Of a stretch of DNA of 64,000 nucleotides, positions 1 to 64,000 are shown piece by piece. Each line of letters starts with the position of its first letter. Position 1 is the stretch's first letter. The translations under genes were made by a program, and so were the position numbers. Source of the DNA: Trichocoleus desertorum ATA4-8-CV12 (lineage in GTDB: Bacteria > Cyanobacteriota > Cyanobacteriia > FACHB-46). The notes under the pieces were generated by a model. The model saw only the letters and a list, made by a program, of their open reading frames with translations, was not told the origin of the DNA and did not search any database. The stretch spans positions 1 through 64,000 of the forward strand of contig JAHHIL010000014.1 in assembly GCA_019358975.1 (NCBI GenBank), read 5' to 3'.

Positions 1-80
1 TTGAGAGAGTTAATTCGAGAGTTCGTAAAACCCGATAGATAGTAGGGCAACTCCGCTTTACTCCATTGCCGCGACATCTC

Positions 81-107
81 ATCCCCACCTTGTAGAAGGA
101 TGGGGAT
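81..107. terminator. Bulged hairpin, possible terminator
   Basis: The arms ATCCCCACCTT and AAGGATGGGGAT pair across a 4-base GTAG loop with one bulged A. A short T-run follows on the + strand. It could end a plus-strand gene lying left of the window; that gene is not visible, so this is a structural call only. Confidence 0.45.
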
Positions 108-126
108 TTCCCGTCTAGTTAGTTAA

Positions 127-165
127 AAAAGGATGGCTGCTCATAAACAGAGGGGCCATCCTTTT
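127..165 (-). terminator. Rho-independent terminator of tgt-psbK
   Basis: AAAAGGATGGC and GCCATCCTTTT form an 11-bp perfect stem. On the minus strand the stem is followed by six T residues. It sits about 40 bases past the psbK stop, so it probably ends the tgt-psbK transcript. The T/A symmetry means it could act in both directions. Confidence 0.75.
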
Positions 166-207
166 GCAATCAAGTATCTTATCGGTGATTGAACCAGGTT
201 TATCAGC

Positions 208-345
208 TTATCTAAAACCTACAGCCGCTTGCCAAACAAAAGCGAGCAATAAGAAAAAGACTGGGATGATGGGTAAAACGTCCACTAGGGGATCGAAGAT
301 TGAGTAAGCTTCAGGCAGTTTTGCCAACAGCAGTGCCGCTTCCAT
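208..345 (-). CDS. psbK: Photosystem II reaction centre protein K
   Basis: This 45-residue protein begins [14 protein letters not shown] and ends VWQAAVGFR. PsbK is a single-helix thylakoid subunit of the photosystem II core, near CP43, and helps stabilise the dimer. The N-terminal stretch up to LPEAY is the short leader normally removed; the mature part holds DPLVDVLP and then one membrane helix ([13 protein letters not shown]). The gene lies 99 bases downstream of tgt on the same strand, an order seen in many cyanobacteria, and is followed by a strong terminator. It is too short for most gene callers, but the match to the family is close to complete. Confidence 0.95.
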
Positions 346-444
346 GAATAACTCTACCTCTCCAACACAGATTTCAGAATTGGTACGTATCTTAACACGC
401 TTTGCTGGGCGGCGCTGAGGTTACAACGATTTTGACTGGCGCTT

Positions 445-1587
<1,143 letters not shown>

Positions 1588-1821
1588 CTAGAAAGTGAAT
1601 AAATGCTCTCTGGCAAGGAGGGTGGAGGCTAAGAGCGGAATACAAGGGGATCAACCTTACAGCATAGACGATGAATTACACTGGAAGTGCTACCAATGCC
1701 AACTTCCCTCCCAAATCAGCTATCTTTTCTTGGCTGACTTTTGCTTCAGGGTGTTGCCATGATTGGGGTGAGATGGTCTAAGCTAACTGAAAACTCGTGT
1801 TCTTTATCTTAGGACTGTACT

Positions 1822-2703
1822 GTGCCTAACCGCTTTCCTCTGCTTCCTCTCCTAATCGCCCTTGGTTTGTGGAGTGTTGCTCAACCTGCCTCGGCGCAAG
1901 CAATGATTCCCCACACACTGCAATTGAACTCTAGTCAGCTAGAGCAGCAGGGCCTCAGTCTAGCACAGGAAGCAGCTCAGCTTGCTCAGTTTCAGCAATA
2001 CGAAGTAGCGCTGTCTAGAGCGCAGTTGGCGTCTCAACTGGCTCCCAATAACTCGCAAGTCTGGTCATTGCTCGGCAGTTTGTATTTACAAGAAACTGAG
2101 CTAGATAAAGGCATTAAGTCACTAGAGCGGGCGCGATCGCTAGACTCTGAAAATAGTGCCATTCTATTTGCGCTGGGTTCAGCTTATTTCCAAAAATCCC
2201 AGTACGCTAGGGCGGCTGAGTACCTGCAAGCGGGCTTGAAGTTGAAGCCAGATACATCTGGAGCTTTATTTGATCTAGGCAATGCCTACTACATGCTGAA
2301 GCGTTATCAAGAAGCGATCGCCCAGTACGAAACTGCGGTGAAGCAAGAACCCAAGTTTTGGCCAGCCGTTAACAACATTGGCCTGATTCGATATGAGCAA
2401 GGCTCGGTAGATGCAGCTATTAAGCAATGGCAGACTGCGGTTGCGATTGATGCCAAAGCTGCTGAACCCCAGCTAGCCCTGGCAGTCGCGCTCTACAACA
2501 AAGGCGATCGCGAACAAGGATTAGTGTTGGGCGAAAAAGCAATTGACTTAGACAGTCGCTATGCTGACATGAAGTTTCTCAAGGAAAACCTCTGGGGCGA
2601 TCGCCTGCTCACAGATGCCAAGAAGCTACTAGATACGCCGAGAATCCAAGCAACACTAGCTCGGAACCAGACCCAGCCAGCCCCTCAGCAGGCTCCCCAG
2701 TAG
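1822..2703 (+). CDS. Secreted or periplasmic TPR-repeat protein
   Basis: A 293-residue protein starting at GTG, with an N-terminal signal sequence (hydrophobic PLLPLLIALGLWSVA, likely cleavage after PASAQA). The mature part is a run of about five tetratricopeptide repeats between residues 45 and 250, such as the block with ALGSAYFQKSQYARAAEYL and the block with FDLGNAYYMLKRYQEAIAQY. TPR arrays act as protein-binding scaffolds. The C-terminus is Gln/Pro rich. No enzymatic domain is visible and the partner is unknown. The signal peptide points to the periplasm or lumen. The following 330 bases have no gene, so it appears monocistronic. Confidence 0.85.
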   Translation: MPNRFPLLPLLIALGLWSVAQPASAQAMIPHTLQLNSSQLEQQGLSLAQEAAQLAQFQQYEVALSRAQLASQLAPNNSQVWSLLGSLYLQETELDKGIKSLERARSLDSENSAILFALGSAYFQKSQYARAAEYLQAGLKLKPDTSGALFDLGNAYYMLKRYQEAIAQYETAVKQEPKFWPAVNNIGLIRYEQGSVDAAIKQWQTAVAIDAKAAEPQLALAVALYNKGDREQGLVLGEKAIDLDSRYADMKFLKENLWGDRLLTDAKKLLDTPRIQATLARNQTQPAPQQAPQ

Positions 2704-3034
2704 CTACAAGCAGGAAAAAGCAAAGCTATAACAAGCTAGGAGCAAAGCTCCAGGTAATATTCGTAGTCGCTAGGTGAACTCAGTTTGAGACGGCTCACAT
2801 GAACTCGTTGCTGACCTGAGCTAGGTGGCCTTGCTAGTAAGCCTATCAATAGGAGCCAATCAGCTGAGTAGAGGCTCTCAGCCAGTCTGAGCCCATTGTT
2901 CAGCAAGACTTGCTACAATTTCCTTAGTAGTACATTTGTATAAAATTGGCAAAACCTGCTGCATGGTTCAACCTAAGCAGTTTCCACCTGCTTGCACAGG
3001 AGGATGCTGGAATTGGACCCAGCCTTGAAGCACT
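2704..3034. other. Intergenic region without a recognised gene
   Basis: This 331-base gap separates the TPR gene from the convergent response regulator. It contains a small GGAGC-AAA-GCTCC hairpin near 2739 but no clear T-tailed terminator, no tRNA cloverleaf and no convincing short ORF. Confidence 0.5.
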
Positions 3035-3433
3035 CTAGTCTTGAGGCAATAGAGCGGTAATTTGATCAACAAACTGTTGATGATCGACGACAGGCTTAGA
3101 AATATAGCCGTCAGCTCCACTCTGCTTCAAAAAAGTCTCGCGATCGCCCTGCATGGCATGAGCCGTAACTAGGATGATGGGGAGTTGAGCTGTCTGCGGA
3201 TCTGCTTTCAGCATTTGCGTAATTTTGATGCCATCAACCGATTTGCCTTGATAAACACTTCGAGCCAAAGAAACATCCATCAGAATAATATCGGCTTCAC
3301 CAGAGCGGGCAATTTGGATTACCTCTTCGACATTTTCCGTGTGTTTCACAGCTAGACCCCCACGTTTAGTCAAAATTTTGCCAAAAACGCGAGCGTTTAC
3401 CAAATCATCCTCCACAATTAAAACGGTTTTCAT
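3035..3433 (-). CDS. Single-domain response regulator (CheY-like receiver)
   Basis: A 132-residue receiver domain with no output domain. The acidic pair is in LIVEDD (residues 5-10), the phospho-acceptor is Asp53 in IILMD, the switch Thr90 is in LVTAHA and the conserved Lys113 is in ISKP. Such proteins relay phosphate from a histidine kinase to a protein partner. I chose the ATG at 3433 because AAGGA lies about 10 bases upstream; an in-frame ATG six codons further up (3451) would place that site inside the gene. The kinase is not in this neighbourhood. The 14-residue stretch ARSVYQGKSVDGIK after Asp53 is longer than usual, as in DivK/PatA-type regulators. Confidence 0.9.
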   Translation of the reverse strand: MKTVLIVEDDLVNARVFGKILTKRGGLAVKHTENVEEVIQIARSGEADIILMDVSLARSVYQGKSVDGIKITQMLKADPQTAQLPIILVTAHAMQGDRETFLKQSGADGYISKPVVDHQQFVDQITALLPQD

Positions 3434-3619
3434 CTTGGTTTCCTTAATCATGGCCCCACAATGCAGTAGTTTACCCTTCGGTCTGCCGATGCCACATCCC
3501 TCCGGTTTGATCCTACTCTGAGGGATGCTGTAAGTAGGGTCGTTTGAGGTATGCTGTGCCTCACTATTCTCAAGTTATCAAGATATTGGTTTGAAGTCAG
3601 GAACTAAGGAATAAAGCTC

Positions 3620-6142
3620 ATGGCGAAACAGTTGAACCTGATCCAAAACGGACAGGTCATCCCCACTGCCCTGCATATAGAAATGCAACAGTCCTACCTG
3701 GAATACGCCATGAGTGTGATTGTCGGGCGGGCGTTGCCAGATGTGCGGGATGGCATGAAGCCAGTGCATCGGCGTATTTTGTATGCCATGCACGAACTGG
3801 GTCTTACCCCCGATCGCCCCTACCGGAAATGTGCTCGTGTGGTTGGGGATGTGTTGGGTAAATATCACCCCCACGGCGACCAAGCGGTTTATGACGCTTT
3901 AGTCAGGCTGGTGCAAGAATTTTCCAGTCGCTATCCGCTCTTGGCAGGGCATGGCAACTTTGGCTCGGTGGATGACGACCCTCCTGCCGCCATGCGTTAC
4001 ACCGAAACTCGGTTAGCGCAGATTGGCAATGAAGGCTTGCTGAGTGAAATTGGCGAAGCCACGGTTGATTTTATTGGCAACTTTGACAACTCGCAGCAAG
4101 AGCCTACCGTTCTACCAGCCCAGCTACCATTTTTGCTACTCAATGGCAGTTCTGGTATTGCTGTGGGCATGGCCACCAATATTCCTCCCCACAATTTAGG
4201 CGAAGTGGTCGATGGCTTGATCGCTTTAATCGATCGCCCACAGTTATCCGATGAGCAATTGCTAGAAATTATTCCTGGTCCCGATTTTCCGACCGGAGGA
4301 GAAATTGTCGGCAAAGAGGGGATTCGCGATGCCTACACCACGGGGCGAGGCAGTATTCCCATGCGAGGAATTGCCCAAGTTGAAGAAATTCCTGTGGGTA
4401 AGGGACGACAGCGCCGCACGGCAATTGTGATCACGGAGTTGCCCTATCAAGTCAACAAAGCGGGCTTGATTGAGAAGATGGCTGACTTGGTGAACCAAGG
4501 CCGCATTGAAGGAATTGCTGACATCCGGGATGAAAGCGATCGCGATGGCATGCGGATTGTGATTGAACTGAAGCGGGATGTGAGTCCGCAACTTGTGTTA
4601 CATCACCTCTACAAGCAAACTCCGTTGCAGACTAACTTTGGGGCCATTTTGCTAGCCCTCGTCGATAGCCAACCCCGCCAGCTCACTCTCAAGCAACTGC
4701 TCCAGCATTTCCTCGACTTCCGCGAAGTCACCTTGACGCGGCAGTATACCAATGAGCTGAATCAAGCCCAGAGCCGCGCTCACTTAGTAGAAGGGTTATT
4801 AACTGCCTTATCCCACCTCGACCCTGTCATCGAGATTCTGCGCCATGCTCCGGATGGCACCACTGCCAAAATCAGCTTGCAAAACGAGCTGGATCTCAGC
4901 GATCGCCAAGCCGATGCCATTTTATCCATGCCAATGCGGCGCTTGACCGGACTGGAGCGACAGAACTTGCAGACCGAATATGAGGAACTCACCCACCGGA
5001 TGCAAAGTTTGCAGCGGTTGTTGGGCGATCGCCATGAACTTCTGAAAGCTCTTAAAAAAGACCTCCGGGCATTGAAGAAAAAGCATGGAGATGTTCGCCG
5101 GACTCGCATCGCTGGCAGCATTTCAGTGACCACAGTCCCGGAAGAAGAGCTCCTAGCTGAGGCACCCAGCGCCGAAGAGGAGACAGTCTTGGAGCTAACT
5201 CAACGCGGTTATGTGCGGCGGTTGTCTGTAAAAGCTTTCCAGCGGCAAAATCGTGGCAAAAACGGTCACTCCACTCCGACAGCGCCAGCGGAAAATAGTG
5301 ATGTAGTCAATCAGACCCTCTGGACTAACACCGCGCAAGAACTGCTCGTGTTTACCCGGAGTGGCAAAGCCTACACCATTAAGGTGGGCGATATTCCGGT
5401 TAGTACAGGACGCAATGCCAAGGGAACGCCTCTTGTCATCTTGTTGCCTAACGCCGTCCAAGGTGATCCAGAAACAATCAGTTCTCAACTCCTGATTCCA
5501 GAGAATGTGGAAGAACTGAGCTTGGTGATGCTGACTCGACAGGGGCGAGCTAAACGGGTACCGCTTTCAGAATTTACTAACCTGACCAGTCGGGGGTTAA
5601 CTGCCCTAAAGCTAAAAGACGACGATGAATTGGTCTATGCTTGTCCAGCCTTTATTGGTCAGCAAATTGTCCTTGCAACTTCAGGAGGGCGATTGCTGCG
5701 ATTTGAGGTAGATGAAGACCAATTACCGCTGATGGGACGAACCGCCCAAGGTAATCAGGCTTTACGTCTCCGCAAGCAAGAGAAACTAGTAGGCTGTGTC
5801 ATTCTAGAAGCCGAAAGCAACCTCTTGCTAGTCTCGGAGCGGGGCTATGCTAAACGGATGCCTGTCACTGCTTTACGGTTGACCAATCGGGGTGAAATTG
5901 GCATTCAAGCGATTCAGTTTACCGCCAAGACCGATAACCTAGCAGGCATTACAGCGGCTTTGCCTGACACTGAGGTATTGTTATGGACGAATCAAAATCG
6001 TTTGGCCCGCTTGGCCGTAGAGACGGTGGCGATTCGCGGCAAGGATAGCGCAGGCGATCGCCTCTTCCCTCTTAACTCTGGGGAGAAAGTTGCCTTGATT
6101 ACAGCGCTAGAAACCTCAACCAGTTCCTTGGAGACAGATTAG
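3620..6142 (+). CDS. gyrA: Type IIA DNA topoisomerase subunit A (GyrA/ParC family)
   Basis: An 840-residue subunit that cleaves and re-seals DNA in gyrase or topoisomerase IV. The DNA-transesterifying Tyr127 is in AAMRYTE and the winged-helix region contains [12 protein letters not shown] (residues 81-92). A coiled-coil tower (about 370-500) and a six-bladed C-terminal beta-pinwheel follow. The GyrA-box, which allows DNA wrapping and negative supercoiling, is present only as QRQNRGKNG near residue 541, degenerate against QRRGGKG. Cyanobacteria usually carry two GyrA-type paralogues; this resembles the less canonical one, so ParC-like decatenation is possible. Position 83 of E. coli GyrA (Ser) is Gln88 here. 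No gyrB/parE is adjacent. Confidence 0.9.
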
Positions 6143-6235
6143 CGACAGATTCATACAGCTAGCAAGGCTAGAGACCGTGCAATCTGGAGATAAAGTCCAG
6201 TAAGCTAAATTTCAACGCTATGGATCGGAGCTATC

Positions 6236-7618
6236 GTGGCGCAGGTTGTTCTAGAAAATATCTATAAAAGTTTTGCCAATCGGCAGGGAGAAGGGACGAG
6301 CGTTCCTGCTCCAGCGGAGCCTTTACTCGTCAAGGGCATGGCACCTATGAGTGAAGCTGAATCCACTCCAGCGGCATCTGCTACACCGCCAACGCTGAGT
6401 GTGAGTGTGCTGCGGCGCATCAACCTGACTGTGAATGATGGCGAGTTTATGGTATTGGTAGGGCCGTCAGGTTGTGGCAAAAGCACCCTGCTCCGCTTAA
6501 TCGCTGGCTTAGAAGATCTCACTGGCGGCAACATTTGGGTAGGCGATCGCTTAGTCAACGATTTGCCCCCCAAAGCGCGGGATATTGCGATGGTGTTTCA
6601 GAGCTATGCGCTATACCCGCACATGAGCGTCTATGACAACCTGGCTTTTGGCCTTAGACGCACCAAACTAGGCAACCCAGAATTAGCTCATCCAGAATTA
6701 ACTAATCCAGAACCAATCAGAACCCGGAGAAATAGCAGGCAGCAAGGATTACCCGTTTGGGCTGAGAATCTGCTGGTCAGCTCCACGCGATCGCTCCCTA
6801 AAGGGCTACGTTACTGGTCAGATCGCGAACGCACGGTTGATGAGCGGGTGCGAACGGTCGCCCAAATGTTGCAGATTGAGGCACTTTTGCGCCGCTTGCC
6901 CAAACAACTTTCCGGTGGGCAAAAACAACGAGTGGCTTTGGGACGAGCCATGGCCCGCAATCCCCAAGTCTTTTTGATGGATGAGCCGCTATCTAACTTG
7001 GATGCCAAACTCCGCACAGAAACCCGTGCCCAAATTGTGAAACTACAGCGGCAACTGGGCACCACCACCATTTACGTTACGCACGACCAAGTGGAAGCGA
7101 TGACGATGGGCGATCGCATTGCTGTGATGAATGCGGGGCAGATTCAACAAATTGCCTCACCGCTAGAGCTGTATAACCGACCCGTGAATCGCTTTGTGGC
7201 AGAGTTTATCGGCTCTCCTACCATGAACTTTCTACCCGTCCAGGTCAAAGCTCCGTTGCTAATTACCCATCCCCAGTTCCGCCTTACCTTGCCTGAAGTT
7301 TGGGCCACAACCTTGCAAAAATATGATGGGCGATCGCTCCTGCTAGGAATTCGGCCAGAGCATGTGAGTGTCAGTGTGCCCGCACCCAAGAATTTACCCG
7401 TACAAGTAGAACGAGTCGAAGCCCTGGGCAATGAAACCCAAGTGCTTGTACGTTTAGTGGGATCTGAAACTCCAGAATCAATCCTGCAAGCGCGAATTAG
7501 TCCTGACCAAGCGGTGCGCTTAGGCGAGGAAATGTGGTTGGCGATCGCGACTGAAAAAATTCACCTCTTTGAACCTGAAACAGGCCAGGCGATTTTTGCT
7601 AATCAGCGGAAATTTTAA
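6236..7618 (+). CDS. ABC transporter ATP-binding protein, MalK/UgpC-like
   Basis: A 460-residue ATPase that would power import of a sugar or similar solute through membrane partners not encoded nearby. Walker A is GPSGCGKST (76-84), the Q-loop Gln is 122, the signature LSGGQ is 225-229, Walker B VFLMDE is 245-250 and the H-loop is VTHDQVEAM near 280. The C-terminal third is the TOBE/OB regulatory domain typical of MalK-type proteins. It is about 90 residues longer than family members because of two insertions: residues 15-55 (Pro/Ala rich, before LRRINLTV) and 141-205 (between Q-loop and signature). The start is GTG. One such ATPase can serve several transporters, as MsiK does. Confidence 0.88.
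   Translation: MAQVVLENIYKSFANRQGEGTSVPAPAEPLLVKGMAPMSEAESTPAASATPPTLSVSVLRRINLTVNDGEFMVLVGPSGCGKSTLLRLIAGLEDLTGGNIWVGDRLVNDLPPKARDIAMVFQSYALYPHMSVYDNLAFGLRRTKLGNPELAHPELTNPEPIRTRRNSRQQGLPVWAENLLVSSTRSLPKGLRYWSDRERTVDERVRTVAQMLQIEALLRRLPKQLSGGQKQRVALGRAMARNPQVFLMDEPLSNLDAKLRTETRAQIVKLQRQLGTTTIYVTHDQVEAMTMGDRIAVMNAGQIQQIASPLELYNRPVNRFVAEFIGSPTMNFLPVQVKAPLLITHPQFRLTLPEVWATTLQKYDGRSLLLGIRPEHVSVSVPAPKNLPVQVERVEALGNETQVLVRLVGSETPESILQARISPDQAVRLGEEMWLAIATEKIHLFEPETGQAIFANQRKF
6674..6718 (+). repeat. 15-bp in-frame tandem repeat in the ABC ATPase gene
   Basis: Three consecutive 15-bp units encode NPELA, HPELT and NPEPI within the long insertion of the ATPase helical subdomain. The first two differ at only a few positions; the third is more diverged. 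The array keeps the reading frame and looks like a coding minisatellite. Confidence 0.75.
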
Positions 7619-7678
7619 TCGGTTGTGTTGCTGTTGCTGTCTATTCCTTATGAAAGAGGCTTTTTGAGGCCAAACTGG

Positions 7679-7704
7679 TTTACATTTATTTACATGGTGT
7701 TACA
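7679..7704 (+). promoter_or_regulatory. HLR1-like element (RpaB site) upstream of first hli gene
   Basis: Three half-sites TTTACA, TTTACA and GTTACA begin at 7679, 7689 and 7699, exactly 10 bp apart. The first two match the HLR1 consensus (G/T)TTACA(T/A)(T/A)NN(G/T)TTACA. HLR1 is bound by the response regulator RpaB at high-light and photosystem genes. It ends 38 bases before the hli start. Confidence 0.8.
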
Positions 7705-7742
7705 GCCTGCTTAACAAATTACGGCCATAGGAAGAGAAACTG

Positions 7743-7922
7743 ATGCAAAACACTACGAAAGTAACTCCTCCAACCCTAGACGATCGCAACGCTTGGCGGC
7801 TTGGCTTTACACCTCAAGCCGAAGTCTGGAACGGTCGCCTCGCCATGATTGGGTTTTTGGCAGCTGCTTTAATCGAGTTGACCTCTGGTCAAGGCTTCCT
7901 GCACTTCTGGGGTTTGATGTAG
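7743..7922 (+). CDS. hli: High-light-inducible protein (one-helix Lhc-like), copy 1
   Basis: A 59-residue protein with one chlorophyll-binding helix. The Lhc-type motif E-x-x-N-x-R-x-A-M is present as E27, N30, R32 in [13 protein letters not shown], and the conserved tail is GFLHFWGLM. Hli proteins (Scp) sit in the thylakoid membrane, bind chlorophyll and carotenoid and protect photosystem II assembly under excess light. The ATG is preceded by AGGAAGAG. It is closely related to the second copy 195 bases downstream and has its own HLR1-like element, so each copy probably has its own promoter. Confidence 0.93.
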
Positions 7923-8005
7923 GTTAAAGGCAGTTGGGCTGTCGTCCTCTGCTTGATAGGGAGAGCGATCGCAACAAATCCATGTTGCACATAGCAAGAT
8001 TTTTG

Positions 8006-8031
8006 GCTACATTGTTTTACATAAGTTTATA
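8006..8031 (+). promoter_or_regulatory. HLR1-like element (RpaB site) upstream of second hli gene
   Basis: Half-sites GCTACA, TTTACA and TTTATA begin at 8006, 8016 and 8026, again 10 bp apart. They are weaker matches than upstream of copy 1 but share the three-unit spacing. The element lies about 85 bases before the start codon. Confidence 0.65.
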
Positions 8032-8117
8032 AGACTTTGTGTTAACTCTCTTGCTTAGCTAAACCTCACTGTTCGCTGAGTGATCTCTGTTAATCTCACA
8101 CCTTTGGAGAGAAAACG

Positions 8118-8297
8118 ATGCAAGACATCACCAAGACTACTACTCCTGTCATGGACGATCGCAACGCTTGGCGTTTTGGTTTTACGCCTCAAGCAGAAAT
8201 TTGGAATGGCCGCCTTGCGATGCTAGGCTTCTTAGCCGCTACTTTAATTGAACTCTTCTCCAATGAAGGCTTTTTACATTTTTGGGGCCTAATGTAA
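8118..8297 (+). CDS. hli: High-light-inducible protein (one-helix Lhc-like), copy 2
   Basis: A second 59-residue Hli protein, alignable with copy 1 without gaps; they share DDRNAWR and GFTPQAE and end GFLHFWGLM. The chlorophyll-binding E27, N30 and R32 are retained in AEIWNGRLAMLGF. Most differences are in the soluble N-terminus and in SNEG replacing SGQG before the tail. GGAGAG upstream of the ATG is a good ribosome-binding site. A T-tailed terminator follows 45 bases downstream. The pair looks like an old tandem duplication retained with its regulatory element. Confidence 0.93.
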   Translation: MQDITKTTTPVMDDRNAWRFGFTPQAEIWNGRLAMLGFLAATLIELFSNEGFLHFWGLM

Positions 8298-8341
8298 ACG
8301 CTTTAGGCGAATCGTTTTGTCAACCTCAAATTACCAAAGCA

Positions 8342-8373
8342 CTGGAAGTTTCAAATTGAGCTTCCAGTTTTTT
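8342..8373 (+). terminator. Rho-independent terminator after the hli pair
   Basis: CTGGAAG and CTTCCAG form a 7-bp stem around a 12-base loop, followed directly by six T residues on the + strand, as expected for the end of the second hli transcript. Confidence 0.8.
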
Positions 8374-8395
8374 CATGTCTGCTTTTTCGAACCAC

Positions 8396-8434
8396 AAAAA
8401 AAGCTCAATAGCAATTGTGCTACGAGCTTTTTTT
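8396..8434 (-). terminator. Rho-independent terminator of sigA
   Basis: AAAAAAAGCTC pairs with GAGCTTTTTTT and the inner TAGCA/TGCTA arms lengthen the stem. On the minus strand it ends in a run of T residues about 40 bases past the sigA stop. It can also work on the + strand as a back-up for the hli terminator. Confidence 0.8.
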
Positions 8435-8476
8435 GTTGGGGCACCCACAAGTGATGCCCTGCTTGTGCTGTAAAGC

Positions 8477-9619
8477 TTAGCGAATGTACTCTTTAAGCAC
8501 GCTGTTGCGGTTGGGGTGGCGCAGTTTACGCAACGCTTTCGCCTCAATTTGACGAATCCGTTCCCGTGTGACGTTGAAGATTTGGCCGATTTCTTCTAGG
8601 GTCTTCATCCGTCCATCGTCTAGGCCGTAGCGTAGTCGCAGTACATCCCGTTCGCGAGGGCTGAGAGTACCCAAAACGCTTTCTAAATCTTCCCGCAGTA
8701 GATTCTTAGAGACTTGATCTTCAGGTGTTTCGCCATCGGATTCAATAAAGTCACCCAAGCGAGAATCTTCTTCTTTACCAATGGGAGTTTCTAAGGAAAT
8801 TGGTAATTGGGCAGACTTGGCAATAAACCGTAGCTTCTCGATGGTCATTTCCATGCGAGTCGCAATCTCTTCCTCGGTGGGCTTACGACCCATTTCTTGA
8901 GAGAGCAGCTTTGTGGTTTTCTTAATCCGAGAAATGGTTTCGTACAAGTGGACTGGTAGGCGAATCGTCCGAGATTGATCCGCGATCGCCCGTGTAATTG
9001 CCTGACGAATCCACCAAGTTGCGTAGGTCGAGAACTTGTAACCCTTTTCGTGATCAAATTTCTCGGCAGCTCGGATCAAACCTAAGCTACCTTCCTGAAT
9101 CAAGTCCTGAAACGAAAGGCCCCGATTCATGTACTTCTTGGCAATGGAAACCACCAAGCGCAGGTTAGACTGCACCATTTTCTCTTTAGCCCGCCGACCC
9201 AAATGGAGGCGAGAGCGGAAAGCTTGCAGCCCCATATTGACTTCGCTCGCCCACTCACCATCATGAGGTTCGCGCTCAAGCTTATCGGAGAGCCGTTCGC
9301 GAATGCGTTCTAGTTCCAATAAATCCGCAATTTTCCGCGCTAGCTCAATTTCTTCATCTGCCCGGAGGAGTCGAATGCGGCCAATCTCTTGAAGATAAAG
9401 ACGGATTGAGTCTTCGGTGTAATGCTTCTTTTTAGCTTGAGCGCGTCGTCGGGTAGCCCGACCCTTGGCAGACTTACCATCTCCTTCATCCGGTTGCACA
9501 TCTAGAGAGTCATCATCTTCTTCTTCAGGTAAGAAGTCATCCAGCTCACCATCAGGCTGTTCGTCAGAAGCGTCGCGAAGCGATTCGATGGTTTCGAGTA
9601 CGTTATGGGCCTGGGTCAT
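8477..9619 (-). CDS. sigA: Principal RNA polymerase sigma factor (group 1 sigma-70)
   Basis: A 380-residue housekeeping sigma factor. After an acidic N-terminal segment (residues 10-50) and a basic patch (RRRAQAKKK), region 1.2 begins at [16 protein letters not shown]. Region 2 includes [25 protein letters not shown] and the -10-reading [15 protein letters not shown]; region 3 includes RKPTEEEIA; region 4.2 is [30 protein letters not shown]. These match cyanobacterial SigA (RpoD1) rather than the shorter group 2 factors. The acidic stretch is the reduced region 1.1 typical of the phylum. A 250-base leader precedes it. It is monocistronic with a clear terminator. Confidence 0.96.
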
Positions 9620-9870
9620 GCCGCGTTCCTCATGCTCCTTATATGTAGAGAATCAAAAAAGTTGAGACCATTCAAGGTCTAAAGGATTGAAAAACTTGCT
9701 TGAACAAATCTCAAACAAGTTGCTTAGGTGATCATGCCGTCGAGCACGCGACGCTCATCTAGCTTTGGTATCGCCTTCCCTACAACAGCATTCACCTCAA
9801 CAAGCTAACAGAGATAAAGATCTCTATCCATCATTGGTAACATGCTTTTTCAGAAGATAACCCTCTGAAG

Positions 9871-10242
9871 TTAGAGAATTTGGTCATAAATTTGCGAAAT
9901 ACTCCAATTGCTAATTGTTAGCAACGCAAAAACTGACCCCATCCCCAAACATACGATGTTTAGTTGAGGCTCTGCCAAGGTATCGGTGAGTACTGAAATT
10001 TTGAATGTCTCTCCGATTGTAGCTTTTCTCACAAAAGTTGCATCCTTTTCCTTGCCATAACTTACGAGGTGAAAGTTAGCAGGATATGCACAGTCAGCAT
10101 GATGCAACCATGAGGAAGTTTGATTTTCATCGACTACACTCGTGAAGAATCCATGAGCTTTTGATGATAGCGTAAACATCACAAAGAAGTAGAACTCAGG
10201 CAAACATTTCATGCAATAGCGGGTTGACAATAACGCTAGCAA
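9871..10242 (-). CDS. Hypothetical protein, weakly supported
   Basis: An open frame of 123 codons in AT-rich DNA. The product has a hydrophobic stretch near residues 94-112 (LNIVCLGMGSVFALLTISNW) that could be one membrane helix, preceded by a mixed region with YPANFHLVSYGKEKDATFV. I do not recognise a family. A later Met (MFTLSSKAHGFF) may be the true start. Its base composition is lower in GC than its neighbours and it has no HIP1 sites. It may be a small accessory gene or a decayed remnant. Confidence 0.35.
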   Translation of the reverse strand: MLALLSTRYCMKCLPEFYFFVMFTLSSKAHGFFTSVVDENQTSSWLHHADCAYPANFHLVSYGKEKDATFVRKATIGETFKISVLTDTLAEPQLNIVCLGMGSVFALLTISNWSISQIYDQIL

Positions 10243-10635
10243 GCTCGGAATGTGACTTCCGGACCAGTGAAGCTGTGAAAGTCAGTAATTTTGACAGGGT
10301 CGTTCAGCTCCCTCGTTTTAGAATGATGAGTTTTTCATCAAGAGAAGTACCAAACCGAGAAATGTTTCGGAGAGCCTTTAGTGTGCAGCTTAATGAGCGC
10401 CAACGGCAACATTGAGATGTGTGAAATTAGCCGCAAAGGCGATCGCCCTTGCCGTAGGTTAGCTCAAAAGTCTCCAACTGTGCGGCATTGGCTGATAACT
10501 CATCAACGGCTGATTCAACTTACCCACCCTAGCTCAGCGAACCTACAGCTAAATCAGGATTATTTCGAGAGGAGATTAAAAGATCTAAATTGCTTTACTC
10601 AGATAATCAAATTTTTTCCATTAAAGCTTATGGAG
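10243..10635. other. Intergenic region without a convincing gene
   Basis: About 390 bases of AT-rich sequence between two weak hypothetical genes. Short plus-strand frames exist, but their products are low-complexity or basic with no recognisable domain and they lack ribosome-binding sites. No tRNA or terminator was seen. Confidence 0.4.
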
Positions 10636-10983
10636 CTAGTAGCTAGTTTCCTCAGGTTGAGGAGGCTCAAAAGGCTCTACTAATGAGAACGGGGGCATGT
10701 TAGGTAAGTCTGAAATTCCTGAGTTTGCCAACATGGTTTTGATGGCAGGATCACGCAGGCTGATCCAGAGGCTGCAAGTATTGATGCCAGAACTGATCAC
10801 AATCGAAGTGCCTTGCTGGGAGAGTTTGCAGCCAAAGTGGTAGAGCTGAGGACGATAGCGTAGCTCTAAGGTTTGCAGGCGGCAAAACAACTCTCCTTGA
10901 TAGGACAACCCATCTTGCACCTTGTTATCAAACCAAAACTTGAAAATAAGAATTTTTCTCTCATCTATAACGAAAGGTAACAC
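10636..10983 (-). CDS. Hypothetical protein, about 115 residues
   Basis: Starts at GTG. The product reads as a plausible soluble protein: KFWFDNKVQDGLSYQGELF, then LELRYRPQLYHFGCKLSQQG and a segment SLWISLRDPAIKTML, ending in a Pro/Glu-rich tail. The balanced composition and lack of low-complexity sequence support a real gene, but I cannot name a family. The upstream gap to the polysaccharide deacetylase is about 280 bases. No signal peptide or membrane helix is seen. It is a better candidate than the small frames around it. Confidence 0.55.
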   Translation of the reverse strand: MLPFVIDERKILIFKFWFDNKVQDGLSYQGELFCRLQTLELRYRPQLYHFGCKLSQQGTSIVISSGINTCSLWISLRDPAIKTMLANSGISDLPNMPPFSLVEPFEPPQPEETSY

Positions 10984-11259
10984 TTGATGTACCTGCCAGA
11001 GAGTTGCTTGATTTTAGATTCAGTAACCTTCAGTCATAAATGAGGAAATTGCTGAGGCTCCGCAGAGCCTTGCTTCCTGATCTCTTAAGCGAGAGGGTGC
11101 AAAAATCTAGAAGACTAGAAGATTGTGGAGTTATTTAATTTTGAGTTGAACTGAAATTGTGCAGTCTGCTATAGCACCCTAAAACCTAGCTTAGGAATGA
11201 AAATCAAATCCACAAGTTGGAAAGAGAATCAAATCATGCAACCCTGATGATTATTTATT

Positions 11260-11949
11260 TTAGTGTTGGCTTTGCATCTGCCAAAGTTGATCGACTGTGA
11301 CAAAGTGATAGCCGAGTTGTAGAAGGCGAGGAATCAACCCAGCGACGGTGGCTGCCACATCAGCTCCTCCAAAATAGCCGTCATGTAAAACAATCAGCGA
11401 ACCCTGCTGCACTTGTTTGAGCACCCGCTGCGTCACAACGGAAATGCCAGGTCGCTCCCAGTCTTCAGGCACAACGCTCCACATCACAGGGCGGTAACCC
11501 CAGTTTTTTAGCAGGCTTAAGGTTTGAGGGGTAAATAAGCCGTTAGGTGGCCGAACATCGATCATGTGCTGCTGTACGTAAGCCAACTCTAAGTGACAGG
11601 CTTGGGCGATCGCGCTTTGAGTTTGCTCTAGGCTTTGTTTGAGCGCAGTAGGGGTGAGTTTAGGAAAAGCCCGATGGTCGTAGCCATGCAAGCCAATCCA
11701 GTAACCTTGTTCATAAACGCTTTGAGCGACAGTGGGAGCTTGATTCACACAAGCACCAAGCCAAAAGAAGCTAGCCGGAATCTTGTAAGTATTTAAAACT
11801 TCTAAAAGTCTAGGAGTGTGCTCTGGGTGAGGCCCATCATCAAATGTGAGGGCGATCGCGGGTGAGCTGCAATGACCGCTCCAGAGACAGCCCGGAAAAG
11901 CAGGCTTGAGAAGCTGATATAAGACTGGATAGAGGGGAGCGAGTTGCAT
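11260..11949 (-). CDS. Polysaccharide deacetylase (NodB homology, CE4 family)
   Basis: A 229-residue CE4 enzyme that would remove acetyl groups from N-acetylglucosamine polymers or peptidoglycan. Motif 1 is TFDDGP (35-40), motif 2 is HGYDH (metal ligands His88 and His92, Gly in place of the usual Ser/Thr), motif 3 is RPPNG (133-137) and motif 5 is LHDG (His189). The catalytic base (first Asp of TFDD) and metal ligands are all present, so it is likely active. No clear cleavable signal peptide is seen, though the N-terminus is hydrophobic. It is a single gene; the substrate is not shown by context. Confidence 0.9.
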   Translation of the reverse strand: MQLAPLYPVLYQLLKPAFPGCLWSGHCSSPAIALTFDDGPHPEHTPRLLEVLNTYKIPASFFWLGACVNQAPTVAQSVYEQGYWIGLHGYDHRAFPKLTPTALKQSLEQTQSAIAQACHLELAYVQQHMIDVRPPNGLFTPQTLSLLKNWGYRPVMWSVVPEDWERPGISVVTQRVLKQVQQGSLIVLHDGYFGGADVAATVAGLIPRLLQLGYHFVTVDQLWQMQSQH

Positions 11950-12064
11950 GACTGATGGGATTCGCCTTAGATGGATCTAACTCAGTTGCTGAAGCTCAGT
12001 TGCCTAGGTTTAGCTGCCTACTAGTTGCCCAAGTGAGCGTCAACTGCCTCGATCTTACTGAACT

Positions 12065-12460
12065 TCAACTTCCGACTAAGCAACTGCGCCGCACTTTAGC
12101 CGATTGCACTAACGAAGAAAGAATGTCGCCACTGATCGGTTTGACTAAAAAACCATCGAATCCAGGGTTTTCTTCCTGTGGCAACCAACTAGGGGCATGA
12201 CAATCGGTTAGGGCCACAATGGTCGTATTGCTAGTCCGGGTCATGCTGCGTAAATGATGAACCAAGCCCCCTGACCAAGCATGGCGATCGCCTGACAAAA
12301 TTACTAGATAAGGTAGTTCTTGATTCGCTTGAGCCATTGCTTGTGCTTCTGAGCCAGCTACACTGACAGCACAGCAGAGTCGGCCTAATAGCGACTTTAA
12401 TATCTCTAAATCATCTGATTGTTGGCTCAGAACCAACACATAACTCGAAAGTGACTGCAT
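12065..12460 (-). CDS. Receiver-like protein without the phospho-acceptor Asp
   Basis: 131 residues with the fold pattern of a response-regulator receiver: SYVLVLSQQSDD (beta1 and acidic pair), YLVILS (beta3), TIVALTD (beta4) and DGFLVKPI (beta5 with Lys107). At the beta3 end, where Asp is phosphorylated, the sequence is LVILSGD with Ser56 at the aligned position and Asp58 two residues later. It is therefore probably a pseudo-receiver that signals by binding rather than by phosphorylation. It lies head-to-head with the deacetylase in no obvious operon. Confidence 0.75.
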   Translation of the reverse strand: MQSLSSYVLVLSQQSDDLEILKSLLGRLCCAVSVAGSEAQAMAQANQELPYLVILSGDRHAWSGGLVHHLRSMTRTSNTTIVALTDCHAPSWLPQEENPGFDGFLVKPISGDILSSLVQSAKVRRSCLVGS

Positions 12461-13262
12461 AAATAACCCAGCACGCTATCTGCCACTATATCTGTAGAGA
12501 AATCCTTATTTCATGGCCTTTGAACTGCTGGAATCTCTTGCCTAATTATCTTCTGGTTGTTTGTGAGGTAAATGTGGCTTTTCACTTTCTTCAGCTTTGA
12601 GCCACCAAGTTAACACTGGCAATATTGCTAAAGATTAAGGTCTGCTTAAATAAATTAGGTTGTTTGTAGCAAGCTGCTAACTGGGAACAGCCTCATATTC
12701 AGAATACTAAGATTTGTCTTGGCCTGACTCTGAATATATTTAATGCCCTTAGGAAAGATTGTTGTTTTTGTTTTTGACCACCAAAGCCCTTGAAATCAAT
12801 ACTTTCAGGGTTTAGATAAAAGAGTTTTCCGGATGAAGGCGGAAAAGTTTAAATTAAATTAAAGGAAGTCAATCCTTGAGACAGCTTTTGTTTTAGCCAA
12901 GTATTCGTAAAGATTTGGTGACACTGGCGATACCAAATAATTAAGAAATAGTTTTAAGGCCAACCCCTCCATATAGATTATGGATTCCTTTCTTAAGGAG
13001 AGATGATAAATCCTGTTAGTAGAAAGCTTGGAATCTAAGTGGAAGCCGCTATTTATTTTCTCTTGCCTTACTAAAAAACGAAATTAAATAAAAAAGGATT
13101 GAGCGGAAAAGTTAATCCTTTCTGTACTTGTTTTGTGGGAAATTAACTTGGTCGTTAATGGGTAGAGAGAAAATCTGTATTTTTAGTTTAATAAATTTTA
13201 TGCCGCATTCCCTAAAAACTTCTATGAGACTTTTGTCGCCAAGCCTAAAAAATTCTAGTTGC
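12461..13262. other. Long AT-rich intergenic region
   Basis: Eight hundred bases with markedly lower GC than the window and no HIP1 octamers. It contains several hairpins, for example AAAGGATT/AATCCTTT at 13093-13121, whose minus-strand copy is followed by T residues, and TTTTCC/GGAAAA near 12824. No ORF of credible composition, tRNA or repeat array was found. It may hold promoters for the flanking divergent genes or an unrecognised small RNA. Confidence 0.5.
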
Positions 13263-13808
13263 ATGGATGTAACTGAGCGATTCAAGTGCAAGCGATCGCA
13301 TCAATGGCCAAGAATTCGCTGCATCTTTATGGGGCTTGGACTGGCGATCGCGCTGGCAGGGTGCGAAACTCTAACTGCCAGCCAATATGAAGCGACCGCT
13401 CGCACCACCTATACCTGGCAGGTAGAATACTCTACCAACCCAGGCCGTGATCAAGCGACTCGTACCGAAGCCTTTTCGACGACTTCTCTGCTCAATCGCA
13501 ACGGCAATCGACCCGAAGGTGCAGTCACAGGGCCAGACGATCGGGGACTATGGTGGCCTGCTTTACCGCCTCGCCCTACCGTAGATGAAATGGAGCAACG
13601 ACAGCGTACCTACGAGAAAATCAGCACTCCCCAGATCCTCAAAACTGTGGAGTATCAAATTACTTATCAGAGTGGCGATCGCGCAACCACCGCCGCCGCC
13701 AACTATGACGTATACCGAACCGTCGTAAAGGCATTACCAAACAACACACCCCTAGAGCTGACTTTGGGGGTAGATGAGCAATCTGTCACTAAGGCTGAGC
13801 CACAATAA
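13263..13808 (+). CDS. Predicted lipoprotein of unknown function
   Basis: I place the start at ATG 13263, giving 181 residues with a basic N-region (KCKRSHQWPRIR), a hydrophobic core (CIFMGLGLAIA) and the lipobox LAGC. Longer in-frame upstream starts would put an unlikely 45-residue extension before the signal. The mature protein is polar and Thr/Arg rich; the segment LWWPALPPRPTVDEMEQR is distinctive, but I recognise no family. It is likely anchored to the membrane by its lipidated Cys. Its stop lies eight bases from the convergent thyX stop. Confidence 0.75.
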   Translation: MDVTERFKCKRSHQWPRIRCIFMGLGLAIALAGCETLTASQYEATARTTYTWQVEYSTNPGRDQATRTEAFSTTSLLNRNGNRPEGAVTGPDDRGLWWPALPPRPTVDEMEQRQRTYEKISTPQILKTVEYQITYQSGDRATTAAANYDVYRTVVKALPNNTPLELTLGVDEQSVTKAEPQ

Positions 13809-13816
13809 CTAACTAG

Positions 13817-15190
13817 CTATGGCGCTAAGCGAGCTTTCTTTAATCGGTTGGTTTCATACCAGTCAGCGATCGCGGGCACCCAAGCCTGGAAGTGCGGCCA
13901 GATTAGCTCACATAGCTTTTGGGCTTCCAGTTGAGCATCTGCTTTCCATCTGAGGTCGATCAAATGCATCAGCGATCGCACGTTGGCTGACATGACCCAA
14001 TGCTGCCGTACATCAAAGGGAATTAAGCTGCGGGCATGTTCCTCAGAAAAGCCTTGGTCAATCCGGAGTTTGTAGCGTTCGCAACCCGCAAAACACCATT
14101 CCAGATCTTGCCTTCTCAGTTCTTCGGTGTATTCGTAGCGCTTGCCTTGGCGATCGGTGTAAAAACCAACGGGGCGTAGATAGAAGACATCTTCCACATC
14201 TCGCTTTCCCTCCACCACATCAATAATGCGCTGCCCTGTGTAACGGAAAGAGTTGTGTACTACTACGCCATTTGCTACAAAGTTATGCCAACGACCAGCC
14301 ACTTCAATGTCATAGGTTTGCTGCCGTCCTAGGTACTTAACCTGAACCACTTTCATCGGATGAGCTTTGAGCTTTCGACCTTGGGGTTTTGGCTTAGGAA
14401 GTAACTCGGTAATCGGCATAAGGTTTTGCGCGAACTCTAGTTTTGGCCTCTCACCGACGACAACTCCATTTGTCATCAAATGGCAATCTTGTTTGAAGGA
14501 TAAGACTTCACCATCAGCATTGGTTAGGAGTTCCAGCGCTTCACCCATGCGACTCCAACCCTCGGCAGTAAATAGCTGGTGGTTTTCGGTGCAGTCGAGG
14601 GTGCGACCGTCTTCAAGGGTGAGGCGATAAACTGGCTGCATGCCTTGATTGAAAATGTGCTGGATATGGCTGGTCTCGAAGATGCCAGTTTCTTCATTCA
14701 AGACCCGCAGCGACATTTTCTTCAAACGATTTTTGCAATCACGGCGATACTCTCCCGGCGGTTCACCGTTACGTCCTCGAACATTTCTAGTTCTGACGGC
14801 TTTTTCACCATTGGCCCAGAGGTCATAGAGGTCAGCAATTCTAATTTTGCGGAGGCTACCCGATGCTTTGACGAAGGTAATTTCTGTATCCCCCGCAAGA
14901 CATTGAACATCAAAGCTCACGCCGACCCTGTGAGTTCGGATTTGCTGCATGGTGGAGTGAGGGAACCAGCCGCAGTTGAGGATAATTTGTGGATGTTCTA
15001 GCGGGCCGTAGTGTCCCCGATTGCCCGCCAGGAGGTTCTTGGTGATTAACTCGCCACATTTAGCTTCATCGGGCCAGCGATCGCGCTCTCCATAGACCCA
15101 GGCTTCGCTGTAGTCCTGGTGCATGGCTAAATAAATCGCCTGTTGGGGATTTGAGGTTGCCCTCAGGACTTCAACCTGGAATCTCTGCAT
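13817..15190 (-). CDS. thyX: Flavin-dependent thymidylate synthase ThyX containing an intein
   Basis: ThyX makes dTMP from dUMP using FAD, NADPH and methylene-tetrahydrofolate. The 457-residue precursor has ThyX extein blocks at residues 1-96 and 314-457, 240 residues once joined, a normal ThyX length. The catalytic signature is split: RTHRVGVSFDVQ before the insertion and SFRYTG after it. Ser314, the +1 extein residue, falls inside the conserved nucleotide-binding motif. Downstream ThyX features include the motif near YRLRIDQGFSEEHAR and SANVRSLMHLIDLR. The intervening 217 residues are a mini-intein, so activity should require protein splicing. Confidence 0.95.
   Translation of the reverse strand: MQRFQVEVLRATSNPQQAIYLAMHQDYSEAWVYGERDRWPDEAKCGELITKNLLAGNRGHYGPLEHPQIILNCGWFPHSTMQQIRTHRVGVSFDVQCLAGDTEITFVKASGSLRKIRIADLYDLWANGEKAVRTRNVRGRNGEPPGEYRRDCKNRLKKMSLRVLNEETGIFETSHIQHIFNQGMQPVYRLTLEDGRTLDCTENHQLFTAEGWSRMGEALELLTNADGEVLSFKQDCHLMTNGVVVGERPKLEFAQNLMPITELLPKPKPQGRKLKAHPMKVVQVKYLGRQQTYDIEVAGRWHNFVANGVVVHNSFRYTGQRIIDVVEGKRDVEDVFYLRPVGFYTDRQGKRYEYTEELRRQDLEWCFAGCERYKLRIDQGFSEEHARSLIPFDVRQHWVMSANVRSLMHLIDLRWKADAQLEAQKLCELIWPHFQAWVPAIADWYETNRLKKARLAP
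14252..14902 (-). other. Mini-intein in ThyX
   Basis: Residues 97-313 (217 aa) of the thyX product. It begins with Cys97 in CLAGDTEIT (block A), has block B with T201-x-x-H204 in DCTENHQLF, block F in TYDIEVAGRWHNFV, and ends VVVHN (block G) before extein Ser314. All standard splicing residues are present: Cys1, block B Thr/His, penultimate His and terminal Asn. No LAGLIDADG or HNH endonuclease is visible, and the length is too short for one, so it is an endonuclease-free mini-intein that is probably inherited vertically. Confidence 0.93.
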
Positions 15191-15367
15191 GACCGCCCAT
15201 CTCTAAAAATCACGGGAACTGATCATAACTTCTTTTCTGACTTCCTTCTCACCTCCCTCTCGGGCCAAGAAATTGGTAAGAATGCAATATTGCGGTTGAA
15301 TTCAGCGAAAATTGAAACATTCCTAGCACACTTGCTGCCAAAACAATTTCTTCAGCCTGGAAAGTCA

Positions 15368-15847
15368 ATGACAATCACAATTTCGCTCAAGCCTGAACAT
15401 TTCAACAGTTTAGATGTATCGCCCGTGCAAACTGTGATTGAGAAGTTAATTAGAGAAGGGGCGATCGCGGCTTCTGAACAGAAGATCACCTTTGAAATTG
15501 AATATCCGCGTGAGCCTGAAGACCCAAGAGAGTTGCCCGAAATTCCTGAGATCCGCCTGTGGTTTGTGCGACTAGATGCGGCTTATCCTTGGTTGCCCTT
15601 TTTGCTCGACTGGAAAGCGGGGGAACTGGCTCGTTATACAGCCATGCAAGTGCCACATCAGTTTCATCGGGTGGAAGGGATTCAATACAACCCAGAGGCT
15701 TTGGAGTTGTTCGTGATGAAAAAAGTGTTTGTCTTGGCGGATTGGCTGAAGCAGTATGGTATCCCCAGCAAAGCTCGTGTCAAGTCAATGGCTCAGATGT
15801 TTGGCTATGAACTGGATGATGAATTTTTCAACCTAGTGGTTTCGTAG
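15368..15847 (+). CDS. crr6: CRR6-type NDH-1 assembly factor (DUF1817)
   Basis: The product from ATG 15368 is 159 residues and matches remembered cyanobacterial CRR6/DUF1817 proteins: EIRLWFVRLDAAYPWLPFLL, WKAGELARYTAM, PHQF, EGIQYNPEALELFVM and GYELDDEFFNL. In plants CRR6 is needed to mature NdhI in the NDH-1 hydrophilic arm; cyanobacterial homologues assist the same step. GGAAAG stands just before this ATG; the longer frame starting at TTG 15290 adds 26 atypical residues. Its last 15 bases overlap the convergent HAD phosphatase gene. Confidence 0.88.
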   Translation: MTITISLKPEHFNSLDVSPVQTVIEKLIREGAIAASEQKITFEIEYPREPEDPRELPEIPEIRLWFVRLDAAYPWLPFLLDWKAGELARYTAMQVPHQFHRVEGIQYNPEALELFVMKKVFVLADWLKQYGIPSKARVKSMAQMFGYELDDEFFNLVVS

Positions 15848-16432
15848 TGACAAAATCCAATCAACAGCAGCAGGGAGATCTGCGGCAATGTAGTCGGGGC
15901 GGGTGTGATGTTGGTATTCGCCACCTAAGACGCGATCGCCAAATCCAGTCTGAACTAATATCCCGGTGCAGCCTGCATTGTGAGCCATGTCGATATCAGT
16001 CGCTTTATCTCCGACCATAAAACTTTGGCTGATATCGAGGTCATGCTCCCAGGCCGCAGCAATCAGCATGCCTGTATTGGGTTTACGCCAAGTGCTCCAG
16101 CGAGTCAAATCGGGATTAATACCACCCTCCGGAGGACTTAATGTGGGGCAAAAGTACAGTGCATCCAAGTAGGCACCTGCTGCTTGGTTCAAGAGAGAGC
16201 ATAGCCTTCGGTGTAAGGCTTCAACATGGCTAATTGGATAGTAGTTGCGGGCTGGCCCCGATTGGTTAGATACCAAGCAGCAAAACAAGCCTTGGTCATT
16301 CAACCGCCGCACTGCCTGAGCCACACCGGGCATTAAATGCAAGTCTTCAACCTGGTGAATGTAGCCAGCCTCAACATTGAGGACACCGTCACGATCCAAA
16401 AAGACCGCAATTTTACCTCCTGCCCCCTTCAT
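15833..16432 (-). CDS. HAD phosphatase, GmhB/HisB-N-like (heptose bisphosphatase type)
   Basis: A 199-residue HAD-family phosphatase. The nucleophile motif is FLDRDGVLN (residues 11-19), motif II is LVSNQSG, the linker RKPNTGM includes the conserved Lys, and motif IV is GDKATDID. The CPTLSPPEGG stretch corresponds to the zinc loop of GmhB but keeps only one obvious Cys. GmhB dephosphorylates heptose bisphosphate for LPS precursors; histidinol phosphatase is a related activity. It follows the GT9 gene by 7 bases on the same strand, which favours envelope sugar metabolism. Confidence 0.85.
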   Translation of the reverse strand: MKGAGGKIAVFLDRDGVLNVEAGYIHQVEDLHLMPGVAQAVRRLNDQGLFCCLVSNQSGPARNYYPISHVEALHRRLCSLLNQAAGAYLDALYFCPTLSPPEGGINPDLTRWSTWRKPNTGMLIAAAWEHDLDISQSFMVGDKATDIDMAHNAGCTGILVQTGFGDRVLGGEYQHHTRPDYIAADLPAAVDWILSLRNH

Positions 16433-16439
16433 CCGGTTT

Positions 16440-17414
16440 CTAATTGCCCCAAACTTTCTTGAGCACCGTTTCTGGCGTAATGTCCGCCATCTTGTCAGTA
16501 GGAGATTTGATCCCTACAAAGCGAGTTTCGCCTGAACCATCGGCTTGGGGAAGAAGTTTATTAGGATCGGTAGGCCCAAACAAGGCTAGGGTGAAGGTTT
16601 TGACGGCAACCGCGAGATGCATGGGGGCACTGTCGGTGCAGAGCATCAAGTTAGCTCCCGCAATCGTAGCTGCGAGCTTGCCAATGTCACTGGGTTTGGT
16701 CACTTTGACATCTGGGGCCGCTTCTTGTAGTTCAGTGACAAACTCCGCATCATCTGGCCCTTGAACCACCACAATGGGGAGATTCGGTTGACGCTGCCGG
16801 AAATCTTGAATAATTTTTTGCCAGTTTTGCACCGGATAAATTTTATCAATACCTTTGGCCTTAGACAGGTTGCTCGATCCACCGTGGATCAGGACATAAC
16901 CACTTTCTTGAATGCCTAAGCGTTTTTGTTCTGCTTCGGCCCATTCGATATCTTTTTTAGGAACGTTAATTGTGATTTCTGGGCAGGGGGTAGAAATCCC
17001 AAGACCTTGCAGGAGGTCATGGTACATTTGCGCCGCGTACTGTTCTTGCTTCAGGGGGACTGGTTGAGTCAGGAAGCGTTCACCGCCTGCCGCATAACCA
17101 ACTCGCGTAGGGATGCCCGTGAGCCAGAGGACCAGTCCGATCGCCCAACGTTGCCCTAAGGACAAGACAGTATCGTACTCACGATCGCGAATAATACCTA
17201 GGAGATTGCCCCAGTCTGCCAAGCTATTGTTTTGTTTAAAGTCGAAGGGAATGGTGTCGTGAACAGACTTACAGACTCTGTAAGCATCTTTGGCTCGCGG
17301 TTCTACGACGATATCAATTTGGGCATCGGGGTATGCCCGTTTTAGGTCATCAAGGGTCGGGAAGAACAGAAGTTGATCGCCGATCCCACCAGGGACAAGG
17401 GCCAGTACTCGCAT
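16440..17414 (-). CDS. Glycosyltransferase family 9 (heptosyltransferase-like)
   Basis: A 324-residue GT-B fold enzyme. The N-terminal domain begins LVPGGIGDQLLFFPTL, the acceptor-side Gly-rich motif of GT9 proteins such as WaaC/WaaF. The C-terminal donor domain has VLIHGGSSNLSKAK, then LCTDSAPMHLAVAV and LALFGPTDP. These enzymes transfer ADP-heptose or related sugars onto lipid A core or other glycans. It forms a two-gene unit with the HAD phosphatase. Cyanobacterial LPS often lacks heptose, so the actual donor is uncertain. Confidence 0.9.
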   Translation of the reverse strand: MRVLALVPGGIGDQLLFFPTLDDLKRAYPDAQIDIVVEPRAKDAYRVCKSVHDTIPFDFKQNNSLADWGNLLGIIRDREYDTVLSLGQRWAIGLVLWLTGIPTRVGYAAGGERFLTQPVPLKQEQYAAQMYHDLLQGLGISTPCPEITINVPKKDIEWAEAEQKRLGIQESGYVLIHGGSSNLSKAKGIDKIYPVQNWQKIIQDFRQRQPNLPIVVVQGPDDAEFVTELQEAAPDVKVTKPSDIGKLAATIAGANLMLCTDSAPMHLAVAVKTFTLALFGPTDPNKLLPQADGSGETRFVGIKSPTDKMADITPETVLKKVWGN

Positions 17415-17613
17415 TATTTAGAAGAGTTTAAGTTGACTGACGCTCCCTATTTTAGGTGAAGATATACCTAGCAAAACAATCCTTCTAAAGGAGTCAGTCT
17501 CCAAAACACCAATGGGACTGATGATTTTGGGTTAATTCTTAAAAAACACTGCAATTATTCCAAGCATGGTCAGTGCATGGGTCACTTAGTCATGAGCAAG
17601 TTAGGGGAGTAGC

Positions 17614-18306
17614 GTGTACTTATTAATTCCAGCCGCCGGAATGGGTCGTCGCATGGGTAGCGATCGCAATAAATTGTTGTTGACCCTCCTAGAAAAACCT
17701 TTGCTCGCTTGGACACTGTTGGCGGCTGAAGCGTCTCGACACATCCAATGGATTGGCATTGTCGGCCAGCCAGAAGATTGGCCTGAGTTCAAAGAAATCA
17801 TGGCCAGCGTTTCTCTTTCTAAATCCGTCGAGCTGATTCAAGGTGGATCGACCCGCCAAGAATCAGTTTATAACGGCCTGCAAGCACTACCTCCAGAAGC
17901 CGATCGCGTGCTGATTCATGATGGAGCCCGATGTCTAGCTACCCCAGAACTGCTCGATCGCTGTGCCGAGGCATTGTTCGAGTGCTCCGGGCTGATTGCA
18001 GCGGTGCCCGTCAAAGATACGATCAAGGTCGTAGAGCCAGGAACCCACTGGATCAATAGCACACCCGATCGCCAATTTCTGTGGGCCGCTCAAACTCCTC
18101 AAGGCTTTGATGTCGCTCAGCTGAAGCAGTGTCACGAAACAGGGCGATCGCAAGGCTGGGAAGTGACCGATGACGCAGCGTTGTTTGAAAAATGCAACCT
18201 GCCCGTCCGAATCGTGCCCGGAGAAGAAACCAATCTGAAGGTGACAACCCCAGTGGATTTAGCGATCGCAGAATTCATCCTCCGACAACGCTTAAATTTT
18301 CTGTAG
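17614..18306 (+). CDS. ispD: 2-C-methyl-D-erythritol 4-phosphate cytidylyltransferase
   Basis: IspD couples MEP with CTP in the third step of the MEP isoprenoid pathway, which supplies carotenoids, phytol and quinones. The 230-residue protein begins with a GTG start and the nucleotide-binding LIPAAGMGRRMGSDRNKLLL. RQESVYNGL and VLIHDGARCL, then AVPVKDTIK, QTPQGF and VTDDAALFE follow in the family order. The C-terminal GEETNLKVTTPVDL is the IspD signature. A GGGGAG site lies upstream. It is a single gene; the next gene is an SDR. Confidence 0.95.
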   Translation: MYLLIPAAGMGRRMGSDRNKLLLTLLEKPLLAWTLLAAEASRHIQWIGIVGQPEDWPEFKEIMASVSLSKSVELIQGGSTRQESVYNGLQALPPEADRVLIHDGARCLATPELLDRCAEALFECSGLIAAVPVKDTIKVVEPGTHWINSTPDRQFLWAAQTPQGFDVAQLKQCHETGRSQGWEVTDDAALFEKCNLPVRIVPGEETNLKVTTPVDLAIAEFILRQRLNFL

Positions 18307-18428
18307 AATTAGGGGCTGTTTGAGCGGCCAATATTCTCTTAATCTCTACTACTAGTGAATTCGTGTTGCTTTACTTTCAGAAAGTTGAGTCCCTACAATG
18401 ACGCAGTTGAAAACGTGGGGATGCTGGA

Positions 18429-19175
18429 ATGGGTAAAAGATTGGCAGGTAAAGTCGCTGTAGTCACGGGCGGCTCTAGAGGGTTGGGGCAAGCCTTCGCT
18501 AAGCGACTAGCCGAAGATGGAGCGGATGTCGCGATCGCTGCAACTTCGCTAGCAACCGAAACCGAAGAAATAGTCAGAGCAACTGGACAGAAGGCAATCG
18601 CGCAAATTTGTGACGTTACCTCTCCCGAATCTGTGGCTGAGTTTGCAGCAGTTGTGCAAGCCCAACTAGGACAATGCGACATCCTGGTCAACAACGCAGG
18701 CATTTATCCCTTTCATGCCTTTGAGGACATGAGCTTTGAGGATTGGCGCAAAGTTTTAGCCGTGAGCTTGGACGGCACATTTCTCATGTGCAAAGCCTTT
18801 ATTCCAGGCATGAAAAAGCGTCGCTTTGGCCGAATTATTAACCTCACTTCCACCGCCAATTGGCTCGTGATTCCTAACCTGGCACACTACAACGCCGCCA
18901 AAATGGGTGTAATCGGTTTAACCAGAGCCTTAGCCACCGAAATGGGCGAATTTGGCATTACCGTCAACGCCGTCGCTCCCGGTTTAGTTCGCACCGGAAC
19001 TACAGAAACAGGGCCACAAGTGCATATGTTTGACGCGATCGCTCAAATGCAAGCCATCAAACAAACCCTCAACCCAGACGAGATTGTCGGCGTTGTGTCT
19101 TTTCTAGCCTCCGAAGACGCTGCCTTCATCACCGGACAAACACTCGCGATCGATGGCGGTTTGGTGAGGCTGTGA
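18429..19175 (+). CDS. Short-chain dehydrogenase/reductase
   Basis: A 248-residue classical SDR. The NAD(P) site is VVTGGSRGLGQAFA (near residues 12-25), NNAG is at the beta4 position and the catalytic set is Ser in LTSTANW with Tyr and Lys in HYNAAKMG. The C-terminal FITGQTLAIDGG is typical. FabG-type 3-oxoacyl-ACP reductases and many sugar or aldehyde reductases share this plan, and the gene is not among fatty-acid genes, so the substrate is unresolved. The stop codon is followed directly by a purine-rich repeat. Confidence 0.88.
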   Translation: MGKRLAGKVAVVTGGSRGLGQAFAKRLAEDGADVAIAATSLATETEEIVRATGQKAIAQICDVTSPESVAEFAAVVQAQLGQCDILVNNAGIYPFHAFEDMSFEDWRKVLAVSLDGTFLMCKAFIPGMKKRRFGRIINLTSTANWLVIPNLAHYNAAKMGVIGLTRALATEMGEFGITVNAVAPGLVRTGTTETGPQVHMFDAIAQMQAIKQTLNPDEIVGVVSFLASEDAAFITGQTLAIDGGLVRL

Positions 19176-19178
19176 AAG

Positions 19179-19282
19179 AAGGATGAAGGAGGAGGGATGA
19201 AGGATGAAGAGGGAGGGGAGAGAAGAATCAGGAGGTAGGAGTCAGGAGGCAGAAAAAAGGAGGTAAGAGAAATGAAATAAAG
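19179..19282 (+). repeat. Purine-rich GGATGAAG-type repeat tract
   Basis: About 100 bases of almost pure purine on the + strand, built from GGATGAAGG, GGAGGGA and related units. Its opening 19-mer AAGGATGAAGGAGGAGGGA occurs again at 62396 inside a coding gene, and inverted relatives occur at 25604-25666. It resembles the short tandemly repeated repetitive sequences known from filamentous cyanobacteria. Confidence 0.75.
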
Positions 19283-19324
19283 AATCGAAATGCTAACAGC
19301 TAGGCTCGTTTGGAGGGGGGCTGG

Positions 19325-19371
19325 GGGACGCAACCGTCCCTCAGTGGGGGTTTGGGGGCAAGCGCCCCCAA
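19325..19371. repeat. Double-hairpin GC-rich element
   Basis: Two hairpins lie in tandem: GGGACG-CAAC-CGTCCC (19325-19340) and TTGGGGGC-AAGC-GCCCCCAA (19352-19371), separated by 11 bases. They are more GC-rich than the flanks and no T-run follows, so they look more like a mobile palindromic repeat than a terminator. Confidence 0.65.
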
Positions 19372-19511
19372 GGGTTTGGCTCCATTGAATCAAAGTTGCA
19401 TTAAATACTCACAGGCGATCGCCAGAACCGAGAATCGAATATCAATAAGTTGAGAGCAGGTTGGGACTGGGCATGCTAGAACTGACTAAAAATTTAGCGT
19501 GCCCTCAACTC

Positions 19512-19847
19512 ATGCGACTTTTAAACAAATTAATCGGTTTAGCTTTGGTTTTGGTGGGGGTTTATTTCCTCGGCCAAAACATCATTTTCACCACCCGAAT
19601 ATCACCTTATTGGTGGCGAGACATTCCAGCTGCGGGCTCAGTGATTTCTATAGCCAGCGGTATCGGCATATTAGTTTTGGGAAGTCGAAGTATTCGCCAG
19701 ACAGGATGGTTATTTGTGGGTTTGGGAATTCTCCTGGTATTTATGAGCGGAGGAGTCGTGTTGCGGCCTACTAGCCTGTGGACACTATTTCTATGTTTGC
19801 TCTGCTTAGGTGGGGGTTCCAAATTAATCACCACAGGCCGAATTTAG
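19512..19847 (+). CDS. Small integral membrane protein, conserved hypothetical
   Basis: From ATG 19512 the product is 111 residues with about four hydrophobic segments: LIGLALVLVGVYFLGQNIIF, SVISIASGIGILVLG, GWLFVGLGILLVFMSGG and LWTLFLCLLCLGGGSKL. I recognise no functional motif. Alternative in-frame starts exist at 19473 (ATG) and 19461 (TTG); none has a strong ribosome-binding site, and I prefer 19512 because the first helix then begins close to the N-terminus. The gene converges on the large hydrolase, whose stop is 15 bases away. Confidence 0.7.
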   Translation: MRLLNKLIGLALVLVGVYFLGQNIIFTTRISPYWWRDIPAAGSVISIASGIGILVLGSRSIRQTGWLFVGLGILLVFMSGGVVLRPTSLWTLFLCLLCLGGGSKLITTGRI

Positions 19848-19861
19848 CGATCGCATAACTC

Positions 19862-21886
19862 CTACCGCTTGTCTGTAGTTGAGGTGGAGCTAGGGGGAGG
19901 GGTAGCAGTTGAGTTAGGCATGACCCAAGGCTGGCTCGGTAAGAACTTGATGGAAGTCCCTTCAATTAGAGTTTCGATTGTGCTTTGAATCACTCTGTCA
20001 TCTAAAAAATTGGCAGTGATTAAGAACTTCAAAATCTGAAACGATCGCGTATTGACTTGGAAGTAACCACCATGTACATCCAGTTTTTTGATGCCAAACA
20101 AAAATAACGTTGTGTTGATTAGGTCAATCAGCAGACCATTGAAACGATTGAGCTGAAAACCTACTGCATTAATCCCACCCGTTCCTTGATCACGCCGCAT
20201 TTTCCCACCCGTTTTTTGATCACCCCCCATTTCCGAGCAATCTAGGTAATTGAATTTGCGGAACAGCTCATAGGACGAAGTAGGTTGTACCGCCCGCTCT
20301 GAATGGATCATGATGCGGATATAAGGGCGGTGTTGCGTATTGCCGTCAACCTGAATCGGCTTTAGATAAATATTGCCCAGCCGCATTCCAGCCATTTGAA
20401 TACTTGGTTCACTAAACCAATTACTCACTGTAGAAAGGTAGCGCAGCACAATATCGCGATCGCTCGACATCAAGTAAATCCGCCGACAGCGCCGCATGGC
20501 CGAGCGTACATAGTTGTTGCGCCCCTCCCGCATAAATTCTAGAGGGATATCCGGTGATGCCAAAATCAGCGTATCCAAGCGGAGATGCTTGCCAATGTTG
20601 TCAGCTTCCTCATTCACTGGACTGCTGGGGTCAGGTAGTAAGCTACCCTGGTCATCTTTACCAAAGCGATCGGACAAAATTCGCAGCACGCTCACAACCA
20701 ACAGTCCACCCATGCTGTGACCGATGAGATTAAGGCTCAGATGGCGATCGCCTGTGGTTTGCTCCTCTATCTCGCTTGCCCGAAGTGCATCAGAAGCTGG
20801 ATGGCTGGCGAGGTTGCTTAAGGCTCGATCCAGCCGCCAGAAAAACTCGGCTAAATCTGGCGCACCATAGTGAATTGCTCGGTAGCGATCGCGCAGATAA
20901 ACCACAATTCGTAACAGCAGAAACACAATCGTCCACAGCAAAAACACCGTGGGCACAATCCAATACCATTGCACCGCCAAATCGACAGTTGCGACAAAAT
21001 CGCTCCACTCCCATACCTGAGCAATGCCCGGAAGCAGCCCCAACAGCTTCAGCACTGGAACGCCAAACAGTTTCAAAAAAACATAGAGAATCGTGCCAAA
21101 AATCCCTGCAACGCCGCTCAACACAAACAAAAACTTGAAGACGATTCCCAAATGGCTTTGGTAGTCGGCCCAGAGCCCTGGACTGGTCACAGGTTGTTCG
21201 CTCGGCCACTGATAGCCAACGTAGAAGTGGTCGTTTTGTAGCGTGCGGGCTTGAGTGTTTGGATCGGTCTGGTTCAGCTCGTTAGCTTCATTAATAAACG
21301 ATTGGTAAAAGCTGGTAGCAGGACTGGAGTAGCCGTGAGTTCTGAGGCTGAGCCGCTTGGCATCACGCTCCTCAATGATGCGAGCAAACTCATCGACGTT
21401 GAATAGAGGCCGAAATCGATGTAGGGGAGGCAGTTGGCGATCGACCTCTAGCGATACCGGAGCGGTACTCGTCACCAAAAAGGTGTTGGCATGCTCCCGG
21501 TCGGCGTAAACCTCAAAGTTACGACTAATAGCCTGCGAAAACTGACGTAACTTCCAATAGTTGAGCGTTTCAATCACAAACTCGACATCCACTTTGCGGT
21601 GAAAGTCAGGATACTCTTCTGGACTGCACAAACTCTGCAAAACTTCAGCGATCGCAGCTTCTGAACCTAGCCCCGCATAGATTGGTAAATGCCCTGGCGC
21701 TGTGACAGGTGGGTTAGGAGGTGCTGGGTAAGCCAACTGGATAATCCGCGCTTTAGTCCACCAGTCCGAAAATGGGGCGGCATTGCGCGTAATGGATTCT
21801 AGCCAACGGCGATCGTTCTGAATCGTTTCGGCAGATTTTCCTTCCCACGAGAACGGTAGATTGTCGAAAAAGCGCCGAGTTGCCAT
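19862..21886 (-). CDS. Membrane-associated alpha/beta-hydrolase-like protein
   Basis: A 674-residue protein. The nucleophile-elbow motif is LNLIGHSMGG, as in lipases and esterases, preceded by two or three membrane segments (FKFLFVLSGVAGIFGTILYVFLKL and WYWIVPTVFLLWTIVFLLLRIVVYL). The N-terminal 230 residues are soluble and include THGYSSPATSFYQSF, which resembles the oxyanion-hole region of DUF900-type hydrolases. If so, the membrane part is inserted inside the hydrolase domain. A later segment LILASPDIPLEF suits the acid strand. The substrate is unknown. Near residue 555 there is a 10-residue duplicated block, and the C-terminus is Pro/Ser/Thr rich. Confidence 0.75.
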   Translation of the reverse strand: MATRRFFDNLPFSWEGKSAETIQNDRRWLESITRNAAPFSDWWTKARIIQLAYPAPPNPPVTAPGHLPIYAGLGSEAAIAEVLQSLCSPEEYPDFHRKVDVEFVIETLNYWKLRQFSQAISRNFEVYADREHANTFLVTSTAPVSLEVDRQLPPLHRFRPLFNVDEFARIIEERDAKRLSLRTHGYSSPATSFYQSFINEANELNQTDPNTQARTLQNDHFYVGYQWPSEQPVTSPGLWADYQSHLGIVFKFLFVLSGVAGIFGTILYVFLKLFGVPVLKLLGLLPGIAQVWEWSDFVATVDLAVQWYWIVPTVFLLWTIVFLLLRIVVYLRDRYRAIHYGAPDLAEFFWRLDRALSNLASHPASDALRASEIEEQTTGDRHLSLNLIGHSMGGLLVVSVLRILSDRFGKDDQGSLLPDPSSPVNEEADNIGKHLRLDTLILASPDIPLEFMREGRNNYVRSAMRRCRRIYLMSSDRDIVLRYLSTVSNWFSEPSIQMAGMRLGNIYLKPIQVDGNTQHRPYIRIMIHSERAVQPTSSYELFRKFNYLDCSEMGGDQKTGGKMRRDQGTGGINAVGFQLNRFNGLLIDLINTTLFLFGIKKLDVHGGYFQVNTRSFQILKFLITANFLDDRVIQSTIETLIEGTSIKFLPSQPWVMPNSTATPPPSSTSTTDKR
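20174..20233 (-). repeat. 30-bp in-frame tandem duplication
   Basis: Two adjacent 30-bp units beginning CCCACCCGTT differ at about six positions and encode GGDQKTGGKM and RRDQGTGGIN in the hydrolase. The duplication keeps frame and lies in a likely surface loop. Confidence 0.8.
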
Positions 21887-22015
21887 AAGGTATCTCAGAA
21901 AGGATTAGTAAACAGGCCCAGGCCAGGGAAGACACAGGCGAATTGGCAAAATTCTAAGCCTTGATGTTTCTCTTGACCTTAGAAATAACTAATCCTTTAC
22001 AGTTGCTGACCTCAG

Positions 22016-23134
22016 TTAAGGCGTTTGAGCCTGATCGAAGTCAGTTCTTTCACGGGTGAACGCGAGATGTGACTTGGCTTCTCCCGTGGTCAAACTCACC
22101 CAACCTAGCCCTTCACTGGTGCCAACCCACACTTTATTGCCTGTGTCGGGGGAGATAGCCAAGATTTCGTCGGAAGGCAAGTTGGGAATCTGACCTGCGA
22201 TCGCTCCGTTGTAGGGGTTGAGTCGGACCAATCCCTTACTAGTACCAACCCAAAGACTTCCCACTTTATCAAACTGCACCGATAAAACATTGCGACCCCG
22301 CAACTGAGTCACCGATCGCAGCACTTGTCCAGTTCGAGGGTCAACTTCCAGCAGCGCATTGGGAGTGCCAGCCCACAAAGTCCCTCTAGGGCCGAGGGTC
22401 AAAGCCTGGACACTAGTTCCAGGTACCTCCGGCTGTTGTCTGACGATTAAACCACTAGCAGTGTCGATCTGCACTAGCCCTTCTAAAGTACCAACCCAAA
22501 GTTGTCCTTGGGGGTCCAACGTCAAAGCGTTGGCGCTGACTCCGGGCAAATCCTTGACGGTGGTCATCAGCAGCCCTTGGTCGGGGCTAATCAGTGCCAA
22601 GCCACGATCGGTGCCGACCCACAAATAACCTCGGCGATCGGTTAAAAGAGACAAAACCCGGTTAGAGGGCAAGGAGAAATTTTGGGCGGTCGTCTCATTA
22701 CTCCGAGGGTCAACCCGTAAAAGCCCTGTGTAAGTGCCTACCCAAACTCGGCCCACTTTGTCTTGAGCCAAGGCCCCTATCGTGTAGTTCGGTAATTTAA
22801 TCCGCGCCAGAATTCTGCCCGTGTTCGGGTTGACACGTGCTAAGCCTTGCCAAGACCCTACCCACAAGCTGCCCGTGTAATCCGGTTGCAGCGCACTGAC
22901 TCGGAAATCTGCCCCTAAGTTTTGGGTTTCTTGTAATTGGCGATCGCCTGGTAACGGCCTAACCCGCAGAGGCGGTGCTTCTTTGGGGTAAACAGGTGCG
23001 GCCTCCCCGCTTGCCGCTGGTTGGGCTAGGGTGCGGCTAGATGACCCATTAAACTGACTGACGATCCCCGGCAAGCTTAGCCATAGCAACGTAGCACCAA
23101 AAATTACACCAATCTGAGTTCGCGAAATTGCCAT
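22016..23134 (-). CDS. Secreted beta-propeller protein (two-component-regulator propeller type)
   Basis: A 372-residue protein with an N-terminal signal or anchor (IGVIFGATLLWLSLPGIV). From residue 75 on there are about seven copies of a 40-residue unit with core LWVGT-x-x-GL-x-x-(V/I)-(N/D)-P-x-(T/S)-G, as in the ligand-sensing propellers fused to histidine kinases of the BT4663 type. Here no kinase or other output domain follows, so it is a stand-alone sensor or scaffold in the periplasm. The evenly spaced VWVGT/LWVGT strands suggest one closed propeller. No operon partner is evident. Confidence 0.85.
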   Translation of the reverse strand: MAISRTQIGVIFGATLLWLSLPGIVSQFNGSSSRTLAQPAASGEAAPVYPKEAPPLRVRPLPGDRQLQETQNLGADFRVSALQPDYTGSLWVGSWQGLARVNPNTGRILARIKLPNYTIGALAQDKVGRVWVGTYTGLLRVDPRSNETTAQNFSLPSNRVLSLLTDRRGYLWVGTDRGLALISPDQGLLMTTVKDLPGVSANALTLDPQGQLWVGTLEGLVQIDTASGLIVRQQPEVPGTSVQALTLGPRGTLWAGTPNALLEVDPRTGQVLRSVTQLRGRNVLSVQFDKVGSLWVGTSKGLVRLNPYNGAIAGQIPNLPSDEILAISPDTGNKVWVGTSEGLGWVSLTTGEAKSHLAFTRERTDFDQAQTP

Positions 23135-24172
23135 GACAAAGCTCCTACCTGGGCTCCTACCTTGGGGAAGTAAGCAATGAATTAATCAACTTATCTAGGT
23201 GATGCTCTCAGCTTAATTCAACTGCCCAAGACAATTGCCAGTTCTAGAGAGCGATCGCGCTGATCGGGAACGCGCCTTAATTACCTAGAAGTAGAGAATT
23301 TCAGCTCACCCTACTATAAGCCTTAGAGGCAGCTGAGTTGAGCCTCTAGAGCTAGAACAGTCGAGTCTGAATAGCATCTTGTGCATCAGCATACCCCGCT
23401 AATCTCTGAATCAGTCAGGAATTAAGGGGAAAATGTGCTGCTACTTAACCTGCTACTTAATCCTGCTTCTTACCCCTGGTTCAGCAAACGACTAAAAATT
23501 ACTTGATCAGGAAAAATTAGCTGATCTCCATAGGACCGCGATCGCTAGTCTCGCGCTGATTAACTACCGCTACGCTAGCCTGCGGCTAGTTCTGTTGAGT
23601 ACCAAATACCCTGCGCTTTTTACAGCTAAGCATCAGCTAGTCCTCTATCCGCCTTCAAAAACTCTGAGTTGCTTTCCTAGATGGAGTCAACTTAACGAAT
23701 CTTGTCAAAATACTTCTAAGCTTCTTGATCCCTGATTGATTTGATTGGTTCGCAATTACGGCTTAAGGGCATAAAATGGCAAAAAAACAAATAAATTTAG
23801 TTTAGGAAAACTGCAAATCTATTGAGCCTTTACCTGGGTCATTTTTAAGAAAAGTGAAGAAAAATATTGGAAATTTACTTTTGAAATTCATCTATAAGAA
23901 AAGAATATAAGCGAGTAAAGAATGTTTAAGGTTTAGCTTATTGAATTCCTGATATATTTTGTTTAGAGCGTACTGATGGGCGCAAAGTGGACCCGGTAAA
24001 AGGTGGGGTTGCACCAGCTTTATGAAGCTTTGGCAATGGCTCAAGTCCACAGGCAGAGGTGCCTACGCACAGTATTCAGACTCAGTTAGAGAAGTATCTC
24101 TGAATGTCTCAATTTGGTCTGGATGCACTCAGTTAATCGATGTAAGTTGAGTGATTCCTAGGAAGGGAAAGT
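23135..24172. other. Long regulatory region upstream of rbcL
   Basis: A 1,038-base gap before rbcL with no credible ORF. The last 400 bases are AT-rich and should hold the rbcL promoter and a long leader; TATATT at 23953 and TATAAG at 23893 are possible -10 boxes but neither has a well-spaced -35. Small hairpins AGCTT-TATG-AAGCT (24016-24029) and GGCA-GAGG-TGCC (24052-24063) lie in the probable leader. GGAAGGGAAAG just upstream of ATG 24173 is a strong ribosome-binding site. No NtcA or RbcR site could be assigned with confidence. Confidence 0.55.
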
Positions 24173-25603
24173 ATGTCATATTCGCAAACTAAGACTCAGA
24201 CAAAAACTGGGTATCAGGCTGGTGTTAAGGATTACCGCCTGACCTATTACACTCCAGACTACACACCTAAAGATACAGACCTGTTGGCTGCTTTCCGGGT
24301 AACTCCTCAGCCTGGTGTCCCTCCCGAAGAAGCTGGCGCGGCTGTAGCTGCTGAGTCTTCCACAGGTACTTGGACCACTGTTTGGACCGACCTGTTGACC
24401 GACCTCGATCGCTACAAGGGTCGTTGCTATGACATCGAACCCGTTCCTGGTGAAGACAACCAGTTCTTCTGCTACGTAGCTTATCCTCTCGACTTGTTCG
24501 AAGAAGGCTCTGTTACCAACATGTTGACCTCAATTGTAGGTAACGTGTTTGGTTTCAAAGCGTTGCGGGCTCTGCGTCTAGAAGACTTGCGGATTCCTGT
24601 GGCTTACCTAAAGACCTTCCAAGGTCCTCCTCACGGGATTCAAGTTGAGCGCGACAAACTGAACAAGTACGGTCGTCCTCTGCTAGGTTGCACCATTAAG
24701 CCTAAGCTCGGTCTGTCTGCTAAGAACTACGGTCGTGCAGTTTACGAGTGTCTGCGTGGTGGTCTCGACTTCACCAAAGACGACGAAAACATTAACTCTC
24801 AGCCTTTCATGCGCTGGCGCGATCGCTTCCTGTTCGTTCAAGAAGCTATCGAAAAATCTCAAGCTGAAACTGGCGAAATCAAGGGTCACTACCTCAACGT
24901 CACCGCTCCTACCTGCGAGCAAATGATGCAGCGGGCTGAATTCGCTAAAGAAATCGGCACCCCCATCATCATGCACGACTACCTCACCGGTGGTTTCACT
25001 GCAAACACCACCCTCGCTAAGTGGTGCCGTGATAATGGCATTCTGCTCCACATCCACCGTGCGATGCACGCGGTTATTGACCGTCAGAAGAACCACGGTA
25101 TCCACTTCCGCGTTTTGGCGAAGTGCTTGCGGATGTCTGGTGGTGACCACCTGCACTCCGGTACCGTTGTAGGTAAGCTCGAAGGTGAAAAAGGTATCAC
25201 CATGGGCTTCGTAGACTTGATGCGTGAGAACTACGTCGAGCAAGATCGCTCTCGCGGTATCTTCTTCACCCAAGACTGGGCTTCCATGCCTGGTGTAATG
25301 CCTGTGGCTTCCGGTGGTATCCACATTTGGCACATGCCTGCCCTGGTAGAAATCTTTGGAGATGACTCCTGCTTGCAGTTTGGTGGTGGTACCCTCGGTC
25401 ACCCCTGGGGTAACGCGCCTGGTGCAACCGCTAACCGTGTGGCTTTGGAAGCTTGTATCCAAGCTCGTAACGAAGGTCGCAACCTGATGCGTGAAGGCGG
25501 CGACGTCATCCGTGAAGCTTGCAAGTGGAGCCCTGAATTGGCTACTGCCTGCGAACTGTGGAAAGAAATCAAGTTCGAATTCGAGGCAATGGATACCCTG
25601 TAA
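24173..25603 (+). CDS. rbcL: Ribulose-1,5-bisphosphate carboxylase/oxygenase large subunit, form IB
   Basis: The 476-residue catalytic subunit of Rubisco, fixing CO2 onto RuBP in the carboxysome. Catalytic and carbamylation motifs are intact: [32 protein letters not shown] with the carbamylated Lys, [27 protein letters not shown] with loop 6 Lys (written here as GKLEGEKG), and the C-terminal [14 protein letters not shown]. The sequence is cyanobacterial or green-type form IB. Codons are strongly biased towards preferred ones, as expected for a very highly expressed gene. rbcX and rbcS follow on the same strand. Confidence 0.99.
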
Positions 25604-25666
25604 GGTTGAAGGAAATAGGAGGGATGAATTTACTTTCATCCTTCATCCTTTGTCCTTCACTCTTTT
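25604..25666. repeat. GGATGAA/TTCATCC repeat in the rbcL-rbcX spacer
   Basis: The spacer between rbcL and rbcX carries GAAGG, GGAGGGATGAA and then the reverse units TTCATCC-TTCATCC-TTTGTCC. GGATGAA and TTCATCC form a hairpin with a short loop (25622-25640). The units match the purine-rich repeat at 19179 in the opposite orientation. In the transcript it could modulate processing or the ratio of rbcL to rbcXS. Confidence 0.7.
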
Positions 25667-25686
25667 CCATTGGCTGGGGTTGTTGA

Positions 25687-26097
25687 ATGGATATCAAGAG
25701 AATTGCCAAAGATACAACGAAGGTGCTGGTTAGCTACCTGACTTATCAGGCAATGCGGACAGTCCTAGCTCAACTGAGTGAAACGAATCCACCATTAGCG
25801 CTTTGGTTGCATCACTTCTCTGGTCAAGGCACCATCCAAGATGGGGAACTATATCTCCAAGCGCTCCTGAAGGAAAATCAGGAATTGGCATTTCGCATCA
25901 TGACTGTGAGAGAGCATCTAGCGGAGTCAGTGACCGAATTTTTGCCTGAAATGGCATGCACTGACATTAAGCAAGCCAACGTTGGGCATCGGCGTCAGCA
26001 GCTGGAGCGAATCACCCAGCTCACTACGACTGATGCTTCCCCCCAGCCGGAACCAGTACAAGATTCTGAATCTAGTCTGGATAACCTTCCTGGTTAG
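25687..26097 (+). CDS. rbcX: Rubisco assembly chaperone RbcX
   Basis: RbcX is a small homodimeric chaperone that clamps the flexible C-terminal tail of newly folded RbcL and helps form the RbcL8 core before RbcS binds. The 136-residue protein starts MDIKRIAKDTTKVLVSYLTYQA and has the helical core with TVLAQLSETNPPLALWLHHF and the peptide-binding groove region LLKENQELAFRIMTVREHLAES, all family features. The C-terminal tail is polar and variable. Placement between rbcL and rbcS is the classic cyanobacterial rbcLXS arrangement. Confidence 0.97.
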   Translation: MDIKRIAKDTTKVLVSYLTYQAMRTVLAQLSETNPPLALWLHHFSGQGTIQDGELYLQALLKENQELAFRIMTVREHLAESVTEFLPEMACTDIKQANVGHRRQQLERITQLTTTDASPQPEPVQDSESSLDNLPG

Positions 26098-26143
26098 CAG
26101 TGAGATTTAATTCCCGTAAACGTAAGAAATAGCAACAGGACCC

Positions 26144-26479
26144 ATGAGAACTCTACCCAAAGAGCGTCGTTACGAAACTCTATCCTACCTTCCTCCTCTG
26201 TCTGACGCCCAAATCGGCAAACAGCTCCAGTACATTCTCGACCAAGGCTACATCCCTGCTGTAGAGTTCAGCGAAGATTCTGATCCTGAGCAGCACTACT
26301 GGACCCTGTGGAAGTTGCCTCTGTTTGGTGCTTCTAATACTCAAGAAGTTCTCAGTGAAGTGCGCGCTTGCCGCTCTGAGTACTCCAGCTCCTACATCCG
26401 TGTAGTTGGCTTCGACAACATCAAGCAGTGCCAAGTACTGAGCTTTATCGTTCACAAGCCCAACGCCAACCGCTACTAA
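26144..26479 (+). CDS. rbcS: Ribulose-1,5-bisphosphate carboxylase small subunit
   Basis: A 111-residue small subunit that caps the RbcL8 core and is bound by carboxysome scaffolds. It begins [19 protein letters not shown] and contains [20 protein letters not shown], the [11 protein letters not shown] strand, [20 protein letters not shown] and the tail SFIVHKPN, all standard. The start is preceded by an AACAGGA site. A strong terminator lies about 85 bases downstream, closing the rbcLXS operon before rca. Confidence 0.98.
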
Positions 26480-26564
26480 GCTTGTATCTACCAAGCAAGC
26501 CAGGACAACAGTTTGCCTGTGCTTAATATCAACCTAGTGCAATCACTCTCCTAGGTGAAAGTCT

Positions 26565-26599
26565 GGAGGGGTAGAAAACTCTACCTCTCCTTATTTTTT
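26565..26599 (+). terminator. Rho-independent terminator of rbcL-rbcX-rbcS
   Basis: GGAGGGGTAGA and TCTACCTCTCC form an 11-bp stem (one G-T wobble) with a 4-base loop, followed by TTATTTTTT. It separates the Rubisco operon from rca, which therefore likely has its own promoter in the next 95 bases. Confidence 0.85.
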
Positions 26600-26694
26600 G
26601 GATTAGTAAGCTTTCATCGCTCAATTTAGCGATCGCATTTGTCAGAAAAACTTAACATTAGTTTTAAGCCCAGCAGTTTACTTCCCCCAACGTC

Positions 26695-28023
26695 ATGAGC
26701 TACTACATCTCGCCTCGCTTCCTCGACAAGCTAGCTGTTCACATCACGAAAAACTTTCTCGATTTACCCAACGTCCGGGTTCCCCTGCTCTTGGGCATCC
26801 ACGGTCGTAAAGGAGAAGGAAAATCCTTTCAGTGTGAATTAGTCTTTGAGCGTCTAGGGGTGGAAGTTGTCCATATGTCGGCGGGAGAGCTAGAAAGCCC
26901 TGATGCGGGAGATCCAGCTCGCCTGATTCGCTTGCGTTACCGAGAAGCTGCCGAACTGATTCGGACGCGAGGCAGAATGACCGTGCTGATGATTAACGAC
27001 TTAGATGCAGGCGCTGGCCGACTCGATCAAGGGACGCAGTACACCGTCAACACCCAGTTGGTGAACGGCACCTTGATGAACATCGCGGACAATCCTACCA
27101 ACGTCCAACTCCCTGGCAGTTACGACTCAACCCCATTGCATCGGGTGCCAATCATCATCACGGGTAATGACTTGTCAACCTTATATGCCCCTCTGATTCG
27201 GGATGGGCGAATGGATAAGTTCTATTGGGAACCAAATCGAGACGACAAAATTGGCATTGTTGGTGGCATTTTTGAAGCAGATACGATTCAGCAGCAAGCG
27301 ATTGAACAACTTGTCGATCACTTTATTAATCAATCGGTGGATTTCTTTGGGGCGCTCCGGGCCCGCCTTTATGATGAACAGGTGCTGAACTTCATTAAAG
27401 GTGTCGGGTACGATCGCGTTTCGCTACGAGTGGTTAACAGCGGCGATCGCCCTCCCGAATTCCACAGACCTGACTTTAGCTTGCCGCATCTGATTGAAGT
27501 CGGCGAATTCATGGTGCAAGAGCAGCAACGGGTGCAGCAAATGCGCTTGTCAGAAGAATACAATCGCAATTTGCGGCTAGGATTCCATCGGACTAACGAG
27601 GAGGAATCCCGCCCTGCTCCTCAGCCTCGTCCCGAACCAACTGCTGTCACTGCTCAACCTGGAAATGGCAATGGTTCTAAGGGCGCGGGTACTGCCGCCA
27701 ACTATCGTCAGGAGCCCGCCCCTCAACAGCCGCAACCGACTGGAAAACATTTGCAGGGTGCGGTGGCAGACAAGGTGCAGCAAATTTTGGCTCAAGGCTA
27801 TCGCTTAGGCATTGAATTTGTGGATGAACGGCGTTTTCGTACCAATTCTTGGCAATCCTATGCTGCGGTTCAAGGGCATGAATCAGAAGCGATCGCGGCA
27901 GTGGAAGCTTGCCTCGCAGAGCATAGTAAAGATTACGTCCGTGTGGTGGGTATTGACCCCAAAGCCAAGCGCCGCATGATGGAAACAGTCATTCAACGCC
28001 CGAATGGCAAATCGAGCTACTAA
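26695..28023 (+). CDS. rca: Rubisco activase with C-terminal Rubisco-small-subunit-like domain
   Basis: A 442-residue AAA+ remodelling enzyme that releases inhibitory sugar phosphates from Rubisco. Walker A is GRKGEGKS (37-44), Walker B is VLMINDLDAG (97-106), and the sensor region includes IIITGNDLSTLYAPLIRDGRMDKFYWEP. A flexible Pro/Gln-rich linker (about 300-350) joins it to a C-terminal SSUL domain with ILAQGYRLGIEFVDERRFRTNSW and YVRVVGID, resembling rbcS and the CcmM repeats. In other cyanobacteria this domain recruits Rca to Rubisco in carboxysomes. Placement just after rbcLXS supports the role. Confidence 0.95.
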   Translation: MSYYISPRFLDKLAVHITKNFLDLPNVRVPLLLGIHGRKGEGKSFQCELVFERLGVEVVHMSAGELESPDAGDPARLIRLRYREAAELIRTRGRMTVLMINDLDAGAGRLDQGTQYTVNTQLVNGTLMNIADNPTNVQLPGSYDSTPLHRVPIIITGNDLSTLYAPLIRDGRMDKFYWEPNRDDKIGIVGGIFEADTIQQQAIEQLVDHFINQSVDFFGALRARLYDEQVLNFIKGVGYDRVSLRVVNSGDRPPEFHRPDFSLPHLIEVGEFMVQEQQRVQQMRLSEEYNRNLRLGFHRTNEEESRPAPQPRPEPTAVTAQPGNGNGSKGAGTAANYRQEPAPQQPQPTGKHLQGAVADKVQQILAQGYRLGIEFVDERRFRTNSWQSYAAVQGHESEAIAAVEACLAEHSKDYVRVVGIDPKAKRRMMETVIQRPNGKSSY

Positions 28024-28061
28024 TTTGAGTTGCTAGATAGAAAAATTGACGTAACTCAGGT

Positions 28062-28067
28062 TATAAT
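28062..28067 (+). promoter_or_regulatory. -10 box of the SRP RNA gene
   Basis: A perfect TATAAT lies 7 bases before the predicted 5' end of the SRP RNA. TTGACG at 28046 is only 10 bases upstream of it, too close for a normal -35, so the promoter may rely on the -10 box alone or on a poor -35 near 28039. Confidence 0.7.
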
Positions 28068-28074
28068 AAGGATC

Positions 28075-28168
28075 GACTCGGACCCACGCGGCCATAACGC
28101 CCAAATCTTGTCAGGACCGGAAGGTAGCAGCAATACGGGATGCTTATAGCAGGCGTGGTCTCCGGGTC
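28075..28168 (+). ncRNA. ffs: Signal recognition particle RNA (small bacterial type, 4.5S)
   Basis: The diagnostic apical domain GTCAGGACCGGAAGGTAGCAGC is present around 28110-28131 (GGAA tetraloop with symmetric and asymmetric internal loops that bind Ffh). The flanks GACTCGGACCCACGC and GCGTGGTCTCCGGGTC pair to form the long basal helix, which sets the ends to within a few bases. With Ffh it targets nascent membrane proteins to SecYEG or thylakoid membranes. A -10 box precedes it directly. Confidence 0.93.
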
Positions 28169-28445
28169 TCCTTTGCTTTAAAGGGTGCTGGGAAAATGCC
28201 AGAGGCGATCGCTACATCTTCCGCCTACTTGTGCTGATAGAATTTGTTCCAATATGAAGCCAGTTGATCTTCACTAGGGCTTTGGCTAGTCGAAGAAAAA
28301 CTCTCAGTGGGCACTGGCTTGGATTTCTGCCTATCCTAGAATTATCTATCTGACCAATCGCGCTGTTAGGAGTTGGACGACTGTTTCACTTCTTGCCCGA
28401 CTGACTATGATTAAACTTTTAAGATGCTAAGGAGCGGTTATTACT

Positions 28446-28814
28446 ATGGCTGGATTTGGTGATCTTGTGCAAAAAGCATTTTACCTGGGTGTGGGTCTAG
28501 CCTCCTACGCAGGTGAGAAAGCAGGTGGCAAGATAGGAGAACTGCGGATACAAGCTCAAAAACTAGCGGATGAACTTGTTGCTAAAGGAGAGATGAGCAC
28601 GGAAGAGGCTCGTCGATTTGTCGAGGACATGGTGAATCGAGCCCAGCAACCAGGAGCCACTCCTGCTCCGGAACCGACCAGCTCCGAACCGCGACGGATC
28701 GAAATTCTCTCGGATGATGAGGAGCCGACCAAAGCTGAAACTCAAGGTGTGGATAATTTGCGTCAGCAAGTGCTGGATTTGCAGGAGGAACTACGGCGGC
28801 TAGAGCGAGAGTAG
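28446..28814 (+). CDS. Phasin-like/PHA-granule-associated-type helical protein
   Basis: A 122-residue protein with an N-terminal amphipathic segment (GFGDLVQKAFYLGVGLASYAGEKAG), a helix LRIQAQKLADELVAKGEMSTEEARRFVEDMV, a Pro/Glu-rich linker and a C-terminal coiled coil (VDNLRQQVLDLQEELRRLERE). The middle segment resembles the phasin/PhaF-like family that coats PHA granules, but related proteins occur in strains with no PHA synthesis. No PHA genes are in the window. A scaffolding or membrane-contact role is as likely. Confidence 0.75.
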   Translation: MAGFGDLVQKAFYLGVGLASYAGEKAGGKIGELRIQAQKLADELVAKGEMSTEEARRFVEDMVNRAQQPGATPAPEPTSSEPRRIEILSDDEEPTKAETQGVDNLRQQVLDLQEELRRLERE

Positions 28815-28995
28815 TTGCTGTGTGTAAACAGAATGCTACGAAGTCATCTATCTAAGTTATGATTTTTGATCAGTCTCCCTCGACCAATTGCTAAGGCTGA
28901 AGTTGGTAGGTGGGGTTTTCATCTAATGTGTTGGCGCTGACTAGAGACAAGCTCGGCGCAGTCCCCGATCTCGCTTGCAGGCAAGCCACAAACCT

Positions 28996-29403
28996 ATGGA
29001 AGATTGGTCAAAAGATTTCTTTACTAGCTTCGACCTAATAGCTGATGAAGTAGAGCTATTCTTTTTAGAAGTAAAGCGAGATATTGATGATGCAATTGAT
29101 ATCTTTGCCAAGCTTTCTGAAGAAATTGTAGAACAGGTACAAAGCACAGTTTTTGTTGAGGTTGATCAGCGACTTGATGAGCTAACAAGCTCGCTACTAG
29201 AGCTGTATTTTGGCTTGGAGAGTTCTGACGCAGAAGCCATTGAGCCTTTGTTCTACAATGTAGAGCCGATCGCTACTAAACATCGTGCCTGTATGGGATG
29301 CAGTCACTACCACGGACAAGTTTATGGGGGGAATCCCTTAGTCTGTGGTATGCACCCCTATGGAGTAGAAACTGAGAAATGCTCTGATTGGGAATCGTTC
29401 TAA
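28996..29403 (+). CDS. Conserved hypothetical protein with Cys-rich C-terminus
   Basis: From ATG 28996 the product is 135 residues: an acidic helical N-terminal part (DWSKDFFTSFDLIADEVELFF, then DIDDAIDIFAKLSEEIVEQV) and a C-terminal motif CMGCSHYHGQVYGGNPLVC followed by GMHPYG and a final C in EKCSDW. Four Cys and two to three His could bind a metal or an iron-sulfur centre. I have seen this tail arrangement in cyanobacterial unknown proteins but know no function. The in-frame ATG seven codons earlier lacks a better ribosome-binding site. Confidence 0.75.
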   Translation: MEDWSKDFFTSFDLIADEVELFFLEVKRDIDDAIDIFAKLSEEIVEQVQSTVFVEVDQRLDELTSSLLELYFGLESSDAEAIEPLFYNVEPIATKHRACMGCSHYHGQVYGGNPLVCGMHPYGVETEKCSDWESF

Positions 29404-29431
29404 AGGTTCGCTATACCTATAGCTAAAACTT

Positions 29432-30250
29432 TTAATGGGACAGTAGAGGAAAAAAGTGGCCTACGGGACCTTGGCCTTGCCCAATATTTAAGGCATGGGT
29501 TAAGGCTGTTGTGACGTAGTCTTTGGCCATTCTGGTGGCAGATAGTAAATCTTTGCCATTTGCCAGGTTGGCTGCGATCGCGGCTGAGAGGGTACAGCCA
29601 GTACCGTGGGTATTTTTTGTGTCAACGCTAAAGGTGGTTAAGGTTTCTAGATGCTGGCCATCAAACCAGACATCCACCCCTCGCAGATTGCCAACCATAC
29701 CACCCCCTTTGACTAAGACTGCTTTGGCCCCCAGCTGATAAATCCGTTGAGCCGCTGTTTGCATGTCATCGAGTGTTGCGATCGTCAGACCGCTTAAAAG
29801 CTGAGCTTCGTAGCGGTTTGGCGTCACGATCGCAGCCTGGGGAATTAAGGCATCTCGTAAGGTGGCGATCGCTTGGTCATCAATCAATTGTGCTCCCGTC
29901 CGAGACACCATGACTGGATCGACCACCAAATTCTGCAATTGCAAAAGCCGCACTTGCTCTGCCACCGACACGATAATTTCTTGGTTCAGCAGCATTCCTG
30001 TCTTGGTTGCCTGCACCCCAATGTCTTGCACCACTGCTTCCATCTGAGCCACTACAGCCGCAGCAGGCAACGCATCGACCCGATTGACTCCTAGGGTATT
30101 TTGAGCCGTGATACAAGTCAGGGCACTGGTGCCATGCACTTGATGAAAAGCAAAAGTGCGTAGGTCAGCCTGAATTCCTGCTCCACCGCCGCTATCAGAA
30201 CCTGCGATCGTCAGTGCCACAGGAACCTGCAAATCCCCTGTAACTGTCAT
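29432..30250 (-). CDS. thiD: Hydroxymethylpyrimidine/phosphomethylpyrimidine kinase
   Basis: ThiD phosphorylates HMP and HMP-P in thiamine biosynthesis. The 272-residue ribokinase-fold protein starts VALTIAGSDSGGGAGIQADLRTF, then has TCITAQNTLGV, the VDPVMVSRTGAQL strand, IVTPNRYEAQLL, AVLVKGGGM and the anion-hole/catalytic base motif NTHGTGCTLSAAIAANL. All key elements are intact. No other thi genes are adjacent. Confidence 0.95.
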   Translation of the reverse strand: MTVTGDLQVPVALTIAGSDSGGGAGIQADLRTFAFHQVHGTSALTCITAQNTLGVNRVDALPAAAVVAQMEAVVQDIGVQATKTGMLLNQEIIVSVAEQVRLLQLQNLVVDPVMVSRTGAQLIDDQAIATLRDALIPQAAIVTPNRYEAQLLSGLTIATLDDMQTAAQRIYQLGAKAVLVKGGGMVGNLRGVDVWFDGQHLETLTTFSVDTKNTHGTGCTLSAAIAANLANGKDLLSATRMAKDYVTTALTHALNIGQGQGPVGHFFPLLSH

Positions 30251-30319
30251 ATCAAATTAATCCAAAGTGACGAACTGAAGGTATCACTACCTAGGGGGAC
30301 TCAAGTCTTTAGCGAGTCT

Positions 30320-31609
30320 TTAGCGAGTTGGGGGTCTATCTCGTCTTCTTTGGAGAAACTCAGGAATGTCGGGTTCACCCGGTCTATTTCTCGGCTCGTT
30401 AACAGAGGTTTGGGGAGCCTGAGGAGTCATTGGTGGTGTGAGACCTCGACGTAGTGGCGCGACTTTAGCAGGTTGAGCTGCGGGTTGGGCCTCGCCCGTA
30501 AAGCCTGTGGCAATGACTGTGATCCGAATTTCTCCCTGCATGCGCTCGTCGATGACTGCCCCAAAGATAATGTTGGCATTAGGATCAACGACTTCATAGA
30601 TGATTTCGGCAGCCGCATTGACTTCATGGAGCGTTAAATCGGTACCGCCCGTGATATTGAAGACGACCCCTTTGGCTCCATCAATGGAGGATTCTAAAAG
30701 GGGTGATGAAATGGCTGCCATCGCCGCTTCTCTAGCCCGCGACTTGCCAGAACCAATGCCAATGCCCATCAAGGCAGAGCCTGCATCGGCCATGACGGCT
30801 CGTACGTCAGCAAAGTCAACGTTGACTAAACCAGGGATAGTAATGATGTCGGAAATGCCCTGTACCCCTTGGCGCAGAATATCATCGGCGACGCGGAATG
30901 CTTCTTGAACCGGAGTCTGCTCGGAGATCACCGACAACAATTTATCGTTGGGAATGACAATCAGGGTATCGACTCGACTTTGTAGGGCTGCAATCCCTTC
31001 ATCCGCTTGGCTGGTGCGGCGTCGGCCTTCAAAGGTAAACGGACGAGTCACGACTCCTACTGTTAAAGCGCCCACTTCCTTGGCAATCTCCGCCACAATC
31101 GGAGCTGCACCCGTTCCGGTGCCACCGCCCATACCAGCGGTGATGAACACTAAGTCAGAATTTTCTAGAGCCGCTGCAATCTCATCGCGTGACTCTTCTG
31201 CTGCTTTCTGTCCGATCGCAGGATTACCACCCGCCCCTAAACCACGAGTCAGTTTTTGACCAACTTGTAAATGCTTGGGAGCCATCGCTTGAGCTAAGGC
31301 TTGAGCATCTGTATTGACGGACCAAAACTCAACTCCTGATACGTCGCTGGCAATCATGCGATTGACTGCGTTGCCACCCCCTCCCCCAACGCCAATTACT
31401 TTGATTTTGGCAACACTGCTGGGGACAATCCCATCCATTCGAGATTCTTCTAGCACAACTTTTGCGTCGCGAGATTGACCAAACCGAACTGTAGAGTTGC
31501 CAAACGGGTTTTTGGCAGTATCTGCCACTGAGAAGGAGGACTGCTCTTCTGCGTGGGAGCCTTCGGTGATAGAGCCCAATTTACTATTAGATGTACTATT
31601 AGATGTCAT
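30320..31609 (-). CDS. ftsZ: Cell-division GTPase FtsZ
   Basis: FtsZ polymerises into the division ring. The 429-residue protein has an N-terminal extension of about 65 residues, typical of cyanobacteria, then [17 protein letters not shown]. The tubulin signature GGGTGTG is at 161-167, followed by the T7 loop region [12 protein letters not shown] Pro/Gln linker ends in the conserved C-terminal peptide [10 protein letters not shown], which binds partners such as SepF, ZipN or FtsQ. The N-terminal TSNSTSNS comes from a short duplicated 13-bp unit. ftsQ lies upstream, the usual dcw order. Confidence 0.97.
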
Positions 31610-31803
31610 TGGAATCGGGGATGGTATATAAACAACTTTTTAATTCTGGACAGTGCTGGCAACTCTAATTAACTATAGGGTAAGTCGATTGAAAAACCAA
31701 TGATAGCATTAGGCTCCTACTCATCTTTGCTCTGATTTGATCTGACTGATCAACAGCATTACAAAGACATTTATCGCTCACTTATTGCCAACAGGCGGCA
31801 AAC

Positions 31804-32667
31804 TCAATTGGCAGTGGCCGTATTAGATTTTACCGAGTTATTGGGCTTCAGCATTTGAATTGAGGGTGCATCTGGATTTTGCAGATTGATATAAGCAACT
31901 TGCTTAGGATTCAGCTTCTCTGAGAGTTTTCGGAGCTGATCCATTGCCTGGATTTGCTCTGTAAATCTAGAACTATAAGACCCGAAATGAAAGATTCCTA
32001 ACTCAGTTTTAAGAATTAAATTGCTTGGATCACGCCAATCAATTTCTGTCACTTTCACAGGGCTTTGGCTAACTGCTTGATAAAGCTCAGCCCACTGCGA
32101 TCGCTTCTGTTCTTGGTAGCCAACAATTTTGAGAGTTGGTAACTTGAACGATTGATCAAAGGAAGTATAGCTCTCAATCGGAATCCAGACACCCTTCGCA
32201 TCCAGAAACCCCACGTTTGAGAGATCGGCTGTAGGTTTTGTGTCTTTAGCGGTCTGAGCATTAGGTAGGTCAGAGATCATGGCGACGGGATATCGCTCTT
32301 TGACCTGCACGATTAGTCTGGGGGGAAACAGCTGACGCGCCACGGTTGCTTCCGCGATCGGGGCTTTAGATTCTAGTTGGGCTGCGATCGCCTGGGGTTC
32401 TAGTTGCAGCAACGATTGAGGATAAGCCATCGGTAGCAGCGATTGAATGGCCTGAGCGGAGAGAAACCGATTGCCTGCGATCGCCACTTGTTCGGGTTGC
32501 TGAATGATCCAACCGGGCAGGGTAATGACCCAAGCGAGTCCTCCCGCCAAACCGCTGACTGCAAGGGTGCGCCAACTGGCTTGCAGTGCTTTTAAGCGTC
32601 GTTCTTGGCGGAGCTTTTGGCGTCTTTGCGCGAGTTCTGTTTGAGAGACGGATGAAAGGCTAGTCAT
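31804..32667 (-). CDS. ftsQ: Cell-division protein FtsQ (POTRA domain)
   Basis: A 287-residue bitopic protein. A basic cytoplasmic N-terminus (QRRQKLRQERRLKAL) precedes one membrane helix (TLAVSGLAGGLAWVITLPGWII) and a POTRA domain that starts VAIAGNRFLSAQAIQSLLP. The FtsQ/DivIB region continues with RQLFPPRLIVQVKERYPVA. FtsQ links the inner-membrane divisome with septal synthases. I chose ATG 32667, which has GAGAGG seven bases upstream, over GTG 32673. ftsZ follows after about 195 bases. Confidence 0.9.
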   Translation of the reverse strand: MTSLSSVSQTELAQRRQKLRQERRLKALQASWRTLAVSGLAGGLAWVITLPGWIIQQPEQVAIAGNRFLSAQAIQSLLPMAYPQSLLQLEPQAIAAQLESKAPIAEATVARQLFPPRLIVQVKERYPVAMISDLPNAQTAKDTKPTADLSNVGFLDAKGVWIPIESYTSFDQSFKLPTLKIVGYQEQKRSQWAELYQAVSQSPVKVTEIDWRDPSNLILKTELGIFHFGSYSSRFTEQIQAMDQLRKLSEKLNPKQVAYINLQNPDAPSIQMLKPNNSVKSNTATAN

Positions 32668-32673
32668 CAGCAC

Positions 32674-33036
32674 CTCTCAGTTCGCATGAAGAGTATGGAG
32701 GGATTGGCGGAGATGCATAAGTTTGTGGGAGCAACCAGAAGGGGCAGTTGGGCGGAAAGAGAATTGGACAACAAACCATCGACTGAATTGTCTAGAAATT
32801 GACTAGAAATTGTCTATGGCTGCAACCAACCCTGTAGAAGTTTAATCGCTACTGGCTCAATTTGCGATCGCTATAGCCAAACCTAGAGTGAGGATCGCTT
32901 CAAGTCGGGGGACTAGTGGGCCGATCGCCGTCATAAGTTTGCCAGATTTAGCATTCGTCGGGGTAATTTCCTAGAATCTTACTAGCTCTCATGAAATATG
33001 AGTTTGCGATCGCCAGAGGTGCGAGGCGCTCAGTTG
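32674..33036. other. Intergenic region between ftsQ and a hypothetical gene
   Basis: It contains an 11-bp direct repeat, ATTGTCTAGAA, ATTGACTAGAA and ATTGTCTATGG, at 32787-32819, and several HIP1 sites. No ORF or RNA gene was seen. The repeat lies about 120 bases upstream of ftsQ and could be an operator or a chance repeat. Confidence 0.45.
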
Positions 33037-33456
33037 CTAGGAGTAGCTGGCAAGTTCCTGTTGTAGATAACGCCCCCAATCCGCTGCCAATGTGACATCC
33101 GTAAAAGGAATGCGAATGGGCGATGCTGAATTGGGCAAGGCAAATTCTAGAAGAACGCTACGGCCTTTTTGCGGTAATGCGTTTAAGTCTACTGGCTGGT
33201 CGTCCACTAGTAGGCGAATAGCTTGAACTTCCTTGAGGGAAAAAGCAGCTAAATTAATCGGGCCGCGACGGGTGGGTTGTCCCCAGGTGAGGTCACTGCC
33301 CTGCTGCCCTAGAACTGCATAAATATCGTACTTAGCTCGCTCAAATTGCTCTGCCCAGCGACGGTAAGCTTCTACTTTTTGATATTCGTTCCAACCCGCC
33401 CAAGCTAGCCAAATAAAAACACCTAGCAGGGGTAGCCACAAAAGACCTCTTTCCAT
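33037..33456 (-). CDS. Conserved hypothetical protein with N-terminal membrane anchor
   Basis: 139 residues with one N-terminal hydrophobic helix (LLWLPLLGVFIWLAWAGW) and then a soluble domain containing KYDIYAVLGQQGSDLTWGQPTRRGP, LLVDDQPVDL and PFTDVTLAADWGRYLQQ. No cleavage site is evident, so the helix probably anchors it. I recognise no family function; the pattern is of a cyanobacteria-restricted unknown. It is divergent from the subtilase gene, sharing a 115-base promoter region. Confidence 0.75.
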   Translation of the reverse strand: MERGLLWLPLLGVFIWLAWAGWNEYQKVEAYRRWAEQFERAKYDIYAVLGQQGSDLTWGQPTRRGPINLAAFSLKEVQAIRLLVDDQPVDLNALPQKGRSVLLEFALPNSASPIRIPFTDVTLAADWGRYLQQELASYS

Positions 33457-33571
33457 AACTGATAGGAATGATCCAGAGAAATTATTAATCCGTAACTATC
33501 CTGCAATATTACCGCTACCTTCTAGTGCGTGAGTTATGGTTGAAGGCAACGAGCTGTAGTGATGAGTTTCT

Positions 33572-35353
33572 ATGAGAAGGCTGGGGCTGGTGGGCTTGTT
33601 TTTGGCGGGGCTAATGGTAGCGATCGCCAGCTTTAAAGGATTGGCAGCAAACGGAATCTACGAGTCGATTGTGCTGGATTTTCGCGAAGATATTCCAGCG
33701 GTGCAAATTCAACAACAGCTAGATGCGATCGCGCAGCAATATCAGGTGAAGCCTCGTTTAAATAGCGAGTTTTCCCAAGCCGATCATATTTACATTGTGG
33801 AAGGAAATTCCCAACTTCTACGGTCGCTCAAAAAATCTCAACTGGCCAAAGCTACTGAGTCGATCGAGCCGAACTATATTTATCGAGCCTTTTTCGCCCC
33901 TAACGATCCTGAATACAGCAAGCAATGGAACCTCAGAAGTATCAATGTGGAAGCTGCTTGGGATGAAACCAAGGGCAGTGGTGTCACCGTCGCCGTAATT
34001 GACACCGGAGTTAGCCGTGTACCTGACCTCAAGGACACCCAGTTTGTTGAGGGTTATGACTTCGTCAGCGATCGCACCGATGCCAGCGACGATAACGGGC
34101 ATGGCACCCATGTGGCAGGGACGATCGCTCAATCCACCAACAATGACTATGGCGTGGCAGGAGTCGCCTACGAAGCGAGTTTAATGCCCTTAAAAGTTTT
34201 GAGTGCAGAGGGCGGCGGTACAGTGGCCGACATTGCCGAAGCTATTAAGTTTGCGGCAGACCATGATGCTGATGTCATTAACATGAGCTTGGGGGGTGGC
34301 GGCGAAAGTGAAATCATGCAAGAAGCGATCGCCTATGCCCACAGCAAGGGTGTAGTGATTATTGCCGCAGCGGGCAACGCCAACCAGAATTCAGCTTCTT
34401 ATCCCGCTCGTTATCCCCACGTCATCGGGGTTTCCGCGTTACGCCCTTCGGGGGAAAAAGCGATCTACTCCAACTATGGAGCGGGCGTCGATATCTCAGC
34501 CCCAGGCGGCCAAACTGAAGGTGACAACACCATAGGTGGAATTCTGCAAAACACCATTGATGCGGAGACTGGCGAATCCATCTTTGCCGCTTTTCAGGGC
34601 ACTAGTATGGCGGCCCCTCACGTAGCGGGCGTGGCAGCGCTAATCAAAGCGTCTGGGGTACAAGAACCGGATGCAATTCGGAATGTCCTTTTGGAGTCAG
34701 CTCGCGCCATCCCAGACGATGGCCTCAACCACTATGGGGCGGGTCACTTGGATGCTGCCAATGCTGTGAAGCTGGCAATGCGTGGTCAAATCAACTTCCG
34801 CGATTTCTTCCGCTGGCTACGGGATAACGGTTATCTCAACCCTCGCTTCTGGATTGATGGCGGTGCAGTTGCTCTGCTACCCAAAGTGGCGATGGTGTTG
34901 GGGTCTTACTTGCTAGCTTGGTTTCTCCGCAACTACTTGCCTTTCTGGAGTTGGTCGCTCACTAGTGGGTTAGTCGCTGGCAGTGCGGGTCTATTTGTCT
35001 TTCGTGGCTTCTACATCATGGATTTGCCGCAATGGCCTTTCCGGGTGATGGGTAGCTCCATTCCCGAACTAGGCACAGCGCTTCAGGGAACCAGTGCGCT
35101 AAATCCCATCTTTGCCAGCGTTTTGGTTCCTTTCATCTTGCTAGCTTTGTTCCTCGGCCATGCGGAATGGAAGTGGTTTGCCATTGGTACCACCTTAGGA
35201 GTCGCTTCTTGCCTAGCGGTGAGTGCGTTTATGTCTCCGCAACTGCTGTGGCTCGGCACCGGAGCGATCGCCCAGACTTTCTTGGTGGTTAACGCCCTGC
35301 TGTGTTTCGGGTTAGCCTATCTGGTAACCAGAGGAGAAGGAGAAGCCGCATGA
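33572..35353 (+). CDS. Subtilisin-like serine protease with C-terminal membrane domain
   Basis: A 593-residue S8 protease. A signal sequence (LVGLFLAGLMVAIASF) is followed by a short inhibitor-type prodomain (30-110), then the catalytic triad: Asp144 in VAVIDTG, His177 in GHGTHVAGT, Ser345 in GTSMAAPH. The oxyanion Asn is in AAAGNANQNS. After residue 420 come about five membrane helices, for example PKVAMVLGSYLLAWFLRNY and IFASVLVPFILLALFLG. An extracytoplasmic protease tied to a polytopic membrane domain is unusual for subtilases. The stop overlaps the next gene as ATGA. Confidence 0.9.
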   Translation: MRRLGLVGLFLAGLMVAIASFKGLAANGIYESIVLDFREDIPAVQIQQQLDAIAQQYQVKPRLNSEFSQADHIYIVEGNSQLLRSLKKSQLAKATESIEPNYIYRAFFAPNDPEYSKQWNLRSINVEAAWDETKGSGVTVAVIDTGVSRVPDLKDTQFVEGYDFVSDRTDASDDNGHGTHVAGTIAQSTNNDYGVAGVAYEASLMPLKVLSAEGGGTVADIAEAIKFAADHDADVINMSLGGGGESEIMQEAIAYAHSKGVVIIAAAGNANQNSASYPARYPHVIGVSALRPSGEKAIYSNYGAGVDISAPGGQTEGDNTIGGILQNTIDAETGESIFAAFQGTSMAAPHVAGVAALIKASGVQEPDAIRNVLLESARAIPDDGLNHYGAGHLDAANAVKLAMRGQINFRDFFRWLRDNGYLNPRFWIDGGAVALLPKVAMVLGSYLLAWFLRNYLPFWSWSLTSGLVAGSAGLFVFRGFYIMDLPQWPFRVMGSSIPELGTALQGTSALNPIFASVLVPFILLALFLGHAEWKWFAIGTTLGVASCLAVSAFMSPQLLWLGTGAIAQTFLVVNALLCFGLAYLVTRGEGEAA

Positions 35354-35574
35354 GTATTAAAGTCACGGGCAAGATCGAACGTAAAGGCATGGGGCCTGGT
35401 ACTTGGGCGCTAGTAGGTGAGGATGGCCAATCCTACGAATTACACAATGCTCCCAGCGACTTAAAAAAGTCTGGTGTTCAGGTGACAGTAGAAGGCAAAA
35501 TCCGAGAGGATGTGATGACATTCGCCATGATTGGCCCCGTTCTAGAAGTCACCCATTTTAAGGTGAAAGATTAG
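35350..35574 (+). CDS. Small conserved protein, predicted OB-like fold
   Basis: 74 residues starting at an ATG that overlaps the protease stop (ATGA), so the two are translationally coupled. The sequence alternates short strands (IKVTGKIERK, TWALVGEDGQSYEL, GVQVTVEGKI, VLEVTHFKV), as in a single OB-type barrel. No catalytic residues are seen. Coupling to a membrane protease suggests a regulatory or companion role, which is inference. Its stop overlaps the convergent thioredoxin-like gene by 4 bases. Confidence 0.8.
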   Translation: MSIKVTGKIERKGMGPGTWALVGEDGQSYELHNAPSDLKKSGVQVTVEGKIREDVMTFAMIGPVLEVTHFKVKD

Positions 35575-35897
35575 CTATCCCTCCCAGAAGCTGTCTCTAA
35601 GACTGCCTGCAACCGAGTCCTAAACTCACCTTTGGGGTGGCCGCCTTTGACTTCTCCCAGAATCTGAAATTCTGCATCAGGAGAGTCGCAAACAATATAG
35701 GTGGGCCACCCCATTCCTTCTTTGTCCGGATATTGGGCCAACAAAATCTTGCGGTATTGACGATAAGTGGCCGTATCTTGCATCATGCAGTTGATGAAGC
35801 GGAGACCGAGTTCTTCAGCCACTTTTTGGTCATAGAAAGACATCTTGTGGCAAGTTCCACAGTCTTCTGAAGAAAACTTGATAACAGCTCGATCCAT
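35571..35897 (-). CDS. Thioredoxin-like protein with CGTC motif
   Basis: A 108-residue thioredoxin-fold protein from ATG 35897 (AAGGG ribosome-binding site upstream); the longer frame to 35954 adds a non-conserved N-terminus. The redox motif is SEDCGTCHKMSFYD (Cys-Gly-Thr-Cys) and cis-Pro is in MGWPTYIV. The WCGPC of canonical thioredoxins is changed, so the redox potential and partner likely differ. No signal peptide is seen, so cytoplasmic. Confidence 0.85.
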   Translation of the reverse strand: MDRAVIKFSSEDCGTCHKMSFYDQKVAEELGLRFINCMMQDTATYRQYRKILLAQYPDKEGMGWPTYIVCDSPDAEFQILGEVKGGHPKGEFRTRLQAVLETASGRDS

Positions 35898-35980
35898 AGA
35901 ATTCCCTTGCCTTTGCTGAGCCAAACTAAAAGTAACCCTGCGATCGCGGCTCACAAGCTGACGCTAGGGTTTAATTTCGA

Positions 35981-36685
35981 TCATAGGCTCTGATGAGCAT
36001 TTACAGGGGTGGGTTGAGGATATCGCTGGAGCGATCGCAAAACTTCCTGTTGGCATACTAGCCACCAGTACAAGGCCAAATTCACCAGTCCTAAAAGCTT
36101 GCTGCCGTCTTCTAGCAGCATTCTAGCGGGTGCTCCCGGAGCCGCAATACCCAGCAAATCTACAACTCTAGAAAGCACTACTAAGCCGATTGCTGCCAAC
36201 AATAAAGCGTAGGGGGTTGAGTAGATGCGTCGCCGAAAGCTAAAAATATAGCCCAAAGCAGCTAGACCATAAAGGCTCGCAATTAACACTTTGGAAACAC
36301 CAAACCAAGTGACTAAGCTAATAGTAATGCGGTAAACTTCATCGATCAAAATGACCGAAATTCCGGTGGCAGAGATTAGGAGAAAAGGGTCTAACTGGCC
36401 CTGAGGATGAATCCGCTTGATCAAGCCTAAGCTAAAGGCACAATAGGCCACTGGCAAGCCCCACAGCACATTGGAGATAAGGGTGAGAAACCCAAGGTGA
36501 GGCTGTTTGGTGGGGTCTGCTTTGTGAAATAAAAACCCAATTTCTTGCGGACTACCCCAGACTTTGGCATGAGTTAGCAAAACTAGGAAAAGTATCAAGG
36601 TTAAGCCATTGATCCACAGCACAGAACGATCGCCCAAAAGCTGCTGACGAATATTTTTCGTAATCGTTAATAAAGTGGATGGCAT
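35981..36685 (-). CDS. Polytopic membrane protein, unknown function
   Basis: From ATG 36685 the product is 234 residues with about six hydrophobic segments, including VLWINGLTLILFLVLLTHA, LISNVLWGLPVAYCAFSLGL, FLLISATGISVILIDEVYRI and YALLLAAIGLVVLSRVVDLL. The 36691 TTG start adds two residues. No transport or enzyme motif is visible. RIYSTPYALLLAA between helices is the most basic loop. It is a single gene. Confidence 0.75.
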   Translation of the reverse strand: MPSTLLTITKNIRQQLLGDRSVLWINGLTLILFLVLLTHAKVWGSPQEIGFLFHKADPTKQPHLGFLTLISNVLWGLPVAYCAFSLGLIKRIHPQGQLDPFLLISATGISVILIDEVYRITISLVTWFGVSKVLIASLYGLAALGYIFSFRRRIYSTPYALLLAAIGLVVLSRVVDLLGIAAPGAPARMLLEDGSKLLGLVNLALYWWLVCQQEVLRSLQRYPQPTPVNAHQSL

Positions 36686-37175
36686 CTGCAAAACCAGGAG
36701 CTAGCTGCTTTCCGACCATAGCATCGAGCTTATAAAGCTGCAATCAAGGCAGTTGAGCGATCGCGTCAAGCTCCAGTGAAGATTAAGATCTTGGATCAAG
36801 CTGGGATTAAGCTGCTAGAGCTGCAAAAGAAAATCCCCCAACTGCCAAAAGGAGCCAGGGGATTAAAATCAGGGTGCATCTACCAAACTACTTTTCTAGA
36901 CCCCACGCCTAGATCCGGAAACTTAATCCAGATTGGGCTGTAAATTGGCAAATAACGGGTAACTTTTTGCCTCAGCCCGTCGTCATAAAACCGTAGACAA
37001 ATAGTGTTTAGGCTGAGAAAACCGAGTTCTATCTACCGCATTTCCAGCTTTTGACTGGGATTGTTATTAGAGTAGAGTGAGGGCCACTTTGGCATCGGTG
37101 GTAGATGAAAGCTCTCATTTTAGACCTTGGGAGCAGGAGTGCATTTGTAGGTTAGAGGTCTTGCGGAGTGTAGCT
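36686..37175. other. Intergenic region with terminator-like hairpin
   Basis: About 490 bases between divergent genes. AATCCCC (36832-36838) and GGGGATT (36858-36864) form a 7-bp hairpin with AAAA on both flanks but no long T-run. The last 100 bases contain the CHAT gene leader; no separate gene is supported. Confidence 0.5.
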
Positions 37176-40100
37176 GTGACGCAGGAATTTCATCTTTCTG
37201 TTACCCCAGTTGGGGAAGATGAGTATTTGATTCGGACGGAGCGGGTTGCCCCAGGGGTGCCCCTAGCAGAGGAACAAGTTATTTGGCCTGTTGAGGAGTG
37301 GCTCAATCAGGCACGTCAATTGATGAACGATCCACTGTTGGGGTTGTTGCAGGGAGATGCAACCCATCCTGCCGCAGATAAACTGCGTGACCCTAGCGAT
37401 CGCGACTTGGACTTAGTATTAGGCAGCAGTGACCCTAGCCAAAGCCAACCGCCGCGTCACTTGGTGGATTTAGGCCAACAGCTTTACAATGCTCTATTCC
37501 AAGGCACGATTCGCGATAGCTGGATGACCGCACAAGGCATTGCCCAGCATCGACGAGAAGTTTTACGGTTACGCATCGGCCTCAAGGGTCCACGTCTAGT
37601 ACGTTTGCCTTGGGAAGTTTTGCACACTGGGGAGCGGCACCGCGTTGGTGGAGCTTCGCGGCCTGTCGCTACTGGGACTGACGTTTTATTTTCTCGCTAT
37701 CAACCCAGTCCAGGGTTAGTCGGGGCAACCACCGCTCTACGAGATTTGAGGCTGGAATCGCAGCAACCTCTCAGGATTTTGATGGCGATCGCTGCTCCCA
37801 CTGACCAAGAACAGTTAGAACTGAAACGTGAGGCGTTACACCTACAAGAAGAACTGCGGAGTCGCAATGGCACTGTCTCAGAAACAGGTAGCGGTACGGC
37901 GGAAATTCAGCTAACTATTCTCGACCAACCCGATCGCGAGCAATTAACCCAAGCTTTAGAACAAGGGCAGTTTCAGGTATTGCACTACGCTGGTCACAGT
38001 AACTTGGGGGCCGCAGGAGGCAACCTCTACCTGGTGAACGGCAAAACTGGGCTAACCGAGGTGCTGAGTGGAGATGACTTGGCTGGGCTGTTGGTCAACA
38101 ATGGCATCCGCATGGTGGTGTTTAACTCTTGCCGTAGTGCCTATACCGCTACTTCAGATTTAGAGCATGAAATTGGTGAACAAAATTTAGCCGAAGCTTT
38201 GGTACAGCGGGGCATTCCTGGCGTATTGGCGATGGCGGAGCGGATTCCCGACGATGTAGCGCTGACTCTGACCAGACTGTTCTACCGTAATCTCAAGCAG
38301 GGGTATCCAGTTGACCTTAGTTTGAGTCGGGCGCGTCAGGGGTTGATCTCTGCCTATGGCTCTCACCAGTTGTACTGGGCGTTGCCGATTCTCTACTTGC
38401 ATCCTGAATTCGACGGGCAACTGGTCACCGGAACTGTACCAGACCTCTACAGTGCTGCTCAAGAAATGGCGACTGCCCGCTGGCGGAGTCCTAGCGATCG
38501 CTCCAACCCTCGTTTAGCGGCGGAAGCAGCTCACCTATCTGACAGCAACGAAGCGGCTTATCCAGCCCTAGATCAAGCTCTCGATGGCTTACCTCCAGAA
38601 TTGCAAGATGATCTTTACGACTACAGCGATGAGGACTTTAGCGATTTAGATAACTTAGAGTTTGAAGACGAGTTTGGCTCTGAAGCGGATTCGGCACTGG
38701 TAGCAGAACTGCTTGAGCAATTGTCGCAGAATCCTACAGATGCCCGACTGGACACCGAAGAACCGTTTTTATCTGCCTCTGCGACTGACAGTTTGTTCGC
38801 AGAATCGCAGCCGTCTGATCTAGATTGGCCAGAGCCCGTTCCGCCTAAACCTCCTCTTAAACCTGCTGCTCTCCCAGCGATCCCTACCTCTTCAGCGTCA
38901 TCCCCAAAGTCGCCTGCCAACTCAGCTGTTGATCCTCGCTTAAGCCAAGTTTTTTCTGATTTGGAGCGTGGATTAGCGGCCCCGATCAATGCCAGTACCG
39001 CGATCGCTACAGCCAGAAAAGCGATTCAAGCTAATCCCAATGATGTAGATGCCTACAACCAGTTAGGTCTGGCTCTCCATCAGCAGGGCAATTTTCCAGA
39101 TGCGATCGCAGCTTACCAAGCAGCCCTAAAAATTAACCCTAGTTTGGCTGAGGTGTATAGTAACTTGGCTTTGGCGCTGTACAAGCAAGGTAAAGCCGCA
39201 GAAGCCAGAACAGCGTATCAACAAGCGTTGAGTTTGTCAGCATTGGCTGGAGGAACGCACTCAAGCGCCGGAAGGAACCCAGCGTTGCAACCTGAATACC
39301 CTGGTCGAAATCCTAGCCGCTGGGGTGCCTGGTGGCAGCAACCTCGTGGGCGCTCTAGGGTGTGGCTAATCTTGGCAGCAGCAGGAGTTACGGCGATCGC
39401 TTTAGTTGGTTTTTGGGGGTTTCAGCGAAATCGGAGTCCACAAATCTCGATTCCAGCCCTACCCGAATCGACGCCCAATAGCGTCAGCGCTTCCTTTGCC
39501 ATTGACCCACAAACCAACCAAACCACCTTAGACCTAAAAACGACTAATACGGCTACAGTGACAGCGGCTGCTATCGATTACCTCAGCCGAAAGCAACTTG
39601 TAGCGGGCCAACAAGCGATCGCAGAATTGCTCGATCGCGGAGCCTTACCCCAAGCTAGTGCGGCTCTGGCTGCTGTTCCTAACACTGTGATTGATGATCC
39701 AGCCGTGAGTTTTCTGCGCGGTCGCCTTGCTTGGCAATCGATGCAAACGGGCAACCAAGACTATAGCGTAGATGATGCTCGCCGTTACTGGGAGACTGCG
39801 GTGCGTCAACAAGCTGAAGCAGAGCAGCCAGATGCCCCGACCCTGGCGCTTTATCAAAACGCGCTAGGCTTTGCTTATTACGGTGAAGGGAACTGGGAGC
39901 GAGCCAACCGAGCTTGGTTCCAAGCGCTCTATTTACAAGAGGAAACGACCGCACCAGTGTCGGCAGCGGAAACTGTCGCGCCGCCAACTACGGCAGCGAG
40001 CCCAGGGGCAACGATCGCTGCACAGCCAATCAAGCAAGAGAATCTCATGGCTTATGCTGGCTTAGCCTTAGTGATCGCCAAGTCAGCCCAAAACCAGCCT

Positions 40101-40268
40101 GCCGAACAGCGAGCCAGTCTCCAGAATGAAGCGGCAAAGCTGTATCAAAAAGTGATGACTGAGAATCCTGTGGCGTTTCAGCCGGAGGCTTTAAGCAAAA
40201 ACTGGATGTGGACTGAAGCAGCCATCAATGACTGGGTAGCCCTAGCTAAGCTGCAACCCCAGCCATAA
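37176..40268 (+). CDS. CHAT-domain protease fused to TPR repeats and a membrane helix
   Basis: From GTG 37176 (GGAG eight bases upstream; an earlier GTG at 37077 adds 33 atypical residues) the product is 1,030 residues. Residues about 160-430 form a CHAT caspase-like protease with His274 in HYAGHS and Cys319 in NSCRS, the expected catalytic dyad. Acidic and Pro-rich linkers follow, then two TPR units (NDVDAYNQLGLALHQQGNF and AEVYSNLALALYKQGKA), a membrane helix (WLILAAAGVTAIALVGFW) and a second TPR-like part. Known TPR-CHAT proteases are effectors activated by partner proteins; this membrane-anchored fusion has no recognisable partner here. Confidence 0.9.
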   Translation: MTQEFHLSVTPVGEDEYLIRTERVAPGVPLAEEQVIWPVEEWLNQARQLMNDPLLGLLQGDATHPAADKLRDPSDRDLDLVLGSSDPSQSQPPRHLVDLGQQLYNALFQGTIRDSWMTAQGIAQHRREVLRLRIGLKGPRLVRLPWEVLHTGERHRVGGASRPVATGTDVLFSRYQPSPGLVGATTALRDLRLESQQPLRILMAIAAPTDQEQLELKREALHLQEELRSRNGTVSETGSGTAEIQLTILDQPDREQLTQALEQGQFQVLHYAGHSNLGAAGGNLYLVNGKTGLTEVLSGDDLAGLLVNNGIRMVVFNSCRSAYTATSDLEHEIGEQNLAEALVQRGIPGVLAMAERIPDDVALTLTRLFYRNLKQGYPVDLSLSRARQGLISAYGSHQLYWALPILYLHPEFDGQLVTGTVPDLYSAAQEMATARWRSPSDRSNPRLAAEAAHLSDSNEAAYPALDQALDGLPPELQDDLYDYSDEDFSDLDNLEFEDEFGSEADSALVAELLEQLSQNPTDARLDTEEPFLSASATDSLFAESQPSDLDWPEPVPPKPPLKPAALPAIPTSSASSPKSPANSAVDPRLSQVFSDLERGLAAPINASTAIATARKAIQANPNDVDAYNQLGLALHQQGNFPDAIAAYQAALKINPSLAEVYSNLALALYKQGKAAEARTAYQQALSLSALAGGTHSSAGRNPALQPEYPGRNPSRWGAWWQQPRGRSRVWLILAAAGVTAIALVGFWGFQRNRSPQISIPALPESTPNSVSASFAIDPQTNQTTLDLKTTNTATVTAAAIDYLSRKQLVAGQQAIAELLDRGALPQASAALAAVPNTVIDDPAVSFLRGRLAWQSMQTGNQDYSVDDARRYWETAVRQQAEAEQPDAPTLALYQNALGFAYYGEGNWERANRAWFQALYLQEETTAPVSAAETVAPPTTAASPGATIAAQPIKQENLMAYAGLALVIAKSAQNQPAEQRASLQNEAAKLYQKVMTENPVAFQPEALSKNWMWTEAAINDWVALAKLQPQP

Positions 40269-40293
40269 ATTGGTCTGCTTCGATATTCACGCT

Positions 40294-40344
40294 TTAATAC
40301 TTACGCTCTTTGGTTTGGAACATTGAGATGGTTACGGGGCGATC
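40294..40344 (-). pseudogene. Remnant of an sdhA-like 3' end
   Basis: Read on the minus strand this stretch encodes DRPVTISMFQTKERKY followed by a TAA stop. The intact sdhA at 54291 ends [16 protein letters not shown] then TGA. Of the five differing codons, three are synonymous including the stop. Upstream of it the similarity ends at once. It is too short to be a gene and looks like what is left of a deleted paralogue, not a fresh copy. Confidence 0.75.
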
Positions 40345-40397
40345 GCTTGAGGTAGAGTTTTCTAGTTTTTATTAGGCAAACTGGAGCTGCTGAATGA

Positions 40398-41705
40398 TTA
40401 CGAGGAAACTTGTGAACTCTTAGCCCAAACTTCTAAAGGTTGTGATGTCTGGTTATAAAGTAGCGCTTCCAAAATGATGGCGTTTGTATTTAGGGTCAGA
40501 GCCCGGTTAGGCTGTTGACTTGCTTCGTAAAAGCCAGCGAATACTCCCTGTTGGGGATCAGCTAGCCAGCGCATCCCCTTGTAGGCCCGCTCTGTATAAC
40601 GAGTCCGGAACAACACATTCCAAGCGGTTGCAATCTTGGTACTGTTACCGCGAAAAGCAGTGGCATCCTCTCCCCAAGGTGTGATGGTTTGCCAAGGACG
40701 ACCATTAGCAACTACGCAGTTGTAGACCTGCCAAGGAGCCTGATCTAGATTCGTTTCTGACCAGGCTGTGAGTTGATTCGTCTCTATATACCGATGCTGT
40801 TGGGCTTGGAGCAAGCGAGCCGCATATTCGACGGGCAGCGCTTTAAAGCCGCTTTCCAGGCCATCCAAAACATAAGGCTCGCTCACAACACAGTTGGGCG
40901 GCGCTCCCTGTTGGTCGGTTGGCACCTCCACATTCATCACATCGACGAATTGGGTTTGCGTCTTCACATCTAGAGCTTGGGTCGGCTTCAGCCCCAGCTT
41001 GCTCAACCCATAAGCTGCATATTGCTCGTAGCCCAGTGTGCCTTCTGGCTGCCAAACTTCCTTACTAGAGACCTTGTTTGCTGCCATCAACTGGCCATCC
41101 TTCACCAGTCGGCCCAACTTCCAACGACTTGTTACCGCTTGAGTAGCCGCCGCATGTTGGGGATAGCGTACTGCAACAATGTCCAGCCAGCGAGCCAATC
41201 TGCCCAGGTCTACTGCCGAAAACCCAACTTCCTGCCGTTTGTCTGGTTGTCCGTAGTCAATCGGCACCAAAGTCGTAGCGTTATAAGCTTTGTTGGGTAG
41301 CTCGTTACGATACAGCGGCAACTCTTTGAGAGTGGTTAGAACTTGAGCCATCCAGGGATCAAACTCTTGCGGAGAAATTAGACCCAGTTCTCGCGCTGCC
41401 ACCATCCCTGCTAACTGATTGGCCGCATCCCACATCGTCGTTGCGGGGAAACCTGCGGCTGAGGTTACTAGACCCGTGGGTGAGCGATTGAGTTCAAAGT
41501 AGCGCCAAGCATTGCGAGCCAGATTTTTATCTTCGCCACTCAAGGGAATTTTTCTGGTGAGGGGAGCAGGTAAAACCGAGGTTTCGCGCCAAGCTAATGC
41601 TTTATGGACGCCAAAGGCAACCAAAAAGATAGCACTGCACAAGGCAACCTGCTGGATCAGATTTAAACGGCGATCGGAGGTTTCCATAACAACTTTTTTA
41701 ATCAT
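40398..41705 (-). CDS. DUF3131-family protein (single domain)
   Basis: A 435-residue protein with an N-terminal membrane segment (QQVALCSAIFLVAFGVHKALAW) and one DUF3131 domain. Family markers are TGLVTSAAGFPATTMWDAANQLAGMVAA, ELPNKAYNATTLVPIDYG, GFSAVDLGRLARWL and GTLGYEQYAAYG. The helical-repeat pattern suggests an alpha/alpha-barrel like those of glycoside hydrolases and lyases, but no activity is established. It sits with opgC, a GT2 and two more DUF3131 genes, so a role in envelope glycan handling is likely. A Met at 41687 is an alternative start. Confidence 0.85.
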   Translation of the reverse strand: MIKKVVMETSDRRLNLIQQVALCSAIFLVAFGVHKALAWRETSVLPAPLTRKIPLSGEDKNLARNAWRYFELNRSPTGLVTSAAGFPATTMWDAANQLAGMVAARELGLISPQEFDPWMAQVLTTLKELPLYRNELPNKAYNATTLVPIDYGQPDKRQEVGFSAVDLGRLARWLDIVAVRYPQHAAATQAVTSRWKLGRLVKDGQLMAANKVSSKEVWQPEGTLGYEQYAAYGLSKLGLKPTQALDVKTQTQFVDVMNVEVPTDQQGAPPNCVVSEPYVLDGLESGFKALPVEYAARLLQAQQHRYIETNQLTAWSETNLDQAPWQVYNCVVANGRPWQTITPWGEDATAFRGNSTKIATAWNVLFRTRYTERAYKGMRWLADPQQGVFAGFYEASQQPNRALTLNTNAIILEALLYNQTSQPLEVWAKSSQVSS

Positions 41706-41728
41706 GAGGCTAGCGAGGGATAGGGAGC

Positions 41729-42910
41729 TTAGCGAGGAACCACGTTAAACAAGACTTGTTTTTTCACGAGGAACCAGAAAAATCCGATCGCGATCGCCTG
41801 TAATAGGGTTGTGACTGGAGCGCTACCTGTGGTGAGACCAGGAATCATAAACCACAGGACCGTCATGGGCACATGCATCACATAGACATAAAGGGAGTTT
41901 TGCCCCAAAGGAATTAAGAGTCTGCCTAATGCTTTGTTGAGGGGTAGCCAAAATGTGTTGACCACCATATACAGCAAGGGAAACAAACCCAATAAGGTGA
42001 TTAACCGAATAGGACCATTGATACTACGGTCAGTCCACTGCAACCACTGAACTCGCTGTGAGACATTAGCAGGCCAGATACCTAATTGCATGTCGTACTG
42101 AGCCGCCACCAACGCCGCAATCACAATCGTGAGTAAAACTGTGACCAGTGGCACTTTAGGAATGCGCGCCCAAAGCTGCTGTAACTGCGATCGGTAGTAG
42201 CCTGCGGCTAAACCATGCACATACAAAATCTGCCAAGAGGCAAAGGAGAAATAAGGATGATCGCGATCGAGCGGGCTAAAGCTTAGGGCATAAGGATGTA
42301 ATTGTTGCAGGCTCCACAAAGACCAAGAAATGGCCAGCAGGGGTGCCCATAAACCTTTCCGCAATAACCAAAACAGACCGGGAGAGGCTACTAAGCACAA
42401 CACATAGAGCTGCAAGATATCTACCACCGGAGGAGCCAGATGAAAGGTGGCCGCAGCTAAGAGAATTTGCCACCAAGTTCCGGGAGCGGTTTCAAAGGCA
42501 GGGCGAGTCCATCCTGGAAAGAGGATCGACAACAGACCCAAAGTTGCCATCAGGATAAAGCTGGTTTTGTAGAGAGTCCAAGCCCGCTCCAGTAGCTTTT
42601 TCATCGCTTCAGGCAGGCCAATTTTTTGAATGCGCTGCCGTGTCACCAGCCCCAAAACCATGCCAGATAAAAAGACAAACCCTTCTGCCGAACTGGCGTA
42701 GATATGCCCCTGTGTGATGTTGTTGAAGTAGGAACGGCTCTCCAAGTGATTGATCACCATTGAAGCGATCGCCAAACCTCGCAGGAAATCTAGGCGAAGA
42801 TCTCGCTTGGCATCCACACTAGGGTCATAAACCCACTGTTTGAGGGAGAAGAGGTAAGTCTTAGGACTGGCTGTATCAGCCATGATAGGCTTTGGCTCTG
42901 AATTGGACAT
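41729..42910 (-). CDS. opgC: OpgC-type membrane acyltransferase
   Basis: A 393-residue integral membrane protein with about ten hydrophobic segments. OpgC proteins succinylate osmoregulated periplasmic glucans in proteobacteria. The family features are the N-terminal RDLRLDFLRGLAIASMVINHL and SSAEGFVFLSGMVLGLVTRQRI, then the late PLGQNSLYVYVMHVPM. It ends 23 bases before the DUF3131 gene on the same strand, so the two are likely co-transcribed. In this neighbourhood it may acylate a polysaccharide rather than a glucan of the proteobacterial type. Confidence 0.88.
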   Translation of the reverse strand: MSNSEPKPIMADTASPKTYLFSLKQWVYDPSVDAKRDLRLDFLRGLAIASMVINHLESRSYFNNITQGHIYASSAEGFVFLSGMVLGLVTRQRIQKIGLPEAMKKLLERAWTLYKTSFILMATLGLLSILFPGWTRPAFETAPGTWWQILLAAATFHLAPPVVDILQLYVLCLVASPGLFWLLRKGLWAPLLAISWSLWSLQQLHPYALSFSPLDRDHPYFSFASWQILYVHGLAAGYYRSQLQQLWARIPKVPLVTVLLTIVIAALVAAQYDMQLGIWPANVSQRVQWLQWTDRSINGPIRLITLLGLFPLLYMVVNTFWLPLNKALGRLLIPLGQNSLYVYVMHVPMTVLWFMIPGLTTGSAPVTTLLQAIAIGFFWFLVKKQVLFNVVPR

Positions 42911-43350
42911 TTAGTCTAGGGCAACAAGCTACTACGAACGAGAAAGCAGGAATATCGAGATAAGTCTATTTTGTTATCTGGGTTACCCTTGTCTCTCCGC
43001 GTCCATCAAATGGCTGAATTTTTGCTGAATTTGCTGCCCCCGCTGATATTAGCGCTGACATTAGCAAGGAAATAGCGATGAACTACAGCTCAATCATCCG
43101 ACTAGGAGCTGGTGTGCATTACATGACAATGCGGCGCTATTAGTCACGCTTTGGGCTAGGACACATCCTGTCTTAAGGGGCAATGGGAAGCCAAACAAAA
43201 GAAGATATCTTAACGCTAGTAGAGTTGAGTAGCAAATTTCACCAGTTGCGATCGCATCTACGTAGAGAGCGAGTCAGGATTTAGCTTGCCACCCTTTTCC
43301 CCATAAGTTCGGTTTGTTAGTAATAGATTAATCAGCCAAATGTAGGATTT
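42911..43350. other. Intergenic region between divergent genes
   Basis: 440 bases holding a 12-bp tandem repeat (GCTGATATTAGC, GCTGACATTAGC at 43042-43065) and a 21-codon frame at 43078. The segment upstream of the pentapeptide gene includes AGGA just before its start codon. No other RNA or gene was seen. Confidence 0.5.
43078..43143 (+). CDS. Possible 21-residue small ORF
   Basis: The frame encodes MNYSSIIRLGAGVHYMTMRRY and is preceded by AAGGA seven bases upstream. It is short enough to occur by chance and I recognise no family; it is listed only because it has a proper ribosome-binding site in an otherwise empty gap. Confidence 0.2.
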   Translation: MNYSSIIRLGAGVHYMTMRRY

Positions 43351-43986
43351 ATGGATACTGAGACGCTCCAGAAGCAATATGACTCCGGAAAACGAGATTT
43401 TATTCAGATTGATTTGGTGGGTGCTAATTTAGCAGGCGTGAACTTAGCGGGAGCGAATCTCAGCGAGGCAAACCTGATGGGTGCTAACCTCAGCAATGCC
43501 AATTTGATGGGCGTAGACCTGTCCAAAGCCAACTTGATTGTCACCAAGCTGGTAGGCGCAAACCTTACAAGGGCTAAACTTGTGAGCGCTAACCTAGATG
43601 GAGCTAATGTCAGTCAAGCCAACTTAACGCGATCGCATTGTAATGAGGCCAACATGACAGGGGCCAATCTTTGTATGGCCGATCTGACGGAGGCCAACTT
43701 CCAAAAAACCGTTTTGAAGGGAGCAGTCTTGCTGATAGGAGCAGATTTAGTTCGGGTGGATTTCAGTGGGGCCAATTTAAGTGGGGCGGTTTTGAGTGGA
43801 GCCAATTTGACAGCAGCCAATTTAACAGGGGCCAATTTGAGTGAAGCCAATTTAAGTGGAGCGAATCTACGCCGAGCCAACTTCGATGGAGCCAATTTGC
43901 GTGGGGCAAACTTACTAGAAGCAGATCTCAGTGAAACCAATTTAGAAACAGCCAATGTGTTTGGCATCAAACGCTCAGAGTCCTAA
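43351..43986 (+). CDS. Pentapeptide-repeat protein, copy 1
   Basis: 211 residues, of which about 25-205 are consecutive A-(D/N)-L-x-x repeats such as LAGANLSEANLMGANLSNAN, folding as a right-handed quadrilateral beta-helix. The repeat is interrupted near ADLVRVD. Cyanobacteria carry dozens of such proteins, most without known function; a few mimic DNA or act in carotenoid or lumen biology. There is no signal peptide. It starts the plus-strand half of the polysaccharide locus. Confidence 0.9.
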   Translation: MDTETLQKQYDSGKRDFIQIDLVGANLAGVNLAGANLSEANLMGANLSNANLMGVDLSKANLIVTKLVGANLTRAKLVSANLDGANVSQANLTRSHCNEANMTGANLCMADLTEANFQKTVLKGAVLLIGADLVRVDFSGANLSGAVLSGANLTAANLTGANLSEANLSGANLRRANFDGANLRGANLLEADLSETNLETANVFGIKRSES

Positions 43987-44045
43987 AAAGTCAAACATAA
44001 TCGCATCGTGCAGATGTCTAGAAAACCTGTGAGGCCGACTTCGAA

Positions 44046-45647
44046 GTGAATTTGCGGAATAAAATCACCATGTTTTTTCCAGGTTTACCACATCTGCGAT
44101 CGCCCTCATTACCGCTTTGGAGTTTAGGCATCTGGATATTAGGAAGCACCGGAACTCAAGCGATCGCGACAACCTCTGTTTCCCTAGATTCCTCATCCTC
44201 CTCAATCCTGGCCGAGCTACAGCCGCACCCCGAACTATCCACTTTAGAAGTAGCCTCCAGCCCAGCTACTAAGACCGTTACAGACACCGTTGCAGACACA
44301 GTCACTCAGCAGCCATTACCTTTTCCAGACCCTAGCTTATCTACCTTAGAAAAATATTCAGAGCCTCCTAATTCACTAGAAGACTTAGAACCCGCCTCGA
44401 TTGATCCAGATCATTTCGACTCTCTAGAACTTAAATCTCCTGCATCTATAGAGATTACTAACTCCCAAGCTTTAAGTCCTGATGCTGCGGTCATGGCTCC
44501 AAAAGAGGAGCAGTCCCTAGCAGAGTACCAAAAGCATCAAGCCCGCTCCGCTGCTTCACTTTTGCCCACCGTTACGATCGCACCAGAAACAGCGATCGAG
44601 CCAGAAACTATGGCTGAAGTAGCCCCGACAACCCACATTGCTGTCGCAGGGCCAGAAAACTTTAACCCTGAATTACGAGTACCCCCGCCACCGCCACCGC
44701 CGTTACCACCACCGCCCCCACCCCCAGCACCAGTAGAAACACCACAGAAGACGGAACCAACCGCATCTAGAGAGCCTGATCTTTTCAAGCTAGAAAATTT
44801 GCAAATCGATTTTCGTGATAATCAAGCTCAATCAGGGCAACATAATCAGTGGATTGAGCCAACTGCTCAATTTCAATTGGGTAATAAAGGCGATCGCCTG
44901 CTAGTCAAAACGGGATTCAATACGTTTGAGGAGCCAGACACCGAAACCGTTACCAACATCCCCATTCAAATCGGATGGCAGACCAAAGTTGGTAAATCAA
45001 CCCTACAAATTGCAGCGGGTGCAGACTTCTTTAACCGCTTACCTGCGGCTTTCAATCTCAATGTGCAAGCCAGCGTTCCGCTCACACCTTCCCTGACCTT
45101 AACGGGAGTTTTAGAACAAGGCCCCTATAAAGCCAATGCCAGAACCTTAGAAAACCAAATCACTGCTTGGCGATTTGGGCCTAATTTATTTTGGCAAATC
45201 GATCGCAAAACAACTCTCTTCTCGTCCTTTCGGGTAGGACTTTATAACGACGGCAATAGTGAAACTCAATCCTTTAGCCGATTGGAACGCAAGTTTGGTC
45301 AATTTCACGCAGCTGCTAATTTGTTCAGTTGGAATGTAAGAAAGGATATGCAAGCAGAGAGTGGCTACTTCTCACCGCCAAATTTCTTGGTCTACAACGG
45401 AGAAATCGGTTGGCAGGGCCAGCCCTTCGAGTTCCTACGCTGTCGGTTAACTGCCAATCTAGGAGGTCAGCGCTTAAAAGAAACAGTCACCAGTGGCTAC
45501 AGCTATCAAGGTCTTTGCACAGCCGAGTTATCACGTTCGATCGAGCTAGATCTGGGCTATACCGTCAGCAATATCTTTACGAGAGAAAGTGGGGAGAGTG
45601 GCTCCCAGAGCAACGCCATCGTCAGCCAGTTTCGGGTCAAATTTTAA
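44046..45647 (+). CDS. Outer-membrane beta-barrel protein with Pro-rich linker
   Basis: A 533-residue protein. The signal peptide is in PSLPLWSLGIWILGSTGTQAIA. Residues about 50-245 are low-complexity Pro/Glu/Thr sequence with poly-Pro runs, crossing the periplasm. The last 270 residues alternate as antiparallel strands (WIEPTAQFQLGNKGDRLLVKT, TPSLTLTGVLEQ, LTANLGGQRL) and end in VSQFRVKF; a terminal Phe marks barrels inserted by BAM. This resembles the barrel part of polysaccharide exporters such as BcsC or PgaA without their TPR superhelix. GTG 44046 or ATG 44070 may be the start. Confidence 0.8.
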   Translation: MNLRNKITMFFPGLPHLRSPSLPLWSLGIWILGSTGTQAIATTSVSLDSSSSSILAELQPHPELSTLEVASSPATKTVTDTVADTVTQQPLPFPDPSLSTLEKYSEPPNSLEDLEPASIDPDHFDSLELKSPASIEITNSQALSPDAAVMAPKEEQSLAEYQKHQARSAASLLPTVTIAPETAIEPETMAEVAPTTHIAVAGPENFNPELRVPPPPPPPLPPPPPPPAPVETPQKTEPTASREPDLFKLENLQIDFRDNQAQSGQHNQWIEPTAQFQLGNKGDRLLVKTGFNTFEEPDTETVTNIPIQIGWQTKVGKSTLQIAAGADFFNRLPAAFNLNVQASVPLTPSLTLTGVLEQGPYKANARTLENQITAWRFGPNLFWQIDRKTTLFSSFRVGLYNDGNSETQSFSRLERKFGQFHAAANLFSWNVRKDMQAESGYFSPPNFLVYNGEIGWQGQPFEFLRCRLTANLGGQRLKETVTSGYSYQGLCTAELSRSIELDLGYTVSNIFTRESGESGSQSNAIVSQFRVKF

Positions 45648-45817
45648 CCTTTTTCAGCCTTAATGCGTAGGTAAATCTCCTATAGGGTATATTTCAGGCG
45701 GCAGCTCCTCAAGTATAAAAAGTATTAACGACTACCCCCACAGATTACAAAATCATAAGACCTTGATTTTCCTGTTTATCAAACTAACGTCATTCTTGTA
45801 GTTGAACTATTTTCTCA

Positions 45818-47278
45818 ATGGATTTTGAACCCCCTTCTAAAAGATTATCGTTACTGGCAATAGTAGGTGGAGTCCTCACCGCTGCCATCGCGATCGCTGG
45901 ACTGGAGACACTTTCTCGCAACTCTCGTCAAGCTCCCCAAGCCGTGACCTCCACCAAGCCAATCGCCAAGCCGCTGCCGTCGCTCCCTCCAGGTCTACCC
46001 CCCGAAGCCACTGAGATCGCGAAGATAGATTCAAAATCCTGGAGTCTGCAAGGCACCCCTGTCCCGCAGCAACAACTCCAAGCAGCCAAAACTCCTTACG
46101 TGGCCGCAGGGGTTGGTAGCCTAACTCCAGCAGAACAGGCGATCGCGCAGACCGCTTGGAAATATTTCAAGGCCAATTGGAATGAGAAAACAGGACTCGT
46201 CAATGCGGTAGATGGTTTTGCCTCGATCACAATGTGGGACCAAGCAGCAGCGCTGGCGGCGTTAGTCAGTGCTAAGGAGCTTGGAATAGTCCCGGAAACA
46301 GAATTTAACGCCAAAATGAGCGTTAGCTTGAAAACCTTAGCCACCATGCCGCTCTACAAAGGTGAGCTACCCAACAAGGTTTACAACGCTAAAACACTGT
46401 TGCCTGTGGGCTATGGCCAGTTAGATAAGCGGCAGGAAATTGGCTGGTCGGCTCTCGACATCGGACGCATGGCCATATGGCTGAAAATCATTGGCGCTAA
46501 ATATCCTCAGTTTCAAGCAGAAACCGAAGCTGTTTGGAAACATTGGAAGGTTGACCGACTTACCAGAGATGGCGAGATGTTCGGTACAGCCGTGGTTAAA
46601 GGCAAGGAACAGCTAAATCAAGAAGGCCGTTTAGGATATGAGAGCTACGCGGCTTATGGCCTCAAGCTCTGGGGTCTAGAGGTTGATAAAGCTTTAGACT
46701 ACCAATCTAAGGTGGCTTACGTTAATCTCTACGGGCAAGGCGTTCCCTACGATCGCCGCGACTATTCCAACAGTCAAGCCAACAACTATGTCCTCAGCGA
46801 GCCTTTTATCCTCGATGGCATAGAAACAGGTTTCCAATCATTACCCAAGCCTTTCGCCGATCGAGTTTTAGAAGCTCAGGCTGCTCGTTATCGCGCTACG
46901 CAGAAGCTCACGGCTGTGACTGAGGATAACCTCGATCGCGCCCCCTACTTTGTCTATAGCACCTTGTTTGTCAATGGGGAACCGTGGTCAACCATTACCT
47001 CCGAGCAAGAGCCACACTACCATCTCCGCTTTCTCAGCACCAAAGCGGCAGTTGGCTGGCATGTCCTCTACAACAACGACTACACCCAAAAACTATTCGA
47101 CTTTGTTAACACCAACATGAAAGCTGAAAAAGGTTGGTACAACGGCTTTTACGAATTATTGAACGAACCGAATGCAGCGTTGACTGCGAACAACAACGGA
47201 GTGGTACTAGAGAGTTTGTTGTATCGAAAAGTAGGCAAACCCCTCACGGTATGGGCAGGAGTGCAATCTACGCCATAG
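45818..47278 (+). CDS. DUF3131-family protein (single domain, membrane-anchored)
   Basis: A 486-residue paralogue of the DUF3131 protein at 40398. It has an N-terminal anchor (LSLLAIVGGVLTAAIAIAGL), a Pro-rich linker and the domain with TGLVNAVDGFASITMWDQAAALAALVSA, ELPNKVYNAKTLLPVGYG, GWSALDIGRMAIWL and GRLGYESYAAYGLKLW. These are the same landmarks in the same order. It is followed after 39 bases by the double-domain paralogue. The anchored, periplasm-facing layout suits processing of an emerging polymer, analogous in position to the BcsZ-type hydrolase in cellulose operons; catalytic residues are not identified. Confidence 0.85.
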   Translation: MDFEPPSKRLSLLAIVGGVLTAAIAIAGLETLSRNSRQAPQAVTSTKPIAKPLPSLPPGLPPEATEIAKIDSKSWSLQGTPVPQQQLQAAKTPYVAAGVGSLTPAEQAIAQTAWKYFKANWNEKTGLVNAVDGFASITMWDQAAALAALVSAKELGIVPETEFNAKMSVSLKTLATMPLYKGELPNKVYNAKTLLPVGYGQLDKRQEIGWSALDIGRMAIWLKIIGAKYPQFQAETEAVWKHWKVDRLTRDGEMFGTAVVKGKEQLNQEGRLGYESYAAYGLKLWGLEVDKALDYQSKVAYVNLYGQGVPYDRRDYSNSQANNYVLSEPFILDGIETGFQSLPKPFADRVLEAQAARYRATQKLTAVTEDNLDRAPYFVYSTLFVNGEPWSTITSEQEPHYHLRFLSTKAAVGWHVLYNNDYTQKLFDFVNTNMKAEKGWYNGFYELLNEPNAALTANNNGVVLESLLYRKVGKPLTVWAGVQSTP

Positions 47279-47317
47279 ATCCTAGCAACAGTCTGCGTCC
47301 CTAATTTGGTTTCCAGA

Positions 47318-50230
47318 ATGCGGAGAACTTTTCAGCCCAGATGGATTCGAGCGATCGCCCTATTTTTGGTCGGGGTCTGCTTTCAATTCCTGCTTAATAC
47401 CTATCTTGCCAAACCAGTAGTAGCTCAGCAACCTGGAGCCACAGGCGGAGCTTGTGCCGAAATTACGGCTCCTTTGACCCCAGAAGAGCAAGCTTATGCC
47501 ACCACTGCTTGGCAATATTTTGTCAAGAACTATCAGCCCACCACGGGGTTTGTGAACTCTGTAGGTGGTTATCCCTCTGGCTCCCTCTGGGATATGGGCA
47601 ACTACTTGACGGCTCTTAATTCTGCCCGTTGGTTGAATCTAATTGATCAAAAAGAGTTTGATAACCGTCTCAACAAGTTTTTAACCACACTGGCTAGTTT
47701 AAGACTGTTTGAGGATACCTTACCGAACAAAGTTTACAACGCTGCCACTGGAGCATTAACAGATTATACGAATAAGCCTGTGGAGCGAGGGATTGGTTGG
47801 TCTGCCCTTGATATCGGGCGTCTGCTAGCCGCCATGCACATTATTCGGACTTGCCACCCTCAATATGCTGACTGGACGAAAGGTGTTCTGTCCAAGTGGC
47901 AGTTGGCTCGCTCCATCAAAGATCAACAGATGTATGGAGCCGCAGTCCTACCAGATGGCAAAACGCTTCCAGTGCAAGAAGGGCGATTAGGCTATGAAGA
48001 ATATGCTGCCAGAGGCTACGAGCTTTGGAATTTGAAGCCCGCCAAGGCCTTGGAAATAGAACCTTTTAAGTTTGTTGATATCAATGGGGTGCAAATTCCA
48101 GTTGATACCCGCGACTATCAAAGCTCTAGTGCCAACAACTATGTTGTGAGTGAATCCTATATCCTTGATGCCATCGAATTTGGTTTAGACGGAACATTGG
48201 CCGATTATGCGGCTAGGGTGCTAGAAGTTCAAAAGCGCCGCTATGAATCGACAGGGCAACTCACTGCTGTTTCTGAAGATAACCTCGACCAAGCTCCCTA
48301 CTTTATCTACAACACCGTCTATTCCAATGGTGTAGCTTGGGCTGCGATCAACGAAAAGAATGAGCCTTTTCCTCAATTCCGCAACATCAGTACAAAGGCC
48401 GCGTTTGGCTGGCGTTATCTCTACCCCGATAATGCCTACGCGCAAAAAGTTTTTGATGCTGTCAAAACCTTAAAAGATCCAGAGAATGCTGGTTTCTATG
48501 CAGGACTGTATGAAACCACCAAGCAACCCAACAAAGCCCTGACAGGTAACACCAATGGGCTGATTCTAGAGATTCTGTACTACAAAGCTCGTGGCAACCG
48601 TCCGTTAATTGGCTCTACTAACGTGACCTTCGCCTCTCCTCGCGGTGCTGCTACCGCATCGCAACCTGCCCCAACTCCTTCAGCACCACCTAGTGCGGCT
48701 GCGAGTCCCGCTGCACCTCCATCTACGACTGCTGCGGCTCCCTCGGCTACACAGCAACCTGCGGCTCAAGCTCAAACGCCTCCTACTCCAACGACTCCAA
48801 CGACTCGTGCTACTGTGCCTCCTGTAAAGGTTGCCGCTATCTCTAGTGTCGGTTCTCAACGTTCCAAGTCTCCCTTAGCAGTTAAACGATTGACTGTGGC
48901 AGAACGTCGTTATGCAGAGGCAGCTTGGAATTATTTCAAGTCCAATTACAACCCAGATACAGGCTTAGTTAGCGATCGCAGTGATCTTAAAACTGCCTCT
49001 CTCTGGGGCATGGGTAACTATTTAGCAGCGCTCAATGCCGCGCGATCGCTAGATATTGTCTCTGCTTCCGAGTTCGACCAACGGGTGCGGCTATTTTTAG
49101 GTGCGATAAGGCAGATCTCACTCTTTGGCGGAGAACTGCCTTATCGAGGTTACGATACGAAAACCTTGCAACCTGTGGATTACGGTGGCAATCCTGTAGC
49201 AGAAGGAAATGGCTGGTCTGGAACTGACGTAGGACGGCTTCTAGCAGCCCTGCATAACTTAAAGAGTTACTATCCCGAATATACAGATGCGGTCGATCAA
49301 ACCGTTCTAGATTGGTCATTTCTGCGCGTGATTCGAGATGGCAAGATCTTTGGTGCCATCACCACACGAGATCAGCAACCCCAAGGATCTGCCCGTTGGT
49401 TAACCCGAATCAAACCTGTTAACTACCTGGGATATGAAGAATATGCCGCTCGCGGCTTTCAGTTGTGGGGCTTTGGGGTCGATCGCTCTGCGGTTGGAGG
49501 TCGCTATGAAACGGCGACAGTAGATGGTGCTCCAGTGCCAACACAGCGATCGCAATCTGGTAATAAAACAGAAGGGCCAACTTACACCGTCAGCGATCCC
49601 TTCGTGTTATATGCCTTGGAGTTTGGCCTCGATCCGCAGATGAAGGAACTGGTACAACCCATCCTGCAAGCCCAAGCCGAGCGCTATCGTCGCACTGGCA
49701 CCTTTACCGCCGCCGGAACCACTTTAATCAACCGTAAACCCTACATTGTGCACAGCACGCTCGTAGGAAAACAGCAGCCTTGGGCCACGCTTGCAGATGA
49801 TGGTTCGGCAATTCCAGAGTTGCGGATTGTCAGCACCGCGATCGCCTTTGCGTTCCGAGCCTTGCTGCCAGAAAACAAGTACGCACGCCAACTAGGAGAG
49901 CAAGTCACAGACTTGTATAGTCCTCTGTTGGGCTACTACGAAGGGTTTTATGAGCAAACTGGGAAACCAACCGTTGCAGCTTTTAGCAGCGGCACCAATA
50001 GCTTGATTCTGCAATCCTTGCTTTACCTAAGCAGCAATCAGCAACCCCTGATTCGGCCCACCCAGTTAACAAAATCTCCTTGGTGGGAGGCGATCGCGGC
50101 AGGAGATTCCGGACGAGGATTGCCTGAGAGAGCGACGCAAGCGATCCAACTGGTGAAGGATAGAGCGGGGACTTACTGGGCCTCAGTGCCAAACAGTGCT
50201 GCGGTTCAGTCTCGCCGACCGGATCTCTAG
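47318..50230 (+). CDS. Tandem double-DUF3131 protein
   Basis: From ATG 47318 the product is 970 residues. After a signal or anchor (IRAIALFLVGVCFQFLLNTYL) come two DUF3131 domains joined by a Pro/Ala/Thr-rich linker of about 80 residues. Domain 1 has TGFVNSVGGYPSGSLWDMGNYLTALNSA and NKVYNAATGALTDYTNKP; domain 2 has TGLVSDRSDLKTASLWGMGNYLAALNAA and GYDTKTLQPVDYGGNP, where the PNK-x-YN motif of the other copies has become PYRGYD. The two domains evidently arose by internal duplication. It ends inside the next frame, close to the GT2 gene start. Confidence 0.88.
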   Translation: MRRTFQPRWIRAIALFLVGVCFQFLLNTYLAKPVVAQQPGATGGACAEITAPLTPEEQAYATTAWQYFVKNYQPTTGFVNSVGGYPSGSLWDMGNYLTALNSARWLNLIDQKEFDNRLNKFLTTLASLRLFEDTLPNKVYNAATGALTDYTNKPVERGIGWSALDIGRLLAAMHIIRTCHPQYADWTKGVLSKWQLARSIKDQQMYGAAVLPDGKTLPVQEGRLGYEEYAARGYELWNLKPAKALEIEPFKFVDINGVQIPVDTRDYQSSSANNYVVSESYILDAIEFGLDGTLADYAARVLEVQKRRYESTGQLTAVSEDNLDQAPYFIYNTVYSNGVAWAAINEKNEPFPQFRNISTKAAFGWRYLYPDNAYAQKVFDAVKTLKDPENAGFYAGLYETTKQPNKALTGNTNGLILEILYYKARGNRPLIGSTNVTFASPRGAATASQPAPTPSAPPSAAASPAAPPSTTAAAPSATQQPAAQAQTPPTPTTPTTRATVPPVKVAAISSVGSQRSKSPLAVKRLTVAERRYAEAAWNYFKSNYNPDTGLVSDRSDLKTASLWGMGNYLAALNAARSLDIVSASEFDQRVRLFLGAIRQISLFGGELPYRGYDTKTLQPVDYGGNPVAEGNGWSGTDVGRLLAALHNLKSYYPEYTDAVDQTVLDWSFLRVIRDGKIFGAITTRDQQPQGSARWLTRIKPVNYLGYEEYAARGFQLWGFGVDRSAVGGRYETATVDGAPVPTQRSQSGNKTEGPTYTVSDPFVLYALEFGLDPQMKELVQPILQAQAERYRRTGTFTAAGTTLINRKPYIVHSTLVGKQQPWATLADDGSAIPELRIVSTAIAFAFRALLPENKYARQLGEQVTDLYSPLLGYYEGFYEQTGKPTVAAFSSGTNSLILQSLLYLSSNQQPLIRPTQLTKSPWWEAIAAGDSGRGLPERATQAIQLVKDRAGTYWASVPNSAAVQSRRPDL

Positions 50231-50297
50231 CTCTATACCTCCCTCGCTATCACCCTCTAGTGTCATTCAATCCCTGGAACTTCTAAAGCCGTTTCGT

Positions 50298-52274
50298 ATG
50301 ATCAGCCCCATCTCCATCGTTGAAGGTAGCCCCAATTTTGCGGGTAACACCCGCTCTCGATTAAAGCAACGAACTCTCCTGTTCCGCTACTTAGCTGAAG
50401 TCAATCTGATTTTAGGAGCATGGTATTTATATTGGCGAATCAACCACTCGATCAATTTTGATGTACTGTGGCTGTCGATTCCCTTGCTCCTGGCAGAGAT
50501 TTACAGCTATATTGGCGGACTCATGTTTACCATCGGGCTTTGGCGGCCCCTGACTCGGCAAGTCAAATCGCTCGATCAGCTAACTCCTGCCATGCCTCCA
50601 TCTAGTTGGCCGACGCTGGATGTGTTTGTCACCTGCTACAACGAAGCAACAGACATTGTGGAGCGGACTGTTCGAGCTGCCTTAGCGATGGACTATCCTG
50701 TTACCAAATTGCGGGTTTACATCCTAGATGATGGTAACTCCCCAGAGATGCGAGCCATGTCTGAGCGTCTGGCTTTAGAAGATTTACAGCTACCACAACT
50801 GCAAGCAGAAAGCGCTCGATTAAGTCGTGAAAGAGTGCAGCTAGCCACTCGCTTAGAGGAACTAAAACAACTAGAACCTGACACGCAAGCCGCCGAAGAT
50901 TTTTTGGCAGATCCCTCAACCATTAACCAAGGCAACTTAGTCTTTGGGTGGTTACAAAGCCTGCAAAAGCTGGTGCTGCTGCTAAATCCAGGCCATGCCA
51001 GCCTACGCGATCGCCTCTTAGCAGAAGCAAAGCATACAGAGGACTTGTTACATCGAAAAGAATTAGAACTGAGTGAACTGCTACGGTGCCGTTATATTGC
51101 TCGCCCAAAACCTGCGGGCAAGCCCCACTATGCCAAAGCGGGCAATATTAACTACGCTATTTTTGCAGGCGGCACCTCAGGAGAATTCATTCTCACCTTA
51201 GACGCTGACCACATCCCCAAGCCCCACTTCCTCAAGCGAGTACTTTCCTATTTCTACACTTACAACGTAGCCACAGGCCGCTACGACAGTAATCGCATTG
51301 CCTTCGTACAGACTCCGCAGGACTTCTACAACATTCCAGTGGGTGACCCGTTTGGGCATCGCGCTAATCTTTTTTATGGTCCAATTCAGCAAGGCAAAGA
51401 CGGTCTCAACTCTGCGTTTTACACAGGCACAAATGCCATCCTTCGCCGGGAAGCTTTGGTTAGCGTCGGTCTCCGCTATTTCTTCAACGAGTACAGCAAA
51501 AATGAACGTCAGTTAAGTGATTTTGACCTCGTGGGTGGCATGTCGAGCAACAGCATTACCGAGGATATGAATACGGCGATGCGTTTACATGCAAATGGTT
51601 GGAAGTCGATCTACCATAACGAAATTTTGGCGGAAGGATTAGCGCCTGACGACCTGAGTTCTACGTTAAAACAACGATTACGTTGGGCACAAGGAACGAT
51701 GCAAGTTATGGTTCGGGAGAATCCTTTCACGAAGCCAGGGCTGACATTTTGGCAGCGATTGCAGTACTTCCAAACCATGTACAGTTACCTGTCGGGTTTC
51801 GCGACTGTAATCTTTATTGCCTGCCCCATCATTTACTTCTTCACAGGTATTATTCCGGTTACATCCTTTGGCCCTGATTTTGCGATACACTTCTTTCCGG
51901 CATTTATTCTGAATCGCCTCACCTTTATGGTGGCAGGTTGGGGCGTTCCAGCTAGGGAGATCTGGCGATCGGAACAGTATGCGATCGCTCTTTTTCCCTT
52001 GTTTATCCAGGCCGTAGTCAGCGTTTTCACCAACCGTTCCATCAAATTCCAAGTCACTCCTAAACAGCGGCAAGCTGGCATTTACTTAGGGTTGGTCATT
52101 CCGCAATTGGCTGTTTTTGTACTGACCATACTTGGTATAGTTTGGAGTCTGTACCGCTTAGCAACAGGCACATTAGAGGACCCTGCGGTTCACCTAATCA
52201 ACGCAGCGTGGTCAATTTATAACCTAGCGCTGTTATTAGTCATTATTCGTGCAGCCGTTTGGCAGCCTGAATAA
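50298..52274 (+). CDS. Cellulose-synthase-like glycosyltransferase family 2 with coiled-coil insertion
   Basis: From ATG 50298 the product is 658 residues. Catalytic GT2 features are the DDG at 144-146, DAD at 302-304, TED at 421-423 and QRLRW at 459-463, as in processive synthases of the BcsA/CelA type. Two membrane helices precede the catalytic domain and about five follow. Between RAMSERLA and CRYIARP there are about 110 extra residues, mostly Leu/Glu/Gln-rich coiled coil with two helices, absent from typical BcsA. No PilZ domain is found, so c-di-GMP control is not expected. An upstream GTG at 50196 overlaps the previous gene. Confidence 0.92.
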   Translation: MISPISIVEGSPNFAGNTRSRLKQRTLLFRYLAEVNLILGAWYLYWRINHSINFDVLWLSIPLLLAEIYSYIGGLMFTIGLWRPLTRQVKSLDQLTPAMPPSSWPTLDVFVTCYNEATDIVERTVRAALAMDYPVTKLRVYILDDGNSPEMRAMSERLALEDLQLPQLQAESARLSRERVQLATRLEELKQLEPDTQAAEDFLADPSTINQGNLVFGWLQSLQKLVLLLNPGHASLRDRLLAEAKHTEDLLHRKELELSELLRCRYIARPKPAGKPHYAKAGNINYAIFAGGTSGEFILTLDADHIPKPHFLKRVLSYFYTYNVATGRYDSNRIAFVQTPQDFYNIPVGDPFGHRANLFYGPIQQGKDGLNSAFYTGTNAILRREALVSVGLRYFFNEYSKNERQLSDFDLVGGMSSNSITEDMNTAMRLHANGWKSIYHNEILAEGLAPDDLSSTLKQRLRWAQGTMQVMVRENPFTKPGLTFWQRLQYFQTMYSYLSGFATVIFIACPIIYFFTGIIPVTSFGPDFAIHFFPAFILNRLTFMVAGWGVPAREIWRSEQYAIALFPLFIQAVVSVFTNRSIKFQVTPKQRQAGIYLGLVIPQLAVFVLTILGIVWSLYRLATGTLEDPAVHLINAAWSIYNLALLLVIIRAAVWQPE

Positions 52275-52355
52275 GCCTTAAAAACTTACTTTCACTACTA
52301 CCAACTACCAAATAGTGAGAGCAAGAGAAATTAAACCTAGTTCGTGAATGGATAG

Positions 52356-52682
52356 ATGATGATGGATTCTCAAGTCAAAGTAATTCAAGCTTCTGGATCA
52401 ATTGATAGCATTAGTGGCAATCAACTCCGGCGAGATGTGAGTGATGCGATCGCATCAGGTGCAAAAATAATTTTAATCGACTGTGAAAAAGCCACTTTTA
52501 TGGACAGTTCAGGGTTAGGAGCTTTAGTCATGATCCTGAAAACCGTACGGGAAGCAGGCGGCAGACTCGCACTTTGCTCAATTATTGATCAAATTGAAAT
52601 GATCCTTCAGTTAACTAGTATGGACAGTTTGTTCGAGATCTTTCCCAATCGAGAAGCCTTCGAGCAAAAGGTTGCCAGCTAG
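52356..52682 (+). CDS. STAS-domain anti-sigma-factor antagonist
   Basis: A 108-residue single STAS domain of the SpoIIAA/RsbV type. The phosphorylatable Ser lies in FMDSSGLGAL (residues 48-55). In partner switching, the unphosphorylated form binds the cognate kinase/anti-sigma protein. The next gene encodes such a kinase, 233 bases downstream. In cyanobacteria such pairs often act outside sigma control, for example in motility and polysaccharide release (Hmp/Slr systems). Placement right after the GT2 suggests it regulates this locus. Confidence 0.9.
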   Translation: MMMDSQVKVIQASGSIDSISGNQLRRDVSDAIASGAKIILIDCEKATFMDSSGLGALVMILKTVREAGGRLALCSIIDQIEMILQLTSMDSLFEIFPNREAFEQKVAS

Positions 52683-52915
52683 TCTGGATTTCGAAAAGCA
52701 GCTAATATTTTTTGTCAGTGTACCTACATTCATTCGCATTCTCTAGTCCATCCCTGTTTTCCCTAAGGCAATTTTTAGGAATCAGGGGTGGCATGAGTTT
52801 TAGTCACCTTAAATCTGATAGCAATTCTGGCATATCAGAAATATAATAAGCCTGTGTTTCCACTCTCAGAATCTCGCCTTATTGTTTGGTTAAGATAAAC
52901 TAAATCAGGTTCCAG

Positions 52916-53338
52916 GTGACTCTACAAAAGCGCCTTCAGGTAACGACAGATCTTACGGAACTCAAGCAAGTATTGCTGTGGTTCGAGCAGTTACAGCAGC
53001 CAACGATTCCTAGAAAAATCTGGATTCAGTGCCAGACGGCTTTAGCCGAAGGATTTACCAATGCCGTCAAGCATGCTCATAGCAATTTACCGCCTGACAC
53101 TGTTGTAGAGATCGAGGTAACTATTACACCTCAACAACTAGAAATTTACGTCTGGGATTCTGGTCCACCTTTTGATCTGATTCAGAAGCTGAAAAGCCAA
53201 GAGCAAACCTTTGATCCGACTGCTTCCAGTGGTAGAGGTTTACAGTTAATCGCTCGGATCGCTGACCAAATTAACTATGTTCGTACTGACGACCAGCGTA
53301 ATTGCTTATCAATGATTAAGTACTACCAAGCATCTTAG
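52916..53338 (+). CDS. Anti-sigma-factor-type serine kinase (RsbW/SpoIIAB-like)
   Basis: A 140-residue GHKL ATPase starting at GTG. The N-box is ALAEGFTNAVKHAH, the G1 box is VWDSGPPFD and the G2 box is ASSGRGLQLIARIAD, so ATP binding should be intact. It would phosphorylate the Ser of the adjacent STAS protein. No sigma factor is in the locus, so its other partner is unknown. Confidence 0.9.
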   Translation: MTLQKRLQVTTDLTELKQVLLWFEQLQQPTIPRKIWIQCQTALAEGFTNAVKHAHSNLPPDTVVEIEVTITPQQLEIYVWDSGPPFDLIQKLKSQEQTFDPTASSGRGLQLIARIADQINYVRTDDQRNCLSMIKYYQAS

Positions 53339-53383
53339 GATTTAGGCAATCAGACGAGCGATCGCAGACATGATGTTTTGGGC

Positions 53384-54025
53384 TTAGAGATGACAGGTTG
53401 GATCTGGCAAAATGGCTCGACTAAAGTTCGCTGAACTCAGATCAATTTCGCCCAGATCAGCTCCGTGACAATTGGCATCACTAAAGTCAGCTTGACTGAC
53501 ATCAGCACCTCTAAAATCCGCTTCTCTTAAGTCGGTTAAGCTAAAATCTGCTTTAGTTAAACAAGCATTCACTAAATTTGCTCTAAGCAACTTAGCTTCA
53601 CAAAGAGTTGCTTTGTTTAAGTTAGCGGACTTCAGAATTGCACCAGAGAGATCAGCGCCGCTAAAATCTGCTTCATCCAGGCTTGCTCCGTTGAAGTCTG
53701 CGTCTACTAGGGTTGCTCCCATAAATTTTGCCTGGGTAAAAATCGCTCCCTGAGCGATCGCACTCACTAAATTACTACCGTTGAGATTAGCTTGTTTGCA
53801 ATCCGCTTGACTGAGGTTGCTGTTGAGTAGAATCGCTCCGCTTAAATTCACTCCACTTAGGACAGCACCTTGGAGATTAGCAAAGCTCAAATTGGCTTGA
53901 ACCAAACTAATTTCTCTTAGGTCTAAGTTGCTTAAATCTACTTGAATCCCAGGGTTTTCTTTTCGCCACTGGTTCCACTGAGAAACACCTTGTCGCAATA
54001 AAGATAAATACTCTTCGTTTTTCAT
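53384..54025 (-). CDS. Pentapeptide-repeat protein, copy 2
   Basis: 213 residues with A-(D/N)-L/F-x-x repeats from about residue 30 to the end, such as LSGAILLNSNLSQADCKQAN and DLREADFRGADVSQADFSD. The N-terminal 28 residues (EYLSLLRQGVSQWNQWRKEN) are a short helix found before many cyanobacterial pentapeptide domains. It is not a close duplicate of copy 1. It converges on the anti-sigma kinase gene. Confidence 0.9.
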   Translation of the reverse strand: MKNEEYLSLLRQGVSQWNQWRKENPGIQVDLSNLDLREISLVQANLSFANLQGAVLSGVNLSGAILLNSNLSQADCKQANLNGSNLVSAIAQGAIFTQAKFMGATLVDADFNGASLDEADFSGADLSGAILKSANLNKATLCEAKLLRANLVNACLTKADFSLTDLREADFRGADVSQADFSDANCHGADLGEIDLSSANFSRAILPDPTCHL

Positions 54026-54232
54026 ATCAGACTAACCTAATCATTCTCTTGCGATCGCACAGCTATGAGTTACCTGTGAGGGATTCCCAACAATTGTATT
54101 ATCGAACTTGCGAGCTACAGTAGCGCTTTGCGTAGGAAGTTCTTAAGAAAAATCGTTTCGTACCTGAAGGGTGCCTCCAAGGGTAGTGTTCCACCGCGTT
54201 ATGTTTTGCAGTTTGGGGAAAGGCATCATGAG

Positions 54233-54277
54233 ATGATTGAGTAAGTGCGATCGCCGTGACCACACCTACTCAATCAT
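54233..54277. repeat. Perfect 11-bp inverted repeat downstream of sdhA
   Basis: ATGATTGAGTA (54233-54243) and TACTCAATCAT (54267-54277) can pair around a 23-base loop containing a HIP1 octamer. It begins 14 bases past the sdhA stop but has no T-run, so it may stabilise or process the 3' end instead of terminating. Confidence 0.6.
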
Positions 54278-54290
54278 TCACCACCTCGCC

Positions 54291-56018
54291 TCAATATTTA
54301 CGCTCTTTGGGTTGGAACATAGTAATGGTCACGGGGCGATCGCGCACATCAACTCCCGCCGGAGAGTAATAAGACAGCGTGTGCTTCAGGAAGTTGTCAT
54401 CATCTCGTTCTGGGTAATCTTCTCGTGAGTGTGCCCCTCGGCTTTCTTGTCGCCATAGAGCTGACGTGATGATCATTTCTCCTACGGTCATCACACTCCG
54501 CAGTTCTAGGGCTTCTAGAATTTCGGTGTTCCAGAGCTTGCCTTTGTCATCCAAGTAGATTTGTCCGTACTGTTGTTGGAGCGATCGCACTTTTTCCAGA
54601 CCCTCACGCATGCGAGCCTCGGTACGAAACACTCCACAGTAATCGGTCATGCAGTCTTGGAAGGCTTGCCGCACTTGATCGATGCGGTACTCACCGGGTT
54701 GATCGAGCAAAGACTGAATTTGGTTTTGGGTGTCAATGAGGTAACGGGACTCATCTACATCGGGCAGCTTTCGGTTCTGTACATACTGCGCGATCGTTGC
54801 TCCGGTTTTGCGCCCAAAGACCACACACTCCAGCAGTGAATTGCTCCCTAAGCGGTTGGCTCCATGCACTGAGACGCAAGCGGTTTCTCCTGCTGCAAAG
54901 AAACTCTCAACCAACCCCTCAGCACTGCTTCGCACTTGACCGTCTGTATTGACAGGGATGCCACCCATTGAATAGTGAATCGTCGGTCGCACAGGCATGG
55001 GCTGATGCACCGCGTCAATACCTACCAGACGATGCGCTTCTTCCCAACAGAAGGGAATGCGGCTCATGATTTTTTCTTGGCCCATGTGCCGTAGATCTAG
55101 GTAGACAAACGGCCCCCCCGCACTGCCATCGCGATGAATGCCTCGCCCTGCCTGAATTTCTCGCGCGATCGCCCGTGAGGTAATATCCCGTGGAGCTAGT
55201 TCCATGCGGCTCGGCGCATAGTTAGCCATAAACCGCTCCCCTTCACTATTGATCAAGTAAGCGCCTTCTCCCCGCACAGCCTCGGAGATCAACACCCCCA
55301 CCGGATACAACCCAGTCGGGTGAAATTGGACAAACTCCATATCCTCTAAGGGCAGACCCGCGATCGCTGTCATCGCCAAGCCATCGCCAGTAGAAGCAAA
55401 GTCATTGGAGGTGGTGTTGTAAACGCGGCCATAGCCTCCCGTGGCAAACATTACTGCCTTGGCCCGCATCACTTCCAGTTGTCCATCCTGGATGCGGTAC
55501 ATCACCACACCCTTGGCCTGCCCCTCTTCCAAAATCAGGCGCGTGACATACCATTCTTCGTAAAGGTGGACACCGTAACGCATCAAGTTAGTCACCAGCT
55601 CATGCAGAATTGCATGGCCCGTTTTGTCTGCTGCGTAGCAAGTACGGTTATGAGAATGCCCACCAAAGGCTCGCTGAGCAATCCGACCATCCGGTAGGCG
55701 GGAGAACAACACTCCCATGTGTTCTAAGTCAATCACCACTCCTGGCGCTTCTTTGGTCAGGATTTCGACCGCATCTTGATCCGCCAGATAGTCGGAACCC
55801 TTCACGGTGTCAAAAGCGTGGGCTTCCCAAGTGTCGCTGCTGTCCACGTTTTTGAGTGTGGCGGCAATGCCACCTTGGGCCGCTACTGAGTGGGAACGGA
55901 TCGGATGGGTCTTGGCCACCAGAGCCACACTGAGATTGGGGTCAGTGCGGATCATTTCCAAGGCAGCTCGACAGCCCGCCAAACCGCCCCCAACAATAAT
56001 CACATCATGGTCAATCAT
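54291..56018 (-). CDS. sdhA: Succinate dehydrogenase/fumarate reductase flavoprotein subunit
   Basis: A 575-residue FAD subunit oxidising succinate to fumarate and feeding electrons to plastoquinone in the thylakoid. [16 protein letters not shown] is the FAD fold, [12 protein letters not shown] carries the His for covalent FAD, and the substrate region includes [30 protein letters not shown] and [11 protein letters not shown]. The C-terminal domain has [16 protein letters not shown]. In cyanobacteria sdhA and sdhB are usually unlinked, as here: no sdhB is nearby. Its last 16 codons have a second decayed copy at 40294. Confidence 0.95.
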
Positions 56019-56209
56019 GCTCGAACCAGCTGGAAAACGCTTGTTCTACTATGGTGACGCAACTCAAAGTTTCCTACCCGTTGGTCGAGCACTTCTTTAG
56101 AAATCTTGAGCGCTTCAGCAAGCATAGGCAGACACAACAAAACATCACACGCCTAGTAAAGAGTGTGATGTTAATGCAAGCTCCTATGAGATTGAAAAAC
56201 TAAACCAAC

Positions 56210-56521
56210 TTAGCTAGCAGCCTGAGCGGGTCTCTGAGCTGGGATGTTGTTGGGAGCGGTTTGTGGTTTGGTCGCTGTATCTGTAGCAGTGACTTCAATG
56301 TGGTTAAACAGCGTGGTGACAAAGGCAAACAGTAGAAATGGCAGGGACAACACCAAAATCAAACCGACCGTTGCTAAGGCATAAACGGGACGACTGGCAC
56401 CCATCAAAGCCAACGCTGCCGCCAAACTTAAGAAAATCACAATTAACCAAACAATAATTTGACCGTAAATATCCCCAAAGGTCAGAGTACAGATAAAACG
56501 ATATTTCTGTATGTTATTCAT
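56210..56521 (-). CDS. Small two-helix membrane protein, conserved hypothetical
   Basis: 103 residues with two strong hydrophobic helices (IIVWLIVIFLSLAAALALMGAS and LATVGLILVLSLPFLLFAFVTTLF) and a Thr/Pro/Ala-rich tail on one side. I know no function. The start is at ATG 56521 with AGAGAGCC upstream. It is a single gene between sdhA and plmA. Confidence 0.75.
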   Translation of the reverse strand: MNNIQKYRFICTLTFGDIYGQIIVWLIVIFLSLAAALALMGASRPVYALATVGLILVLSLPFLLFAFVTTLFNHIEVTATDTATKPQTAPNNIPAQRPAQAAS

Positions 56522-56692
56522 GATGGCTCTCTAGGTATTCCTTTAAATTCCTAAGTTAATTCGCGGCTCAATTTTTGGACAACTTCTCAACGTTTCTAAA
56601 TAGGATGAAATATCCCGTTACAAAACAATTACTTTAACGTTACATAAGTCATCTTTCAGGGTGCTCATTGCGATCGCTCTCCCTGAGGCGAA

Positions 56693-57676
56693 CTATTCCA
56701 AGCCCAATTCTCGTTTGAGTAAATTAATTGACTTAGTGTTGATGTAGTTTTCACAACAGATCACCTGAGGAGGGCGAATAATATCCTCTCTCGCCGCCGC
56801 TACCGTCGCTTTCACGATCGAAAAACTGGCTTGGTCACTGATGATAATTTGAGCACTCCGCACGATCGCATTGAGCTTGTAGGTGTCTTCCAACTGCGAA
56901 GTCATCACCAGCACGTCATCTCCCCGCAAGCTGTGAATAATCACTTCAGCCGCGCGGATAATCCCAGAACTGAGACTAATTAAACCTAGGCAACTATCCT
57001 TCGAAAGCTTCTGAATGACTTGAATTTCTTGGGCGTAGTCGTAGATATCAACTGGAATTACCCGGACTGATTTGGGAGCCGCGATCGCCTCTGCGTCGCC
57101 AATAAAGTAGCGGCTAGTAACGACCGTTCCGGAGCGAGTTTGAGCCAGGGTTGATTCTAACTCCTCCATTGGCACTAGTTGTACAGGAATTTGGAGTTCT
57201 TGCTCTAGTTGGCGCACCATCAGTTCTCCCGCCCCAATATCTTGAGTGGGAGCCGTGACCAAAACTCGCGCGCTGCACCGGAGTCGCCAGTCCACTTCAG
57301 CTAAAAACAGCTCTCGCGCTTCATTCAAAGAACTGCCTTGCTTCAGCAATTCATCTAAGTTTTGCCGAATCAATTTATGGGCTTGAGGATACTGCTCTAA
57401 CAGGGGCGATCGCTGTTTGGAAGATCCCTCATCTCCTTGAATCCGCACGTAGATGCCAGAGCCAGCAATAGACTCCACAAATCCCGCTTCTTCTAGTTGG
57501 CGATAGACCTTGCTGATCGTGTTGCGATGCAATCCAGTCTGCATGGCGAGCTGGCGGGTACTCGGCAAACGGTGCCCTGGTGGAAACTGCCGCGAGGCGA
57601 TCGCGAAGCGAATTTGGTTGAAGAGTTGGGTTGACGCCGGAATTTCACTATCCGGTTGAATATGAAACTGGATCAT
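56693..57676 (-). CDS. plmA: GntR-family regulator PlmA
   Basis: PlmA is the cyanobacterial YtrA-type GntR regulator that interacts with PII-PipX and affects plasmid maintenance and carbon/nitrogen signalling. The 327-residue protein begins MIQFHIQPDSEIPASTQLFNQI. The winged helix has PPGHRLPSTRQLAMQTGLHRNTISKVYRQLEEAGFV. The C-terminal effector part has ARVLVTAPTQDIGAGELMV and ends KSINLLKRELGLE, with two adjacent Cys (ICCENYI) where the family has a conserved Cys implicated in redox control. Confidence 0.9.
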   Translation of the reverse strand: MIQFHIQPDSEIPASTQLFNQIRFAIASRQFPPGHRLPSTRQLAMQTGLHRNTISKVYRQLEEAGFVESIAGSGIYVRIQGDEGSSKQRSPLLEQYPQAHKLIRQNLDELLKQGSSLNEARELFLAEVDWRLRCSARVLVTAPTQDIGAGELMVRQLEQELQIPVQLVPMEELESTLAQTRSGTVVTSRYFIGDAEAIAAPKSVRVIPVDIYDYAQEIQVIQKLSKDSCLGLISLSSGIIRAAEVIIHSLRGDDVLVMTSQLEDTYKLNAIVRSAQIIISDQASFSIVKATVAAAREDIIRPPQVICCENYINTKSINLLKRELGLE

Positions 57677-58004
57677 GCCAAAGCCTCCAGAAGCCCCGAT
57701 ACAGAAACTAACAATAGACTAACCAGTAGGGGATATGAGTGTGACTCGGTGCTGTTCTTGATTATCGAAGGTTATTAAGCTCTAGGTCGTAACTTTTATT
57801 AAAAAAGTGTTTTGTCTGCCAATAGGAACGAAAAGTAGGAACAAAACCACTCCAGTATGAGGGGCGATCGCGATTAATCGCTTCCCTAGATTGGTTCACC
57901 CGATGGCATGAGTCAGCGATCGCCCTAGCTTTCTAGCTGGATGCAGCTAAATAAATTTCTTCCTCTAGAATTTGGAGGGGCACTTCACTCAAGTTGAATG
58001 GTAT
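57677..58004. other. Intergenic region between plmA and the hydrolase gene
   Basis: A 328-base divergent promoter region. It includes a direct repeat AGGAACGAAAAGT/AGGAACAAAAC near 57825 and several HIP1 sites but no gene. It probably holds promoters for both flanking genes. Confidence 0.5.
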
Positions 58005-58757
58005 ATGGCAGATCAAGAAATTCAAACTCAACAGGTCGAGATTTCTAGCGGTGACTTAGCGATCGCCGCTTATCTAGCTCAGCCCAGCGCTACCGGGACG
58101 TTTCCTGGCGTTGTGGTACTGCAAGAAATTTTTGGCGTGAACTCGCATATCCGGGATGTGACTGAGCGGATCGCGAAACAAGGATATGTCGCGATCGCCC
58201 CTGCTTTGTACCAGCGCCAAGCACCGGGATTTGAAACGGGCTATACACCAGAAGACATTCAAGTTGGCAGAGAGTACAAGGACAAAACCAAAGCCAGCGA
58301 GCTGCTGGGCGATATTCAAGCCGCGATTAACTATCTGAAGAGCTTGCCCAATGTGGTAGGCGATCGCATTGGCTGTATTGGTTTCTGCTTTGGCGGTCAT
58401 GTGGCTTACCTAGCAGCAACTTTACCCGACATTAAAGCCACTGCTTCCTTCTACGGCGCTGGGATTGCTACGATGACTCCAGGGGGTAGTCTGCCCACCG
58501 TCAGCCGCACAGGTGAAATTCAAGGGAGCCTGTACGCCTTCTTTGGCGAGCAAGATACTAGTATTCCTCCAGAGCAAGTGCAAAAGATCGAAGCTGCTCT
58601 CAAGTTGCATCAAATTCCGCATCAGGTCTTCCGCTACCCCGAAGCTGAACACGGCTTCTTCTGTGATCAGCGAGCCAGCTACAACTCAGAGGCCGCTCAA
58701 GATGCTTGGCCGAAAGTGCTGCAACTATTTGAGACAACCCTAAAAGCTGCTAGCTAG
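58005..58757 (+). CDS. Dienelactone hydrolase family protein
   Basis: From ATG 58005 the product is 250 residues of alpha/beta-hydrolase fold. The nucleophile is Cys128 in GFCFGGH, the acid is Asp near residue 185 in GEQDTSIPPEQ and the base is His near 220 in AEHGFF. FGVNSHIRDVTERIA is the usual N-terminal block. Such enzymes cleave dienelactones or other small esters; cyanobacterial members have no defined substrate. The earlier TTG at 57972 would add 11 residues without a better ribosome-binding site. Confidence 0.9.
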   Translation: MADQEIQTQQVEISSGDLAIAAYLAQPSATGTFPGVVVLQEIFGVNSHIRDVTERIAKQGYVAIAPALYQRQAPGFETGYTPEDIQVGREYKDKTKASELLGDIQAAINYLKSLPNVVGDRIGCIGFCFGGHVAYLAATLPDIKATASFYGAGIATMTPGGSLPTVSRTGEIQGSLYAFFGEQDTSIPPEQVQKIEAALKLHQIPHQVFRYPEAEHGFFCDQRASYNSEAAQDAWPKVLQLFETTLKAAS

Positions 58758-58842
58758 CGCTAAAACTTCACATTTTTGGAACTCAGCAAATCTGCGGCTA
58801 GATTGGGAATGTCAATTCTCCAAGGTTCATAACCACCATCTG

Positions 58843-60201
58843 ATGTTGCAAGCAGACCAGGTGCTTCAGGAGCGCTACCAACTCAAACAAAAACTAGGGC
58901 AGAATGCAGGACGGCAAACCTGGCTGGCTGAGGATTTACAAGTAGCGCCCCCAGAGCCTGTGATTATCAAGCTCCTCACTTTTGGCGGGGATGTGCAGTG
59001 GGATGACTTGAAGCTGTTTGAACGCGAAGCCCAAGTTCTGAAGCAACTCGATCACCCCCGCATCCCCAAGTGCCGAGATTCTTTTGCCATAGATGACCGA
59101 ACGCTCTGGTTTGGGCTAGTGCAGGATTATATTCCTGGGGATTCGCTCAAGGATCTCCTTAACAAAGGCAAAAAATTTACCGAAACCGAAGTTCGCAAAA
59201 TCGCGGTTTCAGTGCTGAAAATTCTGATTTACCTGCACGCACTCAACCCGCCTGTCCTCCACCGCGATATTAAGCCCAGCAACTTAATCTGGGGAGACGA
59301 CCAAAACGTTTACTTGGTTGACTTTGGGGCGGTGCAAGACCGCGCAACGGCTGAGGGGGCAACGTTTACTGTGGTAGGAACTTACGGTTATGCCCCGATG
59401 GAGCAATTTGGCGGTCGCACTGTCCCTGCTTCCGACTTGTACGCCCTGGGCGCAACTTTGGTGCATTTGCTGACGGGTGTGGCTCCTGCCGACTTGCCTC
59501 AATCTGATCTGACGATTGAATTTCGCGATCGCACCAGTGCCAGCGATCGCTTACTGACTTGGATTGGAAAATTCATAGAACCCTCCCTCAAGCAACGCTT
59601 TAGCCAAGCTCAACAAGCCCTAGATGCACTCAAATCAGGTAGTTTGTCCAACACCACGAGCCGCAAACTCAGCCCGCCTACCAGTACCGGTGTCAAGGTC
59701 CAGAGGACTAAAAAACAGCTTATGATCGTGCTTCCTCCCATCAAACAGCCGTTTTGGGCAACACCAGGAGCACAAGTTCAATCCTGGTCAAGAGCAGTTG
59801 TTGCACTTCTCATGGGAAGCATGACATTGCCTTTTTTTATTTTCTTTTTTGCTCCATCCCTTCCTGGGTTCGCCATCTTTAGTGGCATCTTTTTGCCCGT
59901 GTTATTCAGCTACTTCCTAAATGTCTCTGATCAAGAAAAAATTCTTATTACCCAAGGGATCTTTTCGATTCAGGTATGGCGGTCAAATAGATGGATAGCT
60001 AGTAAACGTCAAGACTCTTCTAAAGAGATTCAAGATGTATTCCAAAGCCTACAAATATTGCCTGACAGCAACAAAGCAAAGGAAATGGTTACGATTCAAA
60101 CTCAAACTGAGCGCTTTTCTTTTGGGCTCGGTTTAAGTGGGGTGGAGTGTGTTTGGATTGCTCAAGAAATTAAAAGCTGGTTAGGGTTGGAGCGTCGATA
60201 A
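58843..60201 (+). CDS. Serine/threonine protein kinase with C-terminal membrane domain, copy 1
   Basis: A 452-residue Hanks-type kinase. ATP Lys43 is in VIIKLL, HRDIKPSN gives catalytic Asp142, and DFG is at 160-162 followed by AVQDRATAEGATFTVVGTYGYAPMEQFGG (activation loop). The Gly-rich loop is reduced (KLGQNAGRQTW). After about residue 265 come a polar linker and two membrane helices (AVVALLMGSMTLPFFIFFFAP and LPGFAIFSGIFLPVLFSYFL) with a C-terminal domain ending EIKSWLGL. The target is unknown. The next gene is a paralogue, with its start only about 50 bases downstream. Confidence 0.9.
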   Translation: MLQADQVLQERYQLKQKLGQNAGRQTWLAEDLQVAPPEPVIIKLLTFGGDVQWDDLKLFEREAQVLKQLDHPRIPKCRDSFAIDDRTLWFGLVQDYIPGDSLKDLLNKGKKFTETEVRKIAVSVLKILIYLHALNPPVLHRDIKPSNLIWGDDQNVYLVDFGAVQDRATAEGATFTVVGTYGYAPMEQFGGRTVPASDLYALGATLVHLLTGVAPADLPQSDLTIEFRDRTSASDRLLTWIGKFIEPSLKQRFSQAQQALDALKSGSLSNTTSRKLSPPTSTGVKVQRTKKQLMIVLPPIKQPFWATPGAQVQSWSRAVVALLMGSMTLPFFIFFFAPSLPGFAIFSGIFLPVLFSYFLNVSDQEKILITQGIFSIQVWRSNRWIASKRQDSSKEIQDVFQSLQILPDSNKAKEMVTIQTQTERFSFGLGLSGVECVWIAQEIKSWLGLERR

Positions 60202-60250
60202 CTTGATTCCGCTAGATTGGAGAAGAACAAGCTCCAGGTGCGGCTCAGTA

Positions 60251-61591
60251 ATGCTACAGCTACAACAGGTGATTGGCGATCGCTATCAACTCCAAGCCCA
60301 ATTCAACGATCATCCTGTACGGCAGACTTGGTTAGCAGATGACTTAGCGGAACCGGAGGATGCCGCCAACCAGGTCATTATTAAACTACTAGCCGTTGAA
60401 GGGAGCACCCAATGGGAGCATGTGAAGCTGTTTGAGCGAGAAGCACAAGTCCTGGAACAGTTAGATCATCCCCGCATTCCCCGATATTACGATTACTTTT
60501 GCCTAGAAGAGAAGCCGCTGTGGTTTGCTCTGGTAGAGGAGTATATCCCTGGCGCATCTCTCAAAGAGTTAATCGTTCAAGGTGAGAAGTTTACCGAGTT
60601 AGAGCTTCGCGATATTGCCACAGCAATTCTGGAAACGTTGATCTACCTGCACGAACTTAGCCCTCCAGTGCTGCACCGAGACATCAAACCCAGCAATATT
60701 ATCTGGGGCGATGATGGTGAGATTTATTTAGTAGATTTTGGGGCGGTGCAAGACCGAGCCGCTGCGGAAGGCTCTACGTTTACTGTGGTGGGAACTTACG
60801 GTTATACGCCTCTAGAGCAATTTGGCGGTCGTGCCGTTCCTGCTTCCGATCTCTATGCCTTGGGAGCCACTTTGATTCACCTAGTTACAGGCGTTGCTCC
60901 TGCTGATTTACCTCAGAAAGATTTGCGGTTGCAATGGCGCGATCGCGTTAGTCTCAATCCTCAATTGCTCGACTGGATCGATCGCCTAACGGAACCTGCT
61001 CCGGAAAACCGTTTTAGTACCGCACGTGAGGCTTTGGCTGCGTTGGAATCAGGTTTGCAGCAACAGGAGCGATCGCGCCCAAACTCTACTGCACTGACAA
61101 AACAGCCGGAGGGCACCAAGGTCCAACTCCGCAAGGCTGCAACGGAGCTACAAGTGGAAATTCCGGCGCGAGGCACAGGATTTACCTTGCCTTTTTTGTC
61201 GTTGGGTTTATTCTTTTTTGTCTGTTCGTTTTTGATTGCACTGAGCCGAGGTTATTGGGATTGGGCCTTTGGCTACTTAATTTTGTCGCTGACGCTCTCC
61301 TTTTTGACCTACACCTCCGTTTGCCCGACTCGCGTTTACTTTGATAAACACTGTTTTGTCATTTATAGAAAAATCCTGGGCTATATCCCCGAAAGTCCCG
61401 ATGGCAGTATTGCTGAGATTGAGGACATCTTTTTAGATAGCGCTGAATCTAAGGTGGCGGCTGGAGCGGAACCTCGACGCAGAATCACGATTCAAGCAGG
61501 GATGCGAGAGTACTCTTTCGGGGAAGGTTTGAGTCGGGCTGAGTGTTTGTGGCTGGTGCAGGAAATCAAGAGCTGGCTGAACTTGCCATAA
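60251..61591 (+). CDS. Serine/threonine protein kinase with C-terminal membrane domain, copy 2
   Basis: From ATG 60251 the product is 446 residues, paralogous to copy 1 throughout, including HRDIKPSN, DFGAVQDRAAAEGSTFTVVGTYG and the C-terminal EIKSWLNLP. Here the Gly-rich loop reads FNDHPVRQTW with no glycine, yet VIIKLL Lys, catalytic Asp and DFG remain. It may bind ATP unusually or be a pseudokinase. An earlier start at 60203 would add 16 residues that align with nothing in copy 1. Its 3' end overlaps the convergent helicase-like gene by 26 bases. Confidence 0.88.
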   Translation: MLQLQQVIGDRYQLQAQFNDHPVRQTWLADDLAEPEDAANQVIIKLLAVEGSTQWEHVKLFEREAQVLEQLDHPRIPRYYDYFCLEEKPLWFALVEEYIPGASLKELIVQGEKFTELELRDIATAILETLIYLHELSPPVLHRDIKPSNIIWGDDGEIYLVDFGAVQDRAAAEGSTFTVVGTYGYTPLEQFGGRAVPASDLYALGATLIHLVTGVAPADLPQKDLRLQWRDRVSLNPQLLDWIDRLTEPAPENRFSTAREALAALESGLQQQERSRPNSTALTKQPEGTKVQLRKAATELQVEIPARGTGFTLPFLSLGLFFFVCSFLIALSRGYWDWAFGYLILSLTLSFLTYTSVCPTRVYFDKHCFVIYRKILGYIPESPDGSIAEIEDIFLDSAESKVAAGAEPRRRITIQAGMREYSFGEGLSRAECLWLVQEIKSWLNLP

Positions 61592-63821
61592 GTGTCTCTT
61601 CTGCCACCATCGGTTCTGTCACCATTGGCACCGAAGCATTCACCAACGACAGCAGCGTGCCCATTTGCTCTTGACCATTCGTTGCCAAGTCGCTATGGCA
61701 GAGAAACACACGATCGCCAGCTCGACCCAACAAATCCAGCAAAATCCGTTGCAACCGTCGCTCTAGAGCAGCCATCGAATCTGCCTCTGTCCAAGGCGTA
61801 CTCGACCAGTTTTGCAAAAACAAAGGGGCACCAAACAACGTTTCTGAGCCTGTCAGCCAACGGGGCGAACCCGCATCGAGCCAGAATTGCCAACGATGAG
61901 ATAGACGGTTGGAGCAGTACTGAAAAATCGTCGCCAGGGTCACGGCTGGGTTGGCAGCTCTGCTACTCCGCACCGGATAAGGGTCGGCGGTGATCGTGCC
62001 ACCCCGCAACAGTTGAATAAAGTTGCCCACCGTGACTGACGCGGGTGTGTCTGCATTCTCGCTTTGTCGTAGCCGTGCGTCCACTTCCCAGTAGTGCTGC
62101 GCCGTTTCCATCAGTTCTCGCAGGGTCGCCAGTTGGTCAAAGGGCAGGTGACTGCCGTTCCACAAAAACTTTTGCATCGCTCGGTCGAGAATCGCGATCG
62201 CTCCTGGAACTAAGCGTTGTTCTTGTTGCACCTTCTGAGTTTCGATCCACTGCACAATCTCGTCATAAGCTTTGGTAGCTTCGTAACCCAAGCGATCCCA
62301 GCGGGGGAATTCGGTGGTGGGGAGTAAGCGGGGGCGATCGGGGTGCGGTTCAAAGCAGTGATCGGCTAGGAGGCCAGCACGGACGGGGTCTATACAAGGA
62401 TGAAGGAGGAGGGAGGAAGGATGAAAAGAAGAGGCGCTAGTGTTGCTTGGATCTGGGGGTTTGGGTTGAGGAGTTTGGCTGAGGACGACTAGCATTTCGG
62501 CGACGGCGTCTCGGTTGATCAGTCGGCCTAAGTTGGGATAGACCAAAGTGAGCAGCGTCAGTAAAGCTCGCACCATTGCGGAACTGGCTAAGGGGCGCTG
62601 ATCATTGATCGACTCGACGGCGATGCCATGTTTACCCAAAATTTCTCGCAGGGTGTAACGGGCGATCGCGTCCACACCGGGGCCAATCACGGCGATTTCG
62701 TGGGGTTGCGCCTGCCCTGACTCTACAGCTTCCACGATCGCTTGAGCCGTTTGCCGCAATAACTGAGCGCGAGAAGTGGTTTGTAGCGATTGCACTGCTT
62801 CTGGTAGCTGAGTGAGAAATAAGGGATCGGTGACGACTTCCACTACAGATAAACCCACCTGATTCGCTAAGCCAGGATTGACGCTGGCGGAAAGTTCTAC
62901 TACCTGACATCGCGTTGCCAGATCTGCTAAATGCTGCGGATCAGCGCCCAGTCCCAGACGAATGCCACCCTTAGGGTTGTAAGTAAACGCACCTACAGCA
63001 CCGTGATCCAGCAAGCATTCAAACAACTGCCGAGCGATCGCTGGGTAATTGTCCACATCATCGGCTAGGACTGCTTGATAACGCCGACTCAAATGTTGCT
63101 GATAGGTGGGGTTGGGCAAGAGATAGCGCCAGTACAGTTCGCAGAGTAAACCGTAGGTGAGCAAGCCGCGATCTAAGCACCAACTGCGCCACTGACATAA
63201 CAACTCGCCAAACAAAGCCCAATCTTGTCCCGATAGTCCCACTTCAAGAATGCCAGGAATATTCTCCGTGGCAATGCCCGCCAGAGCCGCCAGTTGTAAC
63301 CAATCTAAAAGCCGCCGCACTAGCCGATACTCTCCCACACCGGAGCGTTGCAGCACTTCTGGAGTCAGTTGCGATCGCCACAACCGAGTTGCCAGTTCTT
63401 GCTCATTTTCCGGTCGGAGCCGCACGGGAAATTGCGCTTTCAGTTGCAACTGCTCTACCAACAACGGCCAAAACAACAGCACTTCATCTTGGAAGAAACC
63501 GATTGGTGTAGCCGACTGAATGGGGCATTCCCCTTGCGTCGCTGAAGTCAGGCGATCGACTAGTTCCAGACGGTTATCCCCGGTGGCAGCAAACACCAAA
63601 ATGGCGGAGGCCGTTTCTTGCATCCGGGCTCGTTGCGATCGCTCTACCATCAATTGTTGCAATCGCTCCGAAACTGGATGCCCCGCTTTGAGAGTGGGTT
63701 CTGTTTGGCGATCGCCGTTTGGGTCTAACCCCGCTTGCACCCAAGCTTTGAACTGGTTTACCAAATCAGTCGTCTTACCGCTACGGGTTGGCCCCACAAT
63801 CCAAACAGAGTCAGCAGCCAC
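61566..63821 (-). CDS. Helicase-like P-loop ATPase (UvrD/AddB-like), unknown role
   Basis: A 751-residue protein beginning VWIVGPTRSGKTTDL (Walker A, residues 7-20). A Walker-B-like YQAVLADDVDNYP and helicase-like blocks FTYNPKGGIRLGLGADPQH and EIAVIGPGVDAIARYTLREIL suggest a superfamily 1 helicase relative, perhaps non-translocating as AddB is. It is mostly helical with no clear nuclease motif. Around residues 460-480 an in-frame purine/pyrimidine repeat encodes SSFHPSSLLLHP. It is likely a recombination or repair protein; this is a family-level guess. The end overlaps the kinase gene. Confidence 0.7.
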   Translation of the reverse strand: MAADSVWIVGPTRSGKTTDLVNQFKAWVQAGLDPNGDRQTEPTLKAGHPVSERLQQLMVERSQRARMQETASAILVFAATGDNRLELVDRLTSATQGECPIQSATPIGFFQDEVLLFWPLLVEQLQLKAQFPVRLRPENEQELATRLWRSQLTPEVLQRSGVGEYRLVRRLLDWLQLAALAGIATENIPGILEVGLSGQDWALFGELLCQWRSWCLDRGLLTYGLLCELYWRYLLPNPTYQQHLSRRYQAVLADDVDNYPAIARQLFECLLDHGAVGAFTYNPKGGIRLGLGADPQHLADLATRCQVVELSASVNPGLANQVGLSVVEVVTDPLFLTQLPEAVQSLQTTSRAQLLRQTAQAIVEAVESGQAQPHEIAVIGPGVDAIARYTLREILGKHGIAVESINDQRPLASSAMVRALLTLLTLVYPNLGRLINRDAVAEMLVVLSQTPQPKPPDPSNTSASSFHPSSLLLHPCIDPVRAGLLADHCFEPHPDRPRLLPTTEFPRWDRLGYEATKAYDEIVQWIETQKVQQEQRLVPGAIAILDRAMQKFLWNGSHLPFDQLATLRELMETAQHYWEVDARLRQSENADTPASVTVGNFIQLLRGGTITADPYPVRSSRAANPAVTLATIFQYCSNRLSHRWQFWLDAGSPRWLTGSETLFGAPLFLQNWSSTPWTEADSMAALERRLQRILLDLLGRAGDRVFLCHSDLATNGQEQMGTLLSLVNASVPMVTEPMVAEETLMASSASS
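62396..62433 (-). repeat. Dispersed GGATGAAG-type repeat inside a coding gene
   Basis: The 30-mer starting at 62396 matches that at 19179 at 29 of 30 positions, including the identical 19-mer AAGGATGAAGGAGGAGGGA. Here it is read on the minus strand as FHPSSLLLHP within the helicase-like protein, without breaking the frame. Confidence 0.85.
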
Positions 63822-63934
63822 CGGAATGCCTCAAGCGCTTATCACCCCTAGGATAGACTTTTTCCCAACTGTCCTGAATCGCCGAAGAATTGACTATATT
63901 GGGGAAACCCACTTTCTGCCGTTGACGATGCTTC

Positions 63935-64000
63935 GTGAAGAGTCCTGACGGAAAGCCTTCAGTTGCATCTGAGCGCGATACCTTAGAGCAAGTGGGACTG
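63935..64000 (+). CDS. Possible 5' end of a truncated gene
   Basis: A GTG at 63935 opens a frame that runs off the window, encoding MKSPDGKPSVASERDTLEQV and two more residues. It is too short to assign. There is no clear ribosome-binding site, but divergent placement from the helicase-like gene makes a start here plausible. Confidence 0.3.
   Translation, partial: MKSPDGKPSVASERDTLEQVGL

Follow-up and report, generated by a model that had tools for sequence, protein, structure and literature searches.

A putative exopolysaccharide secretion system of Cyanobacteria and Proteobacteria with a partner switch that may act on its synthase

A known control of cellulose-type synthases operates through c-di-GMP, via PilZ. 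There are cyanobacterial cellulose synthases with a PCR domain (alr3757, Npun_F1469 and SYNPCC7002_A2118) that lack PilZ and carry a U1-U2 insert at the plant PCR position; in the part of that source available to us, no link of these enzymes to DUF3131, OpgC, a secretin or a partner switch is seen (PMC12430437). Elsewhere, systems combining a STAS protein, an RsbW-type kinase and a PP2C/SpoIIE phosphatase, with no known sigma target, control polysaccharide or motility, namely SypA/SypE in Vibrio fischeri and HmpUVW in Nostoc (PMC8256260, PMC6495340). The hmp genes of N. punctiforme do not all lie together: hmpV (Npun_F5169) is located apart from hmpU and hmpW (R5135 and R5134; PMC10581220). 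A set of components largely matching the one considered below has also been recorded in the accessory 'block 3b' of Klebsiella pneumoniae, which comprises a cellulose synthase, three DUF3131 members, OpgC, a hybrid kinase and an anti-sigma factor with its antagonist, and for which no functional analysis was given (PMC12974863). In Shewanella, a DUF3131 gene group constitutes a salt-shock expression module (PMC8371737).

The locus described here lies in a window of 64,000 nucleotides, the whole stretch of DNA analyzed, from a contig of the cyanobacterium Trichocoleus desertorum ATA4-8-CV12. Each gene named in the original prediction is an intact open reading frame, and Pfam recovers both the STAS/anti-sigma-kinase pair and all four DUF3131 domains, which had been assigned to two single-domain proteins and one tandem protein; the genome has no further DUF3131 domain. 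The features are as follows:

40398..41705, minus strand: D1, one DUF3131 domain (Pfam E 9e-129) with an N-terminal membrane anchor (hydrophobic segment, residues 14-39); partner of OpgC
41729..42910, minus strand: OpgC acyltransferase (PF10129, OpgC_C, E 3e-50)
44046..45647, plus strand: predicted outer-membrane barrel of 16 strands with the PgaA/BcsC/PelB fold (AlphaFold, Foldseek); N-terminus Pro-rich, without TPR
45818..47278, plus strand: D2, one DUF3131 domain (Pfam E 1e-155) with a signal or anchor (hydrophobic segment, residues 8-33)
47306..50230, plus strand: DD, tandem double DUF3131 with a signal sequence (two DUF3131 stretches, together 1020 bits)
50298..52274, plus strand: processive, cellulose-synthase-like GT2 of a distinct clade, without PilZ (Pfam, PDB matches); its DDG and DxD motifs are separated by a helical insert
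50778..51098, plus strand: the GT2 helical insert, site of insertion of an RsbW-type kinase domain in 11 relatives
52356..52682, plus strand: STAS protein of the anti-anti-sigma type with a conserved phosphorylatable Ser in MDSSG (Pfam E 6e-20)
52916..53338, plus strand: RsbW/SpoIIAB-type HATPase, a serine kinase (HATPase_c_2 E 9e-24)

Two pentapeptide-repeat genes are also present, within the set and beside it.

The parallel with cellulose secretion that had been drawn for this set is borne out, in that a processive synthase, a periplasmic protein of predicted (alpha/alpha)6, glucanase-like fold, a 16-strand outer-membrane barrel that is a secretin by fold and a modifying enzyme are all present. 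The differences from BcsA-BcsB-BcsC-BcsZ are the lack of PilZ, of a TPR on the barrel and of a recognizable BcsB, the replacement of GH8 by DUF3131, the addition of OpgC and the presence of a partner switch in place of c-di-GMP. As anticipated, a Pfam scan of the genes at 33.5-60.2 kb reveals no BcsB equivalent, and no GH8 BcsZ either, though a BcsB analogue could have escaped detection. The accompanying claim that different families are used at each step is nevertheless overstated, because the GT2 is of a described type, the barrel shares the BcsC/PgaA fold and BcsZ is among the fold matches of DUF3131.

The first DUF3131 domain of DD is predicted with high confidence (pLDDT 93) as an (alpha/alpha)6 barrel of glucanase-like architecture, and it thereby passes the structural check that had been proposed, namely prediction of an alpha/alpha-barrel cleft. 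In Foldseek searches this model is closest to beta-1,2-glucanases and the cyclization domain of cyclic-glucan synthases, with E-values of 2.6e-10 to 4e-7 against glucoamylase-like, SGL and cyclization-domain structures. At the sequence level DUF3131 matches 8wy1 (E 2.6e-4), and GH144 by hhalign over the N-terminal part alone (E 6e-6, probability 85). We accordingly assign DUF3131, from a predicted fold and remote N-terminal homology, to the beta-1,2-glucanase fold superfamily, alongside the SGL clan (GH144, GH162, GH189 and GH192-194), the description of which does not name it (PMC12102758). Its activity on a glucan remains undetermined: D106, E162, E168 and E228 are candidate acids, and the conserved active-site E, F and Y of the clan could not be located in DUF3131, as the profile alignment is unreliable beyond the N-terminal third.

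The C-terminal 290 residues (244-533) of the barrel protein are modeled by AlphaFold as a 16-strand barrel (pLDDT 92), whose best Foldseek matches are 4y25, 6tzk, 9b8a and 9h80. By this modeled fold it is a polysaccharide secretin, nearest to PgaA (4y25, TM 0.79) and PelB. Because the ORF has no Pfam match at all, it is taken to be without TPRs, in keeping with the earlier description of a BcsC-like barrel lacking them. Unlike the PgaABCD and PelB systems, the window has a GT2 of another group, no PgaB and no TPR; however, a periplasmic TPR scaffold is usual rather than universal, so the set stays in the class of synthase-dependent exopolysaccharide secretion.

The GT2, the start of which is placed by its homologues at ATG 50298 rather than GTG 50196, displays the motifs LDDG, DADH, TED and QRLRW (corresponding to D, D, TED, QxxRW), and Pfam returns a cellulose-synthase-type match without PilZ, as predicted. 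It forms a distinct clade, and the solved structures nearest to it are those of cellulose synthases. We do not regard it as a new family, since it has the same architecture as the 'cellulose synthase with PCR domain' described from Cyanobacteria (PMC12430437); orthology is undetermined. Simple hydropathy yields only four C-terminal TM segments, as against the two N-terminal plus five C-terminal helices in the definition of that type. The original label of a coiled-coil GT2 is supported as to the helical character of the insert, but 3.5-residue periodicity is not significant in either of its two arms (about 0.13 and 0.14), so that a coiled coil is likely rather than demonstrated. In a profile comparison of the insert with plant CesA the match is confined to the flank, and there is no detectable similarity to the plant-conserved region itself. 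The genome also encodes a separate CelA (28-34% identity to the cluster GT2), which rules out the latter as the organism's sole cellulose synthase.

The association of these genes exceeds chance. Of 292 cyanobacterial genomes, 16 have DUF3131 and 16 have a member of the GT2 clade, with 15 having both (Fisher p=5e-23; p 1.5e-12 when counted by genus), and in a second, partly overlapping draw of 194 genomes every one of the 19 with the GT2 has DUF3131 within about 12 kb. Full-length OpgC is found in only four of the 292 genomes, all four with DUF3131, and the order DUF3131-GT2-STAS on one strand is kept at 48 of 63 cyanobacterial loci. Beyond Cyanobacteria, nine proteobacterial plasmid cassettes, including ones from Salmonella and Pantoea, have largely the same gene set, with genes for a response regulator-SpoIIE protein, STAS and the kinase adjoining those for the GT2, DUF3131 and an acyltransferase. 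The neighborhood comparison thus upholds the proposed linkage in both groups, with the proteobacterial breadth being based on plasmid records; none of 5,426 E. coli genomes contains the GT2/DUF3131 DNA of the Salmonella cassette. Some cassettes additionally have GH16, GH26-like and PIG-L genes, and that of Paracoccus encodes a TPR-PgaA-type protein. A Vibrio ORF (L131:17960-19171) considered as a possible barrel was dropped, as it does not align.

The new observation here is that in 11 cyanobacterial genomes an RsbW-type kinase domain sits in frame inside the GT2, within the helical insert. None of the seven fused loci tallied has a separate kinase gene, as opposed to 47 of 56 unfused ones (Fisher p 2e-5). 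In most fused genomes STAS adjoins the fused gene, and a PAS-GAF-SpoIIE response regulator then follows in L096 and G131. Because the fusion is traceable to a single origin, it counts as one evolutionary witness and not eleven; even so, a kinase built into the GT2 of relatives suggests a switch that turns polymer synthesis on or off directly. The phosphorylatable Ser of STAS is invariant (57/57), as are the N-box Glu and Asn of the kinase (57/57, fused copies included), which has the N and G2 boxes of the RsbW type; however, the G1-box Asp is replaced by Ser in 42 of 57 sequences, and some copies may therefore not phosphorylate normally. A PP2C/SpoIIE phosphatase gene stands next to the cluster in many relatives; the window cluster has none, its nearest homologue being encoded in trans elsewhere in the genome. 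A second STAS/kinase/SpoIIE trio is found on C9; in view of this trio, and of the unlinked hmp genes in N. punctiforme, the cluster pair is unlikely to be HmpVW, although orthology is undetermined. This physical joining of the partner switch to the synthase, which the original prediction did not draw out, is to us the most interesting part of the locus.

Two alternatives concern the product and are compatible with direct control by the switch. It is possible, if doubtful, that this is an ordinary cyanobacterial cellulose operon, with a PCR-type cellulose synthase and DUF3131 proteins as cellulases replacing BcsZ: the GT2 motifs, the solved structures nearest to it, the missing PilZ together with the U1-U2 insert (as in alr3757 and Npun_F1469; PMC12430437) and the presence of BcsZ among the DUF3131 fold matches would all fit. 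Yet the GT2 reaches only 328.6 bits against the BcsA/CelA equivalog TIGR03030, for which the cut-off is 699.1 and the separate CelA attains 712.5; the top fold matches of DUF3131 are beta-1,2-glucanases rather than cellulases, and bcs operons are not known to include OpgC or a partner switch. OpgC in known systems modifies beta-1,2-glucans. Its occurrence in the cluster (substrate undetermined), the predicted fold and remote N-terminal homology linking DUF3131 to GH144 and the GH189 cyclization domain and the Shewanella salt-shock module (PMC8371737) instead point to an osmoregulated beta-1,2-linked glucan, linear or cyclic and possibly succinylated, with DUF3131 as a glucanase or glucanotransferase. 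We consider this unlikely, given that the GT2 bears little resemblance to OpgH (it scores 35.9 bits with the MdoH model, whose cut-off is 550), that an outer-membrane secretin favors export over periplasmic retention, that the GH16, GH26-like and PIG-L genes suggest other linkages or sugars and that the three clan-defining residues could not be mapped onto DUF3131.

A further alternative accepts the secretion system and holds that the STAS/RsbW pair is a conventional switch for a sigma factor or for transcription of the cluster, merely co-located with it, the fusion being an idiosyncrasy of one lineage. Sigma factors are indeed the classical targets of such pairs, and both the trio elsewhere in the genome and the possibly single origin of the fusion leave room for it. 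However, no sigma factor is seen near the cassettes or among the Pfam families listed for 50 neighboring ORFs (distant targets are not excluded), and a kinase within a membrane synthase is ill-placed for sequestering one. Moreover, the fused genomes lose the separate kinase gene while retaining STAS and, where seen, the phosphatase, and the similar STAS proteins SypA and HmpV have unknown targets and no known sigma factors (PMC8256260). We judge this account improbable, without dismissing it.

The reading that we prefer, at a probability of roughly 65%, is a synthase-dependent exopolysaccharide system in which the synthase is the direct target of the partner switch, in place of c-di-GMP/PilZ; a polymer, binding of the kinase to the synthase and switching are all without experimental evidence. 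Here, the GT2 in the inner membrane would polymerize and extrude a glycan, probably beta-linked, which the exported DUF3131 proteins may bind, cut or transfer in the periplasm in the role of BcsZ; OpgC and its paired DUF3131 protein would add acyl groups, and the chain would be released across the outer membrane via the 16-strand barrel. The kinase would dock on the helical insert, of which it is a part in some relatives, and hold the GT2 in one state, until STAS, dephosphorylated by the response-regulator/SpoIIE phosphatase, binds the kinase and the synthase is switched; phosphorylation of STAS by the kinase would reset the system. The gene set, conservation, kinase-synthase fusion and intact kinase and STAS motifs are established from sequences and the folds from models; production of a polymer, the direction of switching (on or off), catalysis by DUF3131 and acylation of the cluster's polymer are inferred only. 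As the proteobacterial GT2s are without the same insert, docking there would need another surface. That the cellulose-synthase-like enzyme is itself the direct effector, with an RsbW-type kinase docked or built in at the plant-conserved-region position, is a proposition we favor only slightly over its negation.

If this is true, a serine-phosphorylation partner switch in the synthase would constitute a second control principle for such enzymes, in both Cyanobacteria and Proteobacteria, the latter including the plasmid cassettes of Salmonella and Pantoea and the accessory block of Klebsiella. Whereas the STAS target is unknown for SypA and HmpV, the kinase-synthase fusion of the present cluster nominates the synthase, making the question of what unphosphorylated STAS proteins of this kind target a testable one; the same logic would then supply their missing target.

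The genes that the original prediction assigned to a candidate polysaccharide system between 40398 and 53338 are all present and intact as open reading frames, as established by an ORF and Pfam check of the window:

40398-41705 (-), D1, a protein with a single DUF3131 domain
41729-42910 (-), OpgC
44046-45647 (+), barrel protein, its C-terminal 290 residues modelled as a 16-strand barrel (pLDDT 92)
45818-47278 (+), protein with a single DUF3131 domain
47306-50230 (+), protein with two DUF3131 domains
50298-52274 (+), GT2 glycosyltransferase, start corrected from homologues
50778-51098 (+), helical insert of the GT2
52356-52682 (+), STAS protein
52916-53338 (+), RsbW-type HATPase

From barrel to kinase, all genes lie on a single strand, with OpgC and D1 opposite them and 24 bases between these two. 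A genome-wide search recovered four DUF3131 domains, every one of them in the window; all three proteins that carry them start with a hydrophobic segment and, on this sequence feature, are probably exported. Two pentapeptide-repeat proteins lie within (43351-43986, +) and beside (53384-54025, -) the cluster, with no recurring role seen. Upstream, a subtilase with a DUF5942 domain and a 1063-aa CHAT-TPR protein (33572-40268, +) appear unrelated.

The association is conserved in related genomes. Of 292 genomes sampled from the phylum, 16 have a full-length DUF3131 and 16 the GT2 clade, with 15 having both (Fisher p 5e-23; p 1.5e-12 when counted by genus); in one genome, G191, the two are unlinked. 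The limits of the clade are sharp, with members at 650 bits or more (best segment) and the next matches below 155 bits. When 194 genomes of the class were drawn in addition, some of them shared with the first set, all 19 GT2-clade genomes possessed DUF3131, in each case at most about 12 kb away. Full-length OpgC is found in just 4 of the 292 genomes, always one that has DUF3131, and usually adjoins a D1-type gene; G035, a deep-branching member of the phylum, combines DUF3131, OpgC, STAS and kinase. Among 79 named cyanobacterial loci, 63 of them with the GT2, a same-strand DUF3131-GT2-STAS array is seen in 48 of those 63, and across the 79 the response-regulator/SpoIIE phosphatase family occurs in 63, and the barrel and a PIG-L deacetylase in 31 loci each. 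In many cassettes this deacetylase, absent from the window, separates the GT2 from STAS (e.g. L068:14767-15480); it may hint at an amino sugar. Weak GH26/glycosyl-hydrolase-core proteins were also noticed between DUF3131 and GT2 in some cassettes (L103:13843-15045, L108:13885-15030, L054:12676-13749).

Much the same set is carried by proteobacterial plasmids, namely those of Pantoea, Salmonella, Chimaeribacter, Vibrio, Paracoccus, Pseudooceanicola and a Rhodobacteraceae, where a response regulator-SpoIIE, STAS and kinase adjoin the GT2, two to three DUF3131 genes and an OpgC or Acyl_transf_3 protein. Exceptions are the Vibrio and P. stewartii DC283 stretches, neither of which showed an OpgC; an insertion sequence disrupts the second of these, for which no STAS is listed, and the Vibrio STAS was counted without Pfam verification. 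A 2026 Klebsiella paper names the same gene set 'block 3b', without functional study (PMC12974863). Two-gene GT2 + DUF3131 modules without other cassette genes occur in Mesorhizobium and Sulfitobacter (L133:1275-4106 and L134:6561-9098), one adjoining type I secretion genes. Near some proteobacterial cassettes lie hybrid kinases and haem-NO-binding or globin genes (L146:8699-9241, L130:14801-15235, L145:14828-15277), which suggests gas sensing upstream of the switch.

In 11 genomes the GT2 reading frame itself encloses an RsbW-type domain (loci L096, L109, L110, L112, L113, L118 and L119, and genomes G131, G406, G420 and G401; G419 duplicates the contig of L112 and is not counted again), flanked on each side by one arm of the insert that the window GT2 also has. 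Both of the two fused proteins scanned with Pfam contain HATPase_c_2 (E 9e-15 and 2e-18). A separate kinase gene is missing from all 7 fused loci tallied and present in 47 of 56 unfused ones (Fisher p 2e-5). STAS usually adjoins the fused gene, followed in L096 and G131 by a PAS-GAF-SpoIIE response regulator. The N-box catalytic residues of the kinase, fused or not, and the serine of STAS are each invariant in 57/57 sequences. The GT2 tree allows a single origin of the fusion, its direction unresolved. The kinase G1-box Asp is Ser in 42/57 sequences, stand-alone ones such as L074, and is Asp in the window and every fused copy. The G131 fusion (L164:6583-8937) reads EKLHW at the QxxRW motif in a genome without DUF3131, a possible decay of the synthase following DUF3131 loss.

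Most simply read, the synthase would be the output of the partner switch, with the sign of regulation unknown; this is inferred from the gene fusion and conserved neighborhood and has not been shown biochemically. No sigma-factor family figures among 25 families listed for 50 neighboring ORFs, outside which stand 18 further single-member families. The window cluster has no SpoIIE phosphatase. The closest homologue in the genome, 64% identical to a phosphatase from a Nostoc cassette, is found on a different contig next to a further STAS/kinase pair, and may serve both pairs. This second trio (L162:5431-7559, contig C9) comprises STAS (55%), RsbW-type kinase (53%) and response regulator-SpoIIE, and is possibly an HmpUVW system.

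As to the product, one proposal is a PCR-type cellulose operon. The window GT2 is cellulose synthase-like and, on architecture alone, matches the Nostoc 'cellulose synthase with PCR domain' (PMC12430437): PilZ is lacking and an insert separates U1 from U2. A sequence comparison of this insert with the plant region detected no homology. It fails the CelA equivalog (328.6; cut-off 699.1), and the genome encodes a separate CelA scoring above that cut-off.

The four top PDB matches of the barrel are all polysaccharide secretins: PgaA (4y25, TM 0.79), two BcsC structures and PelB. The window barrel protein has no TPRs; in a Paracoccus cassette its place is taken by a protein that combines TPRs and a PgaA-type barrel, and related proteins of barrel-like sequence and no known family occur in enterobacterial cassettes and in Paracoccus seriniphilus.

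The other proposal, an osmoregulated beta-1,2-glucan, touches on DUF3131, whose domain model (pLDDT 93, pTM 0.92) best matches the GH144, GH162 and GH192-194 beta-1,2-glucanases, their relatives annotated as glucoamylases and, from cyclic beta-1,2-glucan synthase, the cyclisation domain, with BcsZ further down the list. Against PDB sequences, an 18-domain profile has a single match at E < 10, the 8wy1 cyclisation domain (E 2.6e-4); alignment with the GH144 profile (E 6e-6) covers only the N-terminal third, with an SxxD motif in common. Across 34 cyanobacterial and proteobacterial domains, S103, D106, E162 and E228 show almost no variation or none, without any of them being matched to the three residues given as defining the glucanase clan (PMC12102758). 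Because of these structural matches and profile alignments to glucanases, the predicted alpha/alpha-barrel fold holds, without extending to substrate or catalysis. Both proposed products are compatible with the synthase as switch output; not being exclusive of it, they carry confidences that do not sum to one with it.

We conclude that the cluster is a real and conserved exopolysaccharide system, which has been little studied and whose general kind is known. That its control takes a new form is strongly suggested but unproven, an earlier description outside the open-access literature not being excluded. SypA and HmpV are STAS outputs whose targets are unknown (PMC8256260, PMC4517449, PMC6495340); by inference from the loci described here, and not from either of those systems, the kinase-synthase fusion suggests concretely what type of target they might have.
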